This document shows positions 1 through 45,996 of a stretch of DNA of 45,996 nt, piece by piece. Position numbers and translations under genes: made by a program. Source of the DNA: Alphaproteobacteria bacterium (GTDB lineage: Bacteria; Pseudomonadota; Alphaproteobacteria; Rhizobiales; Xanthobacteraceae); the NCBI GenBank assembly GCA_016869215.1, contig VGEP01000035.1, positions 1 to 45,996 of the forward strand, written 5' to 3'. Every line of letters begins with the position of its first letter. The first letter of the stretch is position 1. The notes beneath the pieces are model-generated. The model had not been told where the DNA came from, did no database searches, and worked only from the letters and a program-made list of their open reading frames with translations.

Positions 1-449
1 TCGGCGGATTCGCCGGCGGCTTCGTCGCCTGCGCCTACCCGCTCGCCACATGTCTGTGGATCGGCGCAATTCTGCAGATGGCGTCGAACCTGGTGTTCGT
101 GGCCCTGGCCTATGCGGGCATGAACCATTGGGCGCTGACTGCCGCGATCATCGCCGAGAATTTCACCGGCGCGATCGGCACTGTGATCTTCGTCGCCTAC
201 CTCTCGGTGCTGTGCCAGTCGCCGCTGCACACCGCAACGCAGTTCGCGCTGCTCACTGCACTCGCTGCGGTCGGACGCACGTATCTGTCATCAGGCGCCG
301 GCTATCTCGCCGAATGGAGCGGCTGGCCGATGTTTTTCATCATCAGCTCGCTGACCGCGATCCCAAGCTTGCTGCTGCTGTGGTGGCTACAAGCCGGTAG
401 CCACTTCGCGGCGCTGGTGCCGCGCAAGCCCGTCGCCGTCGCGGACTGA
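1..449 (+). CDS. ampG: AmpG-like MFS permease, C-terminal part
   Basis: Reading frame 3 is open from the window edge to the TGA at 447-449, so only the last ~148 residues are present. The visible part has several hydrophobic helices and the stretch GTVIFVAYLS..PLHTATQFALL, typical of muropeptide permease AmpG, which imports anhydro-muropeptides across the inner membrane for peptidoglycan recycling. The end (LLLLWWLQAGSHFAAL) is a last helix with a short cytoplasmic tail. An internal ATG at 78 is only a methionine inside a helix. AmpG is a recognition from sequence character; a related sugar or drug transporter of the major facilitator superfamily is possible. No downstream partner gene is evident. 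Confidence 0.7.
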   Translation, partial: GGFAGGFVACAYPLATCLWIGAILQMASNLVFVALAYAGMNHWALTAAIIAENFTGAIGTVIFVAYLSVLCQSPLHTATQFALLTALAAVGRTYLSSGAGYLAEWSGWPMFFIISSLTAIPSLLLLWWLQAGSHFAALVPRKPVAVAD

Positions 450-487
450 TCGACAGCGCCGAGCTCACCGCCTCTTGTGCGGCGGAT

Positions 488-664
488 ACCCTTGCCAATC
501 TGAATCTGGAACGCATCACCCCAACCGTTCAAATCTGAATGCGCGACCAGGCGCACATTGTACGACTCTTCGGGCCATGGCTCCGTCAGAGCATGATCGA
601 CACCAATGTACTGTTCTGCGCCGCCTCCGCGCACGGGGTTGGGATGAAAATAGGGACGCGACAT
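488..664 (-). pseudogene. 5' fragment of an LVIVD-repeat-like gene
   Basis: A minus-strand ATG at 664 has GAGGAG about ten bases upstream and opens a protein-like N-terminus (MSRPYFHPNP..GAEQYIGVDHA..PWPE..NVRLVAHSDLNG.GDAFQIQ). I recall this opening from proteins annotated as LVIVD-repeat (beta-propeller) proteins. After about 59 residues it loses any protein-like character and runs into the antisense of the permease gene, so the rest of the gene is gone. A 14-bp perfect palindrome (GAGAGGCTCCTCTC, 668-681) overlaps its ribosome-binding region. The family name is from memory and moderate; the truncation is clear from the sequence. Confidence 0.45.
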
Positions 665-728
665 TCGAGAGGCTCCTCTCAGGAAAGAGTTCCGACAAGT
701 CTTGATTGTCCGCAGTTCGCGTTGAGAA

Positions 729-1427
729 TCATCGCGCTGACTTGGACGAAGCGGTCGGATCGATCGCCAGGAAAAGTCGCGCCTGCGACGCCGAAGCGAT
801 GGGCGGCGACCTGTGCATCAGGGCCGGCGTTCCGTCTGCGACACTTAGGGAGCCGCGCATGATCGCGACGTCGCCTGATGCGAGGCGATAGACTTCGTTT
901 TCTGGCGGCTCGCTATCAGGCGATGTCAGTTTGGCAGCCGTCTGGTTGGTGACCCATTCCGTTCCTTCGCCGCGATAGGTGCAGACCAGGCGGTACGGAA
1001 CTCGGTCGGAATGAAAGCATGAGCATTGTTGATCCGTGACCCATTCAAGTCGCACACGCACGCAGGGCTGCTCCGCAATGCGCATCAGAATCTTTGCGAG
1101 GTCGCCGACATCTGAGGCCAGCGCCGACAGCCCCTCCCGATCGGAGGTGGAGGGGCGATCGATGGCAGTGGCCAGCGCGACCGGGACGCAGGCAGCCGGG
1201 ATCTTCAGATCTAAATCGGAACTCAGGAGCGGCCTGCCGTCGAGCGAGCTTGTCTGTATCCAGTTCGCGATCGCTGTTGGAACGCTGCGCTGCCAAATGG
1301 CGAGATTGATCCCAGGGCGAATAATGTGTGTGAGAGCCGTGCGGCTCGGGCGCCTGACCGTATGAGCAGGATTGCCGCGATCGCGAAGCAGGTCGGCGTC
1401 GCCTGCGGTTGCCGTCCGAAATCCCAT
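729..1427 (-). CDS. DUF1826 domain protein
   Basis: Encodes about 232 aa starting at the ATG at 1427 (MGFRTATAG), six bases after the upstream gene's stop; a longer start at 1508 would overlap that gene by 76 bases and is less likely. Family landmarks visible are LTHIIRPGINLAIWQR near the N-terminus, FHSDRVPYRLVCTYRGEGTEWV in the middle and MRGS...ALMHRSPPI...RLFLAIDP at the end. These match DUF1826, a family without a known reaction that recurs beside COG0523 GTPases and Zur targets. The FHSD and MHRSPP histidines suggest metal binding, but this is inference. It is the third gene of the leftward operon that starts from the Zur-type box. Confidence 0.82.
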   Translation of the reverse strand: MGFRTATAGDADLLRDRGNPAHTVRRPSRTALTHIIRPGINLAIWQRSVPTAIANWIQTSSLDGRPLLSSDLDLKIPAACVPVALATAIDRPSTSDREGLSALASDVGDLAKILMRIAEQPCVRVRLEWVTDQQCSCFHSDRVPYRLVCTYRGEGTEWVTNQTAAKLTSPDSEPPENEVYRLASGDVAIMRGSLSVADGTPALMHRSPPIASASQARLFLAIDPTASSKSAR

Positions 1428-1432
1428 CGACG

Positions 1433-1723
1433 TCACTGGATTGGTCCCGCAGGGCTGGCTTCGCCACCGATACTGTGAGCAAGCTTCGCCAGCATCGCCG
1501 CCGCCCATGCCGGGCCATTCTGATGCACGATTCGCGGGAGCATCTCAGCCAACATCACCGCCACCAATGTCTCACCTGGAATTCCGGCATCGTCGATCTT
1601 AGCCAACGCATCGGCCAGGAGGGCGCGTGCCTCATTGAACCGCGGAGGAAGGTCCTCGTCAGCGATCTCGTTGGGTGCGTTCAGCATCCGATCACGAAGC
1701 CGATCGAGCGGAGTGCGGCTCAT
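1433..1723 (-). CDS. small hypothetical protein in the zinc operon
   Basis: Encodes 96 aa, mostly predicted helix, soluble, with no cysteine and one histidine. The chosen ATG (1723) overlaps the TGA of the ZigA-like gene in an ATGA junction, which indicates translational coupling and argues against the longer start at 1810. The core ([54 protein letters not shown]) resembles helical, phasin-like or four-helix-bundle adaptors, but I do not recognise a named family. Its place between a zinc GTPase and DUF1826 suggests a role in zinc starvation. Confidence 0.7.
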
Positions 1724-2934
1724 GCGGCCCCCACGGTCCAAGCGGGGAATGGGTCCGGCAATCGCCGCCATGCCTCCGGCGTGAAGTGGCTGGGATCGCC
1801 GACCAGGCACGCATCGAGCCGCCGCCGGATCGCCGCTTCATCCATGGGGTTGGTGCCGATGAACACGATTTCCTGACGGCGGTCGCCCCACACCGGGTCG
1901 AAGTAGGACTTCATGCTTTCGTACCAACCGGGCTGATCCGGCCATCGATTTTTCGGAACCGCCGACCACCATAGCCCTCGCTTGGACGTGCGGACCTGAG
2001 CGCCCGCCTGAGCCAATTCGCCGACGAACTGCGGCCTCGTCGCGAGCCAGAAGAAGCCCTTTGCCCGCACGACGCCCGGCCAGGATTCATTGCAGAACGC
2101 CTGAAAGCGCGCCGGATGAAAAGGACGCCGCGATCGGTAGACGAAGGATCGCACGCCGTACTCTTCCGTCTCCGGGACATGGTCTTTGAAGCCGTTGAGC
2201 TCCTTGAACCACAGGGGGTGCTGCTGGGCCTTCTCGAAATCGAACCGCCCGGTCAGCAGCACCTCATTGAGAGGCACCTCGCCGAAATCGGCTTCGACGA
2301 TACGGGCGTCCGAATTGAGAGAGCGGACGATCGCACGGGCCAACTCACGATGCTCGGGCGACGCAGCCGAGATCTTGTTGAGGACAATGACGTCGGCGAA
2401 TTCGATCTGCTCGACCATAAGGTCGACCAGGCTGCGCTCGTCTTCGGGACCTGCGACCTCGCCGCGATCTCGCAGGAAATCGTGGCTTGAATAATTTGCA
2501 AGCAGGTTCGCCGCATCTACCACCGTGACCATCGTGTCGAGGCGGGCAACGTCCGATAAGCTTCTGTCGTCCTCATCACGAAATTCGAAAGTTGAGGCCA
2601 CCGGAAGAGGCTCGCCGATGCCGGTCGACTCGATGACGAGTGCGTCGAACCGACCGCTCTCCGCGAGCTTGCGAACTTCGACCAGGAGGTCCTCACGCAA
2701 CGTGCAGCAGATGCAGCCGTTAGTCATTTCGACGAGGGTCTCTTCAGTCCGAGTGAGCCCTCCATCCTGACGCACCAACTCTGCGTCGATGTTCACCTCG
2801 CTCATATCGTTGACGATCACCGCGATCCGCTGCCCATCGCGATTGGAAAGCATGCGGTTTAGCAACGTCGTCTTGCCGGCGCCCAGGAACCCGGACAGCA
2901 CGGTCACAGGAAGGCGGGTGTCGTTCGTATTCAC
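1720..2934 (-). CDS. zigA: ZigA-type COG0523 zinc metallochaperone GTPase
   Basis: Encodes 404 aa. The N-terminal G domain has a P-loop GFLGAGKTT at residues 15-23 and the COG0523 signature CICC at residues 74-77 (Cys74, Cys76, Cys77), which in this family binds zinc and couples it to GTP hydrolysis. The C-terminal half, with W-rich segments ([28 protein letters not shown]), has the length and character of the ZigA/ZinG subgroup, which is induced under zinc limitation to deliver zinc to client enzymes. The usual NKxD motif reads NKIS here. It is the first gene leftward from the Zur-type palindrome, about 40 bases from it, and is followed by coupled small genes. The ATG follows an AGGAG-like site on the minus strand. 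Confidence 0.88.
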
Positions 2935-2970
2935 TTTGAGAGATCTCCCAGGAGGCTATAGGCAGCATGA

Positions 2971-2990
2971 ATGTTATGTTATAACATTAC
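2971..2990. promoter_or_regulatory. Zur-type operator in divergent promoter
   Basis: ATGTTATGTTATAACATTAC lies between the divergent zigA-like and zur genes. It contains a perfect 12-bp palindrome (ATGTTATAACAT, 2976-2987) with an extra half-site overlapping on the left, and closely fits the AT-rich GTTATN(n)ATAAC Zur/Fur-family box of alphaproteobacteria. It is an AT island in GC-rich DNA. Sitting 37 bases from each start codon region, it can control both operons and would make zur autoregulated. Confidence 0.8.
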
Positions 2991-3026
2991 TATCTGTTTT
3001 GCCAAGAGCGGACCCAGGAGCGGGCC

Positions 3027-3464
3027 ATGAAGCGAGCACGAAAGGCATCACCGACTCTGGAACAGGGGGAGCCGGCAGAGTTATGCGCTGCCGGCAACGA
3101 CGCCGTGATCCTCACCGCATTGCGATCCGGTGCGGGCCCGATGTCGGCCTACGCGATCCTTGATGCCGTCAGAAGCACAAGCATTACAGCGCCGACCACC
3201 GTCTATCGCGCCCTCGCGCGACTCATGAAATCGGGCGCCGTTCATCGGCTGGAATCCATCAACGCCTACGTGGCTTGCAAGGATCACCAGCACCCTCACG
3301 GCCCGACCGTCTTCGCAATATGCCGCGATTGCGGTCACGTCGATGAACTCATGGAAGCCGACGTCGTAGCGCGTCTTGAAGCAGATGCCATGCGTCTCGG
3401 ATTTCACGTCGAAGCCACCACGATCGAAATGACCGGACGCTGCGTGTCCTGTGCGGAAGTCTGA
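3027..3464 (+). CDS. zur: Zur, Fur-family zinc uptake regulator
   Basis: Encodes 145 aa, a normal length for the Fur family. The N-terminal winged helix includes APTTVYRALARLMKSGAVHRLES. The C-terminal part carries two CxxC pairs (Cys99/Cys102 in CRDC and Cys139/Cys142 in CVSC), the structural zinc site, plus a Cys/His-rich regulatory site around residues 84-91 (CKDHQHPH). This arrangement and the neighbours favour Zur over Fur or PerR. With zinc bound it should repress the palindrome just upstream and so this whole island. The next gene begins nine bases after its stop. Confidence 0.88.
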   Translation: MKRARKASPTLEQGEPAELCAAGNDAVILTALRSGAGPMSAYAILDAVRSTSITAPTTVYRALARLMKSGAVHRLESINAYVACKDHQHPHGPTVFAICRDCGHVDELMEADVVARLEADAMRLGFHVEATTIEMTGRCVSCAEV

Positions 3465-3473
3465 GAAACGGAC

Positions 3474-4586
3474 ATGGCGGCTGCATCAACCATCCCGGTC
3501 ACAATCCTCTCAGGCTTTCTCGGTGCCGGGAAGTCGACGTTACTGAATGACCTTCTGGCACATCCCGCTATGGGCGACACGGCCGTCGTCGTGAATGAGT
3601 TCGGCGAAATCTCCTTGGATCACGACCTCATTAAGGTCGGCAATCGCGAATTGATGGTCACGACCACCGGCTGCATCTGCTGTACGGCCGGAAGCGATAT
3701 TCGTTCGTCCTTGTACGAACTTCATGATGCCGCCGCCAAGGCCCTGGGCCGATCCTTCTCCCGGGTCGTCGTTGAAACCACAGGGCTTGCCGACCCAGCG
3801 CCCCTCGTCAATCAACTCATCCCAGGCTTTGCGCCTGCGGTGGGCTTGCGGGATCATGTCGTTGCGCGCCGATTTCACATGGCGGGATTCGTCTGCGCAG
3901 TCGATGCCACGGCGGTCGAGCAAACGCTCGAAGCGCATTTCGAGTGCCTCAAGCAGATCGCATTCGCCGATCGGATCGCCGTGACAAAGTCCGATCTAGG
4001 TGGCCGCGATGCCGGCCACCTTGAGACGCAGCTTCGCTCGATTAATCCAGCGGCAGACATCGTCGACCGCCACAGTCCCGACTTCGATATCGCTGCGCTG
4101 TTTGCACCACGCGGCTACGCAACCGCCAACTGCGGGACAGATGTAGAAGGCTGGCTGGCGCTTGAGCGTATCCTTGCGGCTGAACCGCGTGACGAGTCCA
4201 AAGCCATTCAAGCGCGGCACGGTTCGCGCATTGAGACCGTGGTACTGACGCACGAAACTCCGATCGAGCCGAACAGTCTCGGAACGTTCCTGGACATTCT
4301 TCGGCTTTTTGCCAGCCCCCGCGTGTTGCGGCTCAAGGGTCTTGTCTGCGTCGCCGACGATCCCGAGCGTCCCTACGTCCTCCATGCGGTGCAGCACAAC
4401 GTTCACCCACCGGAGAGGCTTGATGCATGGCCATCACCCGATCGGCGGACCAGGCTCGTTCTGATTACGCAGGACCTTGAAGGTGGCGTGGCTATGAAGC
4501 TGTTTGAGGCGATCGTCGGGCCTGCTAGCCGAGCGCTACGGACCCCGGCCGGCGTGGCGATGTCTCTGCGAGCGAGGGTCAATTGA
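3474..4586 (+). CDS. COG0523 (CobW/YjiA-type) GTPase, second copy
   Basis: Encodes 370 aa. Motifs are the P-loop GFLGAGKST (residues 14-22), VVVNEFGE (switch I), CICC at residues 67-70, VVETTGLADPAP (Walker B and linker) and TKSD in place of NKxD. The C-terminal CobW domain ends with a typical RRTRLVLITQ strand. Family knowledge makes it a GTP-dependent metal (zinc) inserter or chaperone. It follows zur directly and is presumably co-transcribed and Zur-controlled. It differs clearly from the ZigA-like and third copies in length and tail, so a different client protein is likely. The exact partner cannot be told from sequence. Confidence 0.85.
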   Translation: MAAASTIPVTILSGFLGAGKSTLLNDLLAHPAMGDTAVVVNEFGEISLDHDLIKVGNRELMVTTTGCICCTAGSDIRSSLYELHDAAAKALGRSFSRVVVETTGLADPAPLVNQLIPGFAPAVGLRDHVVARRFHMAGFVCAVDATAVEQTLEAHFECLKQIAFADRIAVTKSDLGGRDAGHLETQLRSINPAADIVDRHSPDFDIAALFAPRGYATANCGTDVEGWLALERILAAEPRDESKAIQARHGSRIETVVLTHETPIEPNSLGTFLDILRLFASPRVLRLKGLVCVADDPERPYVLHAVQHNVHPPERLDAWPSPDRRTRLVLITQDLEGGVAMKLFEAIVGPASRALRTPAGVAMSLRARVN

Positions 4587-4692
4587 AGCCTTCACTGCGG
4601 CATCTACCGGACTCTTGCGGCTTGTCAGTCGCCTCAAGCACCAAGCTCGCAGCCAGCGCTCGCGATCATAGCAAAGCAAATGGGAGTCGCGC

Positions 4693-5655
4693 ATGAACCC
4701 TCAGATCCCCGTCACCGTACTGACCGGCTACCTCGGTGCCGGCAAGACCACGCTCTTGAACCGAATCCTGACCGAGCGGCATGGAAAGAAGTACGCCGTT
4801 ATCGTCAATGAGTTTGGCGAAGTTGGCATCGACAACGAACTCATCGTCGACGCGGACGAAGAAGTCATCGAAATGAACAACGGTTGCATTTGTTGCAACG
4901 TTCGCGGCGATCTCATCCGAATCCTGAGTGGCTTGATGAAGCGAGTCGAGCGCTTTGACGGTATCCTCGTGGAGACCACCGGGCTTGCCGATCCCGCTCC
5001 GGTCGCACAAACCTTCTTTGTGGACGACGACGTGCGGCGCCGGACCACACTTGATGCGATCGTAACCGTCGTCGATGCCAATCATCTGCTGAGCGAAATA
5101 GACAAGGCCGACGAAATCGAGGAACAACTCGCCTTCGCCGATGTCGTCATCCTCAATAAATGCGACTTGGTTTCTACAGAGCAGATTGCGGCTGCTGAGC
5201 AGCGCATTCGCAATATCAATCGCTTCGCAAAAATCCATCGATCGGAGCGGTGTCAGATCGATCTGGACAACATTCTTGGAAAAGGGTCATTCGACCTGGA
5301 CCGCATTCTGGAACTTGAACCCGACTTTCTGGAGCATTTTCACGATCACGATCACGACGATGGCATCAGCAGTCTATCGCTGGTAGCCGACCGTCCGCTC
5401 GATCCAGAGAAGTTCTTGCCATGGATCGGCGAAATGATCCGAAGCTTCGGCATCGACATTCTGCGCATGAAGGGCGTGCTGTCCATGCGCAATGATGACG
5501 ACCGCTTCGTCGTTCAGGCAGTTCATATGTTGATGGAGAGCGATCATCAACGCCCATGGAAGCGCGGCGAAAGGCGCCAGAGCCGCCTTGTTTTCATTGG
5601 GCGCAATCTTCCCAAAGACCTCCTGCGCGATGGATTCGAACGGTGCCAGGCCTAG
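4693..5655 (+). CDS. COG0523 GTPase with His-rich loop, third copy
   Basis: Encodes 320 aa, the most canonical of the three GTPases: P-loop GYLGAGKTT (residues 12-20), CICC at 65-68, VETTGLADPAP, and a full NKCD base-recognition motif near residue 155. Between the G domain and the CobW C-terminal domain lies HFHDHDHDD (residues ~215-223), a histidine cluster that probably binds extra zinc before transfer. The C-terminus ends SRLVFIGRNLP, the standard last strand of the family. A 106-base gap separates it from the previous GTPase; I see no clear Zur box in it, so read-through from the zur promoter is the simplest assumption. Confidence 0.87.
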   Translation: MNPQIPVTVLTGYLGAGKTTLLNRILTERHGKKYAVIVNEFGEVGIDNELIVDADEEVIEMNNGCICCNVRGDLIRILSGLMKRVERFDGILVETTGLADPAPVAQTFFVDDDVRRRTTLDAIVTVVDANHLLSEIDKADEIEEQLAFADVVILNKCDLVSTEQIAAAEQRIRNINRFAKIHRSERCQIDLDNILGKGSFDLDRILELEPDFLEHFHDHDHDDGISSLSLVADRPLDPEKFLPWIGEMIRSFGIDILRMKGVLSMRNDDDRFVVQAVHMLMESDHQRPWKRGERRQSRLVFIGRNLPKDLLRDGFERCQA

Positions 5656-5723
5656 CAACGCGTGCCCAAGTTCCATTTGCAGTTGCTGTCGATCATCGGG
5701 CCGATCACGCGCTCGGTGCGCAC

Positions 5724-6671
5724 GTGTCGGTCCTGAGCGTGATCAATGGCCAAGTGGTCGCGGCACTTGGCGACGGCACGGTACGCTTCATGGCCAGCGG
5801 AGGGCATGACGCCAAGAGCGTGGCCGCCCATAAAGGCGCGATCCTTTGTGGTGCCCGTACATTGGATGGCACCTCGCTCTTAACCGGCGGCGACGATGGC
5901 AGAGTGAATTGCGTGACGGCCGAAGGCGCGACGATTCTCTCGGAGGGTCGTAAGTGGATCGATGCCATTACGGCGTTGGCAGATCGCGGCTATGCGTTTT
6001 GCGCCGGCAGCATGCTGACAATCCAACGGCCGAACGGCCCTCGTACAGAGCACAAGATGCCTGGGCCAATCGGCGGCATGAATCGCGTCTCGCCGGCAGG
6101 CCTCGCCGTGGCGCATTTGGGCGGCGTAACGCTCATTGATGTTTCGGATAAGCCAAAGCCACAAGCAACGCTTCCATGGGATGGACTTCACGTCGCAGTC
6201 ACGATCAGCCCCGACCGTCGGTTTATCGTGACCGGCACCTACGATGGCGCCCTGCATGGGTGGCGCATTGCGGACAGCACCGACATGCAGATGGGCGGAT
6301 ACATATCCAAGCCAAAGTCGCTGTCCTGGTCGCCTCGCGGAAACTGGCTTGCGTCCTCCGGAGCCAATCGTGCGGTGTTATGGCCGTTCGAAGGACGCAA
6401 CGGTCCTATGGGCCGGCAAGCGACAACGCTCGCTCCGCGCCGTGCCCTGGTGACAAGCGTAGTGTGGCACCCGAAGTTCGATATCGTCGCCATTGGTTAC
6501 GAGGACGGTGCGGTGATGCTTGCGCAACTGTCGAACGGTCGCGTTTTGCCAGTGCGCGAGCCTGACGGCAGTGCGGTGACCGAAATGACATTCGATGGAA
6601 AGGGCAGGAGTTTCGCCTGTGGGACCGAGAGCGGCGCCTTGACCATCTGTCTGCTCGGAGATCCATCGTGA
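5724..6671 (+). CDS. WD40-repeat protein of the zinc operon
   Basis: About 315 residues of beta-propeller repeats follow the GTPase: recurring units such as LGDGTVRF, LTGGDDGRV, VTGTYDGALHGW, LASSGANRAVLWPF and IGYEDGAVMLAQ mark at least six blades. No signal peptide is visible, so it should be cytoplasmic and act as a scaffold. The start is uncertain. The frame is open back to an ATG at 5556 inside the GTPase gene, but that stretch reads as a shadow of the GTPase; the first start codon after the GTPase stop is GTG 5724, without a good ribosome-binding site. A possible propeller strand (PFAVAVDHRADHALGAHV) precedes 5724, so a non-standard start or lost N-terminus is possible. The stop overlaps the next gene (GTGA). 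Confidence 0.75.
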   Translation: MSVLSVINGQVVAALGDGTVRFMASGGHDAKSVAAHKGAILCGARTLDGTSLLTGGDDGRVNCVTAEGATILSEGRKWIDAITALADRGYAFCAGSMLTIQRPNGPRTEHKMPGPIGGMNRVSPAGLAVAHLGGVTLIDVSDKPKPQATLPWDGLHVAVTISPDRRFIVTGTYDGALHGWRIADSTDMQMGGYISKPKSLSWSPRGNWLASSGANRAVLWPFEGRNGPMGRQATTLAPRRALVTSVVWHPKFDIVAIGYEDGAVMLAQLSNGRVLPVREPDGSAVTEMTFDGKGRSFACGTESGALTICLLGDPS

Positions 6672-6970
6672 CAGGTTTTGTAAACCCGCTAGCCCGCAAG
6701 CGAAGGCCCGGCTATTCGGAAGCCATCGATCGCATCAAGGCAACCGTTCGCACCGTTCTTGATTTGCCCGACGACGTTGTCGTTTCAGTCACTGAATTGG
6801 CATGCCGTGAACCCGGGTGTCCTGACATCGAGACGGTCGTCGCGATCCTCTCGGCTGGCCGGAAGCCCCTCACTGTCCGATTTCATAAGTCGATTCCCGA
6901 CATCACCGACGGAGACCTCAACGCCGCACTAAGCACCCTCGCTCGGGAAGGGCGCGTACCGACCAGATGA
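6668..6970 (+). CDS. unknown 100-aa protein with CREPGCPD motif
   Basis: Starts at GTG 6668, overlapping the WD40 stop by four bases, so translation is coupled. The N-terminus is basic (NPLARKRRPGYSEAID); the core VVVSVTELACREPGCPDIETVVAIL has two cysteines five residues apart, followed by RKPLTVRFHKSIPDITDGDLNAAL. The CxxxxCPD pattern and KPLxVRFHK strand could bind a metal, but I recognise no named domain. I recall similar small proteins next to WD40 and COG0523 genes in rhizobia. A partner of the WD40 protein or a zinc client are the plausible roles. Confidence 0.75.
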   Translation: MTGFVNPLARKRRPGYSEAIDRIKATVRTVLDLPDDVVVSVTELACREPGCPDIETVVAILSAGRKPLTVRFHKSIPDITDGDLNAALSTLAREGRVPTR

Positions 6971-7051
6971 GGCATCGCGAATGCCACGCCGTTTCTTATC
7001 CACCGGCAGGCATCCCAAGCAGAATCTTTGAACGAAATTCGGGGACCATTC

Positions 7052-7696
7052 ATGGAAGCAATGGCAAATGCGGAATCGCTTCAACTGGCCGACATGCGCC
7101 TGACCCGTCGCACACGACCGGCGCGCCAGGCTGCGGAAGCTGCGGTCCGCACGTTGATTGAGTGGACGGGTGACGACCCGGACCGGGAAGGCTTGCGCGG
7201 CACACCCGAGCGGGTCGTCCGCGCCTATGAAGAATTCTTTGAAGGATACCGTATCGACCCCATCGACTTGCTGGCACGGACCTTCGAAGAAACCAGCGAC
7301 TACGACGACATGGTCGTCTTGCGCGACATCCGGCTGGAATCTCATTGCGAGCATCATATCGTGCCCATTCTCGGCAAAGTCCACATAGCATATCTGCCGG
7401 CGGGGCGAGTCGTCGGTATCAGCAAGCTCGCGCGGCTGGTCGAGGTGTTTGCCAAGCGCCTCCAGATCCAGGAAACGCTGACGGCACAGATCGCAGACAC
7501 CATCAATGCGGTCCTGGAGCCGCGCGGCGTCGCCGTCGTCATCGAAGCAGCCCACATGTGCATGACGACTCGCGGCATCAGGAAGCCGGGAGTCAGCATG
7601 GTCACACGCCGCCTGCTCGGCATGTTCCAGACCGATGCCGAGGTCAGGCGCGAATTCCTTTCCATGATTTCGGCGCCGCGGGAGAACAACGGATGA
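7052..7696 (+). CDS. folE: GTP cyclohydrolase I (type IA)
   Basis: Encodes 214 aa from ATG 7052 (a TTG at 7028 would add eight residues; GGGG just upstream favours 7052). GTP cyclohydrolase I converts GTP to dihydroneopterin triphosphate, the first step to folate. Zinc ligands match E. coli FolE in identity and spacing: Cys99 and His102 in SHCEHH and Cys170 in AAHMCM. It is therefore the zinc-dependent enzyme, not the zinc-independent FolE2 often found in Zur regulons. Lying downstream of metallochaperone genes, it may be a back-up copy loaded with zinc by them. The stop overlaps hisI (ATGA). Confidence 0.9.
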
Positions 7697-8196
7697 GCGC
7701 TGCCGAAAGCTCGGGCGTAACGCCTTCCCCCTTTGGCGCGCGCCTATCGATCGCGGAAGTCGAAGAAGGCCGCATCCTTGCCCCGAAGTTCGATGGCGAC
7801 GGGTTGATCCCCGTTGTGACGACGGACGCAGCGTCCGGCGAGGTGCTGATGATGGGCGTCATGAACGCCGAGGCCCTGCTTGAAACGATCCGAACCGGCC
7901 AGGCCCATTATTGGAGCCGAAGCCGGAAGTGCCTGTGGCGTAAGGGGGCAACCAGCGGCCTCATTCAGAACGTCATCGAAGTCCGCATTGACGACGACCA
8001 GGACGCGGTTTGGCTGAGGGTCAAAGTTGCTGGCGCCGGAGCAAGCTGTCACGTCGGCTATCGCTCCTGCTTCTTTCGCACCGTACCGATGGATCAGGCG
8101 GAAGATCGGCCTTTCAGGCTGGTCCATGTCGAGACCTCAAAGGTCTTTGATCCACTTTTGGTCTATGGCGACGAGCCAACTCCAACCCAACTTTGA
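7693..8196 (+). CDS. hisI: phosphoribosyl-AMP cyclohydrolase, zinc-island copy
   Basis: Encodes 167 aa, starting in an ATGA overlap with folE. Motifs [43 protein letters not shown] and [14 protein letters not shown] are those of HisI, which opens the ring of phosphoribosyl-AMP in histidine synthesis. The cysteines that bind zinc in the family (SCH..SCF and KC) are kept. A C-terminal extension of about 40 residues ([19 protein letters not shown]..) is longer than in short bacterial HisI. HisI paralogs in Zur regulons are known, so this is likely a second copy used when zinc is low; the main his operon is not in this window. Confidence 0.9.
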
Positions 8197-8215
8197 ACCA
8201 ATGAGGACATCTGCG

Positions 8216-8593
8216 ATGAAGGTCGCTTACGTGTTCGCCACCGATATGGCTGCAACCTACAAGCTCGGCACGATGATCCTGCCTCAGCTTGAGCAGAACA
8301 CCCATGGCGCAGATGTGATTGGCATGATGTTCTTCGACGACAATCTTTTCTCTCTTCGGCAGGGTGATCCCGTTGGTGAGCGGCTTGCCAGGATCGCCAA
8401 AGACAGGAACATTCTTTTGATGGTCTGCGACCAATGCGCCGTACGCCGCAGCTTGGCCGAAGGCACCTTCGAACAATGCGGCTCGGGCCAGGTCAAGGCC
8501 CGAGGCCTGGTGGAGGGGGTTGTCGCAGGTTGCTTCCCGCAGCTTTATGGCGCGCTCGCGGGCAGCCCACCCGACTACGTTGTGACGTTGTAG
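8216..8593 (+). CDS. DsrE/SaoD-like small sulfur-relay protein
   Basis: Encodes 125 aa from ATG 8216, with GAGGA eight bases upstream (an in-frame ATG at 8201 is the alternative). The fold pattern MKVAYVFATDMAATYKLGTMILPQLE... GADVIGMMFFDDNLF... NILLMVCDQCAVRR fits the DsrE/DsrF superfamily, small cytosolic proteins that move persulfide sulfur on conserved cysteines. CDQC, together with further cysteines in EQCGSG and AGCF, are candidate sulfur or metal ligands. It ends the rightward zinc operon. Its substrate is unknown; thiol chemistry on zinc-site cysteines is only inference. Confidence 0.72.
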   Translation: MKVAYVFATDMAATYKLGTMILPQLEQNTHGADVIGMMFFDDNLFSLRQGDPVGERLARIAKDRNILLMVCDQCAVRRSLAEGTFEQCGSGQVKARGLVEGVVAGCFPQLYGALAGSPPDYVVTL

Positions 8594-8629
8594 CCGGGCT
8601 AGCGCTTCAGGCCGACATCAATTACGACA

Positions 8630-8974
8630 TCAGGCCAAAGCGAGCGGACCATGGTCATCGCAATGATCGCCGTGCGGGTGATGCAACCGTCCGTTCACGA
8701 GATAATCGGTATGATCGCCGTGAGGAACTGCCTCATGCCCGCAACCCGGCCCATGCCTGTGGCCGGCGCATCGGACCTCCGGCGTGCAGTTCACAGGATT
8801 TGCCGCACCCACCGCTATGACATGCTCATCGACATGGTCGCCGTGCATATGATGCAGATGGCCGTCATGCAGATAGTCGATATGGCCATCGTGTTGAACC
8901 GCGGTATGCCCACAACCCGGACCATGTTGATGAGAATGATTGGCGTGCTTCTTTTCAGTGCAGGTCGTCATCAT
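8630..8974 (-). CDS. His-rich metal-binding protein with two repeats
   Basis: The ATG pair at 8974/8971 follows AAAGAGG at a normal distance. The 114-aa protein has two copies of a unit reading HGPGCGH.AV.H..H.DYL..G.LHH.HGDH.D.H, one in each half. Nearly a quarter of the residues are His, with a GCGH in each copy. No signal peptide or membrane segment is visible, so it is probably a cytosolic zinc store or chaperone; databases sometimes name such proteins zinc transporter permease, which this sequence does not support. It follows the ArsR gene by 37 bases and is convergent with the zinc operon. Confidence 0.82.
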   Translation of the reverse strand: MMTTCTEKKHANHSHQHGPGCGHTAVQHDGHIDYLHDGHLHHMHGDHVDEHVIAVGAANPVNCTPEVRCAGHRHGPGCGHEAVPHGDHTDYLVNGRLHHPHGDHCDDHGPLALA

Positions 8975-9011
8975 CGTGCCTCTTTGGTTGATTGTTGATC
9001 GGTCAGTCTTG

Positions 9012-9368
9012 CTATTCCCGCTCAGCGGCGTGTTCGATTGCGCCGTGGACCATTTGCAGGACGTGATCGTCCGCAAGTGAGTAGTAGATATGTTTGGCTT
9101 CACGGCGGCGTTTGACGAGCCTCGCTGAGAAGAGAGCCCTCAGTCGCGCGGACACCGTCGTCATCTGCTCATTCTCCAGCTCCGCGAGCTCCGTGACGCA
9201 GATCTCGGAATGTGCCAGCCGGGTCAACAATCGAAGCCGAGCCGGATCGCCAAGTGCACGGAACATGGCCGCGGCGTCTCGAAGCTGGGATTGATTTGGC
9301 GGCCCGGGAAGCTCCCTGGGAGGGTGATAGTGATCAGCAGCCCTCCCTAGCTTCTTTGCTCGTCGCAT
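9012..9368 (-). CDS. ArsR/SmtB-family regulator
   Basis: Encodes 118 aa with an ArsR winged helix: FRALGDPARLRLLTRLAHSEICVTELAELENEQMTTVSARLRALFSARLVKRRREAKHIYYSLAD. The recognition helix MTTVSARLRAL and wing are intact. Residues resembling the C-terminal alpha-5 zinc site of SmtB/CzrA are visible (DDHVLQMVHGAIEHAAERE: Asp, His, His, Glu), so zinc is the likely signal. It probably represses its own promoter (dyad at 9385-9406) and the His-rich gene behind it, releasing when zinc is high, opposite in sense to Zur at the other end of the island. Confidence 0.85.
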   Translation of the reverse strand: MRRAKKLGRAADHYHPPRELPGPPNQSQLRDAAAMFRALGDPARLRLLTRLAHSEICVTELAELENEQMTTVSARLRALFSARLVKRRREAKHIYYSLADDHVLQMVHGAIEHAAERE

Positions 9369-9384
9369 GACACTGGATCATTCC

Positions 9385-9406
9385 ATTAATCGATGGATTG
9401 ATTAAT
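9385..9406. promoter_or_regulatory. probable ArsR operator dyad
   Basis: ATTAATC (9385-9391) and GATTAAT (9400-9406) form an inverted repeat with an eight-base centre that itself contains AATC-GATG-GATT. An outer pair TGACAC (9368-9373) and GTGTCA (9415-9420) encloses it. It lies just upstream of the ArsR start codon in the AT-rich promoter region, the usual place for an SmtB/ArsR operator. Confidence 0.55.
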
Positions 9407-9433
9407 CGTAATGGGTGTCATTTGTCAACCCCG

Positions 9434-9680
9434 TGACCTGCCACTGAACTTTCATCCAGCGGCGATTAGAGCCTCGACCGATGTGCTCTGAGGCCGCCAA
9501 ACTGGATCGTTTTTGGCTAGAGTTCTTGGCGCAAATTCCCAGGCTGGGAGGAGCGCAGAGCGATGAAGGCATCACGGTTTTCGGACGCCCAGAAGTTCAT
9601 TCTGAAGCAAGGCGCGGACGGCATGCCGGTGGCGGACATCTGCCGCAAGACCGGGATCCGCCAGTCGACCCTGTCCCTAT
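9434..9680 (+). mobile_element. IS3-family left-end fragment with orfA start
   Basis: From about 9434 (TGACCTGCCACTG) the sequence reads like the left end of an IS3/IS407-type element, followed by an ATG at 9563 that opens the transposase OrfA N-terminus (MKASRFSDAQKFILKQGADG, then ADICRKTGIRQSTLS). This HTH stops matching after about 38 residues near 9676; the frame runs on to a TGA at 9739 through unrelated DNA. The rest of OrfA, all of OrfB and the right end are missing. It abuts a second IS fragment on the other strand, so the locus is nested and inactive. The exact left end is my estimate. Confidence 0.65.
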
Positions 9681-9686
9681 CGCATA

Positions 9687-9980
9687 TCAAATCCGCGCGT
9701 ATTGATGGTGCAAGCCGCCGAGAACAGGGTGCGCTTTGATGCAACCTACCGATTGAACAGAGCGTGGGATTGGCGTGTCCTTGGACAGGGATAGATGTGT
9801 GCGGGCCGCATTATAGTAATCGAGGGAGCACGACAGCACATGACGTAGATGCCGCTCTCCGAACACGACGACGTGGTCAAGGCATTCCCGGCGGATCGAT
9901 CCAATCAGACGCTCCGCGTAGCCATTCTGCCAGGGTGAGCGTGGAGATGTCGGACGATCGCGAATGCCGAGAGATCGAAG
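9687..9980 (-). pseudogene. transposase (rve integrase core) C-terminal fragment
   Basis: The minus strand encodes the last ~97 residues of a DDE integrase-core transposase: GIRDRPTSPRSPWQNGYAE RLIGSIRRECLDHVVVFGERHLRHVL, then YYNAARTHLSL and a final GGLHHQYAR. The catalytic glutamate segment (YAERLIGSIRRE) is present but the two upstream aspartates are absent. In the same frame the sequence upstream of about 9980 is unrelated to a transposase (it includes the tRNA-like remnant). It is the tail of an IS of the IS3/IS481-like type, cut at both sides. Confidence 0.75.
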
Positions 9981-10043
9981 GCGGTGGGTATTGGGCTTCT
10001 TGGCGCGCTCGAAGTCGGCAGAGAATGTTTGTCGCGGAAGGAC

Positions 10044-10095
10044 TGGCGGCCGAGATAGGATTCGAACTCCCGGTACGGAATCGAGTCTTGACTCG
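10044..10095 (-). pseudogene. decayed tRNA-like 3' end
   Basis: On the minus strand this reads as a T-loop core GAGTTCGAATCC followed by an acceptor-like CTCGGCC, G and CCA, with a CGAGTC-AA-GACTCG hairpin in the place of a variable arm. The bases right after CCA (GTCCTTC) are the same as those following the intact tRNA-Ser at 16858. The T stem pairs poorly and no convincing anticodon arm or 5' half is visible, so it is not a working tRNA. It borders IS fragments and may be a remnant attachment site. From here to 10291 I see no gene, only an 18-bp dyad at 10176-10193. Confidence 0.4.
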
Positions 10096-10291
10096 TGGAA
10101 TTTCAATGACTTAGCTGCCGTCGATTTTTCTTGCCGGAGAATGTTCGGGACGCTCGCTTGGTGCCGAAAGCAACTGCACTGCAAATTCAGTGCGGAGGTT
10201 TGCGGCTTTATACGCGAGCTGACATGCGCGGCTGAGGCCCTGGACTCCGTTTCGCCGGTGACAATTCCCTGAGGCATCTTGTTCAAGTTGG

Positions 10292-11104
10292 CTATTGCCG
10301 AACAACTCTCTTTGGTTGCCTGAGATCCTGCGTGATCGTATGGGCTGTTGCCAGCAATCGATCCAGGTGTCTGCGAGCGAAACGCTCCGGAGGCATGTAG
10401 GTTCTCAGCCAACAGATCGTGAGGGCGCCGATCGCCGTTCCTTCCTCGTGAATCGGCACAGCGATGGCGTGCAGCTGATCGTCGCTGATGGTTTCGCCGG
10501 TGTAACCACTTCGGCGGTTGGCATAACCCTGTCGGCGAATCTGGGCGAGTTCGGCAGCCAGCGCTTGTTCGGTCAGCCCGAACCGCGTTGCGCCCCAGCG
10601 CTCGTCGCGGCGCAGGTCGTGCATCAAACGCGCAACCTTGCGGTCGTCGAGCGTCGAGAGATAGGCGAGCCCGCCGGCTGAGGCGAACATGTTGACCTCA
10701 AAATCAATCAGCGCTCGGTAGAGACTGAACGGACTGAGGGGCCGAGTCGATTCGACGATCACCATCCGATCGCGGCGGAAGGCCAGTAGGTCCGAGGGCC
10801 ATTCGATTTTGTGCGTCAGTAGCGCCATGTGTGGCAGCGCCGCCTCCACCAGCCGGGCGCTGACAGTGGGGAGCGCCACGCTGCTGGCCCAGGGCAGAGA
10901 AACGTTGACGCGATAGCTGCCATCCTCAATTCCAGTTCGAACAAAGTGCCGCTGCACCAAGGTGGCGAGCAGCCGTCGCAGCGTGGATTTGGGTAGACCG
11001 GTGAGCTGGTGAAGCCGAAACAACGGGCACGGCCCATGGCGCGCCAGCGCCTCGAGCACCTGGATGCCGCGGTCGAGGGAACGAGTTTCGAGCGCTCGTG
11101 GCAT
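10292..11104 (-). CDS. IclR-family transcriptional regulator
   Basis: Encodes about 270 aa from ATG 11104 (MPRALETRSLDRGIQVLEAL); the open frame to 11215 overlaps the divergent promoter region and is less likely. The N-terminal winged helix (FRLHQLTGLPKSTLRRLLATLVQRHFV) is followed by the IclR effector domain (MFASAGGLAYLSTLDDRKVARLM, GYTGETISDDQLHAIAVPIHEEGTAIGALTICW). Such proteins sense aromatic or other organic acids and control adjacent catabolic operons. It is divergent from the GMC oxidoreductase operon, 119 bases between starts, which makes that operon its likely target. The effector is unknown. Confidence 0.88.
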   Translation of the reverse strand: MPRALETRSLDRGIQVLEALARHGPCPLFRLHQLTGLPKSTLRRLLATLVQRHFVRTGIEDGSYRVNVSLPWASSVALPTVSARLVEAALPHMALLTHKIEWPSDLLAFRRDRMVIVESTRPLSPFSLYRALIDFEVNMFASAGGLAYLSTLDDRKVARLMHDLRRDERWGATRFGLTEQALAAELAQIRRQGYANRRSGYTGETISDDQLHAIAVPIHEEGTAIGALTICWLRTYMPPERFARRHLDRLLATAHTITQDLRQPKRVVRQ

Positions 11105-11223
11105 GGTCGCAGCGTGCCGCAGAGCGGCACGGTTGTCCAATTGTTCTGGCAAAGGCTTCTGGAGGCTTGCTAGCCTCGCATTGTCCCCATGGATGCGCAG
11201 TTGACGCGGCGGCAAGGGACCAA

Positions 11224-12858
11224 ATGATCTACGACTACATCATTGTCGGAGCGGGCTCGTCGGGCTGCGTGCTGGCCAATCGTTTGAGCGAAGACGGCAC
11301 GAGTCGGGTGCTGCTGCTCGAAGCTGGCGGGAAGGATCGCGATCCGTGGATTCACATTCCGGTTGGCTTCTTTCGGAGCATTTTCAACAAGCGGCTGACC
11401 TGGCGGTTCGACACTGAGCCGCTCGCGGGCACGGCAGGCCGCCGGCTTCCCTGGATCGCGGGGCGGGTGCTGGGCGGATCAAGCTCGATTAATGGCCTCG
11501 TGTACATTCGGGGCCAGCACGAGGACTACGACGACTGGGGCGCGCTCGGACTTGAGGGTTGGTCCTATGACGGCGTGCTGCCGTATTTCCGGCGTTGCGA
11601 GCGCCAGGGGCGCGGGCCGGATGCCTATCACGGCACCGACGGGCCGCTCGCGGTATCGGACATCTCCATGCCTAACCCGTTATGTTCGATTTTCATCGAG
11701 TCAGCGGCAGCGCTGGGAATCCCACGCAATCCCGACTTCAACGGCGCAAGCCAGGAAGGAGCCGGGCTGCTGCAATTGACAGTTGGCAACGGCTGGCGCT
11801 GCAGCACCGCACGCGCCTATTACCGCCCAGCGCGCGCGCGTCCAAACCTGCGGCTGGAACTCAATGCGTGCGTCGAACGCATCTTACTCGATGGCAAACG
11901 CGCCGTCGGCGTGAGCTGGCGCCGGGGCAATCAACCAGCGCAGGCGAAGGGGCAGCACATCATTCTTGCTGCCGGCGCGATCGGCTCACCGCGGCTGCTG
12001 CAACTCTCCGGCATCGGGCCGGCCGATGTCCTCAAGCGGGCTGGCATCGAACCGAAGGTGGTGCTGCCTGGCGTCGGGCGAAACCTGCAGGATCACTACC
12101 AGGCGCGCTGCATCTACGCGTCGACTCGGCCGATCACGGTCAACGACCGCTATCACAGCCTGTTCGGCAAGCTTGGCATGGCGCTGCGCTTTGCGGTGTT
12201 CCGCGACGGCGAGATGGCCATCGGTGCCGGTCAGGCCGCGCTGTTCGCACGAGCCATGCCGGGCGCCAACCGGCCCGATGTGCAGTTTCATTTCGCACCC
12301 CTCAGCGCCGACCGGCCGGGTGCCGGCCTGCACCGCTTCTCGGCATTCACCTTTGCCGTCAATCAGGCGCGCCCTGAGAGCCGCGGATTCTTGGAGATTC
12401 GATCACCCGATCCCGATGCACCGCCATTGATCCAGCCCAATTATCTCGATGCGGCGATCGACCGGGCAACCCTGGTGGCGGGCCTGCGATTGGCTCGCCG
12501 CCTGGGCCAGACACCGCCGATCAGCGACTACGTCAAGGCCGAGGTGGCGCCCGGATCTGGGGCTGAGAGTGACGACGAACTGATCGATTTCGCGCGCCGG
12601 ACCGGCGTGTCCCTGTTCCATCCGGTGGGCACCTGCAAGATGGGGCTGAATGACGACGCCGTCGTGGATGCGCGTCTGCGCGTACGGGGCGTTGCGGGCC
12701 TCTCCGTGATCGACGCCTCGATCATGCCGACGCTGGTATCGGGCAACACCAATGCTGCCGCGATCATGATCGCCGAGAAGGGTGCCGATCTGGTGAGAGC
12801 CTCGGCACGCGAAGTCCAAGGCCAAATGCGGCCCGCGACGATGGCCTACGCGAAGTGA
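11224..12858 (+). CDS. GMC-family FAD oxidoreductase (choline-dehydrogenase-like)
   Basis: Encodes 544 aa from ATG 11224 (MIYDYIIVGAGSSGCVLANRL), directly at the FAD-binding GxGxxG; earlier in-frame starts from 11098 would add 42 non-matching residues. GMC signatures follow: WIAGRVLGGSSSINGLVYIRG, the second motif GAIGSPRLLQLSGIGP, and the catalytic region HPVGTCKMG with the terminal NTNAAAIMIAEKGADL. The family oxidises alcohols to aldehydes with FAD. The close relatives are annotated choline dehydrogenase, but no betaine genes are near, so the substrate is probably another alcohol. It heads an operon with a GST, a CMD protein and a Bug-type binding protein, under the divergent IclR gene. 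Confidence 0.9.
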   Translation: MIYDYIIVGAGSSGCVLANRLSEDGTSRVLLLEAGGKDRDPWIHIPVGFFRSIFNKRLTWRFDTEPLAGTAGRRLPWIAGRVLGGSSSINGLVYIRGQHEDYDDWGALGLEGWSYDGVLPYFRRCERQGRGPDAYHGTDGPLAVSDISMPNPLCSIFIESAAALGIPRNPDFNGASQEGAGLLQLTVGNGWRCSTARAYYRPARARPNLRLELNACVERILLDGKRAVGVSWRRGNQPAQAKGQHIILAAGAIGSPRLLQLSGIGPADVLKRAGIEPKVVLPGVGRNLQDHYQARCIYASTRPITVNDRYHSLFGKLGMALRFAVFRDGEMAIGAGQAALFARAMPGANRPDVQFHFAPLSADRPGAGLHRFSAFTFAVNQARPESRGFLEIRSPDPDAPPLIQPNYLDAAIDRATLVAGLRLARRLGQTPPISDYVKAEVAPGSGAESDDELIDFARRTGVSLFHPVGTCKMGLNDDAVVDARLRVRGVAGLSVIDASIMPTLVSGNTNAAAIMIAEKGADLVRASAREVQGQMRPATMAYAK

Positions 12859-12916
12859 ACGCACGCAATAGCCGACAGGATAGCGGCGTGAATCGACGTT
12901 AGAACGGACCAATGCG

Positions 12917-13723
12917 ATGCTCGAGCTCTATCACCACGGATCGTCGGTTTGTGCGGCAAAGGTTCGATTCGTGCTGGCTGAAAAGGACCTGCAATGGCAC
13001 GGCCATTATGTCGATATCCTCAAGGGCGATCAGTTTGATCCAGCCTACATGAAGCTCAATCCCAAAGCCGTCGTCCCGACGCTGGTGCACGATGGCCACG
13101 TCATCGTTGAATCAACCGTCATCGCGGAGTATCTCGACGAAACCTTCCCGGAGCCGCCGCTCAAACCCGCCGCGCCGCTTGGGCGCGCTCATATGCGTGT
13201 GTGGACCAAGGCGGTGGACGAATTGATGCACCCCGCATGCGCGGAAATCACTTTCGCGTCCTGCCACCGCCACATTATCAATCGCCTCCCGCCTCACGAG
13301 CACGCCCGCTTTCTTGCGAGCACGCCGCCGATTTCAGTGACGACAAGCTGGCACGAGCGCAAGAAGGAAATCGTCAAGCTTGGCTTCGGGGCGCCGGGGA
13401 TCGCAGCCAAGTTCCGGCTCTACGACAGCTATTTGCAGAAAATGGACGATGCGCTTCGGCACCATGCCTGGCTTGCCGGCGACAGGCTCTCGCTCGCCGA
13501 CATCGGATTTGCGCCCTACGTCAACCGTCTCGACATGCTGGGCATGTCGGCGATGTGGACCCGCAGCCGGCCGCGACTGACCGACTGGTTCGAGCGGATC
13601 AAGGCGCGTCCCGGGTTCGGCCCGTCGTTCATCCACGTGTGTCCGCCGGATCTGACCAGCGATCTTGCAACCTTCGGCCGGCAAAGCTGGCCGGAGGTCG
13701 AACGCATTTTTGCGGGCGATTAG
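12917..13723 (+). CDS. glutathione S-transferase family protein
   Basis: Encodes 268 aa, somewhat longer than typical 210-aa GSTs. The N-terminal thioredoxin fold reads MLELYHHGSSVCAAKVRFVLAEK, with the SSVCAAKVR helix as the glutathione site and the cis-proline motif VVPTLVHDG, then ESTVIAEYLDE. The all-alpha C-terminal domain contains WLAGDRLSLADIGFAPYVNRLD, the usual N-capping box. A central extension (PPHEHARFLAST...HERKKEIVKLGFGAPG) accounts for the extra length and resembles lignin-ether-cleaving or dehalogenating GSTs. With the neighbouring oxidoreductase it could act on an aromatic ether or an electrophilic intermediate; this is inference. Confidence 0.88.
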   Translation: MLELYHHGSSVCAAKVRFVLAEKDLQWHGHYVDILKGDQFDPAYMKLNPKAVVPTLVHDGHVIVESTVIAEYLDETFPEPPLKPAAPLGRAHMRVWTKAVDELMHPACAEITFASCHRHIINRLPPHEHARFLASTPPISVTTSWHERKKEIVKLGFGAPGIAAKFRLYDSYLQKMDDALRHHAWLAGDRLSLADIGFAPYVNRLDMLGMSAMWTRSRPRLTDWFERIKARPGFGPSFIHVCPPDLTSDLATFGRQSWPEVERIFAGD

Positions 13724-13743
13724 AGATCGTAGCGGGGAATCTC

Positions 13744-14325
13744 ATGATGACCACACCAATCTACGAGAAGCGACAGAACTTTGAGATGGAGCGGTGGCCT
13801 GAGCTCCGCCAGACGGTCAATGCGCTCATCAAGCTTGTGTTTCCCAGCCGCGAGGTGCCCGGCGAACTCAAGCAGCTGATCTTCACGGCGGCCAGCGTCG
13901 CAAGCGGTTGCCGGCACTGCCAGTCGCACGGCGCCTACCATTTGCATCGGCTGGGCGTGCCCGACGAGAAGATCCAAGCCCTCTGGAACTATCAGACCTC
14001 GCCGCTCTTTTCCGAAGCCGAGCGCGTAGCGCTCGACCTGGCCTTCGCCGCCGGTGTTTCTCCGAATGCGGCGGGGCCCGACAATTTCGCGGAGCTGCGC
14101 AAGCATTATACCGACACGCAGATCATCGAGATTTTGGCCGTGATTGCGATGGGCGGATTCCTGAACCGCTGGAACGACACCATCGCGACGGTGACCGACC
14201 AGGAATCCATCGATTTTGCTGAACGTGTTTTGCGGCCGGTGGGCTGGGCGCCAGGCAAGCACGCCGGCGCCCAGGAAGAACAGCGCAAGGGCCATCCCAT
14301 CACCCTGGGCTGGACCAACGAGTAG
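13744..14325 (+). CDS. carboxymuconolactone decarboxylase/AhpD-like protein
   Basis: Encodes 193 aa from ATG 13744 (MMTTPIYEKRQNFE) after a GGGGAA ribosome-binding site. The family's helical core has the redox motif ASGCRHCQSHGAYH with Cys56, Cys59 and His62, as in AhpD peroxidase partners; the strand EIIEILAVIAMGGFLNRWND is also typical. Such proteins either reduce peroxides or act as lactone decarboxylases or isomerases in aromatic degradation. The CxxCxxH motif favours the AhpD-like redox role. It sits 20 bases after the GST gene in the same direction. Confidence 0.85.
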   Translation: MMTTPIYEKRQNFEMERWPELRQTVNALIKLVFPSREVPGELKQLIFTAASVASGCRHCQSHGAYHLHRLGVPDEKIQALWNYQTSPLFSEAERVALDLAFAAGVSPNAAGPDNFAELRKHYTDTQIIEILAVIAMGGFLNRWNDTIATVTDQESIDFAERVLRPVGWAPGKHAGAQEEQRKGHPITLGWTNE

Positions 14326-14381
14326 CCCGAGAGAGCGGTCCGCAACGTCATGCAACAGAGCATCCACTATTGAGGTTCGCC

Positions 14382-15374
14382 ATGTACGACAGATCAAATG
14401 CGATGAGCCTGGTCGCCTGCACGCTCGCTGCAATGCTGATCACCTGTCTTGCGTTGCCCGCTGGCGCGCAGATCCCAAAACCATCCCAGGTCGGGCAAAT
14501 CGTCGTCGGTGTTCCGGCCGGCTCGAATATCGACGTGACGGCGCGCATCTTGGCGGAAAACGTCAGCAAGGCGAGCGGCCAGACATATGTCGTTCTGAAT
14601 CGGCCGGGGGCCGGTGGCACGATCGCCGCCGAAATGGTCGCGCGCTCGCCGGCCGATGGAATGACGCTGTTCGTGTCCCCCATTTCAACCATGGTGACCG
14701 AGCCGCAGGTGAACCGGCAGAATGTTCGCTACGACCCATTTAAGGACTTCACGCCGATCTCGATCGTCGCGACCGTCGATTTGGCGCTCGCGGTGGGCCC
14801 GGCGCTGCGCGTTGGCAGCTTTGCCGACTATCTGACAGCCGTGCGCACGGACGAGACCAAGGGCTTTTTCACCAGCCCGGGCGTGAACGGTCTACCCCAT
14901 TTCCTCGGCATGCTGATCGCAAAGCAATCGGGTGCCAAGTTCGTCCATGTGCCCTACGGCGGGCCGGGACCTGCGGTGCAGGCCGTCGTCGGCGGGCATG
15001 TTCCCGCCCTGATCGTCGGCTATTCGGATCTGATCGCCCTTCACCGCGGCGGCACGCTGCGAATTCTGGCGACCTCCGGCACGTCACGCCACGAGATGAC
15101 GCCTGAGGTGCCGACGTTCAAGGAACTGGGCTATCCATTCGAAGTGTCGGTGTGGTACGGCGTGTTCGCACCGGGCGGAACGCCGCCGGCCGTGATCGAG
15201 CGCTTGAACAATCTTATCGTCGATGCGGCACGGTCCAAGCAGCTGAGCGATTATCTCCTCAACAACGGCCATCGCATGGTTGGCTCCACGGCGCAGGCGC
15301 TCGCCGAGGCGCATCGGAACGACTTCAAGCGCTGGGGCGATTTCATCCGCAGCGAGGCGATCACGGTCAAATAA
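14382..15374 (+). CDS. Bug-family tripartite tricarboxylate binding protein
   Basis: Encodes 330 aa from ATG 14382 (a TTG at 14370 is possible). A signal peptide with a hydrophobic core (LVACTLAAMLITCLALPAGAQ) exports it to the periplasm. Bug-family features are VGVPAGSNIDVTARILAENVS, VLNRPGAGGTIAAEMVARSPADG, FVHVPYGGPGPAVQAVVGGHV and FELGYPFEVSVWYGVFAPGG-like segments. These proteins bind carboxylates for TTT transporters (TctABC), though rhizobia have many orphan copies. No TctA or TctB gene is next to it. It may capture the substrate or an acidic product of the pathway encoded here. Confidence 0.9.
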   Translation: MYDRSNAMSLVACTLAAMLITCLALPAGAQIPKPSQVGQIVVGVPAGSNIDVTARILAENVSKASGQTYVVLNRPGAGGTIAAEMVARSPADGMTLFVSPISTMVTEPQVNRQNVRYDPFKDFTPISIVATVDLALAVGPALRVGSFADYLTAVRTDETKGFFTSPGVNGLPHFLGMLIAKQSGAKFVHVPYGGPGPAVQAVVGGHVPALIVGYSDLIALHRGGTLRILATSGTSRHEMTPEVPTFKELGYPFEVSVWYGVFAPGGTPPAVIERLNNLIVDAARSKQLSDYLLNNGHRMVGSTAQALAEAHRNDFKRWGDFIRSEAITVK

Positions 15375-15381
15375 GATCGGC

Positions 15382-16290
15382 ATGAGTTCCGCGACCAACT
15401 TTCGCGTCACGCTGCTCGGAACCGGCGTGCCGATTCCCCGGCCAGACCGGTTCGGCGCCTGTACGCTGATCGAGGCGGGACGTCAAAAGCTTCTGATCGA
15501 CGCCGGCCGCGGCGCCACCATCCGCCTCTATCAACTCGGTATTCCTATTGGACGCATCAACGCGCTCCTGCTCACGCACTACCACTCAGACCACACGGTC
15601 GGCATCCCCGATCTCTGGCTCACCGGTTGGCTGCGCTCACATTACGCCACCCGCTCAACGCCATTTCGGGTCATCGGCCCGACCGGGGCTAAGGCGCTCA
15701 TGGCGAATGTCGAAAAGGCCTACGCCGCCGATGTCAGAATGCGGATCGAGGACGAAGAACTGCCGCCGCAGGGTGCGGCCATCGTGGTGGAAGAGTTCAG
15801 CGCAGATGGCGTGGTTTACGAGCATGACGGCGTCAGAATTATCGCTTTCGAGGTGGATCACGGTGCCGCAGTCAAGCCGGCGTTCGGCTATCGCGTCGAG
15901 TTCGCCCGCCGCGCCGTCGTGCTTTCCGGTGATACGCGCTTCAATGATAATGTGATCAAATATGGAGCTGGCGCCGATCTGCTGATCCATGAGGTGGCAA
16001 TGGCGCCGCTGGAATTAATGGCTCAGGCGCACATTCAGCGGCTCATGAACCATCACACCAATGCGCGCGAGGCCGGTCAGGTGTTCGCGCGCACGCGGCC
16101 GAGGCTGGCTGCATTCACGCATCTCGTTCTCCCCGGCAGCAGCCAGGTGCCGCCGGCCACAGTGGCTGACCTGATTGCCGAGACGCGCCAGACCTACGAT
16201 GGCCCCCTCGAGGTTGGCGAGGATTTGATGTCATTCGATATTGGCGAGCAAGTCACTGTCCATCGATACGAGCATCGCGTGAAAACATAG
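15382..16290 (+). CDS. metallo-beta-lactamase-fold hydrolase (RNase Z-like)
   Basis: Encodes 302 aa from ATG 15382, seven bases after the Bug gene. The zinc-binding motif HYHSDH (residues 66-71) sits after LLLT, with further ligands in FEVDHGAAVKPAFGYRVEF, LSGDTRF and the late HHTNAREAG. The opening FRVTLLGTGVPIPRPDRFGACTLIEAG is that of the arylsulfatase/RNase Z-like branch of the superfamily. Given its operon, a hydrolase of a lactone, ester or sulfate ester is more likely than a tRNA-processing enzyme. It ends the catabolic operon. Confidence 0.87.
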   Translation: MSSATNFRVTLLGTGVPIPRPDRFGACTLIEAGRQKLLIDAGRGATIRLYQLGIPIGRINALLLTHYHSDHTVGIPDLWLTGWLRSHYATRSTPFRVIGPTGAKALMANVEKAYAADVRMRIEDEELPPQGAAIVVEEFSADGVVYEHDGVRIIAFEVDHGAAVKPAFGYRVEFARRAVVLSGDTRFNDNVIKYGAGADLLIHEVAMAPLELMAQAHIQRLMNHHTNAREAGQVFARTRPRLAAFTHLVLPGSSQVPPATVADLIAETRQTYDGPLEVGEDLMSFDIGEQVTVHRYEHRVKT

Positions 16291-16857
16291 AAATGAGCCT
16301 TGAATCGAATTTTCGACTGCTTGGGTACCAGAATTGCGGACTTGGGTTCAGCGGTAATGTTCCAATGCCCTTTGCCTCACACTTACTCGGATGACGATGT
16401 GCAATGTTTGAACAAGGCACTGACCGACGATCCCGGCATGTGCCGGATCCGGTCGCGGTTGGATGATAAGCGGACAACGAAAAAGCCGGCGCAGCAAGCT
16501 CTTGTCAGTTCAGAAATTTCAAAGCGCGATAAACGAACGATCAGCCCAGCTCCGCACCGAGCAACTGAAAAAGCTCCGCGCGATCAAAGCCCGCGTTCGT
16601 TTCCGGTTGCTCCCGCTGCCCCGCGATATCCCAGCAAAGTGCGGAGGTCGACGTCACAAAAAGTGATTCAGCATCAGCGGCTTACGAGAACCGTACTAAA
16701 TCCGCGCAGTCGGGAGGTTTGGAGAGAAACGGGCCAAGAGAGAGAATTTCGGGCCTCAGCCGGTGCGGCGCAGTGCGGAGGTTTGCGCGCGAACCCCGTG
16801 GTTATTGGCAATTTCAGCCCGGTAAAATCCAGCGGAGAAACTTGCTCGGCGAAGGAC
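16291..16857. other. 567-bp intergenic stretch with short repeats
   Basis: No convincing gene is seen. A long open frame crosses this stretch but also runs through the antisense of the tRNA gene and has no family resemblance. A 17-bp string (CAGTGCGGAGGTTTGCG) at 16771-16787 recurs exactly at 10188-10204, and AGTGCGGAGGT recurs near 16637. The nearest neighbour on each side is the end of the hydrolase operon and the 3' end of tRNA-Ser, so it is a likely integration target or scar. Confidence 0.5.
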
Positions 16858-16947
16858 TGGCGGAGAGGGTGGGATTCGAACCCACGATACGGTTTCCCGT
16901 ATACACGCTTTCCAAGCGTGCGCCTTCAGCCACTCGGCCACCTCTCC
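16858..16947 (-). tRNA. tRNA-Ser (anticodon GGA)
   Basis: The minus strand folds into a 90-nt serine tRNA. The acceptor stem GGAGAGG pairs with CCTCTCC before the discriminator G, and CCA is encoded (16858-16860). The D arm reads TGGCCGAGTGGCTGAAGG, the anticodon stem CACGC/GCGTG holds the loop TTGGAAA with anticodon GGA (reads UCC/UCU), a long variable arm TACGGGAAACCGTA is present as expected for class II tRNAs, and the T arm is GTGGG TTCGAAT CCCAC. Confidence 0.96.
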
Positions 16948-17008
16948 AGCGCGGTCAACGTCATGGAGGCGCAGGCGGCAATAATCAAGTCAAAGCCTGA
17001 ACAATTGC

Positions 17009-17893
17009 TCAATTGACGTGCCGCACCCGGCCGGCCGCGGTCACGTCGTAGCCGCCAAGCTCCCTGGCCCGGTCGCGGAACGTGGGCGTTTCCAGGAACC
17101 GGAACAGGGCCTGCGGTCCGGGCGAGAAATAGTCGCGCTGCCGGATCGCCAGGTCGAAGTGCTCCCAGGTCAGCGGCACGAAATCGAGCCCGACCGTCTG
17201 CGCGACCGAGCGTGTGGCAATGCCGCAATCGGCGCGGCCGGATCGTACGGCCTGCGCGATGTCCGGGCCGGTCGGGCAGGGTGGCCTGACCGCGTTCAGG
17301 GCGTCGAACGCGACGTTCGCGCGGGCCAGCAGCGCCAGCAGCAGGAGTTGTGCGCCGGCGCCCTCGGGGCGCAGCGCAATCCGCGCGCGCTTTTGCACGA
17401 CAGAAGCGATGCCTGCAAGGCGCAGCGGGTTTCCGGGGGCCGTCAGCAGGCCCTGTTCCCGGCGCGCAAAGGCAATCGCGACCGCGTCATGCAGACCCGG
17501 TGCGTGCGCCACCGCGTCGGCGTTTGCCGTTTCGGCGTCGCCATCGAGGCGGTGGATATGGATCGCTGCCGCCAGGACCTCGCCGCGCGCGAGGCGCCGA
17601 AGACCTGACTCGCTGCCTTCCGGCAGGCTCGCGAGCCCCGAGCCGCTTTCGCGCAGCGCCCATTCCAGCAGCGGATCGTGGCTGCCGCCGACGATCGGCG
17701 GCGCGGGCTGTGCGAGCGGCGCAGTCCCGATCAGCCCAGCGGCCACCCAGCGGTCGAGCGCGGCCTTCGGGAACAGCCAGCGGCCCGTGACCTTGCTGCA
17801 CGGGACCGCACCGGCTGCGACCAGGTCGTAGAGCTTGCGTTCCGACAACCGAAGGTAGTCGGCCGCTTCGTCAGTGGTCAGCAGATCGGCCAT
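17009..17893 (-). CDS. HTH + substrate-binding-domain regulator of Mo/W uptake
   Basis: Encodes about 294 aa from ATG 17893 (a TTG at 17902 adds three). The N-terminus is an excisionase/MerR-like helix-turn-helix (LLTTDEAADYLRLSERKLYDLVAAGAVPCSKVTGRWLFPKAALDRWV). The remaining ~220 residues match the PBP-like domain used for molybdate or tungstate binding (RESGSGLASL, GADCGIATRSVAQTVGLDFVPLTWEHFDLAIRQRDYF). No signal peptide is present, so it is a one-component cytoplasmic sensor. It is divergent from tupBCA by 57 bases and probably switches that operon with intracellular tungstate or molybdate, the role TunR/ModE have elsewhere. The ligand is inferred from context. Confidence 0.82.
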   Translation of the reverse strand: MADLLTTDEAADYLRLSERKLYDLVAAGAVPCSKVTGRWLFPKAALDRWVAAGLIGTAPLAQPAPPIVGGSHDPLLEWALRESGSGLASLPEGSESGLRRLARGEVLAAAIHIHRLDGDAETANADAVAHAPGLHDAVAIAFARREQGLLTAPGNPLRLAGIASVVQKRARIALRPEGAGAQLLLLALLARANVAFDALNAVRPPCPTGPDIAQAVRSGRADCGIATRSVAQTVGLDFVPLTWEHFDLAIRQRDYFSPGPQALFRFLETPTFRDRARELGGYDVTAAGRVRHVN

Positions 17894-17919
17894 ATGAATC
17901 AAAGTGCATGAATATGAAT
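17892..17919. promoter_or_regulatory. direct-repeat operator candidate upstream of tupB
   Basis: ATATGAAT occurs at 17892-17899 and again at 17912-17919, exactly 20 bases apart (two helix turns), in an AT-rich gap between the divergent regulator and tupB. The second copy extends into TGAATATGAATTCA. The first overlaps the regulator's start codon, consistent with autoregulation by the HTH-PBP protein. Confidence 0.45.
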
Positions 17920-17950
17920 TCAGTACAAAAATTGACCGAAATTACCTCCA

Positions 17951-18658
17951 ATGCAACAAAAAAACATGCGTGGCGACGTCTCCGCTCTGCAGCTTGTGCT
18001 GACCGCCGATCCCGCTTTGATGGAGATCGTCCGGCTGTCGCTGGTGGTGAGTCTGTCGGCCGTCGCCTGCGCCGCCGTCATCGGCCTTCCGCTCGGCGCC
18101 CTGATCGCGCTGACGCGCTATCCCGGCCGCGAGGCTAGCATCGTCGTCCTCAATGCGCTGCTCGGCCTGCCGCCGGTGGTCGTCGGCCTTCTGGTCTATC
18201 TGCTGCTGTCGCGCTCCGGGCCGCTGGGAACCTGGGGCATCCTGTTCACGCCGCAGGCCATGGTGATCGCGCAGACCATCCTGGTCGCGCCGATTATCGC
18301 GGCGCTGGCGCGGCAGACCATCGAAGACCTGTGGCTTGAGTATCGCGACGAGCTTGCGGCGATGAACGTCGGACCGGCCGGACGGGTCGCGACCTTGCTC
18401 TGGGACGCACGCTTCTCGCTGCTGACCGCGCTGCTGGCGGGCTTCGGCCGTGCCGCCGCGGAGGTCGGCGCGGTCATCGTCGTCGGCGGCAACATCGACG
18501 GCTTCACGCGCACCATGACCACGGCCATCGCGCTTGAGACTTCGAAGGGCGACCTGCCGCTCGCGATCGGGCTCGGCATGGTCTTGATCGCCATCGTCGT
18601 CGTCGTCAACGCGCTGGCCTGGGGTGCGCGCCGGGCGGGCGAGCGGCTCGCGGGATGA
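17951..18658 (+). CDS. tupB: tungstate ABC transporter permease TupB
   Basis: Encodes 235 aa; ATG 17951, or 17966 (MRGD) as a shorter start. About five hydrophobic helices and the EAA-type loop (DELAAMNVGPAGRVATLLWDARFSLLTALLAGFGRAAAEVGAVIVVGGNI) are those of the TupB/WtpB permease, which forms the membrane channel of a tungstate importer. It is the first gene of tupBCA and overlaps tupC by four bases. TupB is told from molybdate ModB by the NIDGFTRTMTTAIALETSKGDLPLAI segment and by gene order. Confidence 0.88.
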   Translation: MQQKNMRGDVSALQLVLTADPALMEIVRLSLVVSLSAVACAAVIGLPLGALIALTRYPGREASIVVLNALLGLPPVVVGLLVYLLLSRSGPLGTWGILFTPQAMVIAQTILVAPIIAALARQTIEDLWLEYRDELAAMNVGPAGRVATLLWDARFSLLTALLAGFGRAAAEVGAVIVVGGNIDGFTRTMTTAIALETSKGDLPLAIGLGMVLIAIVVVVNALAWGARRAGERLAG

Positions 18659-19386
18659 CGGCCATGCTCGCGCCAGAAACCGACTTGCCGCTCGAACTTC
18701 GCGACGTAAGCGTGCGCGCGGGCGCGACGCAGATTCTCGACGGCGTCACGGTGGCGTTTTCGCCCGGCGCGCCGACGGTGCTGATCGGACCGAACGGTTC
18801 GGGCAAGACCACGCTCCTGCGCACCGCCATGGGCCTGATCGAGCCGAGCGGCGGGCGCGTCACCTGGGGCGGCCGCGAGCGCGTGCCGCCGATGCGCCGC
18901 GCCATCGTGTTCCAGCGCCCGGCGATGCTTCGGCGCAGTGCCGCGGCCAATGTCGAATACGCGCTGTCGAGCGCAGACGTGCCGCGCGCGCAAAGGCCGA
19001 AGCGCGTCGAGGAACTTCTGGCGCTGGTCGGCCTGTCCGGATTCGACGCGCGCGCGGCGCGGCGCATGTCCGGCGGGGAGCAGCAGCGGCTTGCGCTCGC
19101 CCGTGCGCTGGCCCGCGAACCGGAGGTGCTGCTGCTCGACGAGCCGACCGCGAGCCTCGATCCGGCCGCCACCAAGGCGATCGAGGACGTGGTCCGCGCC
19201 GTCGCCGCGCGCGGCATCAAGATCGTCATGTCGACGCACGATCTCGGCGAGGCGCGCAGGCTCGCCGGCGACGTCGTGCTGCTGCATCGCGGCCGCGTGA
19301 TCGAGCACGGGCCTGCCGATGAGTTTTTCGCCGCCCCGAAAACCGAAGACGCGCGCCGGTTCATGGCCGGCGAGCTGTTGATCTAG
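18655..19386 (+). CDS. tupC: tungstate ABC transporter ATPase TupC
   Basis: Encodes 243 aa, starting in an ATGA overlap with tupB. ABC motifs are Walker A GPNGSGKTT, Q-loop VFQRPAM, signature MSGGEQQRLALARALA, Walker B VLLLDEPTAS and the switch STHDLGEA. It lacks the C-terminal MOP/TOBE regulatory domain of ModC, which fits TupC. Energises tungstate uptake with TupA and TupB. In the cytoplasm, at the membrane. Confidence 0.9.
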   Translation: MTAMLAPETDLPLELRDVSVRAGATQILDGVTVAFSPGAPTVLIGPNGSGKTTLLRTAMGLIEPSGGRVTWGGRERVPPMRRAIVFQRPAMLRRSAAANVEYALSSADVPRAQRPKRVEELLALVGLSGFDARAARRMSGGEQQRLALARALAREPEVLLLDEPTASLDPAATKAIEDVVRAVAARGIKIVMSTHDLGEARRLAGDVVLLHRGRVIEHGPADEFFAAPKTEDARRFMAGELLI

Positions 19387-19411
19387 CAAGAAACCAGAGG
19401 AGGTACGTTCC

Positions 19412-20251
19412 ATGCCGGCACGCCGCACAGCACTCGCCTTCGCCGCCGCATTCCTGGCCGGCGTTTCACTCGCGCAGGCGCAGGCGCAGGCGCAGGACAG
19501 GTCCATCGTGGTCTTCTCGACCACATCGACACAGGACTCCGGCCTGTTCGGTCACATCCTGCCGATGTTCAAGGCCAAGACCGGCATTGACGTGCGCGTG
19601 GTGTCGCAGGGCACCGGCCAGGCGCTCGACACCGGCCGGCGCGGCGACGCCGACGTGGTGTTCGTCCACGCCAAGGCACAGGAGCAGAAGTTCGTCGCCG
19701 ACGGCTTCGGAGTGAAGCGCCATCCGGTGATGTACAACGACTTCGTGCTGATCGGCCCGAAGGGCGATCCGGCCGGCGCCAAGAGCAAGGACATTGTCGC
19801 GGGCTTGAAAGCCATCAAGGCCAAGGGTGCGAATTTCATCTCGCGCGGCGACCGCTCCGGCACGCACAGCGCCGAGCTCAACCTCTGGAGGGCCTCGGGC
19901 ATCGACATCGCGAAGGAGAAGGGCCCCTGGTACAAGGAGATCGGCCAGGGCATGGGCGCGGCGCTCAACACCGCTTCCGCTTCGAACGCCTATGTGCTCG
20001 CCGACCGCGGCACCTGGATTTCGTTCAAGAACCGCGGCGATCTCGCCATCGTCGTTGAGGGCGACAACCGGCTGTTCAACCAGTACGGCGTGATGCTGGT
20101 GAACCCGGAGAAGCACAAGCATGTCAAGAAGGACGCGGGCCAGGCGTTCGTCAATTGGCTGATCTCGCCGGAAGGACAGGCGGCGATCAACGCCTACAAG
20201 ATCAACGGCCAGCAATTGTTCTTCGCCAACGCCAACGCGCCGGGGGCGTGA
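19412..20251 (+). CDS. tupA: tungstate-binding periplasmic protein TupA
   Basis: Encodes 279 aa after AGGAGG. A signal peptide (RRTALAFAAAFLAGVSLAQAQAQAQ) ends in a run of alternating Gln-Ala encoded by four CAGGCG units. The mature protein opens SIVVFSTTSTQDSGLFGHILPMFKAKTG, with the TTSTQDSG oxyanion-binding loop that marks TupA; VVSQGTGQALDTGRRGDADV and ISRGDRSGTHSAELNLW complete the ligand pocket. TupA binds tungstate with very high affinity. Last intact gene of the tup unit. Confidence 0.92.
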   Translation: MPARRTALAFAAAFLAGVSLAQAQAQAQDRSIVVFSTTSTQDSGLFGHILPMFKAKTGIDVRVVSQGTGQALDTGRRGDADVVFVHAKAQEQKFVADGFGVKRHPVMYNDFVLIGPKGDPAGAKSKDIVAGLKAIKAKGANFISRGDRSGTHSAELNLWRASGIDIAKEKGPWYKEIGQGMGAALNTASASNAYVLADRGTWISFKNRGDLAIVVEGDNRLFNQYGVMLVNPEKHKHVKKDAGQAFVNWLISPEGQAAINAYKINGQQLFFANANAPGA

Positions 20252-20259
20252 TGCGTGCC

Positions 20260-20587
20260 GTGATCGTCGGCTGCCGGTGGCTGGGGCTCTGCAATTGACC
20301 GGCGGTCCCGCGAGCGATTCATGGCCGGCCGGCCGCAACATTTACGGCTGGCATATTTCCAAAGGACTCGCCGATATTTTTCTGACATATTGACGAGTGC
20401 GCTTGTGGCGCAGCAAGGGAACGCCGGACAGCAGATCGCGCCCGGCACCGATTATGGGCTGACGGTGGTGGCGGGCGCGTCCCCCGGAGCCTATCGGTTC
20501 GCAATGTTCATTCTGTCCTTGGAAAGCCAGCGCCTCCTGGCCAAGTATGGTTTTGCCGCGACCACGCTGACGCACCATGAGACCTAG
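20260..20587 (+). pseudogene. modA: modA remnant, N-terminus lost and frameshifted
   Basis: Two frames together restore the C-terminal third of molybdate-binding ModA: first ALQLTGGPASDSWPAGRNIY then GWHISKGLADIFLTYC up to about 20393, then, after a one-base shift, TSALVAQQGNAGQQIAPGTD YGLTVVAGASPGAYRFAMFI LSLESQRLLAKYGFAATTL. The first frame ends at the TGA near 20393. Nothing before about 20260 matches, so the signal peptide and ~150 residues are deleted. Its stop overlaps the start of the next gene by 11 bases, showing it was once part of this operon. Confidence 0.75.
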
Positions 20588-21605
20588 CCGCCGCCACGTA
20601 TTGACCGGCCTGTCCGCAACCCTGCTTGCGCCGCGGAGAGCGCGCGCCGCCACGGTGACCGATGCCGCCGGCCGTGCGGTGCCGGTCCCGCCGCGCGTGA
20701 CGCGCGTGTTTCCGGCCGGGCCCCCGGCGGCGATCCTGCTCTACACGCTTGCGCCCGATCTGCTGCTTGGCTGGCCGCGCGCCAACCGCGCAGAGGAATG
20801 CGAGTTCATGCTGCCGGACGTCTGCCGCAGGCCGGAGGTCGGCCGGATCACCGGCCGCGGCAACACCGCCAACCTTGAAGTCGTCCTTGCGCTTAAACCC
20901 GACCTGATCCTCGATGTCGGGTCGACCGCGCCGACGTTCATATCGCTTGCAGCGCGCGTTCAGGAGCAGACCGGTATTCCCTACGCGCTGCTCGACGGCC
21001 GCTTCGACGCCATCGCGCCGACCTATCGCAAGCTCGGCGAACTCATCCACCGCCGCGAAGCCGCCGATGCGCTGGCGCGCTACGCAGAAGAAACCGTCGC
21101 GACGATTCGCAAGCGGGTCGATGCAATTCCGGCCGAACGACGCCCCCGCGTCTATTACGCCCGCGGTCCGCGCGGCCTCGAAACCGGCCTTGGCGGCTCG
21201 ATCAACGTCGAGACCATCGAATTCCTCGGCGCGCGCAACGTGGCGGCCGAGCGCAGGGGCGGGCTCGCCATCGTCTCGGTCGAGCAGGCCCTGCTCTGGA
21301 ACCCGGACGTGATCGTCACCATCGACCGGGACTTCGCCGCGAACGTGCGCCGCGATCCGGTGTGGTCCGCCGTGAAGGCGGTGCGCGACGGCCGGGTGCA
21401 TCTGTCGCCGAAGCTGCCGTTCGGCTGGGTCGACTTTCCGCCGTCGGTGAACCGGCTGATCGGCCTGTGGTGGCTGGCGAAGATTCTTTACCCGGAGCAA
21501 TTCCCCGAGGACCTTCGCGCTCGCACGCGCGACTTCTACCGGCGCTTCTATCACGTCGCGCTCGGCGACGCGCAGATCGATGCTGTGCTGGCTGGGCGCG
21601 GCTGA
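20577..21605 (+). CDS. MolA-like / FepB-class ABC substrate-binding protein
   Basis: Encodes 342 aa with a twin-arginine-like N-terminus (MRPSRRHVLTGLSATLLAPRRARAA), so it is exported, possibly folded, by Tat. The mature part is a COG0614 binding protein with two alpha/beta lobes and a long linking helix: RVTRVFPAGPPAAILLYTLAPDLLLGW, ALKPDLILDVG, GGLAIVSVEQALLWNPDVIVT, WSAVKAVRDGRVHLSP. This class binds siderophores or cobalamin, but the Haemophilus MolA of the same class binds molybdate and tungstate. Lying between tupABC/modA and fdhD, a Mo/W role is the better guess. No siderophore gene is near. Confidence 0.8.
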   Translation: MRPSRRHVLTGLSATLLAPRRARAATVTDAAGRAVPVPPRVTRVFPAGPPAAILLYTLAPDLLLGWPRANRAEECEFMLPDVCRRPEVGRITGRGNTANLEVVLALKPDLILDVGSTAPTFISLAARVQEQTGIPYALLDGRFDAIAPTYRKLGELIHRREAADALARYAEETVATIRKRVDAIPAERRPRVYYARGPRGLETGLGGSINVETIEFLGARNVAAERRGGLAIVSVEQALLWNPDVIVTIDRDFAANVRRDPVWSAVKAVRDGRVHLSPKLPFGWVDFPPSVNRLIGLWWLAKILYPEQFPEDLRARTRDFYRRFYHVALGDAQIDAVLAGRG

Positions 21606-21617
21606 TACGTTTGCGGC

Positions 21618-22631
21618 ATGACCCGCTCCGCCGCGCCCGGGATGCTGATCGCGCTTGCCGTGCTGATCGCCGGCCTGCTGCTGGCGTTCACGGTCGGGCG
21701 CTATCCCATCGGCCTCGGCGAACTGTTCCAGGTGCTCGCGGCCAAAGTCACCGGCGGCACGGCCGCGGTGCCCGCGGCGGTCGAAAACGTTATCCTCCAG
21801 GTGCGCGGACCGCGCGTACTCGCCGCGGTGCTGGTCGGCGCGGCGCTCGCCGTGGCCGGCACGGCGTTCCAGGGTCTGTTCCGTAACCCATTGGTTTCGC
21901 CCGATATTCTGGGCGCGTCCTCGGGCGCGGCGCTGGGCGCGGTGCTCGGGATTTTCTTCTCGCTCGGCGTGTTTGCGATCCAGGCGTTCGCCTTCGTCGG
22001 CGGGCTGATCGCCGTCGCTGCGGTTTACATGATCGGCTCGGCGGTGCGCTCGCGCGATCCGATCCTGGTGCTGGTGCTCACCGGCGTGGTGATTGGCTCG
22101 CTGCTCGGCGCGGGCGTCGGCCTCGTGAAGTATCTCGCCGATCCCTACAACCAGCTTCCGGCGATGACGTTCTGGCTGCTCGGCAGTCTCGCCGCGACAG
22201 GCGTCGGCGATCTTGTGCCGCTGTTCGGGCCAGTCGCGCTCGGCACTTTGGTGCTGTTCGCGCTGCGGTGGCGGATGAACGCCATGTCGCTGCCGGAGGA
22301 GGAAGCGCGTTCGCTCGGCCTGCCGACCGGGCCGTTGCGCGTCGTCATCGTCGCGGCCGCGACGCTCGTGACCTCGGCGAGCGTCGCGACCGCCGGGATC
22401 GTCGGATGGGTGGGTCTTGTCGTTCCGCACATCGCGCGCACGCTGGTCGGGCCGGACTTTGCGCGGCTGCTACCCGCTGCGGCGATCCTCGGCGGCGGCT
22501 TTTTGCTTGTGATCGACACGCTGTCGCGCACCATGGCGGCGATCGAGATTCCGCTTGGCATTCTAACGGCGGTCGTCGGCACGCCGTTCTTCATCTGGCT
22601 GCTGGCCAGCGTCTCCAAGACGTGGTCGTGA
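21618..22631 (+). CDS. FecCD/BtuC-type ABC permease (MolB-like)
   Basis: Encodes 337 aa with about ten membrane helices, the BtuC/FecCD fold. Typical motifs are RGPRVLAAVLVGAALAVAGTAFQGLFRNPLVSPDILG near residues 65-100 and GWVGLVVPHIARTLVGPD followed by a long C-terminal helix. Two copies would form the channel of a type II importer. It follows the binding protein by 12 bases and precedes the ATPase by two. By context it probably carries molybdate or tungstate like HI1471 (MolB), not an iron chelate. Confidence 0.87.
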   Translation: MTRSAAPGMLIALAVLIAGLLLAFTVGRYPIGLGELFQVLAAKVTGGTAAVPAAVENVILQVRGPRVLAAVLVGAALAVAGTAFQGLFRNPLVSPDILGASSGAALGAVLGIFFSLGVFAIQAFAFVGGLIAVAAVYMIGSAVRSRDPILVLVLTGVVIGSLLGAGVGLVKYLADPYNQLPAMTFWLLGSLAATGVGDLVPLFGPVALGTLVLFALRWRMNAMSLPEEEARSLGLPTGPLRVVIVAAATLVTSASVATAGIVGWVGLVVPHIARTLVGPDFARLLPAAAILGGGFLLVIDTLSRTMAAIEIPLGILTAVVGTPFFIWLLASVSKTWS

Positions 22632-22633
22632 CC

Positions 22634-23401
22634 ATGCAGCTCGAAGGCCGAAATCTCACCATCGGCTACAACGACCGCACCGTCGGGCGCAATCTCGACG
22701 TGACGCTTGCAACCGGCGAGGTGCTGGCGCTGCTCGGGCCGAACGGCGGCGGCAAGACCACGCTGCTCAAGACGCTGCTCGGCCTGCTCGCGCCCAAGGC
22801 CGGCGCGGTGCATGTCGGCGGGCGTTCGCTGTCCAGCTATGCCAGCCGCGAGCGCGCACGCCTGATTGCATACGTTCCGCAGTCGCACGCCGCGACCTTC
22901 GCCTTCACGGTGGAGACGGTTGTCCTGATGGGACGCGCCGCGCATGGCAACCTGTTCAGCCGTCCGACGGCTGCCGATCGCGCAGTGACCGCCCGCGTAC
23001 TGGAGCGCTTCGGCATCGCGCATCTGAGCGAACGGCCCTACACCATGATCTCCGGCGGCGAGCGCCAGCTCGTGCTGCTCGCCCGGGCGCTCGCCCAGGA
23101 GCCGCAGTTCGTGGTGCTGGACGAACCGACTGCGAGCCTGGACTTTGGCAACCAGGGAAAAGTAATGCGCGAGATCCGCGCGCTGGCGCAATCCGGCCAC
23201 GGCGTGCTGTTCACCACCCACGATCCGAACCATGCCATGCGCGCCGCCGACCGCGCATTCCTGTTGCGCGACGGCGGCAAGATCGCCGAAGGTGTCACCG
23301 CCGCGGTGCTCAATCGCGAGCGGCTGGAGGCGCTCTACGGCGCTCCGGTCGAAGTTGTGGTCGACAGCCAGGGCGGCCGCAGCGCCTTCCTGCCGGGCTG
23401 A
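22634..23401 (+). CDS. FepC/BtuD-type ABC ATPase (MolC-like)
   Basis: Encodes 255 aa from ATG 22634; GTG 22628, which overlaps the permease stop, is an alternative. Motifs: Walker A GPNGGGKTT, Q-loop YVPQSHA, signature ISGGERQLVLLARALA, Walker B VVLDEPTAS, switch TTHDPNHA. This is the FepC/BtuD type of the type II importers. It energises the permease upstream. Third member of the probable mol operon. Confidence 0.88.
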   Translation: MQLEGRNLTIGYNDRTVGRNLDVTLATGEVLALLGPNGGGKTTLLKTLLGLLAPKAGAVHVGGRSLSSYASRERARLIAYVPQSHAATFAFTVETVVLMGRAAHGNLFSRPTAADRAVTARVLERFGIAHLSERPYTMISGGERQLVLLARALAQEPQFVVLDEPTASLDFGNQGKVMREIRALAQSGHGVLFTTHDPNHAMRAADRAFLLRDGGKIAEGVTAAVLNRERLEALYGAPVEVVVDSQGGRSAFLPG

Positions 23402-23419
23402 AGCGGAGTTGGAGCGGAC

Positions 23420-24109
23420 ATGGCGACATTGAAAATGCTGGCCGCGGGCGCGACCGAAGGTCCGCTGACCGAACTTGTGCCGGAATTCAGCCGCGCCAGC
23501 GGTCACGAGGTTGACCTGCAGTTCGGCACCGTCGGCGCCCAAAAGGATCGCTTTGTTGGCGGCGAAAAGGCCGATGTGCTTGCGCTGTCGACGGTGGTGC
23601 TGGAAGCGCTGGAGAAGGAAGGCCGGTTCGTGCCCGGCAGCCGGATCGAATTCGGCCGCGCCACCTGCGGCGTCGCGATCCGAGACGGCTTCCTGATGCC
23701 GGACATTTCCACCCCGGAGAAATTCAAGGCGGCGTTGCTTGCCGCCCGCTCGGTGGCGCAGACCGATCCGGCGCAGGGCGGGTCGTCCGGCATCTACTTC
23801 GCGAAGCTTCTGGAGCGCATGGGCATTGCCGAGGAGATGAAAGACAAGATGCGCTACGGCAAGGCGGGCCGCGACGTCGGCATGCTGGTCCGCGAGCTGC
23901 GAGCCGAGCTGGGCGTGACCTTCACCAGCGAGTTCATTCCCATCGAGGGCTTAAGGGTGGTGGGCAATTTCCCCAAGGAATACGAGTTCGTGAACGCCTA
24001 TGGTGCGGCGATCCCGGTGGGCGCGGCGGTCGAGCCCGCCCGGGCGCTGCTTGCGTTCCTGACGGCGCCGGCCGCCAAGGCGACATTCAAGGCCTACGGA
24101 TTGGAGTAG
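23420..24109 (+). CDS. ModA-like binding protein without signal peptide
   Basis: Encodes 229 aa. It begins directly with the mature fold (MATLKMLAAGATEGPLTELVPEF), with no hydrophobic leader and no upstream in-frame extension that would supply one. The middle (RFVGGEKADVLALSTVVLEALEKEG, QTDPAQGGSSGIYFAKLLERMGI) is that of ModA-like PBPs, where the GGSSG loop holds the ligand. It should therefore stay in the cytoplasm. A role in sensing or storing molybdate or tungstate next to fdhD is inferred; a misjudged start is the main alternative. Confidence 0.8.
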   Translation: MATLKMLAAGATEGPLTELVPEFSRASGHEVDLQFGTVGAQKDRFVGGEKADVLALSTVVLEALEKEGRFVPGSRIEFGRATCGVAIRDGFLMPDISTPEKFKAALLAARSVAQTDPAQGGSSGIYFAKLLERMGIAEEMKDKMRYGKAGRDVGMLVRELRAELGVTFTSEFIPIEGLRVVGNFPKEYEFVNAYGAAIPVGAAVEPARALLAFLTAPAAKATFKAYGLE

Positions 24110-24136
24110 GTTGCGGCGGCGCTATATAAGGGACGC

Positions 24137-25018
24137 ATGCGCAAGGCCAAGGACTATCTGATCAAGCCCGATCCGCTCGATCCGCGGCTGACCGAGCGCG
24201 TCACCGGCATCGATCAGACCGGCGCGAAGATCGAGACCTCAGTGACGGTCGAGCGCGCGCTGACGATCTTCCTCAATTCGCAGGAGATCGTCACCGCGAT
24301 GACCATCGGCGACTATCCCGAATATCTCGCCATCGGGTATCTGCTGAACCAGCATATGCTGCTGCCCGACGACGTCGTGACCAAGGTCGATTACGACGAG
24401 GACCTCGCCGTGGTGGTGGTCCGGACCAAGCGCAAAACCAACTATGAGAAGAAGCTGAAGAAAAAGGTGCAGACGTCGGGCTGCGCGCAGGGCACGGTGT
24501 TCGGCGATCTGATGGAGGCGCTGGAGGACGTCGAGCTGCCCGACGCCGAGCTTCGCACCTCGTGGCTCTATTCGCTGACCAACAAGATCAACACCACGCC
24601 CTCGCTCTATCTCGAAGCCGGCGCGATCCATGGCTGCGTCTTGGCGCAGGAGGACCGGCCGCTGGTCTACATGGAAGACGTCGGCCGCCACAACGCGGTC
24701 GACAAGATCGCCGGCTGGATGTTCAAGCATCGCGTGCGGCCCGACGACAAGATTTTCTACACCACCGGGCGGCTCACCTCGGAGATGGTGATCAAGACCG
24801 TGCGCATGGGCATTCCGATCCTGGTGTCGCGCTCGGGCTTCACTGCCTGGGGCGTGGAGCTGGCGCGCAAGGCGAACCTCACGCTGATCGGCCGCGCGCG
24901 CGGCAAGCGCTTCGTCGCGCTCGCGGGCGAGGACCGCATCGTGTTTGACCAGGACCTCCGCTTCGTCGAGGAGGAGAGCGCCAAGCACCGGCGCAAGGCG
25001 GCGGTGCATGACGAATAG
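24137..25018 (+). CDS. fdhD: formate dehydrogenase sulfurtransferase FdhD
   Basis: Encodes 293 aa. FdhD moves sulfur from a cysteine desulfurase to the molybdenum/tungsten cofactor of formate dehydrogenase. Recognised by ERALTIFLNSQEIVTAMTIGDYPEYLAIGYLLNQ, QTSGCAQGTVFG, AIHGCVLAQE, YMEDVGRHNAVDKIAGWMF, TTGRLTSEMVIKTVRMGIPILVSRSG. The catalytic loop has a single cysteine (SGCAQG), not the CxxC of E. coli, as I know from other alphaproteobacteria. TATATAAGGGA just upstream offers both a -10-like string and a ribosome-binding site. Confidence 0.93.
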   Translation: MRKAKDYLIKPDPLDPRLTERVTGIDQTGAKIETSVTVERALTIFLNSQEIVTAMTIGDYPEYLAIGYLLNQHMLLPDDVVTKVDYDEDLAVVVVRTKRKTNYEKKLKKKVQTSGCAQGTVFGDLMEALEDVELPDAELRTSWLYSLTNKINTTPSLYLEAGAIHGCVLAQEDRPLVYMEDVGRHNAVDKIAGWMFKHRVRPDDKIFYTTGRLTSEMVIKTVRMGIPILVSRSGFTAWGVELARKANLTLIGRARGKRFVALAGEDRIVFDQDLRFVEEESAKHRRKAAVHDE

Positions 25019-25024
25019 TTCGGT

Positions 25025-25128
25025 GTCATTCCGGAGCGGCGCGCAGCGCCGAACCCGGAATCCAGAGAAACATATTGCCGCGGGGTCCTGGATTCCGGGC
25101 TCGCGCCTTCGGCGCACCCCGGAATGAC
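25025..25128. repeat. ~41-bp inverted-arm repeat element
   Basis: Left arm 25025-25065 (starting GTCATTCCGG, ending GGAATCCAG) and right arm 25088-25128 are near-perfect reverse complements around a 22-base centre. Each arm has inner GC-rich dyads. The form is that of palindromic repeats scattered in Bradyrhizobium-group genomes. It begins six bases after the fdhD stop and ends inside the mobA start codon region. Confidence 0.8.
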
Positions 25129-25747
25129 CGCTCCCACGCTCGGCCTCATCCTCGCCGGTGGGCTGGCGCGCCGCATGGGCGGCGGCGACAAGCCGCTCAC
25201 CCGCGTTGGCGGCCAGACCATTCTCGAACGCGCCATCGCACGCATGACGCCGCAGTGCGCGCGTCTCGTCATCAACGCCAACGGCGATCCGGCGCGCTTC
25301 GCCGCGACCGGCCTGCCGGTGGTCGCCGACAGCGTTCCGGATTTCGCCGGGCCGCTCGCGGGCATCCTCGCGGGCCTCGATTGGGCCTCGGCCAACGCCC
25401 CCGGCACCGCCGACGTGGTGAGCGTGCCGGGCGACTGCCCGTTCCTGCCGCGCGACCTGGTGACGCGGCTGCATGCGGCGCGCGCTGCCGCTGGCACGCC
25501 AATGGCCTGCGCGCGTTCCGGCGACTGGCGGCATCCCACGGTGGCGCTCTGGCCGGTGGCGCTGCGCGCCGATCTGCGGGCGGCGCTAACAGTCGAGGGG
25601 CTGCGCAAGATCGAAATCTGGACCGCGCGGCATGGCGTTGCGATCGCGGACTGGCCGGACCGCCCGGTCGATCCGTTCTTCAACGTCAACACGCCGGAGG
25701 ACGCCGCTGCGGCGGATCGTCTTGCGGCGCAACATCCCGGCGCCTGA
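25124..25747 (+). CDS. mobA: molybdenum cofactor guanylyltransferase MobA
   Basis: Encodes 207 aa. MobA adds GMP from GTP to molybdopterin to make the bis-MGD cofactor used by formate dehydrogenase. Motifs: LILAGGLARRMGGGDKPL (GTP-binding), VVADSVPDFAGPLAGILAGLDW, VPGDCPFLPRDLVTRL, and PFFNVNTPEDAAAA at the end. The start ATG (25124) lies within the right arm of the repeat element, and no good ribosome-binding site precedes it. A hairpin follows the stop. Confidence 0.93.
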   Translation: MTAPTLGLILAGGLARRMGGGDKPLTRVGGQTILERAIARMTPQCARLVINANGDPARFAATGLPVVADSVPDFAGPLAGILAGLDWASANAPGTADVVSVPGDCPFLPRDLVTRLHAARAAAGTPMACARSGDWRHPTVALWPVALRADLRAALTVEGLRKIEIWTARHGVAIADWPDRPVDPFFNVNTPEDAAAADRLAAQHPGA

Positions 25748-25754
25748 ACCCTTG

Positions 25755-25778
25755 ATTATGGGCCCCGCGACCCATAAT
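25755..25778 (+). terminator. hairpin after mobA
   Basis: ATTATGGG (25755-25762) and CCCATAAT (25771-25778) pair as a perfect 8-bp stem with an 8-base loop, eight bases after the mobA stop. No T-tract follows, so it may be a processing or attenuation hairpin and not a strict intrinsic terminator. Confidence 0.45.
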
Positions 25779-25819
25779 GATTCCAGACAGAAACGGGGCA
25801 TCTTTGCCGGAGGGACGCC

Positions 25820-25945
25820 ATGAACGCTTTCATCGTTGCCTGTTTGGCCATCGTCGTCATCGCGGTCGGTTCGGTTGTGGTGCTGGACCGCTATCAGCAA
25901 TCGTCCGAGCGCGCCTTCGCGTCGCAGTCGGGCGTGCGCATCTGA
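25820..25945 (+). CDS. 41-aa single-span membrane protein
   Basis: ATG 25820 has a strong site (GGAGGG, five bases upstream) and encodes MNAFIVACLAIVVIAVGSVV VLDRYQQSSERAFASQSGVRI, given here in two pieces of the whole protein. One transmembrane helix (residues 4-22) is followed by a short polar tail ending in SGVRI. I recall a conserved Rhizobiales micro-protein with the same plan and a similar terminal TSxVRL-type tail. Function unknown. It is convergent with moeA, whose stop lies 21 bases on. Confidence 0.7.
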   Translation: MNAFIVACLAIVVIAVGSVVVLDRYQQSSERAFASQSGVRI

Positions 25946-25965
25946 CAATCGGTGCGCTGCGGCCT

Positions 25966-27234
25966 TCAGCCCATCAGCGCCGCATAGGACAGGAACCCGA
26001 CGGTCGAGCCCGGCTCGACCGTCGTTGCGTCTTCGGAGAGCTCGGCGAGGCCGTCGGTCTCGGTCAGCGAGGTGATGACGCCTGCGCCGTCCTGCGGATG
26101 CTTGAACGCCTCGACCGTGCCGTCCGCAGCCGGCCTCAGCGCCACGCGCACGTATTCGCGCCGGCCCTGCTTCTTCCTGTAGGAAAATGAAAAGCGCACC
26201 GGCAGCGGCGTCAGCGGCTCAGGCGCCGCGCCGGCCAGCCGCAGGAACAGCGGCCGCACCACGCGGGCGAACGTCACGAACACGGCGACCGGATTGCCCG
26301 GCAGGCCGACGAAGGCGGCGCTCGATCCCGCGGCCGGGATCACGCCCATCGCCACCGGCCGCCCCGGCTTGATCGCGATCCGCCAGAACACCAGCCGCCC
26401 GACCTGTTCGACCGCGTCGCGCACATGGTCGGCCTCGCCGGTCGAGACGCCGCCCGATGTCAGCACCAGGTCGTGGCCGTGCGCGGCCTTGGCGAGCGCC
26501 GGAGCAAGCTGCGCGGGATCGTCCTTGAGGATGCCGAGATCGGTGACTTCGGCGCCGAGACGCTCCAGCATCCCGGCGAGCAGATAGCGGTTGGCGTCGT
26601 AGAGCGCCGCGGCCGGCAGCGGACGGCCCGGCTCCACGATCTCGTCGCCGGTCGAGAACAGCGCCACCCGGATGCGCCGCCGGACCGCAAGGCTCGTCAG
26701 GCCGACGGCCGCCGCCAGCGCCACGTCCTGCGCCGCGAGCCTGCGCCCGGCGCGGAGCACCACCGAGCCAATCTTCACGTCCTCGCCGGCGAGCCGCCGA
26801 TTGGACCCGCGCTTGAGGCCGGGCGGCACCACGACGTCAGCGCCCTCGGTCTGGACGTCCTCCTGCATGAACACGGTGTCGGCGCCGTCGGGCATCGGTG
26901 CGCCGGTGAAGATGCGCACCGCGCGGCCCAGCGCGATCGGATCGGGAGCGGCCTTGCCGGCGGTGAGGCGGCCCTCGACCGCAAGCCGCGTCTCGCCTTT
27001 GGGGTCCAGATCGGCGTGGCGCACGGCGTAGCCGTCGACGGCGGAATTGTCGAACGGCGGCAGGCTCACAGGCGCGACCACGTCGGCGGCGAGCACGCGG
27101 CCGCGCGCGGCGTTGAGCGGCACGGTTTCTGTCTCAGCCACCGGCGCCACCCGCTCGCCGATCAGCCGCTCCATGTCCGCGAGCGGCATCAGCGGGCCGG
27201 AGAACGCGAAGCAGTCGTCGGTGAGTTGCGCCAT
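25966..27234 (-). CDS. moeA: molybdopterin molybdenumtransferase MoeA
   Basis: Encodes 422 aa from ATG 27234, whose A is also the last base of the mobB TAA. MoeA inserts molybdate into adenylated molybdopterin. Landmarks: LNAARGRVLAADVVAPVSLPPFDNSAVDGYAV, IFTGAPMPDGADTVFMQED, RVALFSTGDEIVEPG, LVLTSGGVSTGEADHVRDAV, AIKPGRPVAMG and FVGLPGNPVAVFVTF. All catalytic regions are present, so this is the housekeeping-type MoeA, in contrast to the two atypical copies at 42031-45134. Confidence 0.93.
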   Translation of the reverse strand: MAQLTDDCFAFSGPLMPLADMERLIGERVAPVAETETVPLNAARGRVLAADVVAPVSLPPFDNSAVDGYAVRHADLDPKGETRLAVEGRLTAGKAAPDPIALGRAVRIFTGAPMPDGADTVFMQEDVQTEGADVVVPPGLKRGSNRRLAGEDVKIGSVVLRAGRRLAAQDVALAAAVGLTSLAVRRRIRVALFSTGDEIVEPGRPLPAAALYDANRYLLAGMLERLGAEVTDLGILKDDPAQLAPALAKAAHGHDLVLTSGGVSTGEADHVRDAVEQVGRLVFWRIAIKPGRPVAMGVIPAAGSSAAFVGLPGNPVAVFVTFARVVRPLFLRLAGAAPEPLTPLPVRFSFSYRKKQGRREYVRVALRPAADGTVEAFKHPQDGAGVITSLTETDGLAELSEDATTVEPGSTVGFLSYAALMG

Positions 27235-27761
27235 TACGCGCTCCGCATTGCGGCGGCGGCTTGCTGCAGCGGCACGGCGCGTTCCAGCAGCACGTCGACC
27301 ACGCGTTCGATGTCGTCGAGGCCGATGACGGGCACCCTGGCCTGCGGCAGCGGCACGTCGGACGCGATGGCGACAATGTGCGGATCGTCGGGATGCAGCA
27401 GCGGCTTGTCGTTGGCGGTGCGGTGGATTTCGAGCTTGGGGAAGGCGTCGCGCTTGAAGCCCTCGACCAGGACCAGATCGACCGGAGCAAATTTCGAAAG
27501 CAGGGACGGCAGGTCCCATTCCGGTTCGTCGCGCAGCTCGTGAAGAATGGCGAAGCGCTTGGCGGAGCTGATCGCCACTTCCGTCGCGCCGGCGGCGCGG
27601 TGCATGAACGAGTCCTTGCCCGGCTGGTCGAGGTCGAAGCCGTGATGCGCGTGCTTGAGCGTGGACACACGGCAGCCGCGCGCGATCAGGCGGGGAATCG
27701 CCTTGGTGATCAGCGTGGTCTTGCCCGAGCCGCTCCAGCCGGCGAGGCCGATGATGCGCAT
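27234..27761 (-). CDS. mobB: molybdopterin-guanine dinucleotide adapter MobB
   Basis: Encodes 175 aa. Opens MRIIGLAGWSGSGKTTLITK with a P-loop; LKHAHHGFDLDQPGKDSFMHRAAGA and DLVLVEGFKRDAFPKLEIHR are MobB signatures. A GTP-binding partner of MobA in making bis-MGD. First gene of the leftward mobB-moeA pair. Confidence 0.92.
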   Translation of the reverse strand: MRIIGLAGWSGSGKTTLITKAIPRLIARGCRVSTLKHAHHGFDLDQPGKDSFMHRAAGATEVAISSAKRFAILHELRDEPEWDLPSLLSKFAPVDLVLVEGFKRDAFPKLEIHRTANDKPLLHPDDPHIVAIASDVPLPQARVPVIGLDDIERVVDVLLERAVPLQQAAAAMRSA

Positions 27762-27889
27762 GGCGTCCTTATACCAAATTCGCGGGGCCGGAATGCCGCC
27801 GCGGGACGGATGGGCCGCGGAAGGTCTGCCCGCTGCCGCCGGGATCGTTGTAGGCTGTGGCCGGCGAATGGGATGCGGGAGGTCAGTCG

Positions 27890-28552
27890 ATGACCGACGA
27901 AATGCGCGCGATGCTGGCCCGGAACGTTGCGCCCGATCAGGCCGCAGTGGTGGTGATCGACGTGCAGAACGATTTCTGCGCCAAGGGCGGCTACTACGAC
28001 AAGACCGGCGCCGATATTTCGGCGGGGGCGGCTGCGGTCGAACGGCTGGTGCCGTTCATCGATGCGGCCCGCTCGGCTGGCGTCCGGGTGATCTATGCCC
28101 GCAACCACTACGACCCGGTCTACATTTCGGAAACCCAGAAGGCCCGGCTACGGCGCGTGGGCTGGGACATTCCCTATTGCCGGCAGGGCACCTGGGGCGC
28201 GGACTTCTACCGCGTGCAGCCGCGGCCCGACGAGATCGTCGTCACCAAGCACCGGTTCGACGCCTTCTACGGCACCGATCTCGAAATCGTGCTGCGCGCC
28301 AACAAGGTGCGGACGCTGATCATGACCGGCGTCGCCACCAACGTTTGCGTCGAGTCGACGCTGCGCAGCGCATTCTTCCGCGACTTCGAGGTGGTGGTGA
28401 TCGACGACTGCTGCGCCGCGCGCACCGCCAAGCAGCACGAGGCGACGCTCGACAACGTCCGGCAATTCTTCGGCATGGTGGCGCAGGCGGACGAGGTCGA
28501 GGCGATCTGGCGCGAGGCCAAGGCCGGTCCGAGACTGTCGGCGGCCGAGTGA
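27890..28552 (+). CDS. isochorismatase-family cysteine hydrolase
   Basis: Encodes 220 aa from ATG 27890 with GGGAGG seven bases upstream. The triad is visible: Asp24 (VVIDVQNDF), Lys120 (VVTKHRFDAF) and Cys153 (GVATNVCVEST). The cis-peptide bond region TGVATN is normal. Length and motifs resemble ureidoacrylate hydrolase RutB or N-carbamoyl hydrolases, which release carbamate or ammonia. It has no obvious link to the molybdenum genes on either side, and a terminator follows. Confidence 0.87.
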   Translation: MTDEMRAMLARNVAPDQAAVVVIDVQNDFCAKGGYYDKTGADISAGAAAVERLVPFIDAARSAGVRVIYARNHYDPVYISETQKARLRRVGWDIPYCRQGTWGADFYRVQPRPDEIVVTKHRFDAFYGTDLEIVLRANKVRTLIMTGVATNVCVESTLRSAFFRDFEVVVIDDCCAARTAKQHEATLDNVRQFFGMVAQADEVEAIWREAKAGPRLSAAE

Positions 28553-28591
28553 CGGCTTGGCCGATCGCCTTAAGCTCAACGCGCAATGAAA

Positions 28592-28617
28592 ACGCCCGGC
28601 GGTTTCCCGCCGGGCGT
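28592..28617. terminator. bidirectional intrinsic terminator
   Basis: ACGCCCGGCGG (28592-28602) and CCGCCGGGCGT (28607-28617) form an 11-bp GC-rich perfect stem with a TTTC loop, flanked by AAAA on the left and CTT on the right. It lies between the convergent hydrolase and formate dehydrogenase genes and can stop both. Confidence 0.85.
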
Positions 28618-28643
28618 CTTGCTTCAAGTTCCGCCGAGCTTCG

Positions 28644-29648
28644 CTATTCGGCCGGTGTGGCCCGCGGCGTGGCTCCGGACGGAGCCTTGCCCTTTTCCTC
28701 TTCGAGCCATAGCGGGTGATGCTGCTTGGCCCAGTTCTCGTCGACGGTGCCGGTCCCCATCGCCTCGAACGCGCCTTCCATCCCCATCGTGCCGATGTAG
28801 ATGTGCGCCAGCATGGCGGCGACGAACAGCAGGGCCACGATGCCATGGACGACCTGGGCGAGCTGCATTCCCGCCATGGTCGTTCCGTAGAACGGGAACA
28901 TCAGCATGTAGCCCGTCACCGACACCGCGGTGCCGCCGATGATGACGATCCAGTAGATCATCTTCTGGCCGGCGTTGAAGCGGTAGGCCGGCGGGTGGTC
29001 CTTGCCGAACAGGCCGCCGCCGCGCCTGATCCAATTGATGTCGGTGCGGTTCGGAATGTTGCCCGCGATCCAGATCAGGAAGATCAGCACCACGCCGATG
29101 GCGAACGGGAAGCTCAGATAGTTGTGGGCGTACTTGCCCCACAGCGACCACGCCGTGAACGCCTCCGGGCCGATCAGCGGCAGCAGCAGCTGCTTGCCGA
29201 AGGTGATGTTGAGCCCGGTGATGCCGAGGATGATGAAGCAGGTCGCCGTCACCCAGTGCACAAAGCGCTCGAACGAGTTGAAGCGCACGACGGTGCGGCC
29301 CGACCGGCCGCTCTCGATCTTCACCATGCCGCGCGAGAGATAGAACACCAGCAGCAGGACGATCATGCCGAGGATGGCGATGGCGCCGATCCAGGGCAGC
29401 GTGACCTGGTGGAACTGCCGCCAATTCTGGCCCGCGGGCTGGATCAGGGTCGAGGCCTGCGCGTCGGGAATGCTGATGCGGCCCTGAACCTGCTGAAGCT
29501 GCTGCAGCAGCTGTTCTTCCTTCACGGCGCTGGCGGTCGGATTGACCGACGTCGCCTGTTGCGCGGCGGCCGGCGCCGCGACGGCAACGATGAACGCGAG
29601 CGCAAGCGCCCCGACGATGTAGCGAGCCTGAGCGAGCAACTTGGTCAT
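28644..29648 (-). CDS. fdhC: formate dehydrogenase gamma subunit (cytochrome b556)
   Basis: Encodes 334 aa from ATG 29648 with GGGAGGG upstream (the 29681 start lacks one). A signal-like first helix (YIVGALALAFIVAVAAPAAAQQ) is followed by a periplasmic stretch and four membrane helices of the FdnI/FdhC type. Heme-b histidines are in FERFVHWVTATCF, YAHNYLSF and VVHGIVALLFVAAMLAHIYIG. It takes electrons from FdhB and passes them to quinone. A short charged C-terminal tail ends the protein. Confidence 0.92.
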   Translation of the reverse strand: MTKLLAQARYIVGALALAFIVAVAAPAAAQQATSVNPTASAVKEEQLLQQLQQVQGRISIPDAQASTLIQPAGQNWRQFHQVTLPWIGAIAILGMIVLLLVFYLSRGMVKIESGRSGRTVVRFNSFERFVHWVTATCFIILGITGLNITFGKQLLLPLIGPEAFTAWSLWGKYAHNYLSFPFAIGVVLIFLIWIAGNIPNRTDINWIRRGGGLFGKDHPPAYRFNAGQKMIYWIVIIGGTAVSVTGYMLMFPFYGTTMAGMQLAQVVHGIVALLFVAAMLAHIYIGTMGMEGAFEAMGTGTVDENWAKQHHPLWLEEEKGKAPSGATPRATPAE

Positions 29649-29732
29649 GCCGCGCCCTCCCTTATTGTCCTGCCCCGTCATTGAAGAGTTCGGCGGCGCG
29701 CCGTTTCCGGTGCGCCGCCGCTGTCACGTCCG

Positions 29733-30329
29733 TCAGGTCGCGATGGTCTCTTTGTAGGCGGTCTTCCAGCCCCAGGCGCCGGAGCCGTAGCCGCGCTTCA
29801 CCACGCGTTCCTTGTAGATCTGGGCGATGATCTCGCCGTCGCCGGCAAGCAGCGACTTGGTCGAGCACATCTCCGCGCACAACGGCAGCTTGCCCTCGGC
29901 CAGACGGTTGCTGCCGTACTTGTCGTACTCGGCCTTGGTGATGTCGGCCTCCGGGCCGCCGGCGCAGAAGGTGCACTTGTCCATCTTGCCGCGCGAGCCG
30001 AAGTTTCCGACCCGCGGGTACTGCGGCGCGCCGAATGGGCAGGCGTAGAAGCAGTATCCGCAGCCGATGCACAGGTCCTTGGAGTGCAGCACCACGGCGT
30101 CCGCCGTGGTGTAGAAGCAGCTCACCGGACACACCGCCGCGCACGGCGCGTCGGTGCAGTGCATGCAGGCCATGGAGATCGACCGTTCGCCCGGCTTGCC
30201 GTCGTTGATGGTGACGACGCGCCGGCGGTTGATGCCCCACGGTACCTCATGCTCGTTCTTGCAGGCGGTGACGCAGGCGTTGCACTCGATGCAACGATCG
30301 GCGTCGCAGAGGAATTTCATACGTGCCAT
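29733..30329 (-). CDS. fdhB: formate dehydrogenase beta (4Fe-4S) subunit
   Basis: Encodes 198 aa. Four ferredoxin-type clusters are marked by CDADRCIECNACVTACK, CMHCTDAPCAAVCPVSC, CIGCGYCFYACPFGAPQYP and CTFC...CAEMC. Length fits the Fdh3 subgroup. It links the catalytic subunit to the cytochrome b subunit. Starts 12 bases after fdhA ends. Confidence 0.94.
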   Translation of the reverse strand: MARMKFLCDADRCIECNACVTACKNEHEVPWGINRRRVVTINDGKPGERSISMACMHCTDAPCAAVCPVSCFYTTADAVVLHSKDLCIGCGYCFYACPFGAPQYPRVGNFGSRGKMDKCTFCAGGPEADITKAEYDKYGSNRLAEGKLPLCAEMCSTKSLLAGDGEIIAQIYKERVVKRGYGSGAWGWKTAYKETIAT

Positions 30330-30341
30330 GGTCGTTGCTCC

Positions 30342-33281
30342 TTATGCCGCTCTGACCTGACAGAGGGTGGCCTTGGGTTCTTGCATGCCCGTGGCCGGGT
30401 CGAACCCGTAGGTGGTGATCGTGTTCACGCTCTCGCCGAGCACGATCGGGTCGGCGCCGCTCGGGTACTTGCTGCGCTGATCCGTGTTCATGAACCAGCC
30501 GGCGAAGTGGAAGGGCATCCAGGTGACGCCCCGGCCGACGCGTTCGGTGACCAGCGCCTTGACGCGGCAGGCCTTGCCGGACGGCATTTCCGGACCGGTC
30601 ACGAGACACCACGCGCCGTCCTTGATACCGCGGGCTGCGGCATCCGCCGGGTTAATCTCGATGAACGAGTCCTGCTGCAGCTCGGCGAGCCACTTGTTGG
30701 AGCGGGTTTCCTCGCCGCCGCCCTCGTACTCGACCAGACGGCCCGAGGTGCAGATCAGCGGGAAGTTCTTGGCGATGCCCTTCTCGACCGCCGCCTTCTG
30801 GACGTCGAAGCCGATATCCGGCACGCGGAACCGCCGCGCGTTGGCGTAGGTCGGGTACTTCCCGACCAGCTCCGGCCGCGGCGTGTAGATCGGCTCACGG
30901 TGGATCGGCACCGGGTCCGGCAGGTTCCAGGCGACCGCCCGGGCCTTGCCGTTGCCGTAGTGGATCGTGCCGTGCTCCATGCAGACGCGCTGGATGCCGC
31001 CGGACAGGTCGATCGCCCATCCCACGCTGTCGGGGTTGTTGCCGCCGATGCGGTTGATGGTGGCGAGCTCGGTCTCGGTCAGGTCCTTGTCCCAGCCGAG
31101 TTTCTTCAGCACCCCGTAAGTGAACTCGGGATAGCCGTCCTTAAGCTCCGAGCCCAGCGAGTAGGAGCCGTCCGCCAGCAGGCTGACCTTGCGGGTCGTG
31201 CCGTCCGCCAGCTTCTCCTCGCGCTCCAGACCGAAGCGGGCACGGAACGTGCCGCCGCCGTCCTTGACGTGCAGGTGTGTGTTGTAGAGCTGGTGCGTAC
31301 CGGGGTGCCGAATTTGCGGCGTGCCCCAGCACGGCCAAGGCAGGCCGTAGTAGTCGCCGCCGACCTCCGGCACGTCCTTGGCGGCGCGCAGCGACACCAG
31401 GTCGAACTTGCCCTGGTTGCGCATATGCGCCTTCAGGCGTTCCGGCGACTGGCCGCAGTAACCGGTCGAGAAGCCGCCGCGGTTGATCTCGCGGAGGATG
31501 TCCTCGGCCAGCACGGCGCCGTTCTCGACCTTGATGTTCTTGAACATCCGGTCGGCGAAGCCGAGCTTGCGGGCCAGCATGTACATCACGTCGTAGTCGT
31601 TCTTCGATTCGAAGATCGGCTTGACGATCTGTTCGCCCCACTGCAGCGAGCGGTTGGACGCCGTGCGCGAGCCGTTGCACTCGAACTGCGTGCAGATCGG
31701 CAGCAGGTAAGTGTCGTTCTTGCGCTCGGAGAGGACGGCCCAAGTGGTCGGATGCGGGTCGGCGACGACCAGCAGTTCGAGCTTCTCGATGCCTTCGGCC
31801 GCCTTTGGCATCCGGGTCACGGTGTTGCCGCCGTGGCCGAACACCATCATCGCCTTGACGTTGTCCTGCTGGGTGACCTGATCCTTCGGCAGCGTGGTCG
31901 CGTCGAACCAGCGGGTCGACGGGATGCCGGTCGTCTCCATCATCTTCGGATCGGCGAAGCGCGCCCGCACCCAGTCGTACTCAACCTCCCAGACCCGGCA
32001 CCAGTGCCGCCACGCGCCGGCCGCGAGGCCGTAGTAGAGCGGCAGCGTGCCGATATCGAGGCCGAGGTCGGTCGCGCCCTGCACGTTGCAGTGGCCGCGG
32101 AAGATGTTGGCGCCCACGCCCGAGCCGCCGACGTTGCCGGTGGCGAGCAGCAGGTCGCAGAACGCCCGCACGTTCGCCGTCGATACCGTGTGCTGGGTTG
32201 CGCCCATGCACCAGATGAAGGTCGAGGGCCTCTCGGTCGCAAACATCTTGGCGACGCGCTCAAGCTGCGCGCCGGGAACGCCGGACACGCGCTCCACTTC
32301 CTCGGGAGTCCACTTCTCGACCTCCCTGCGGACCTGGTCCATGCCGTAGACGCGCTGCTGGATGAAGACCTTGTCCTCCCAGCCGTTCTTGAAGATGTGA
32401 TACATCATGCCCCAGATCACCGGGATGTCGGTGCCGGAGCGGAAGCGCACGTATTCGGTGGCGTGCGCCGCGGTCCGCGTCATGCGCGGATCCATGACGA
32501 TCATGTTGGCGCGGTTGAGTTCCTTGCCTTCCAGCACGTGCTGCAGCGACACCGGATGCGCTTCGGCCGCGTTCGATCCCATGAAGATGATCGTCTTGGC
32601 CTTGCGGATGTCGTTGTAGCTGTTGGTCTGCGCGCCGTAGCCCCAGGTGTTGGCGACGCCGGTCACCGTGGTCGAGTGGCAGATACGCGCCTGGTGGTCG
32701 ACGTTGTTGGTGCCCCAGAAGGCCGCGAACTTGCGATACAGATACGCGCCCTCGTTGGAGAACTTCGCCGAGCCGAGCCAGTACACCGAGTCCGGGCCGG
32801 ACTTGGCGCGGATCGCCGTCATCTTGTCGCCGATCTCGTTGATCGCCTGGTCCCAGGAGATGCGGGTCCATTGCCCGTTGACCATCTTCATCGGGTACTT
32901 CAGGCGCCGGTCGCCATGCACCAGCTCGCGCACCGCCGCGCCCTTGGCGCAATGCGATCCGCGGTTGATCGGCGAATCCCAGCCCGGCTCCTGGCCGATC
33001 CACACGTCGTTGGCGACTTCCGCCACCACCGTGCAGCCGACGGAGCAGTGCGTGCAGATGTTCTTGCGGATGGTCACCTGCTGGCCGGCGGGCGGCGGGC
33101 CGCCGGCCTCGGCCTTGCGGACGCTGCCGATCGACAGCGTGCCGAGCGCGGCGAGGCCGCCTGCGGCAAGGCCGGAGCGGCGCAGGAATGCGCGGCGGTC
33201 GAGCGCGCCTTGCGCGTGACTGGCGAGCGCCGCTGCTAGTGCGCCACGGCGGGCCTGACGTTCGGTTCTCTTGATCAGCAC
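30342..33281 (-). CDS. fdhA: formate dehydrogenase alpha (Mo/W-bis-MGD) subunit
   Basis: Encodes 979 aa in one unbroken frame. The Tat signal DRRAFLRRSGLAAGG (Arg29-Arg30) exports the folded enzyme. A 4Fe-4S site is Cys76, Cys79, Cys83 and Cys111; the active-site residue is Cys201 (ARICHSTT), followed by the essential His202, so this is a cysteine, not a selenocysteine, enzyme. It oxidises formate to CO2 in the periplasm, holding Mo or W by two MGD. The C-terminal dinucleotide-binding domain (EINPADAAARGIKDGAWCLV) is present. Nearby import and cofactor genes serve this protein. Confidence 0.95.
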   Translation of the reverse strand: MLIKRTERQARRGALAAALASHAQGALDRRAFLRRSGLAAGGLAALGTLSIGSVRKAEAGGPPPAGQQVTIRKNICTHCSVGCTVVAEVANDVWIGQEPGWDSPINRGSHCAKGAAVRELVHGDRRLKYPMKMVNGQWTRISWDQAINEIGDKMTAIRAKSGPDSVYWLGSAKFSNEGAYLYRKFAAFWGTNNVDHQARICHSTTVTGVANTWGYGAQTNSYNDIRKAKTIIFMGSNAAEAHPVSLQHVLEGKELNRANMIVMDPRMTRTAAHATEYVRFRSGTDIPVIWGMMYHIFKNGWEDKVFIQQRVYGMDQVRREVEKWTPEEVERVSGVPGAQLERVAKMFATERPSTFIWCMGATQHTVSTANVRAFCDLLLATGNVGGSGVGANIFRGHCNVQGATDLGLDIGTLPLYYGLAAGAWRHWCRVWEVEYDWVRARFADPKMMETTGIPSTRWFDATTLPKDQVTQQDNVKAMMVFGHGGNTVTRMPKAAEGIEKLELLVVADPHPTTWAVLSERKNDTYLLPICTQFECNGSRTASNRSLQWGEQIVKPIFESKNDYDVMYMLARKLGFADRMFKNIKVENGAVLAEDILREINRGGFSTGYCGQSPERLKAHMRNQGKFDLVSLRAAKDVPEVGGDYYGLPWPCWGTPQIRHPGTHQLYNTHLHVKDGGGTFRARFGLEREEKLADGTTRKVSLLADGSYSLGSELKDGYPEFTYGVLKKLGWDKDLTETELATINRIGGNNPDSVGWAIDLSGGIQRVCMEHGTIHYGNGKARAVAWNLPDPVPIHREPIYTPRPELVGKYPTYANARRFRVPDIGFDVQKAAVEKGIAKNFPLICTSGRLVEYEGGGEETRSNKWLAELQQDSFIEINPADAAARGIKDGAWCLVTGPEMPSGKACRVKALVTERVGRGVTWMPFHFAGWFMNTDQRSKYPSGADPIVLGESVNTITTYGFDPATGMQEPKATLCQVRAA

Positions 33282-33291
33282 GGGCGCCTCC

Positions 33292-33498
33292 TCAGCTCGG
33301 ATACCGGTTCACGCGATAGAACGTCTTCACGTGATCGGTTTCCTTGTATCGGGCTTTCTTCTTTTGGCTGTCGCTCTCGGAGTCGGCCTTGGCCGCGGTC
33401 GCGAGCGGAGTAGCGGTCGCAGCCGCAACGCCCGCACCGGCTCCGAGCACGCGAAGGAAGTCGCGACGGCCGACCTTCGTTCTGTCTCGTTCCTTCAT
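33292..33498 (-). CDS. formate dehydrogenase region TAT-signal protein
   Basis: Encodes 68 aa: a twin-arginine signal (VGRRDFLRVLGAGAGVAAAT) with a short mature tail (KKKARYKETDHVKTFYRVNRYPS). It is the small TAT target found just before fdhA in many Fdh3 operons. Its role is unknown; proposed to help export or assembly of the alpha subunit. It ends ten bases before fdhA begins. Confidence 0.9.
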   Translation of the reverse strand: MKERDRTKVGRRDFLRVLGAGAGVAAATATPLATAAKADSESDSQKKKARYKETDHVKTFYRVNRYPS

Positions 33499-33543
33499 CG
33501 CATTCCCTCCTTGTATTCGAGTGATTCTTGATTTGCGGCCGTC

Positions 33544-34323
33544 CTACGACGGCAGCGCGAACGCTTCACTCTCGATGTCCACGAACACGCGGCCGAACGT
33601 ACCCACATGACGATAGAGCCTGGCCGTTTCGGCGCGCTCGAGATCGGCGAAGAAGCGGCCGATCCAGGGCGCGAGATGCTTCTCGAAAATCCTCTGGTCG
33701 CTGCCGTCCGGCGCGGGCAGGCGGCCGCTCACGAGACCCGACATGACCTCGCACATTGTGGCGGCGTGGTCCTCCGGCTCGGCGTTGCCTTCGACGCGCT
33801 CGATGCCGAGTTCGGCGAGGTCCGCGCGCAGCCGCGCCAGCGGGCGCTCGTGCAGCATCCCGGTGAGGTAATAGGAGCCGTAAGGCAGCAGCTCGCCGCG
33901 CCCCAGCCCGATGAAGAGGTCGAAATACTCGCGCTCGACGCTTTCGACCGCGGCCTCGCTCGCGGCCTGGCCGAGCGCGGCATGCGCGACACCGAGCGGT
34001 GTCGAGTCGCCGCGCAGTCGGCCGACGTTTGCAAGCAGCCGCGCGTCCGGCGCGCGCGCCAGCAGCGTGGCGAGCAGCGCGTATTCCTGCGCGCGCGCCT
34101 CGGCGATGTCGTCGGGTGTCGGCATATTGTCGGTGTTGGAGTAGAGGTCGGGACGCAGAACCTTTCGGTCCACGCCGGTCGCTGCCTCAATCGTGAGCAC
34201 GCGTTCGGCGGGTATGCGCGTCCAATTCGAAACCGATGGCTGTGAAATTCCGATTTGACGCGCGAGTTCGCTTACGCCGCCCGCGGCGCGTATGGCCTCG
34301 TTCAGGCCCTCGTCACGCATCAA
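33544..34323 (-). CDS. HTH-TorD fusion chaperone for FDH
   Basis: Encodes 259 aa. Residues ~1-62 are a Cro/YdaS-like helix-turn-helix (GLNEAIRAAGGVSELARQIGISQPSVSNWTRIPAERVLTIEAATGV). Residues ~66-250 are a TorD-type chaperone (EYALLATLLARAPDARLL, EYFDLFIGLGRGELLPYGSYYLTG, EDHAATMCEVMSGLV, FEKHLAPWIGRFF). TorD proteins guard the Tat peptide of molybdoenzymes until the cofactor is loaded. The DNA-binding domain suggests that it also senses free apo-enzyme and regulates its own operon. The fusion is one unbroken frame. Confidence 0.87.
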   Translation of the reverse strand: MMRDEGLNEAIRAAGGVSELARQIGISQPSVSNWTRIPAERVLTIEAATGVDRKVLRPDLYSNTDNMPTPDDIAEARAQEYALLATLLARAPDARLLANVGRLRGDSTPLGVAHAALGQAASEAAVESVEREYFDLFIGLGRGELLPYGSYYLTGMLHERPLARLRADLAELGIERVEGNAEPEDHAATMCEVMSGLVSGRLPAPDGSDQRIFEKHLAPWIGRFFADLERAETARLYRHVGTFGRVFVDIESEAFALPS

Positions 34324-34422
34324 AACCTCATTGGAATAAGAGCAATGTAAAGCTACCAGCGTACCGGATTGCGGGTCAATAGCTGGAGGCTATGGCGGTC
34401 GCGATTGGCTATGGAGAAGCGA

Positions 34423-35169
34423 TCACGCTTTCGGCAGCGCGCCGCCGTGTCGGGGACGGCTCCTGGCACGATCCGAATCTCCCGGCTTGGCGTCGTGCTG
34501 CACTGCATTATTCTCGTTGCGCTGCACAATAGCGGCTTCGTTCGCTAGCGCTTCTGCAGGCGCGGGCGGTTCCTGCGGCGTTGCACCGGGTATTTCGGCG
34601 GTGGAACCCGGCAGTGCGGCCGCTTTGCCGCCCGATTGTGCCGTTGCGCCGTCCGCCGGTTCGGTTTCGCGTGCCGCAGTGCGCTGGTCGTCAGGCTTTT
34701 CGCGCTCGCTGAACACCTCGGCCAGCAGCTTCTTGACGTCGTCGCTCGCGCGCAGCGGCTCGAAACCGAACATGCTGTCGGGCGCATTGAAGTCCCAGGA
34801 GTACTCGGACAACCCGATGTATTCGCGAATCGCGGGATCGGCGGACCAGGCGCGGCGAAGGGCCGCACGCGTCAGATGTTGCGGCACGCCGGGCGCGAGA
34901 AACGCGCGGACGTCGGTTCCGGCCGTGATCGACTCGATCGACGGCAGGCTTGCGATGTCGAACGCCGGCGCCGGTTCTTGGGCCGGCACTTTCGCCACTC
35001 CATCCGCGCCGCTCGGCGGCTTCGCCGCATCGGTGGAAGATCGCGCATTATTTTCGCCTTCGGTGCCGGGCGCGGGATTCGCAGGCGGTTTCGTGTCGTC
35101 CTTCGGTTCCTGTCGCGCATTCTGCTTGCGCCGCGACCAGCGTCCCAGGAAGTTTTCGGAGCCGCTCAT
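34423..35169 (-). CDS. DUF3306 protein
   Basis: Encodes 248 aa in an ATGA overlap with the DUF3305 gene. The N-terminus (MSGSENFLGRWSRRKQNA) and the central FDIASLPSIESITAGTDVRAFLAPGVPQHLTRAALRRAWSADPAIREYIGLSEYSWDFNAPDSMFGF are DUF3306 landmarks. Both flanks are low-complexity, rich in Pro, Ala, Glu and Asp, and probably disordered. Function unknown; family members are constantly linked with Fdh3-type formate dehydrogenase. Confidence 0.9.
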   Translation of the reverse strand: MSGSENFLGRWSRRKQNARQEPKDDTKPPANPAPGTEGENNARSSTDAAKPPSGADGVAKVPAQEPAPAFDIASLPSIESITAGTDVRAFLAPGVPQHLTRAALRRAWSADPAIREYIGLSEYSWDFNAPDSMFGFEPLRASDDVKKLLAEVFSEREKPDDQRTAARETEPADGATAQSGGKAAALPGSTAEIPGATPQEPPAPAEALANEAAIVQRNENNAVQHDAKPGDSDRARSRPRHGGALPKA

Positions 35170-35684
35170 TGCTCGTCCCCCCGCGTTCCCGGAGGACGGT
35201 GCCCGAGCGCTTCGGTGTTGGCGCGGTCGCGCTTGCGTTTGACGAACACGCGCTCGACGTGGTGCTCGGCGACGAACGCCTCGACCTCGTCGCGGATCGG
35301 CTCGGGCATCGGCACCGACTCGACGATGTCGTTGCCTGACTCGGTCAGGCCCTCGCCCTCGGCCGGGTCGGCGGTCACGAGATAGACGTCGTAGGGCGGT
35401 TCCAGGCCGGTTTCGCGCAGCACCACCCACAGCGACGGATTTTCGCTCGCGAGATTGTCGCGATAGTTGGTGGTCTCCGACACGTAGAGATCGACCTGCG
35501 CCGTGCCGGCATAGAACGTCGTACGGCCGTGAGAGTCTTCGCCGAGCTTGGTCCACGGCGGCGTCTCCGGTGCGCCCGCGAGCACGGACACCGGCTTCCA
35601 GAGGTAGTCCACCCACTGGCTCTCGGCCTTGATGCGCTCGACGACGACGCCGACCGCGATGCTCGCAAGCGGAGGCGCGGTCAT
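35166..35684 (-). CDS. DUF3305 protein
   Basis: Encodes 172 aa. IAVGVVVERIKAESQWVDYLWKPVSVLAG..PPWT and TTFYAGTAQVDLYVSETTNYRDNLASENPSLWVVLRETG are the DUF3305 core. No signal, membrane helix or metal motif is seen; soluble and cytoplasmic. It overlaps DUF6352 and DUF3306 genes by four bases each, implying tightly matched synthesis and perhaps a complex. Confidence 0.9.
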   Translation of the reverse strand: MTAPPLASIAVGVVVERIKAESQWVDYLWKPVSVLAGAPETPPWTKLGEDSHGRTTFYAGTAQVDLYVSETTNYRDNLASENPSLWVVLRETGLEPPYDVYLVTADPAEGEGLTESGNDIVESVPMPEPIRDEVEAFVAEHHVERVFVKRKRDRANTEALGHRPPGTRGDEQ

Positions 35685-36700
35685 GTCGCGTGCTCCAGAT
35701 GCCGGACCGGCAATCCCGCGATCAGGTTCTGCGGCTTCATTCGCAGCATCTTGTCGCGATCCATCGCCATGATCAGGTAGATCGGCTCGTCTTGCACCTT
35801 GGGCAAGGCCACCGCGGGATCGCGGAACTTCAGCCGGAACAGCCCGACCACCCGTCCGCGCGTGGCGTCGTCGATCTCCTCGCCATTCCAGAGCGCGTCG
35901 CCGATTTGCGTGCCGTCCGCATCGAGGCCGACGTACCAGGTGAGCGTCGCGTCCTGCACCTCGGTGAACGGTTCGATCTCGACCTCGATCGAAAGCAGAT
36001 GCTCGATCCAGCGCGCGATCGCCGCCGCCAGCGCGTCGAGCCCGCGCCGGCCCGCGGTCAGGTCGAGCGCGACATGGAATTGGTCACTGTGCTCGAAATA
36101 ATGCCCGGCGTTGTCGTCGTTCATCACGTCGATCTCGGCTTCGGGCGGAATGCCGAGCATCGACACCAGCGGCGACACCGGCGCGCCGGTGTTGCCGGAA
36201 ATGGTCTCCTCGTCGGCCGCGATCAGCGAGCCTTCGTGCATGGTCATGCGCTGCGTCCGGAAGAACAGTTCCGCCGCGCGCAGCACATAGGGGTCGGCGC
36301 AGGTGTCGAGCGCGTTGCGCAGGATCACGTGCACGAGTTGGTTGATGAACAGGTGGGGAATCTTCGTCCCGCTGCGGACCACGTGCAGGTAGGCCGCCTC
36401 AACGGTGCGATGCCGGGTCAGCAGATCGCGGAACGCCAGCATGACCTGCCAGTTCTCGCGCGCGTCGGCATCGGCAATGGAAGCGATCTCGGCAGCGGCG
36501 ACGGCGCGGCGCGGATCGTCGAGCAGGGCCGCGTGCAGCGCGCGTTCGGCGGTGCAGGCTTCGGGCGGCGGCGCAAGCTCCGGCCGCGCCAGATAGGCTT
36601 TCAAGAATTCGTCGGTCACGACCAGGCCGCCGCCTTCGTCGCGGTCGAGCAGGTGATGTCCGCAGGACACCCAGAAGTCTTTGGCCGTGGCCGTTTCCAT
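35681..36700 (-). CDS. DUF6352 family protein
   Basis: Encodes 339 aa. Features seen are an N-terminal FWVSCGHHLLDRDEGGGLVVTDEFLKAYLARPE with paired histidines, a helical middle (YLHVVRSGTKIPHLFINQLVHVILRNALD) and a long C-terminal part ending FRDPAVALPKVQDEPIYLIMAMDRDKMLRMKP. I recognise it as the DUF6352 family of FDH clusters; function unknown. The HLLDRDEGG region and several His residues might bind a cofactor or metal. Confidence 0.85.
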   Translation of the reverse strand: METATAKDFWVSCGHHLLDRDEGGGLVVTDEFLKAYLARPELAPPPEACTAERALHAALLDDPRRAVAAAEIASIADADARENWQVMLAFRDLLTRHRTVEAAYLHVVRSGTKIPHLFINQLVHVILRNALDTCADPYVLRAAELFFRTQRMTMHEGSLIAADEETISGNTGAPVSPLVSMLGIPPEAEIDVMNDDNAGHYFEHSDQFHVALDLTAGRRGLDALAAAIARWIEHLLSIEVEIEPFTEVQDATLTWYVGLDADGTQIGDALWNGEEIDDATRGRVVGLFRLKFRDPAVALPKVQDEPIYLIMAMDRDKMLRMKPQNLIAGLPVRHLEHAT

Positions 36701-36736
36701 ATCCCGTGCGCTTTGTCTTGGTTTGGCGGCACTATA

Positions 36737-37279
36737 TCACGGCGTGCCGCGCTCCTTCACCGCCAGCGCCTTCAGGTCGACCCGTTCGCCCGGCTCCTCG
36801 TCGCCTTCCACGTCGAAGAAGGAGAACGCGCGCAGCGGCTTCGGCCCGTCCTTGGGGCGCAGGGTGCGGAACGCTTCGCGGATTTCGCCGCCATCGTGCG
36901 TGCGGTGCAGCGCGATTAGCGTGTCGAGCGGATGGTTGCAGAGCGAGGCGGCGAACGCGAACTCCTCATTTGCCGCTGCTTCGGCGTCAGCCATGCTTGG
37001 TGCGCCGAACCTGTCGCTGAGCTGTTGTGCAAGTGCCTTTACCGCGCTGTCACGGTCCTCATCGCTCGCCTCGACGATCTGCACCAGTGTCGACCAGCCG
37101 AGCGATTGCACACCGAGGAAGCCCGCGCGAAACGCCGCGCGCGCCTTGCCTTCCAGCGCGTCCGGATCGCGCTCGGCGAACATGAACGCGCCCGGCACCG
37201 CCCATTCGCCGGGCTCGGCCGCGTTCGGGAACACGAACGTGTCCGACGGATCGAGCCGGATGGTGCGCAGGAGTTTCAA
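36737..37279 (-). CDS. DUF6505 family protein
   Basis: Encodes 180 aa: MKLLRTIRLDPSDTFVFPNAAEPGEWAVPGAFMF and RAAFRAGFLGVQSLGWSTLVQIVEAS are the distinctive parts. Cytoplasmic, no clear cofactor motif. The ATG overlaps the ligase-like gene's stop. Belongs to the same FDH-linked block; function unknown. Confidence 0.85.
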   Translation of the reverse strand: MKLLRTIRLDPSDTFVFPNAAEPGEWAVPGAFMFAERDPDALEGKARAAFRAGFLGVQSLGWSTLVQIVEASDEDRDSAVKALAQQLSDRFGAPSMADAEAAANEEFAFAASLCNHPLDTLIALHRTHDGGEIREAFRTLRPKDGPKPLRAFSFFDVEGDEEPGERVDLKALAVKERGTP

Positions 37280-38025
37280 CGCGGCCCCCGCGTTTGCGGA
37301 TCGAGCCAGGACGGCTTTGCCAGCGCCGGGATCAGCTTGCGCCGTTCGGTGTCGGTCTTGCCCATGCGCCGCACCAGCAGGTCACCGCTCTCGTCGATGT
37401 CGCGGCGCATGCCTTTTTCCGGCGTGAGCTGCGGCAGATAGTGCCTTGCGACCGCGCCGAAGCCGAACTCCTGCCAGGCATCGACATGCACCATCAGATG
37501 GCGCGCGAAACTTTCCACCAGCCGGCCGGACGTGGCGTCGTCGAAGCCTTCGTCCTCCAGCGCCGCGGTCAGCGGATTCAGGCCGGGCTCGCCTCCGGTC
37601 ATCGACACGGTTCGCACCATGCCGCCGAACACCATCCACGCGGGCGGCTCGTCCTCGGGGCCTTGCGGCCAGGCGAACTGCCCACCGCCGACCAGGCCCA
37701 TGTCGATCCGGATCGCGTCCGGCCAGTCGACCGCGACTGGCTTCTCCGGCGGCGCATGGGCGGCCAGCGCATCGAGCAGCGCCGACATGCCGGCGTAAAA
37801 CGCGCGGCGCGCCGTGCGCAGCGGCTCGTCGGGCTCCAGCACCACGGCGAACTCGGCAAGATCGAACCGGCCCACATGAACCAGCGTGCCCGCGCCAAGC
37901 TCCGCCGCGTTGGCGCAGGCATGGGCAAACGCGTCGCCCACCTCGCGCAGCGTCACCAACCGATAGCCCGGCGGCAGGTCGAGCGCGCCGGCAATCGACG
38001 ATTTCATGCGGGTTTCGGTCGGCAT
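37276..38025 (-). CDS. biotin/lipoate-ligase-like protein of FDH cluster
   Basis: Encodes 249 aa. The fold pattern of biotin/lipoate protein ligases is visible (PPGYRLVTLREVGDAFAHACANAAELGAGTLVHVGR, then DWPDAIRIDMGLVGGGQFAWPQG, matching the WPND...GG region of ligases). The RxGR adenylate loop is not seen and the catalytic lysine of the KxGG motif reads LVGG, so classical ligation may be lost. It heads the leftward block to DUF3306. A TATAAT string on the minus strand at 38064-38059 is about 34 bases ahead of the ATG. Confidence 0.8.
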   Translation of the reverse strand: MPTETRMKSSIAGALDLPPGYRLVTLREVGDAFAHACANAAELGAGTLVHVGRFDLAEFAVVLEPDEPLRTARRAFYAGMSALLDALAAHAPPEKPVAVDWPDAIRIDMGLVGGGQFAWPQGPEDEPPAWMVFGGMVRTVSMTGGEPGLNPLTAALEDEGFDDATSGRLVESFARHLMVHVDAWQEFGFGAVARHYLPQLTPEKGMRRDIDESGDLLVRRMGKTDTERRKLIPALAKPSWLDPQTRGPR

Positions 38026-38058
38026 CGGGTCCCGGATTGGCGAATTCGACTTAGCCTA

Positions 38059-38064
38059 ATTATA
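38059..38064 (-). promoter_or_regulatory. -10 box of the ligase/DUF operon
   Basis: The minus strand reads TATAAT at 38064-38059 in an AT-rich island (TTAGCCTAATTATAACCTAG) between divergent operons, 34 bases from the ATG at 38025. No good -35 is visible at the normal distance, so an activator or alternative sigma factor is possible. Confidence 0.4.
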
Positions 38065-38124
38065 ACCTAGCGGGCACGGCGGCCAGCGCGATGGGGCAAG
38101 GCGAGCCGCGATGCCGGAGCCGGA

Positions 38125-40149
38125 ATGGCCGACAAGCGCACCATCCTGGTGTGTTCCTGCGAAGACACCATGCCGCTCGACGAGGGCGCGCTCCGGCGCG
38201 GCTGCCGCGGCGCGGATATCGAGACCGCCCGTCAATTGTGCCGGGCGGAGATCGAGCGGTTCCGCGCGTTTGCGGCGTCGGGCGATCCGCTGACGGTGGG
38301 CTGCACGCAGGAAGCGCCGCTGTTTTCGGAGGTTGCGGGCGAGCAGGCGGCGATTGCCTTCGCCAATGTGCGCGAGACCGCCGGCTGGTCGGCGGACGCC
38401 AAGAGCGCCGGCCCGAAGATGGCGGCGCTGCTGGCTGCTGCGGCCGAGCCGATGCCCGACGTTCCGTTCGTCGGTCTCGCGAGCGAAGGCGTGACGTTGA
38501 TCTACGGCCGCGACGATAGCGCGATCGAGGCGGCAAGATTGCTCGCCGATCGTCTCGACGTCACGGTGATGGTCGCGCAACCGAAGGGGCTTGCGCCGCC
38601 GAGGACGACCGAGTTCCCGGTGGTGCAGGGCACGATCCGCAGCGCGAAGGGCCATCTCGGCGCGTTCGAACTGACCGTCGACAATTTCGCGCAGCCCGAT
38701 CCGTCGTCGCGCGGCGAGCTGACGTTCAGCGCCGGACGCGACGGCGCGGTGTCGCAGTGCGACGTCGTGCTCGATCTGTCCGGCGGCGCGCCGCTGTTTC
38801 CCGCGCACGATTTGCGCGACGGCTATCTGCGCGCCGACCCGGCCGATCCGGCGGCGGTGCTGCGCGCGGTGCTGAAGGCGCGCGATCTCACCGGCACCTT
38901 CGACAAGCCGCGTTATGTGACGTTTACCGAGGACCTGTGCGCGCATTCGCGCTCCAGGATCGTCGGTTGCCGCCGCTGCCTCGATCTGTGCCCGACCGGC
39001 GCGATTACGCCTGCGGGCGACCATGTCGCAATCGATCCGCAAGTTTGCGCTGGCTGCGGGCAATGCGCCGCCGCGTGCCCGACCGGCGCCGCGGCCTACG
39101 CGTTGCCGCCGGCCGACGCGCTGATGCGGAAATTGCGCGTGATGCTGTCTGCTTATCGTGAGGCAGGCGGTGCGTATCCCATCGCGCTGCTGCACGACGA
39201 AGCGCACGGCGCGCCGTTAATCGACGCGCTGGCGCGGCATGGCGACGGCCTGCCGGCGAACGTGCTGCCGCTTGCGGTCAACGAGGTGACGCAGGTCGGG
39301 CTGGAGACGGTCGCGGCCGCATTCGCCTACGGCGCCAGCGCGCTGCGGTTCCTGCTGCGCGCCCGCGCACGGCACGACGTTGCAGGCCTGCACAAGACGA
39401 TCGCGCTGGCCGAACCGATATTGCAGGGGCTTGGCTTCGGGCCGGGCCGTGTTGCCGCGATTGAGACCGACGATCCCGACGCGCTCGGCGAGGGGCTGCG
39501 CGCCGTCGAGAAGGCCGAACCCGCGCCGCGGCCGGCGACGTTCTCGGCGGTCGGCGCCAAGCGCGACGTGATGCGGCTCAGCCTGCGCGAACTGCAGCGC
39601 GCGTCGCCCGCGCCGGTCGATATCGTGGCGCTGCCGGAAGGCGCGCCGTTCGGCACGGTCGAGGTCAACGTCGCGGGCTGCACGCTGTGCCTGGCCTGCG
39701 TCGGTGCCTGTCCCACCGGCGCGCTGTCGGCCGATTCCGAGCGGCCGATGCTGCGCTTTGCCGAGGACGCCTGCGTGCAGTGCGGGCTTTGCAAGGCGAC
39801 CTGCCCGGAGAAGGTCATCACGCTCAGGCCGCAGATCGACTTCCGCGCCGCGACGGCGGCTCCGCGCACGCTCAAGGAGGAGGAGCCGTTCCCCTGCGTG
39901 CGCTGCGGCAAGCCGTTCGGCGTCAGGAGCACCATCGAGCGCGTCGCGGCCAAGCTCGAAGGCAAGCACTGGATGTTCAAGGGTTCGGCGAAGCGCCTCG
40001 AAGTCATCAAGATGTGCGAGGACTGCCGCGTCACGGTGATGTCCGAAGAGGACTTCGACCCCTACGGCGCGCCGCCGCGGCCCGCGCCGCGCACCACCGA
40101 GGACTACCTGCGTGAGCGCGAAGAGAAGGCGCGCGAGGGCGAGAGCTGA
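38125..40149 (+). CDS. polyferredoxin-type 4Fe-4S protein
   Basis: Encodes 674 aa from ATG 38125 (ATG 38111 is out of frame). Cysteine clusters of ferredoxin type are CRRCLDLCPTGAI and CAGCGQCAAACPTGA around residues 285-320, and CTLCLACVGACPTGA and CVQCGLCKATCPEK near 520-570. A C-terminal zinc-ribbon-like pair CVRC...CEDC follows. The N-terminal 250 residues, with CSCEDTMPL and an Asp-rich middle, resemble the heterodisulfide-reductase/HdrA-like electron carriers. No signal or membrane helix: a cytoplasmic electron hub. Divergent from the DUF block; its link to FDH is contextual. Confidence 0.88.
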   Translation: MADKRTILVCSCEDTMPLDEGALRRGCRGADIETARQLCRAEIERFRAFAASGDPLTVGCTQEAPLFSEVAGEQAAIAFANVRETAGWSADAKSAGPKMAALLAAAAEPMPDVPFVGLASEGVTLIYGRDDSAIEAARLLADRLDVTVMVAQPKGLAPPRTTEFPVVQGTIRSAKGHLGAFELTVDNFAQPDPSSRGELTFSAGRDGAVSQCDVVLDLSGGAPLFPAHDLRDGYLRADPADPAAVLRAVLKARDLTGTFDKPRYVTFTEDLCAHSRSRIVGCRRCLDLCPTGAITPAGDHVAIDPQVCAGCGQCAAACPTGAAAYALPPADALMRKLRVMLSAYREAGGAYPIALLHDEAHGAPLIDALARHGDGLPANVLPLAVNEVTQVGLETVAAAFAYGASALRFLLRARARHDVAGLHKTIALAEPILQGLGFGPGRVAAIETDDPDALGEGLRAVEKAEPAPRPATFSAVGAKRDVMRLSLRELQRASPAPVDIVALPEGAPFGTVEVNVAGCTLCLACVGACPTGALSADSERPMLRFAEDACVQCGLCKATCPEKVITLRPQIDFRAATAAPRTLKEEEPFPCVRCGKPFGVRSTIERVAAKLEGKHWMFKGSAKRLEVIKMCEDCRVTVMSEEDFDPYGAPPRPAPRTTEDYLREREEKAREGES

Positions 40150-40155
40150 GCCAAA

Positions 40156-40761
40156 CTACGCGGCCCGATGCATCAGCACGCTGCCGCCCTCGTGCGGCAA
40201 CCGCGGATGCGGCGCGATATGGGCAACGCCGATCTCGGCGTAACCCCGCGCCCGGTAGAATTTCATCGCCGGCCGATTGTCCGCCCAGACGTGCAGGCTC
40301 AGGCGGTTGAAGCCTGCGCTCTTCGCGCGGTCCTGCGCCCAGCGCAGCAGCACGTCGCCGACGCCGCGCCCGCGGCATCGTTCGTCGACGGCAAGCGCAT
40401 TGAGGAACAAGCTGCCCCAGTCCTGCAACTCCATGATCGGCTGGATGTGCGCGTAACGCTCGGAGGCGAGGAGGTGATGGTCCTCGCCCTTGAGCAAGTC
40501 GGCGGGAAAGACGTTGGCCATGCCTATCACGTCGCCGCCGTCGCCTTCGGTCGCGACGCGGCAGTGGCGGTGGGAGATCGGATAGGAGTCGCCGCCAATC
40601 CCCACCGACAGAAAATCCTTCGCCGACACGAACGGGATCAGGTCGTCGAACAGGAACTCGTAAAGCCCGCCGCCGGCGACGCACATCAGTCGGGCAATGT
40701 CGCGGCTGTCCTCCGCGCGCGCGTCGCGGTAGGCGACTGTGCCGGGCGCGGACCCGGTCAT
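40156..40761 (-). CDS. GNAT-family N-acetyltransferase
   Basis: Encodes 201 aa. The acetyl-CoA site VDERCRGRGVGDVLLRWAQDRAK and SLHVWADNRPAMKFYRARGYAEIGV are typical GNAT motifs A and B. Longer than the minimal family, with an N-terminal segment (ARLMCVAGGGLYEFLFDDLIPF). Substrate unknown. The start overlaps the stop of the WD40-cytochrome gene (ATGA), so it is translated from the same leftward transcript. Confidence 0.87.
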   Translation of the reverse strand: MTGSAPGTVAYRDARAEDSRDIARLMCVAGGGLYEFLFDDLIPFVSAKDFLSVGIGGDSYPISHRHCRVATEGDGGDVIGMANVFPADLLKGEDHHLLASERYAHIQPIMELQDWGSLFLNALAVDERCRGRGVGDVLLRWAQDRAKSAGFNRLSLHVWADNRPAMKFYRARGYAEIGVAHIAPHPRLPHEGGSVLMHRAA

Positions 40762-42038
40762 TTCGACCTGGCCGTCGCCCTGGCCAGAAATTTCACCAGC
40801 GCCTCACGGTCGGCCGCCGAGCCGATCTTCTGCTCCGGCATCTTGGTCCCGGGCGTGTAGGCCATCGGGCCGACCTCGAACAGCTTTGCCACCGTCTCAG
40901 GCGTCCAGACGATGTCGAGCTTCTTCAACGCCGGCGAGAAGTCGTAGCCCGGCAGCGTCGCGATCTTGCGGCCGAAAATGCCGGCCAGCGTCGGCCCTGC
41001 GCGGTTGCCCTCGTCCGGCGTCAGCGTGTGGCAGGCGATGCAGGCGCGGTAAACTTCGGCGCCGCGGTCGCCGGCAAAGGGCGCGAGCGGATCGTCGGCG
41101 TCGGCCATCGCGACCGAGCCGATGTGGTCGCCGGTGATCGCGTTCCAGCGCCGCACCATGCGGTCGGTGCCGCCGGTCAGCAGCGTGCGGCTGTCGGGAA
41201 AGAATGCCGCCGACCAGACCGGCAGGCCGGGGCCGACCAGCGTGCGTGCGAGCGTGCGCGTGCGCCGCTCGAAGATCGCGACCGAGCCGCGGATGCCGGC
41301 GGCTGCAACCAGTGCGCCGTCGCGCGATGCGGCGATGGCAATGATCGGCGTGCCGGAGGTCTCGGCTTCGGCGCGAAGCTCGCCGGACGGCGAGAGAAAG
41401 AACACGCGCCCGTCCGCGCCGCCCGCGACGATCTCGCCGTCGGGCGCGACCGCGACCGCGTTCAGCGGCGTCGGCAGCGTAACGACCGCCGCCGAGCCGC
41501 TGCGGAGCGGCCAGATGCGCACGGTGAGGTCGTAGGCCGCGCTCACCAGCGCCCTGCCGTCGGGCGTAAACGCCACGCCGTTGACGTTTTGTTGATGGCC
41601 TTCGAGCGTCTGCGGCGCGCCGCCCGCGAGAGGCCAGAGCTTGACGGTGCGGTCCCAGGACGCGGATGCAATCGTGTTGCCGTCGGGCGACACCGCGAGG
41701 GCTGCGATAGGCGCGGTGTGGCCCTCCAGCACGCGCTCGGGCGCGGCGGCGCCCGGCTGCCAGATTGCGATGCGGCCGTCCTCGCCGCCGGTGACGATGC
41801 GGCTTCCGGCTGCGAAGACGACCGCGTTCACCGCGCTGTCGTGATGGCGCAGCACCTGCTCGGCGGCGTTGCGGGTCAGCGACCAGCGGATCGCCGACGA
41901 GTCGAAGCTGCCGGAGATCGCGGTCCTGCCGTCCGGGGCGATGGCGAGCGCGCGCACCGGTCCACCGTGACCGCGCAATTGCGCCAGCGCCGCGGACGCG
42001 GACAGCAGAACAAGGAGTGCGAGTGCGATCCTAGTCAT
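40758..42038 (-). CDS. WD40-cytochrome c fusion protein
   Basis: Encodes 426 aa with a signal peptide (MTRIALALLVLLSASAALAQ). Residues ~22-310 form a seven-blade propeller: LRGHGGPVRALAIAPDGRTAISGSFD, LEGHTAPIAALAVSPDGNTIASASWDRTVKLW and so on. Residues ~320-426 are a class I cytochrome c: heme motif CIACH (333-337) and Met ligand in TKMPE (Met400). Periplasmic electron carrier with a built-in docking platform. It follows the MoeA-PBP gene with an 8-base overlap. A link to FDH electron flow is inferred. Confidence 0.9.
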   Translation of the reverse strand: MTRIALALLVLLSASAALAQLRGHGGPVRALAIAPDGRTAISGSFDSSAIRWSLTRNAAEQVLRHHDSAVNAVVFAAGSRIVTGGEDGRIAIWQPGAAAPERVLEGHTAPIAALAVSPDGNTIASASWDRTVKLWPLAGGAPQTLEGHQQNVNGVAFTPDGRALVSAAYDLTVRIWPLRSGSAAVVTLPTPLNAVAVAPDGEIVAGGADGRVFFLSPSGELRAEAETSGTPIIAIAASRDGALVAAAGIRGSVAIFERRTRTLARTLVGPGLPVWSAAFFPDSRTLLTGGTDRMVRRWNAITGDHIGSVAMADADDPLAPFAGDRGAEVYRACIACHTLTPDEGNRAGPTLAGIFGRKIATLPGYDFSPALKKLDIVWTPETVAKLFEVGPMAYTPGTKMPEQKIGSAADREALVKFLARATARSK

Positions 42039-44025
42039 CGGCCGGCTGCATCCCTAACGCACGGATGCGCTCCCTGGTTCGCGGGTCGCGCAGCGCTTCG
42101 AGGAAGGCGCGCACGGCGGGCCTGTCGCTGCGGCTGTCCACCACCAGAAAATCGTACTCCTCCGGCGACAACGGCACGAATCCAAGACCGTACATATTTG
42201 CGACCGGCTCGATCGCCACGCCCCAGTCGGCGCGCGCTTGCGCGACTGCCGCCGCCACCGCGTTGTGCGAGCGCGGCTGGTTGGCGTAGCCCGGCGGACG
42301 CGCGCCCGCGAGCAGCTTGTCGATCAGAATGCGGGTGCCCGCGCCGGCGTTGCGGTTGACCATCAGGCACGACGGATCGGCGAGCGCGGCCTTGATCGCG
42401 TCGTCGGCGCTCTTGCCGTCGAAGCGCGCGTCGCCGGGGCGGAACAGCACGCCCTGCATGCGTTTCCAGCCCTTCACCAACGACAGGCCGGGCGCAAGCA
42501 GGTGCTTGTTGTAGATGCCGGTTTCAGCGTCGACGAGATGCACCGGCGCGACGTCGCATTGCCCGCGCTGCGCCGCGAGTGCGCCGCCCTGGCTGCCGAC
42601 CGCGACGGTGCGCACGCTGAAGCCGCGCTCGGCGAGCGCGCCCACCACTGCGTCAAGCGCGATGTCGTGGCTGCCGACGATGGTCACGTCGGGCGCACGC
42701 GCGGCGTCGCCGATCAGCGTCACGCGCGCGGCGCTGTCCGCGTCGAGCGCGGACGCCAGCGCATCGATCTCGATGAAACCGTCGGCCTGGGAAAAGCTCG
42801 TCACCGCGCCCGAGCCCTTGGTGGTCGGCAGCGCCGCAAATCCGCTGCCGTCCGGCACCAGCGACACCAGCACGAATTCCTTGCGGCCCATTTCCGACGC
42901 GATCCGCAGCGGCACGCGCGCTTCGACCGCGCGCGCGGCCTCCGGCGGGAGGCCTGCGCGGGCGCGAATGACGGGCGCGACGAAGGCGTGGAAGGTGAAG
43001 ATCGCCGAGGTCGGAAAGCCCGGCAGCACGACGACCGGTTTTCCGCCCGCGACCGCGAGGCACAAGGGCTTGCCGGGCTTGAGCGCCACGCCATGCACCA
43101 GGATGCCAGGCTTGCCGAGCTTGGAAGCCACTTGATGGGAAAGGTCTCCTGCGCCCTTCGACGTGCCGCCCGACAGGACGACCATGTCGCATTCGGCGAG
43201 CGCGCGGCGCACGGCGGCTTCCAGCGCCACCGGATCGTCGGGAAATGCACCGAACGGGACCGGCTCGCCGCCCGCTTCCGCTACCGCGGCGGCGACGATC
43301 GCGCCGTTGGAATCGTAGACGCCGCCAGGCCGGAGCGTTGCGCCGACCGCCACGATCTCGTCGCCGGTTGACAGCACGGCGACCCTGGGACGGCGCACCG
43401 CGCCCACTTCGGCAAGCCCGCAGGCCGCGAGCATGCCGGTCTCGCGCGATCCGATGCGCTGGCCCTTTCTCAAGAGCGTTTCGCCGCGCGCGATGTCGGA
43501 GCCCGCGTAGGAGATGAACTGCCCCGGGGTCGCGGCGCGGCGCAGTTCGATGGCCGGTCCGCTTTCGATCAGTTCGGTCTGCTCGATCATCACCACGGCG
43601 TCGGCGCCGCGCGGAACCATGCCGCCGGTGGCGATGGTTGTGGCCGTGCCGGGCCTGACTTCGACCGCCGGGGGATGGCCGCAGGCGATCACCTCGGCGT
43701 TGAGGGCGAAGTGTTTCGGCGCGGCGTCGCTCGCGCCCGCGGTGTCGGCCGAGCGCAGCGCGAAGCCGTCGACATTCGCGCGGTCGAACGGGGGTACGTC
43801 GATCGGCGCGGCCACGTCCTGCGCCAGCACGCGGCCGAGCGCCGCCGCGAGCGGAACGCGCTCCGCAGCCAGCGGCGATAGATCGAGATTGTTTTCGAAG
43901 CGGCGGCGGGCGTCCTCGGCGGACACCACTTCGAGAAACTGCTCCTGGCGCGCGGCCTTACGGACCGCTTCGATCAACTCGTTGTCCGCGTCCGGCGTGC
44001 GCGGCTTGCCGGTTCCTCCGCTCAT
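42031..44025 (-). CDS. MoeA fused to PBP-like domain
   Basis: Encodes 664 aa. Residues ~30-430 are MoeA-like: VPLAAALGRVLAQDVAAPIDVPPFDRANVDGFAL, VAVLSTGDEIVAVG, MVVLSGGTSKGAGDLSHQVA, VVLPGFPTSAIFTFHAF. Residues ~445-655 are a PBP-like (ModA/LysR-substrate-type) domain: VTIVGSHDIALDAVVGALAERG, HLVDAETGIYNKHLLAP, LMVNRNAGAGTRILIDKLLAG, VGWAIEPVANMYGLGFVPL-type end. No signal peptide. The binding domain could hand oxyanion to, or sense it for, the MoeA domain. Start in an ATGA overlap with the upstream MoeA-like gene. Confidence 0.9.
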   Translation of the reverse strand: MSGGTGKPRTPDADNELIEAVRKAARQEQFLEVVSAEDARRRFENNLDLSPLAAERVPLAAALGRVLAQDVAAPIDVPPFDRANVDGFALRSADTAGASDAAPKHFALNAEVIACGHPPAVEVRPGTATTIATGGMVPRGADAVVMIEQTELIESGPAIELRRAATPGQFISYAGSDIARGETLLRKGQRIGSRETGMLAACGLAEVGAVRRPRVAVLSTGDEIVAVGATLRPGGVYDSNGAIVAAAVAEAGGEPVPFGAFPDDPVALEAAVRRALAECDMVVLSGGTSKGAGDLSHQVASKLGKPGILVHGVALKPGKPLCLAVAGGKPVVVLPGFPTSAIFTFHAFVAPVIRARAGLPPEAARAVEARVPLRIASEMGRKEFVLVSLVPDGSGFAALPTTKGSGAVTSFSQADGFIEIDALASALDADSAARVTLIGDAARAPDVTIVGSHDIALDAVVGALAERGFSVRTVAVGSQGGALAAQRGQCDVAPVHLVDAETGIYNKHLLAPGLSLVKGWKRMQGVLFRPGDARFDGKSADDAIKAALADPSCLMVNRNAGAGTRILIDKLLAGARPPGYANQPRSHNAVAAAVAQARADWGVAIEPVANMYGLGFVPLSPEEYDFLVVDSRSDRPAVRAFLEALRDPRTRERIRALGMQPADD

Positions 44026-45134
44026 GGCCAGGACCGCACCATGACGCGCGTGCCCTCGGGATGGCCTTCGCTGTCGGCCGGCACGAGGATCCAGCCTTCG
44101 GCGCGCGCCAGAGCCTGCATCGGCAGGTAGCCGCTCGCGACCGGCTCGACCTTGCTCAGCCGCCGCCGCACCGGCACCACTTCCGCAAGTCCAAGCGGCG
44201 AGACGACCTTGCGCGCCAGTTCCGCCGCGAACGGCTGCTCCTCGATCATGCGAAACGCGAGCCGCGCCAGCATCCGCCGTCCGACGGTGAGCCAGCCCGC
44301 GAGCGCGGCGTCGAGCCGGCCGGGCAGGAGCAGCACCGGCCGCGCGCCGGCGAAGCCGACCGCGGTGGTTTCGCCCGGCAGGATGCCGATGCCGTGGAAA
44401 GCGACCTCGCCCATGCGCGCAAGCGTGCGCACGCTCGTGTCGTTGCGTCCGCTGCCGGTGCCGCCGATGGCGATCACGGCGTCGGCGTCGTCCGCGGCGA
44501 GGGCCGCTTCGAGCGTCATATCGTCGGTGAGCGCCGCTCCGCTGTCGGCCCCGATCGCCGCGGCGATCAAGGCGCCGGCCCCGCCGATCGCGTCGCCGCC
44601 TCCGGCGCGGACCATGCGCACGCGCGGCTCGCGGATCGTGACGCGCTCTATGCCGAGCGCGATCAGGAGCGCGACGTCGAGCCGCCGCAGCCGCGCGCCT
44701 GCGAGCTGCAATTTGAGGCCCGCGGCCGCGTCGGTGCCGGGCGCGAGCACGCCGTCGCCAGGCGCCACCGCGGCGAGCGCTGCAGCCTGTGCGCCCTGCA
44801 TCTGGACGGCGTCGAGTGCGGCAACTGCGTCGGCCGTTGCCGGCAGCGGTTCGCCGACGCCGATCCGTTGCGGCACAGACGAGAGCGGCGCGGGCGCATA
44901 GGAACCGGCGTCGGCGGTCTGCTCGGCGCGCACCGCGTAGCCGTCGAGCAAGGCGAGCGCCGCTTTCGGGTGGCCTGCCGCCACTACCGCGTCGGCCGCA
45001 AGCGTGCACCCTGCCGCATCGGCAGCCGCCACCTCGCGCGGTGCGACCGCCCCGACCGAAAGGTCGAAACTGGCCAGAACGTCGGCGAGCGGGGTCAGCC
45101 GCGCAATCCGCTGGATTTCGGAATCCGCAACCAT
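44022..45134 (-). CDS. second MoeA-like molybdopterin-binding protein
   Basis: Encodes 370 aa from ATG 45134 (MVADSEIQRIARLTPLADVLASFD). MoeA-type segments are AAGCTLAADAVV, LLDGYAVRAEQTADAG, VAPGDGVLAPGTDAA and the MPT-binding motif IAIGGTGSGRNDTSVRTLARMGEVAFHGIGILPGETTAVGF. The N- and C-terminal parts are poorer than in true MoeA. Paired with the MoeA-PBP fusion by overlap, the two probably form a heteromeric molybdenum- or tungsten-inserting unit. The first gene of the leftward run to the GNAT gene. Confidence 0.86.
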   Translation of the reverse strand: MVADSEIQRIARLTPLADVLASFDLSVGAVAPREVAAADAAGCTLAADAVVAAGHPKAALALLDGYAVRAEQTADAGSYAPAPLSSVPQRIGVGEPLPATADAVAALDAVQMQGAQAAALAAVAPGDGVLAPGTDAAAGLKLQLAGARLRRLDVALLIALGIERVTIREPRVRMVRAGGGDAIGGAGALIAAAIGADSGAALTDDMTLEAALAADDADAVIAIGGTGSGRNDTSVRTLARMGEVAFHGIGILPGETTAVGFAGARPVLLLPGRLDAALAGWLTVGRRMLARLAFRMIEEQPFAAELARKVVSPLGLAEVVPVRRRLSKVEPVASGYLPMQALARAEGWILVPADSEGHPEGTRVMVRSWP

Positions 45135-45208
45135 CAGAACAACTTGACGCGAAGCAGGCGGGGTGTCCAGTGTCGGCAAAAGGGGTTCACGCAACCGCGA
45201 ACCGATCT

Positions 45209-45433
45209 ATGGCGGAATCGAAGGTCAGCCTGCGCGGGCTGAAATGCCCGTTGCCCGCGCTCAAGACGAAGAAGCTGCTGTCCAGGATGGCGGCCGGCGA
45301 GGTGCTGACGATCGAATGCACCGATCCGCTGACGACCATCGACATTCCGAACCTGCTGCGCGAAACCGGCGACGCGCTGGTGGACAGCGGCAAGAAGGGC
45401 CGCGTGCTGACGTTCCGGATCAGGAAGACTTGA
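45209..45433 (+). CDS. TusA/SirA-like sulfur carrier
   Basis: Encodes 74 aa from ATG 45209 (GTG 45173 would add 12). KVSLRGLKCPLPALKTKKLL has the CPxP motif with the active Cys13, and the rest (VLTIECTDPLTTIDIPNLLRETGDALVDSG) is the beta-alpha-beta of TusA. Such proteins pass persulfide sulfur to partners; here FdhD or molybdopterin enzymes are suitable recipients. Divergent from the MoeA-like gene, 74 bases apart. Confidence 0.9.
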   Translation: MAESKVSLRGLKCPLPALKTKKLLSRMAAGEVLTIECTDPLTTIDIPNLLRETGDALVDSGKKGRVLTFRIRKT

Positions 45434-45526
45434 GCTCATGGACGCCCCTAACTTATTTGAAGAAGATTCTTCAGACAGGGCCTTCTGAGCTATGCAATTG
45501 CCGGATGGTCGCAGCGATTGATTTGC

Positions 45527-45886
45527 CTACGATTTGTAGTCTGTACGATTCCCTTTGCGATGGAAACGCCCGTCGCGAGCAGAAATTTCGCCAGTTTGTG
45601 CGTTTGCTGCGGCAAGGTGATAACGGTGGCAGAATTCGACAAATCTGCCCCTTTTGAATCCATCGTGGTAATCAACTCGACCGTAGACATACAGCCAGAT
45701 TTTCTGCTCCTGACCACGGATCGGAAGCCTGTTTAAAATTTCATCTCTTTCAATGAATGGCGCACCCTTTAGAATGGGATTGCCCTTCACAAGAACAAAT
45801 TTGTAGCTATCTCGATTCGAAAACTGCGGTGGCAGAAATTCATTGTCGTTACTGATTTGGCGACCGAACAGAGATGGTCCCGGTTT
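45527..45886 (-). pseudogene. IS-interrupted hypothetical gene, C-terminal part
   Basis: The minus-strand frame is open from about 45886 to TGA 45527 with protein-like content: GRQISNDNEFLPPQFSNRDS, YKFVLVKGNPILKGAP, IWLYVYGRVDYHDGFKRGRF, VEFCHRY. The YGRVDYHDGF..FCHRY pattern recalls a widespread Rhizobiales hypothetical family. No start codon with a ribosome-binding site is found before the IS end at about 45877-45893, so the N-terminus was probably cut off by the insertion. A new GTG at 45790 could not restore it. 45434-45526 shows no gene. Confidence 0.45.
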
Positions 45887-45930
45887 CCGGGACAGTTTGG
45901 CGGCTTGGCTAAGATGGATTCTGGGTTTGA

Positions 45931-45996
45931 TTACGCCGCCAATTTTTCTGGCTCCATGTCGATATCATAGACCTCGTCGGGCGTCCTGCCGCCGAG
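45931..45996 (-). CDS. IS3-family transposase OrfB, C-terminal end (partial)
   Basis: The last 21 residues before a TAA (45931-45933) read LGGRTPDEVYDIDMEPEKLAA. LxGRTPDEVY is the conserved tail of rhizobial IS3-type OrfB transposases. The element continues beyond the window. Downstream the palindrome GTCCCGG-TTT-CCGGGAC (45877-45893) probably forms part of its terminal repeat. Confidence 0.7.
   Translation of the reverse strand, partial: LGGRTPDEVYDIDMEPEKLAA

Follow-up and report, generated by a model that had tools for sequence, protein, structure and literature searches.

This locus raises the question of what five closely packed genes, lying upstream of the structural genes of an FDH3-type formate dehydrogenase, contribute to an enzyme that is exported by the Tat route. 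In the 45,996-base stretch of DNA that was analyzed (the window), the five genes occupy positions 34423-38025 of the minus strand, where the first-pass annotation had placed them, and every product scores above the curated cut-off of its Pfam family (cut-offs 23.9-27). They encode a biotin/lipoate-ligase-like protein of 249 aa (37276..38025; PF16917, 186.9 bits, cut-off 27), a DUF6505 protein of 180 aa with a TTG start (36737..37279; PF20115, 187.2 bits), a DUF6352 protein of 339 aa (35681..36700; PF19879, 212.9 bits), a DUF3305 protein of 172 aa (35166..35684; PF11749, 135 bits), and a DUF3306 protein of 248 aa (34423..35169; PF11748, 94.4 bits). Their description as genes joined mostly by four-base overlaps holds for three of the four junctions (37276-37279, 35681-35684, and 35166-35169) and not for that of DUF6505 and DUF6352, which are 36 bases apart. 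A gap of 102 bases (34321-34422) lies between DUF3306 and torD, and the block as first annotated ends right before this gene.

The torD gene (33544..34320, minus strand) encodes a 258-aa protein in which a Cro/YdaS-type helix-turn-helix (HTH) is fused to a chaperone of the NarJ/TorD family, as judged by Pfam and profile matches. The minus strand also carries the genes for a small Tat-signal protein of fdh regions (33292..33498; TIGR02811, 66.1 bits, cut-off 48.45), the 979-aa catalytic subunit FdhA (30342..33281; PF00384, PF01568, and PF04879), with a Tat signal near its N-terminus, RRAFLRRS, that was recognized by eye in the sequence, the beta subunit FdhB (29733..30329; NF038355, 337.1 bits, cut-off 240), and a cytochrome b561-type gamma subunit, FdhC (28644..29648; PF01292, 95.5 bits). 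By the matches to NF038355 and TIGR02811, both above cut-off, the neighboring enzyme is of the FDH3 type. A divergent multi-[4Fe-4S] protein of 674 aa (38125..40149, plus strand; Fer4 families) and a WD40 plus cytochrome-c protein (40758..42038, minus strand; family matches and locus survey) are encoded on the other side of the block.

The block had been proposed to travel with Fdh3-type formate dehydrogenase, and its co-occurrence with fdhA was followed in a phylum sample of 150 Pseudomonadota genomes and a class sample of 190 alphaproteobacteria. Exactly the same 18 of the 150 genomes encode FdhA, DUF3305, and DUF3306 (hypergeometric p about 1e-23, relatedness being ignored), and DUF3305 is found in none of the 132 FdhA-negative genomes. 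DUF3305 is present in 27/27 genomes of the class sample with an FDH3 beta subunit, and FDH3 genes are present in 29 of the 30 genomes with DUF3305; two further DUF3305 genomes (G211 and G266) have FdhA on the same contig. The proposal is strongly supported, and DUF3305 and DUF3306 accompany FDH3 almost without exception. Occurrence in many genomes that lack fdhA was looked for and not found, the exceptions being G264, considered below, G156 with DUF6352 and no FdhA, G258 with no FdhA and a DUF6505 gene interrupted by an in-frame stop, and G231 with a DUF6505 match below cut-off and no FDH3-type FdhA.

The remaining three genes behave differently. The complex suggested from tight coupling stays putative, and the block does not form a single unit: the genes for DUF6352, DUF6505, and the ligase-like protein are optional additions to FDH3 that are sometimes absent. 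All three are missing from one genome (G111) whose FdhA is 73% identical to that of the window. In the phylum sample, DUF6505 genomes are FdhA-positive in 12/12 cases and DUF6352 genomes in 7/7. DUF6352 lies far from fdhA, with both present, in two genomes of this sample (G016 and G019), and it is likewise unlinked and still accompanied by FDH3 in G194, G267, and G296, as is DUF6505 in G016 and G296; both families have thus sometimes moved away from fdh, yet they are almost confined to FDH3 genomes. Linkage was surveyed in the best 80 of 565 DUF6352 loci, of which 53 had at least 7.5 kb on both flanks, and FdhA, FdhB, FdhC, TorD, DUF3305, DUF3306, and relatives of the multi-[4Fe-4S] protein are encoded in all 53 of these.

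The properties of the five products bear on where they would act. Hydropathy analysis found no strongly hydrophobic segment in any of those from the window, which probably places them, DUF3305 and DUF3306 included, in the cytosol; a hydropathy of 1.6 is reached by some homologues of DUF6352 (9/89), DUF6505 (6/88), and the ligase-like protein (8/85). The block had been read as a complex that matures or docks the enzyme, and the first of these roles is the likelier; membrane docking is disfavored because none of the window products has a strongly hydrophobic segment while FdhA has a Tat signal. AlphaFold2 modeled DUF3305 with a mean pLDDT of 94.3 and a pTM of 0.82, and DUF3306 evolves fast, with 74 of 89 homologues remaining at a 75% identity limit. 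The ligase-like protein has a relative in the PDB (3bfm, E 2.8e-14), a biotin protein ligase-like structure to which its depositors assigned no function. An alignment of 84 FDH-linked rows has a gap at the G(R/K)GRxGR loop in all but one (83/84), and the BirA lysine is found in 0/84 of these rows and in 19/19 controls. The window is among the 84 rows, from which sequences no longer than 200 aa and the BirA of locus L108 were excluded; the controls were picked by the motif [KRQ]WPND, which is therefore fixed by choice, unlike the loop and the second lysine. The protein lacks both biotin-ligase motifs and is probably a non-catalytic pseudo-ligase.

Taken at the level of the whole block, the five genes probably help to build FDH3, and a link to the bis-MGD cofactor is suggested by MobA. 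The window MobA (25124..25747, plus strand), encoded beside FdhD (24137..25018, plus strand; PF02634, 245.1 bits), has as its best NCBIfam family the MobA part of the MobA-DUF3305 fusion model NF011058 (226.2 bits against a cut-off of 820, a partial match; TIGR02665, 211.4 bits, cut-off 151.85), and DUF3305 matches positions 213-368 of the same model with 104.3 bits. The two are separate genes in the window, which does not reach the 820 bits of the fusion. The fusion is known here from the curated model NF011058, no actual fused gene having been seen. The same evidence could mean that DUF3305 and DUF3306 are partners of MobA in bis-MGD synthesis for several enzymes, with FDH3 as the commonest client. 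The 98% complete genome G264 would fit, since it has FdhD, MobA, DUF3305, DUF3306, and the Fe-S protein, with a gene 54% identical to the window MobA directly adjoining DUF3305, and no FDH3-type FdhA was found in it (best match 33% identity), so the pair may serve wider Moco chemistry. Many bacteria have other bis-MGD enzymes, however, and the absence of DUF3305 from the FdhA-negative genomes of the phylum sample makes this broader role unlikely.

A respiratory or cytosolic electron-transfer module that accepts electrons from FDH3 or runs the enzyme in reverse, with the DUF proteins as a scaffold, would account for the poly-Fe-S protein, with its 26 cysteines, in 53/53 and the WD40-cytochrome c protein in 46/53 of the well-flanked DUF6352 loci (best 80 of 565). 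We consider this improbable, given that the window DUF3305 and DUF3306 contain no cysteine and are probably cytosolic while FdhA carries a Tat signal, and that linkage to MobA and FdhD suggests cofactor work. It is more doubtful still that the additional genes help to place tungsten instead of molybdenum in FDH3. A TupB/ATPase/TupA-like oxyanion ABC transporter is encoded within the same 28-kb stretch (18020..20251, plus strand), and a three-gene ABC transporter adjoins the fdh block of Sinorhizobium, but the TupA and TupB matches fall below their curated cut-offs (NF041772, 246.4 bits against 400; NF041773, 156.3 against 320) and no FDH3 genome of either sample lacks DUF3305. Co-inheritance of neighbors without a shared function would likewise yield co-occurrence, since the genes are mostly adjacent in the mapped loci, but it is very improbable given that DUF6352 and DUF6505 follow FDH3 even where unlinked and that two samples of different taxonomic depth agree.

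We therefore favor, with moderate confidence, a dedicated cytosolic helper set for Tat-exported FDH3 that is overseen by the HTH-TorD protein encoded by the next gene. This set would work before the export of FdhA. DUF3305 would act near the step at which bis-MGD is made or handed over, with FdhD, MobA/MobB, MoeA, the poly-Fe-S protein, and TorD as putative partners and DUF3306 as its own fast-evolving partner, and DUF6352, DUF6505, and the pseudo-ligase may tune or speed assembly.

Both halves of the HTH-TorD protein match known families, the first PF15943 (60.3 bits, cut-off 30) and P22_Cro (32.8 bits, cut-off 30.2) and the second PF02613 (100.9 bits, cut-off 22.2). A palindrome, ATAG-N7-CTAT (ATAGCTGGAGGCTAT; 34379..34393), which occurs once in the window and runs into TTGACC on the minus strand, is its predicted operator. 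A promoter scan of 33200-38400 found no sigma-70-like site, which leaves TTGACC as the sole basis for the predicted promoter. When 93 torD genes were sorted with a profile built from eight HTH-positive rows, 52 had the fused HTH and 41 did not, and the palindrome lies within 300 bp upstream of 47/52 fused genes vs 0/41 unfused ones, marking it as a conserved candidate operator near the gene's own promoter. The regulatory part is lineage-bound, since 41/93 torD genes lack the HTH and 5/52 HTH-positive genes lack the site. The protein would bind the palindrome in front of its own promoter and keep torD-tat-fdhABC repressed as long as its chaperone half is free of immature FdhA, or regulation would run the other way. 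We tentatively suggest, at slightly less than even confidence, a chaperone that acts as its own repressor, the TorD half sensing unassembled FdhA or Tat precursor and the Cro-type half setting transcription accordingly. The same control might extend to the helper block in some genomes.

The block had also been called undescribed, which does not hold for DUF3305 and DUF3306. As far as the available part of PMC4464133 goes, the two are reported beside torD/dmsD-linked fdhGHI operons that share with this locus a TorD/DmsD-family chaperone, a small Tat protein, and fdh structural genes; the pair is present there in 60% of dmsD-fdhGHI linked operons, compared with 18/18 FdhA-positive genomes here, and is termed putative membrane proteins, unlike the window products, while that part mentions no DUF6352, DUF6505, pseudo-ligase, HTH fusion, or operator. 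DUF6352 and DUF6505 were not found mentioned in the PMC-licensed papers searched, and for them the description stands. The FDH3 of Methylorubrum extorquens, fdh3ABC (META1_0303), is the same enzyme type by name, and the portions of PMC12628762 and PMC12445348 at hand describe no accessory function for these DUFs; loci of other Methylorubrum species (L165-L167) carry the whole block, the torD of L165 lacking the HTH. In Shewanella oneidensis, an Fe-S protein (SO_4506), the chaperone FdhT (SO_4507), and FdhA/FdhB have adjoining locus tags, in a comparison by the locus-tag table of PMC5826389, in which FdhT is named as a chaperone only. By profile, the HTH-TorD alignment resembles TorD/DmsD chaperones (PDB 1n1c, 1e-16; 3u41) and Cro proteins (3bd1, 7.4e-6), which are separate proteins in the PDB and one chain in 52/93 torD genes here. 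A TorD-family chaperone near a separate, unfused regulator gene appears in the available part of PMC9734109, and no description of the fusion was found among the matches listed from PMC-licensed literature, judged by titles and the starts of abstracts. The fusion is more novel than the five-gene block beside it.

FDH3 together with the block is found in rhizobia and methylotrophs. Mo/W formate dehydrogenases are in demand for reducing CO2, and for one of them, M. extorquens FDH1, the accessible part of PMC13396061 gives alpha-subunit maturation as the bottleneck in a foreign host. DUF3305, DUF3306, and the optional helpers are specific candidates for what a host of FDH3 may be missing. With the HTH-TorD protein and a defined candidate operator, the idea of a molybdoenzyme chaperone that reports assembly state to a promoter becomes directly testable. 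If it is true, a single protein would directly couple transcription of a metalloenzyme to the backlog in its assembly and export, and HTH-TorD, with a likely site before its own gene, would help the cell to keep enzyme production in step with assembly.

The five genes of the block are intact and lie on the minus strand in the order ligase-like (37276-38025), DUF6505 (36737-37279), DUF6352 (35681-36700), DUF3305 (35166-35684), and DUF3306 (34423-35169), joined by three 4-base overlaps and one 36-base gap. Downstream, after a 102-base gap, they are followed by the HTH-TorD gene, a gene for a small Tat protein, fdhA, fdhB, and fdhC, and a divergent gene for a poly-4Fe-4S protein lies upstream of the block. 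The wider region holds genes for FdhD, MobA, a MobB-like protein, and MoeA. Genes for an HTH-PBP_like protein and a TupAB-like transporter (17009-20251, the transporter matches falling below curated cut-offs) precede fdhD, which suggests a tungstate or molybdate supply for the window enzyme. A fusion of MoeA with a PBP-like domain adjoins a second MoeA-like gene within 42031-45433, a stretch that includes a gene for a TusA-type protein (45209-45433) lying after the two MoeA-type genes on the opposite strand. Two CobW-like P-loop proteins (1720-2907 and 4693-5655) were recognized by eye only from the motifs GFLGAGKTT and GYLGAGKTT. The window corresponds to contig C35 in a draft genome of 5.15 Mb. 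Among the best 80 of 565 DUF6352 relatives, the eight nearest that have genome names are 64-74% identical to the window protein, and six of these come from Pseudolabrys or Pseudorhodoplanes MAGs.

The first-pass annotation had described these genes as a block linked to formate dehydrogenase, and this was right, with stronger backing than sequence alone could give, from co-occurrence in two genome samples and from linkage. The samples were 150 Pseudomonadota genomes, one set for every query, and 190 alphaproteobacteria, a few of them common to the first sample, and co-occurrence probabilities were computed as if genomes were independent. FdhA (searched with the window protein P0007 at E up to 1e-120), DUF3305, and DUF3306 were each found in 18 genomes of the first sample, and these were identical genomes. 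DUF6505 was present in 12 genomes and DUF6352 in 7, all among those 18. The ligase-like family, PF16917, was broad (94/150), and all 11 genomes with matches above 150 bits carried FdhA.

In the second sample, all 27 genomes with the FDH3 beta subunit (FdhB) were included in the 30 with DUF3305. Two of the remaining three, G211 and G266, are incomplete assemblies in which FdhA lies near DUF3305 and a contig end cuts in; in the third, G264, a search found no FDH3-type FdhA, though DUF3305 is present. DUF6352 occurred in 26 genomes, namely 23 with FDH3 beta, G211 and G266 with FdhA, and G156, where neither FDH3 beta nor FdhA was found; the FDH3 genomes lacking it were G067, G083, G215, and G236. 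For DUF6505, 20 genomes matched at E 0.001 and 19 lay above the cut-off, 17 with FDH3 beta, G266 with FdhA, and G258 with neither. The G258 copy (G258:C3:5362-5742) is interrupted by an in-frame TAA; its genome, 1.9 Mb in size, has no FdhA, and the gene looks like a decaying relic left after enzyme loss. The match below the cut-off, G231, had no FDH3-type FdhA, the best match being 31% identical. G296 and G320 each have two FDH3 beta genes and a single DUF3305 match, and one DUF3305 may serve two FDH3 enzymes there.

Linkage was read from the contigs of the best 80 among 565 confirmed relatives of DUF6352, a set hence weighted toward close ones. In all 53 of these 80 loci with at least 7.5 kb on each side, FdhA, FdhB, FdhC, TorD, the Fe-S protein, DUF3305, and DUF3306 were present, along with DUF6505 in 51, the ligase-like gene in 49, and a WD40-cytochrome in 46. 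In the full set of 80, which includes many short contigs, 79 loci had DUF3305 and 70 had FdhA; the sole locus without DUF3305, L141, has a MobB match and a MobA-like gene (by eye) beside DUF6352. In five more distant genomes (G016, G019, G194, G267, and G296), DUF6352 lies apart from fdh in the stretches read, and since these genomes still carry FDH3, the link is more than adjacency. G111, whose FdhA is 73% identical to that of the window, has the Fe-S protein, DUF3305, DUF3306, and TorD, and a search for the ligase-like, DUF6505, and DUF6352 genes found all three missing, which argues that these three are helpers rather than essentials. In three loci of DUF6352-less genomes, an Mrp/NUBPL-type Fe-S carrier NTPase directly adjoins the ligase-like gene (L109:12944-14008, PF10609 at 330.9 bits; L112:5121-6185, judged by eye; L117:4988-6064, 63% identical to the L109 protein over 299 residues). 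A 428-aa open frame lies between the ligase-like gene and DUF6505 at L103:6626-7912, and L099 (Methylobacterium bullatum) has a similar-sized gap at the same place.

The block had also been called undescribed, which stands for DUF6352 and DUF6505, as no mention of either was found in the PMC-licensed literature searched, and falls for DUF3305 and DUF3306, already published as 'putative membrane proteins' in PMC4464133. Peak 19-residue hydropathy, a crude membrane test, was at most 1.21 for the five window products compared with 2.67 for FdhC, and these low values speak against that label. Among homologues, a value of 1.6 was reached by 1/94 DUF3305 and 0/89 DUF3306 proteins, and somewhat more commonly by DUF6352 (9/89), DUF6505 (6/88), and ligase-like proteins (8/85). 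Window DUF3305 and DUF3306 contain no cysteines. Biotin-ligase chemistry is carried by the G(R/K)GRxGR loop and the catalytic lysine. The ligase-like family has retained the biotin-ligase WP and glycine positions, and the loop is gapped in 83/84 rows and the lysine present in 0/84 (leucine in 54, arginine in 23), compared with 19/19 BirA-type controls for both features. Confident AlphaFold2 models of DUF6352 (pLDDT 90.5) and DUF3305 (pLDDT 94.3) gave no clear structural match among the chains compared.

NCBIfam NF011058 models a MobA fused to DUF3305. Window DUF3305 matches its C-terminal part at 104.3 bits, and it is the best family for the window MobA, about 10 kb away, at 226.2 bits, both partial matches far below the fusion cut-off of 820 bits. 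G264, in which no FDH3 was found, has the gene order FdhD, MobA, DUF3305, DUF3306, with the Fe-S protein, and its MobA is 54% identical to that of the window. Together, these matches and this gene order would have DUF3305 act close to the synthesis or transfer of bis-MGD.

The HTH-TorD protein (P0008, 33544-34320) carries a Cro/YdaS HTH ahead of its TorD domain, and the two halves of its alignment profile match Cro 3bd1 and TorD 1n1c. Of 93 torD genes, 52 had a fused HTH; the set comprises the window gene and 92 genes drawn from 104 loci. All 5-base inverted repeats with spacers of 2-8 were searched in the 300 bp upstream of 51 fused genes, the loci being related and deduplicated by upstream 8-mers instead of a tree. 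The top dyad, ATAGC-N5-GCTAT, occurred in 18/51 upstream regions, whereas the highest count for any dyad across 100 shuffled sets was 4; with up to one mismatch, it occurred in 41/51 with the HTH, 0/41 without, and 5/1020 shuffled sequences. Among the 47 sites that differ from it at no more than two positions, ATAG and CTAT are invariant and flanks drop to 0.02-0.55 bits, a pattern due in part to choosing the sites by similarity, although every mismatch falls at the two inner positions. ATAG-N7-CTAT ranks first of 256 4-base N7 dyads (47/51; runner-up 12). It lies upstream of 47/52 fused and 0/41 unfused torD genes, a comparison in which clade and operator are partly confounded, as the two kinds of loci are largely of different clades. 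The exceptions among fused loci are L179, L185, L187, L191, and L194. Elsewhere, 9 sites occur in the 988,726 bases of the 52 fused loci, and 1 occurs in the 818,354 bases of the 41 unfused loci; isolated sites at L155:4678 and L162:4789 are near neither torD nor the ligase-like gene. The single window site is at 34379-34393. In the window the dyad continues into TTGACC, as it does in 8 other loci (12/221 loci, 4 of the 12 being the window's own contig), and a promoter scan found no sigma-70-like site.

Upstream of the ligase-like gene, exact sites occurred in 3/49 loci with the fused HTH versus 0/29 without, and sites within one mismatch in 14/49 versus 1/29. The helper block may be under the same control as torD in some genomes. 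The most novel piece is the HTH-TorD with its predicted operator, a putative chaperone-repressor that would combine known parts in a new variant.
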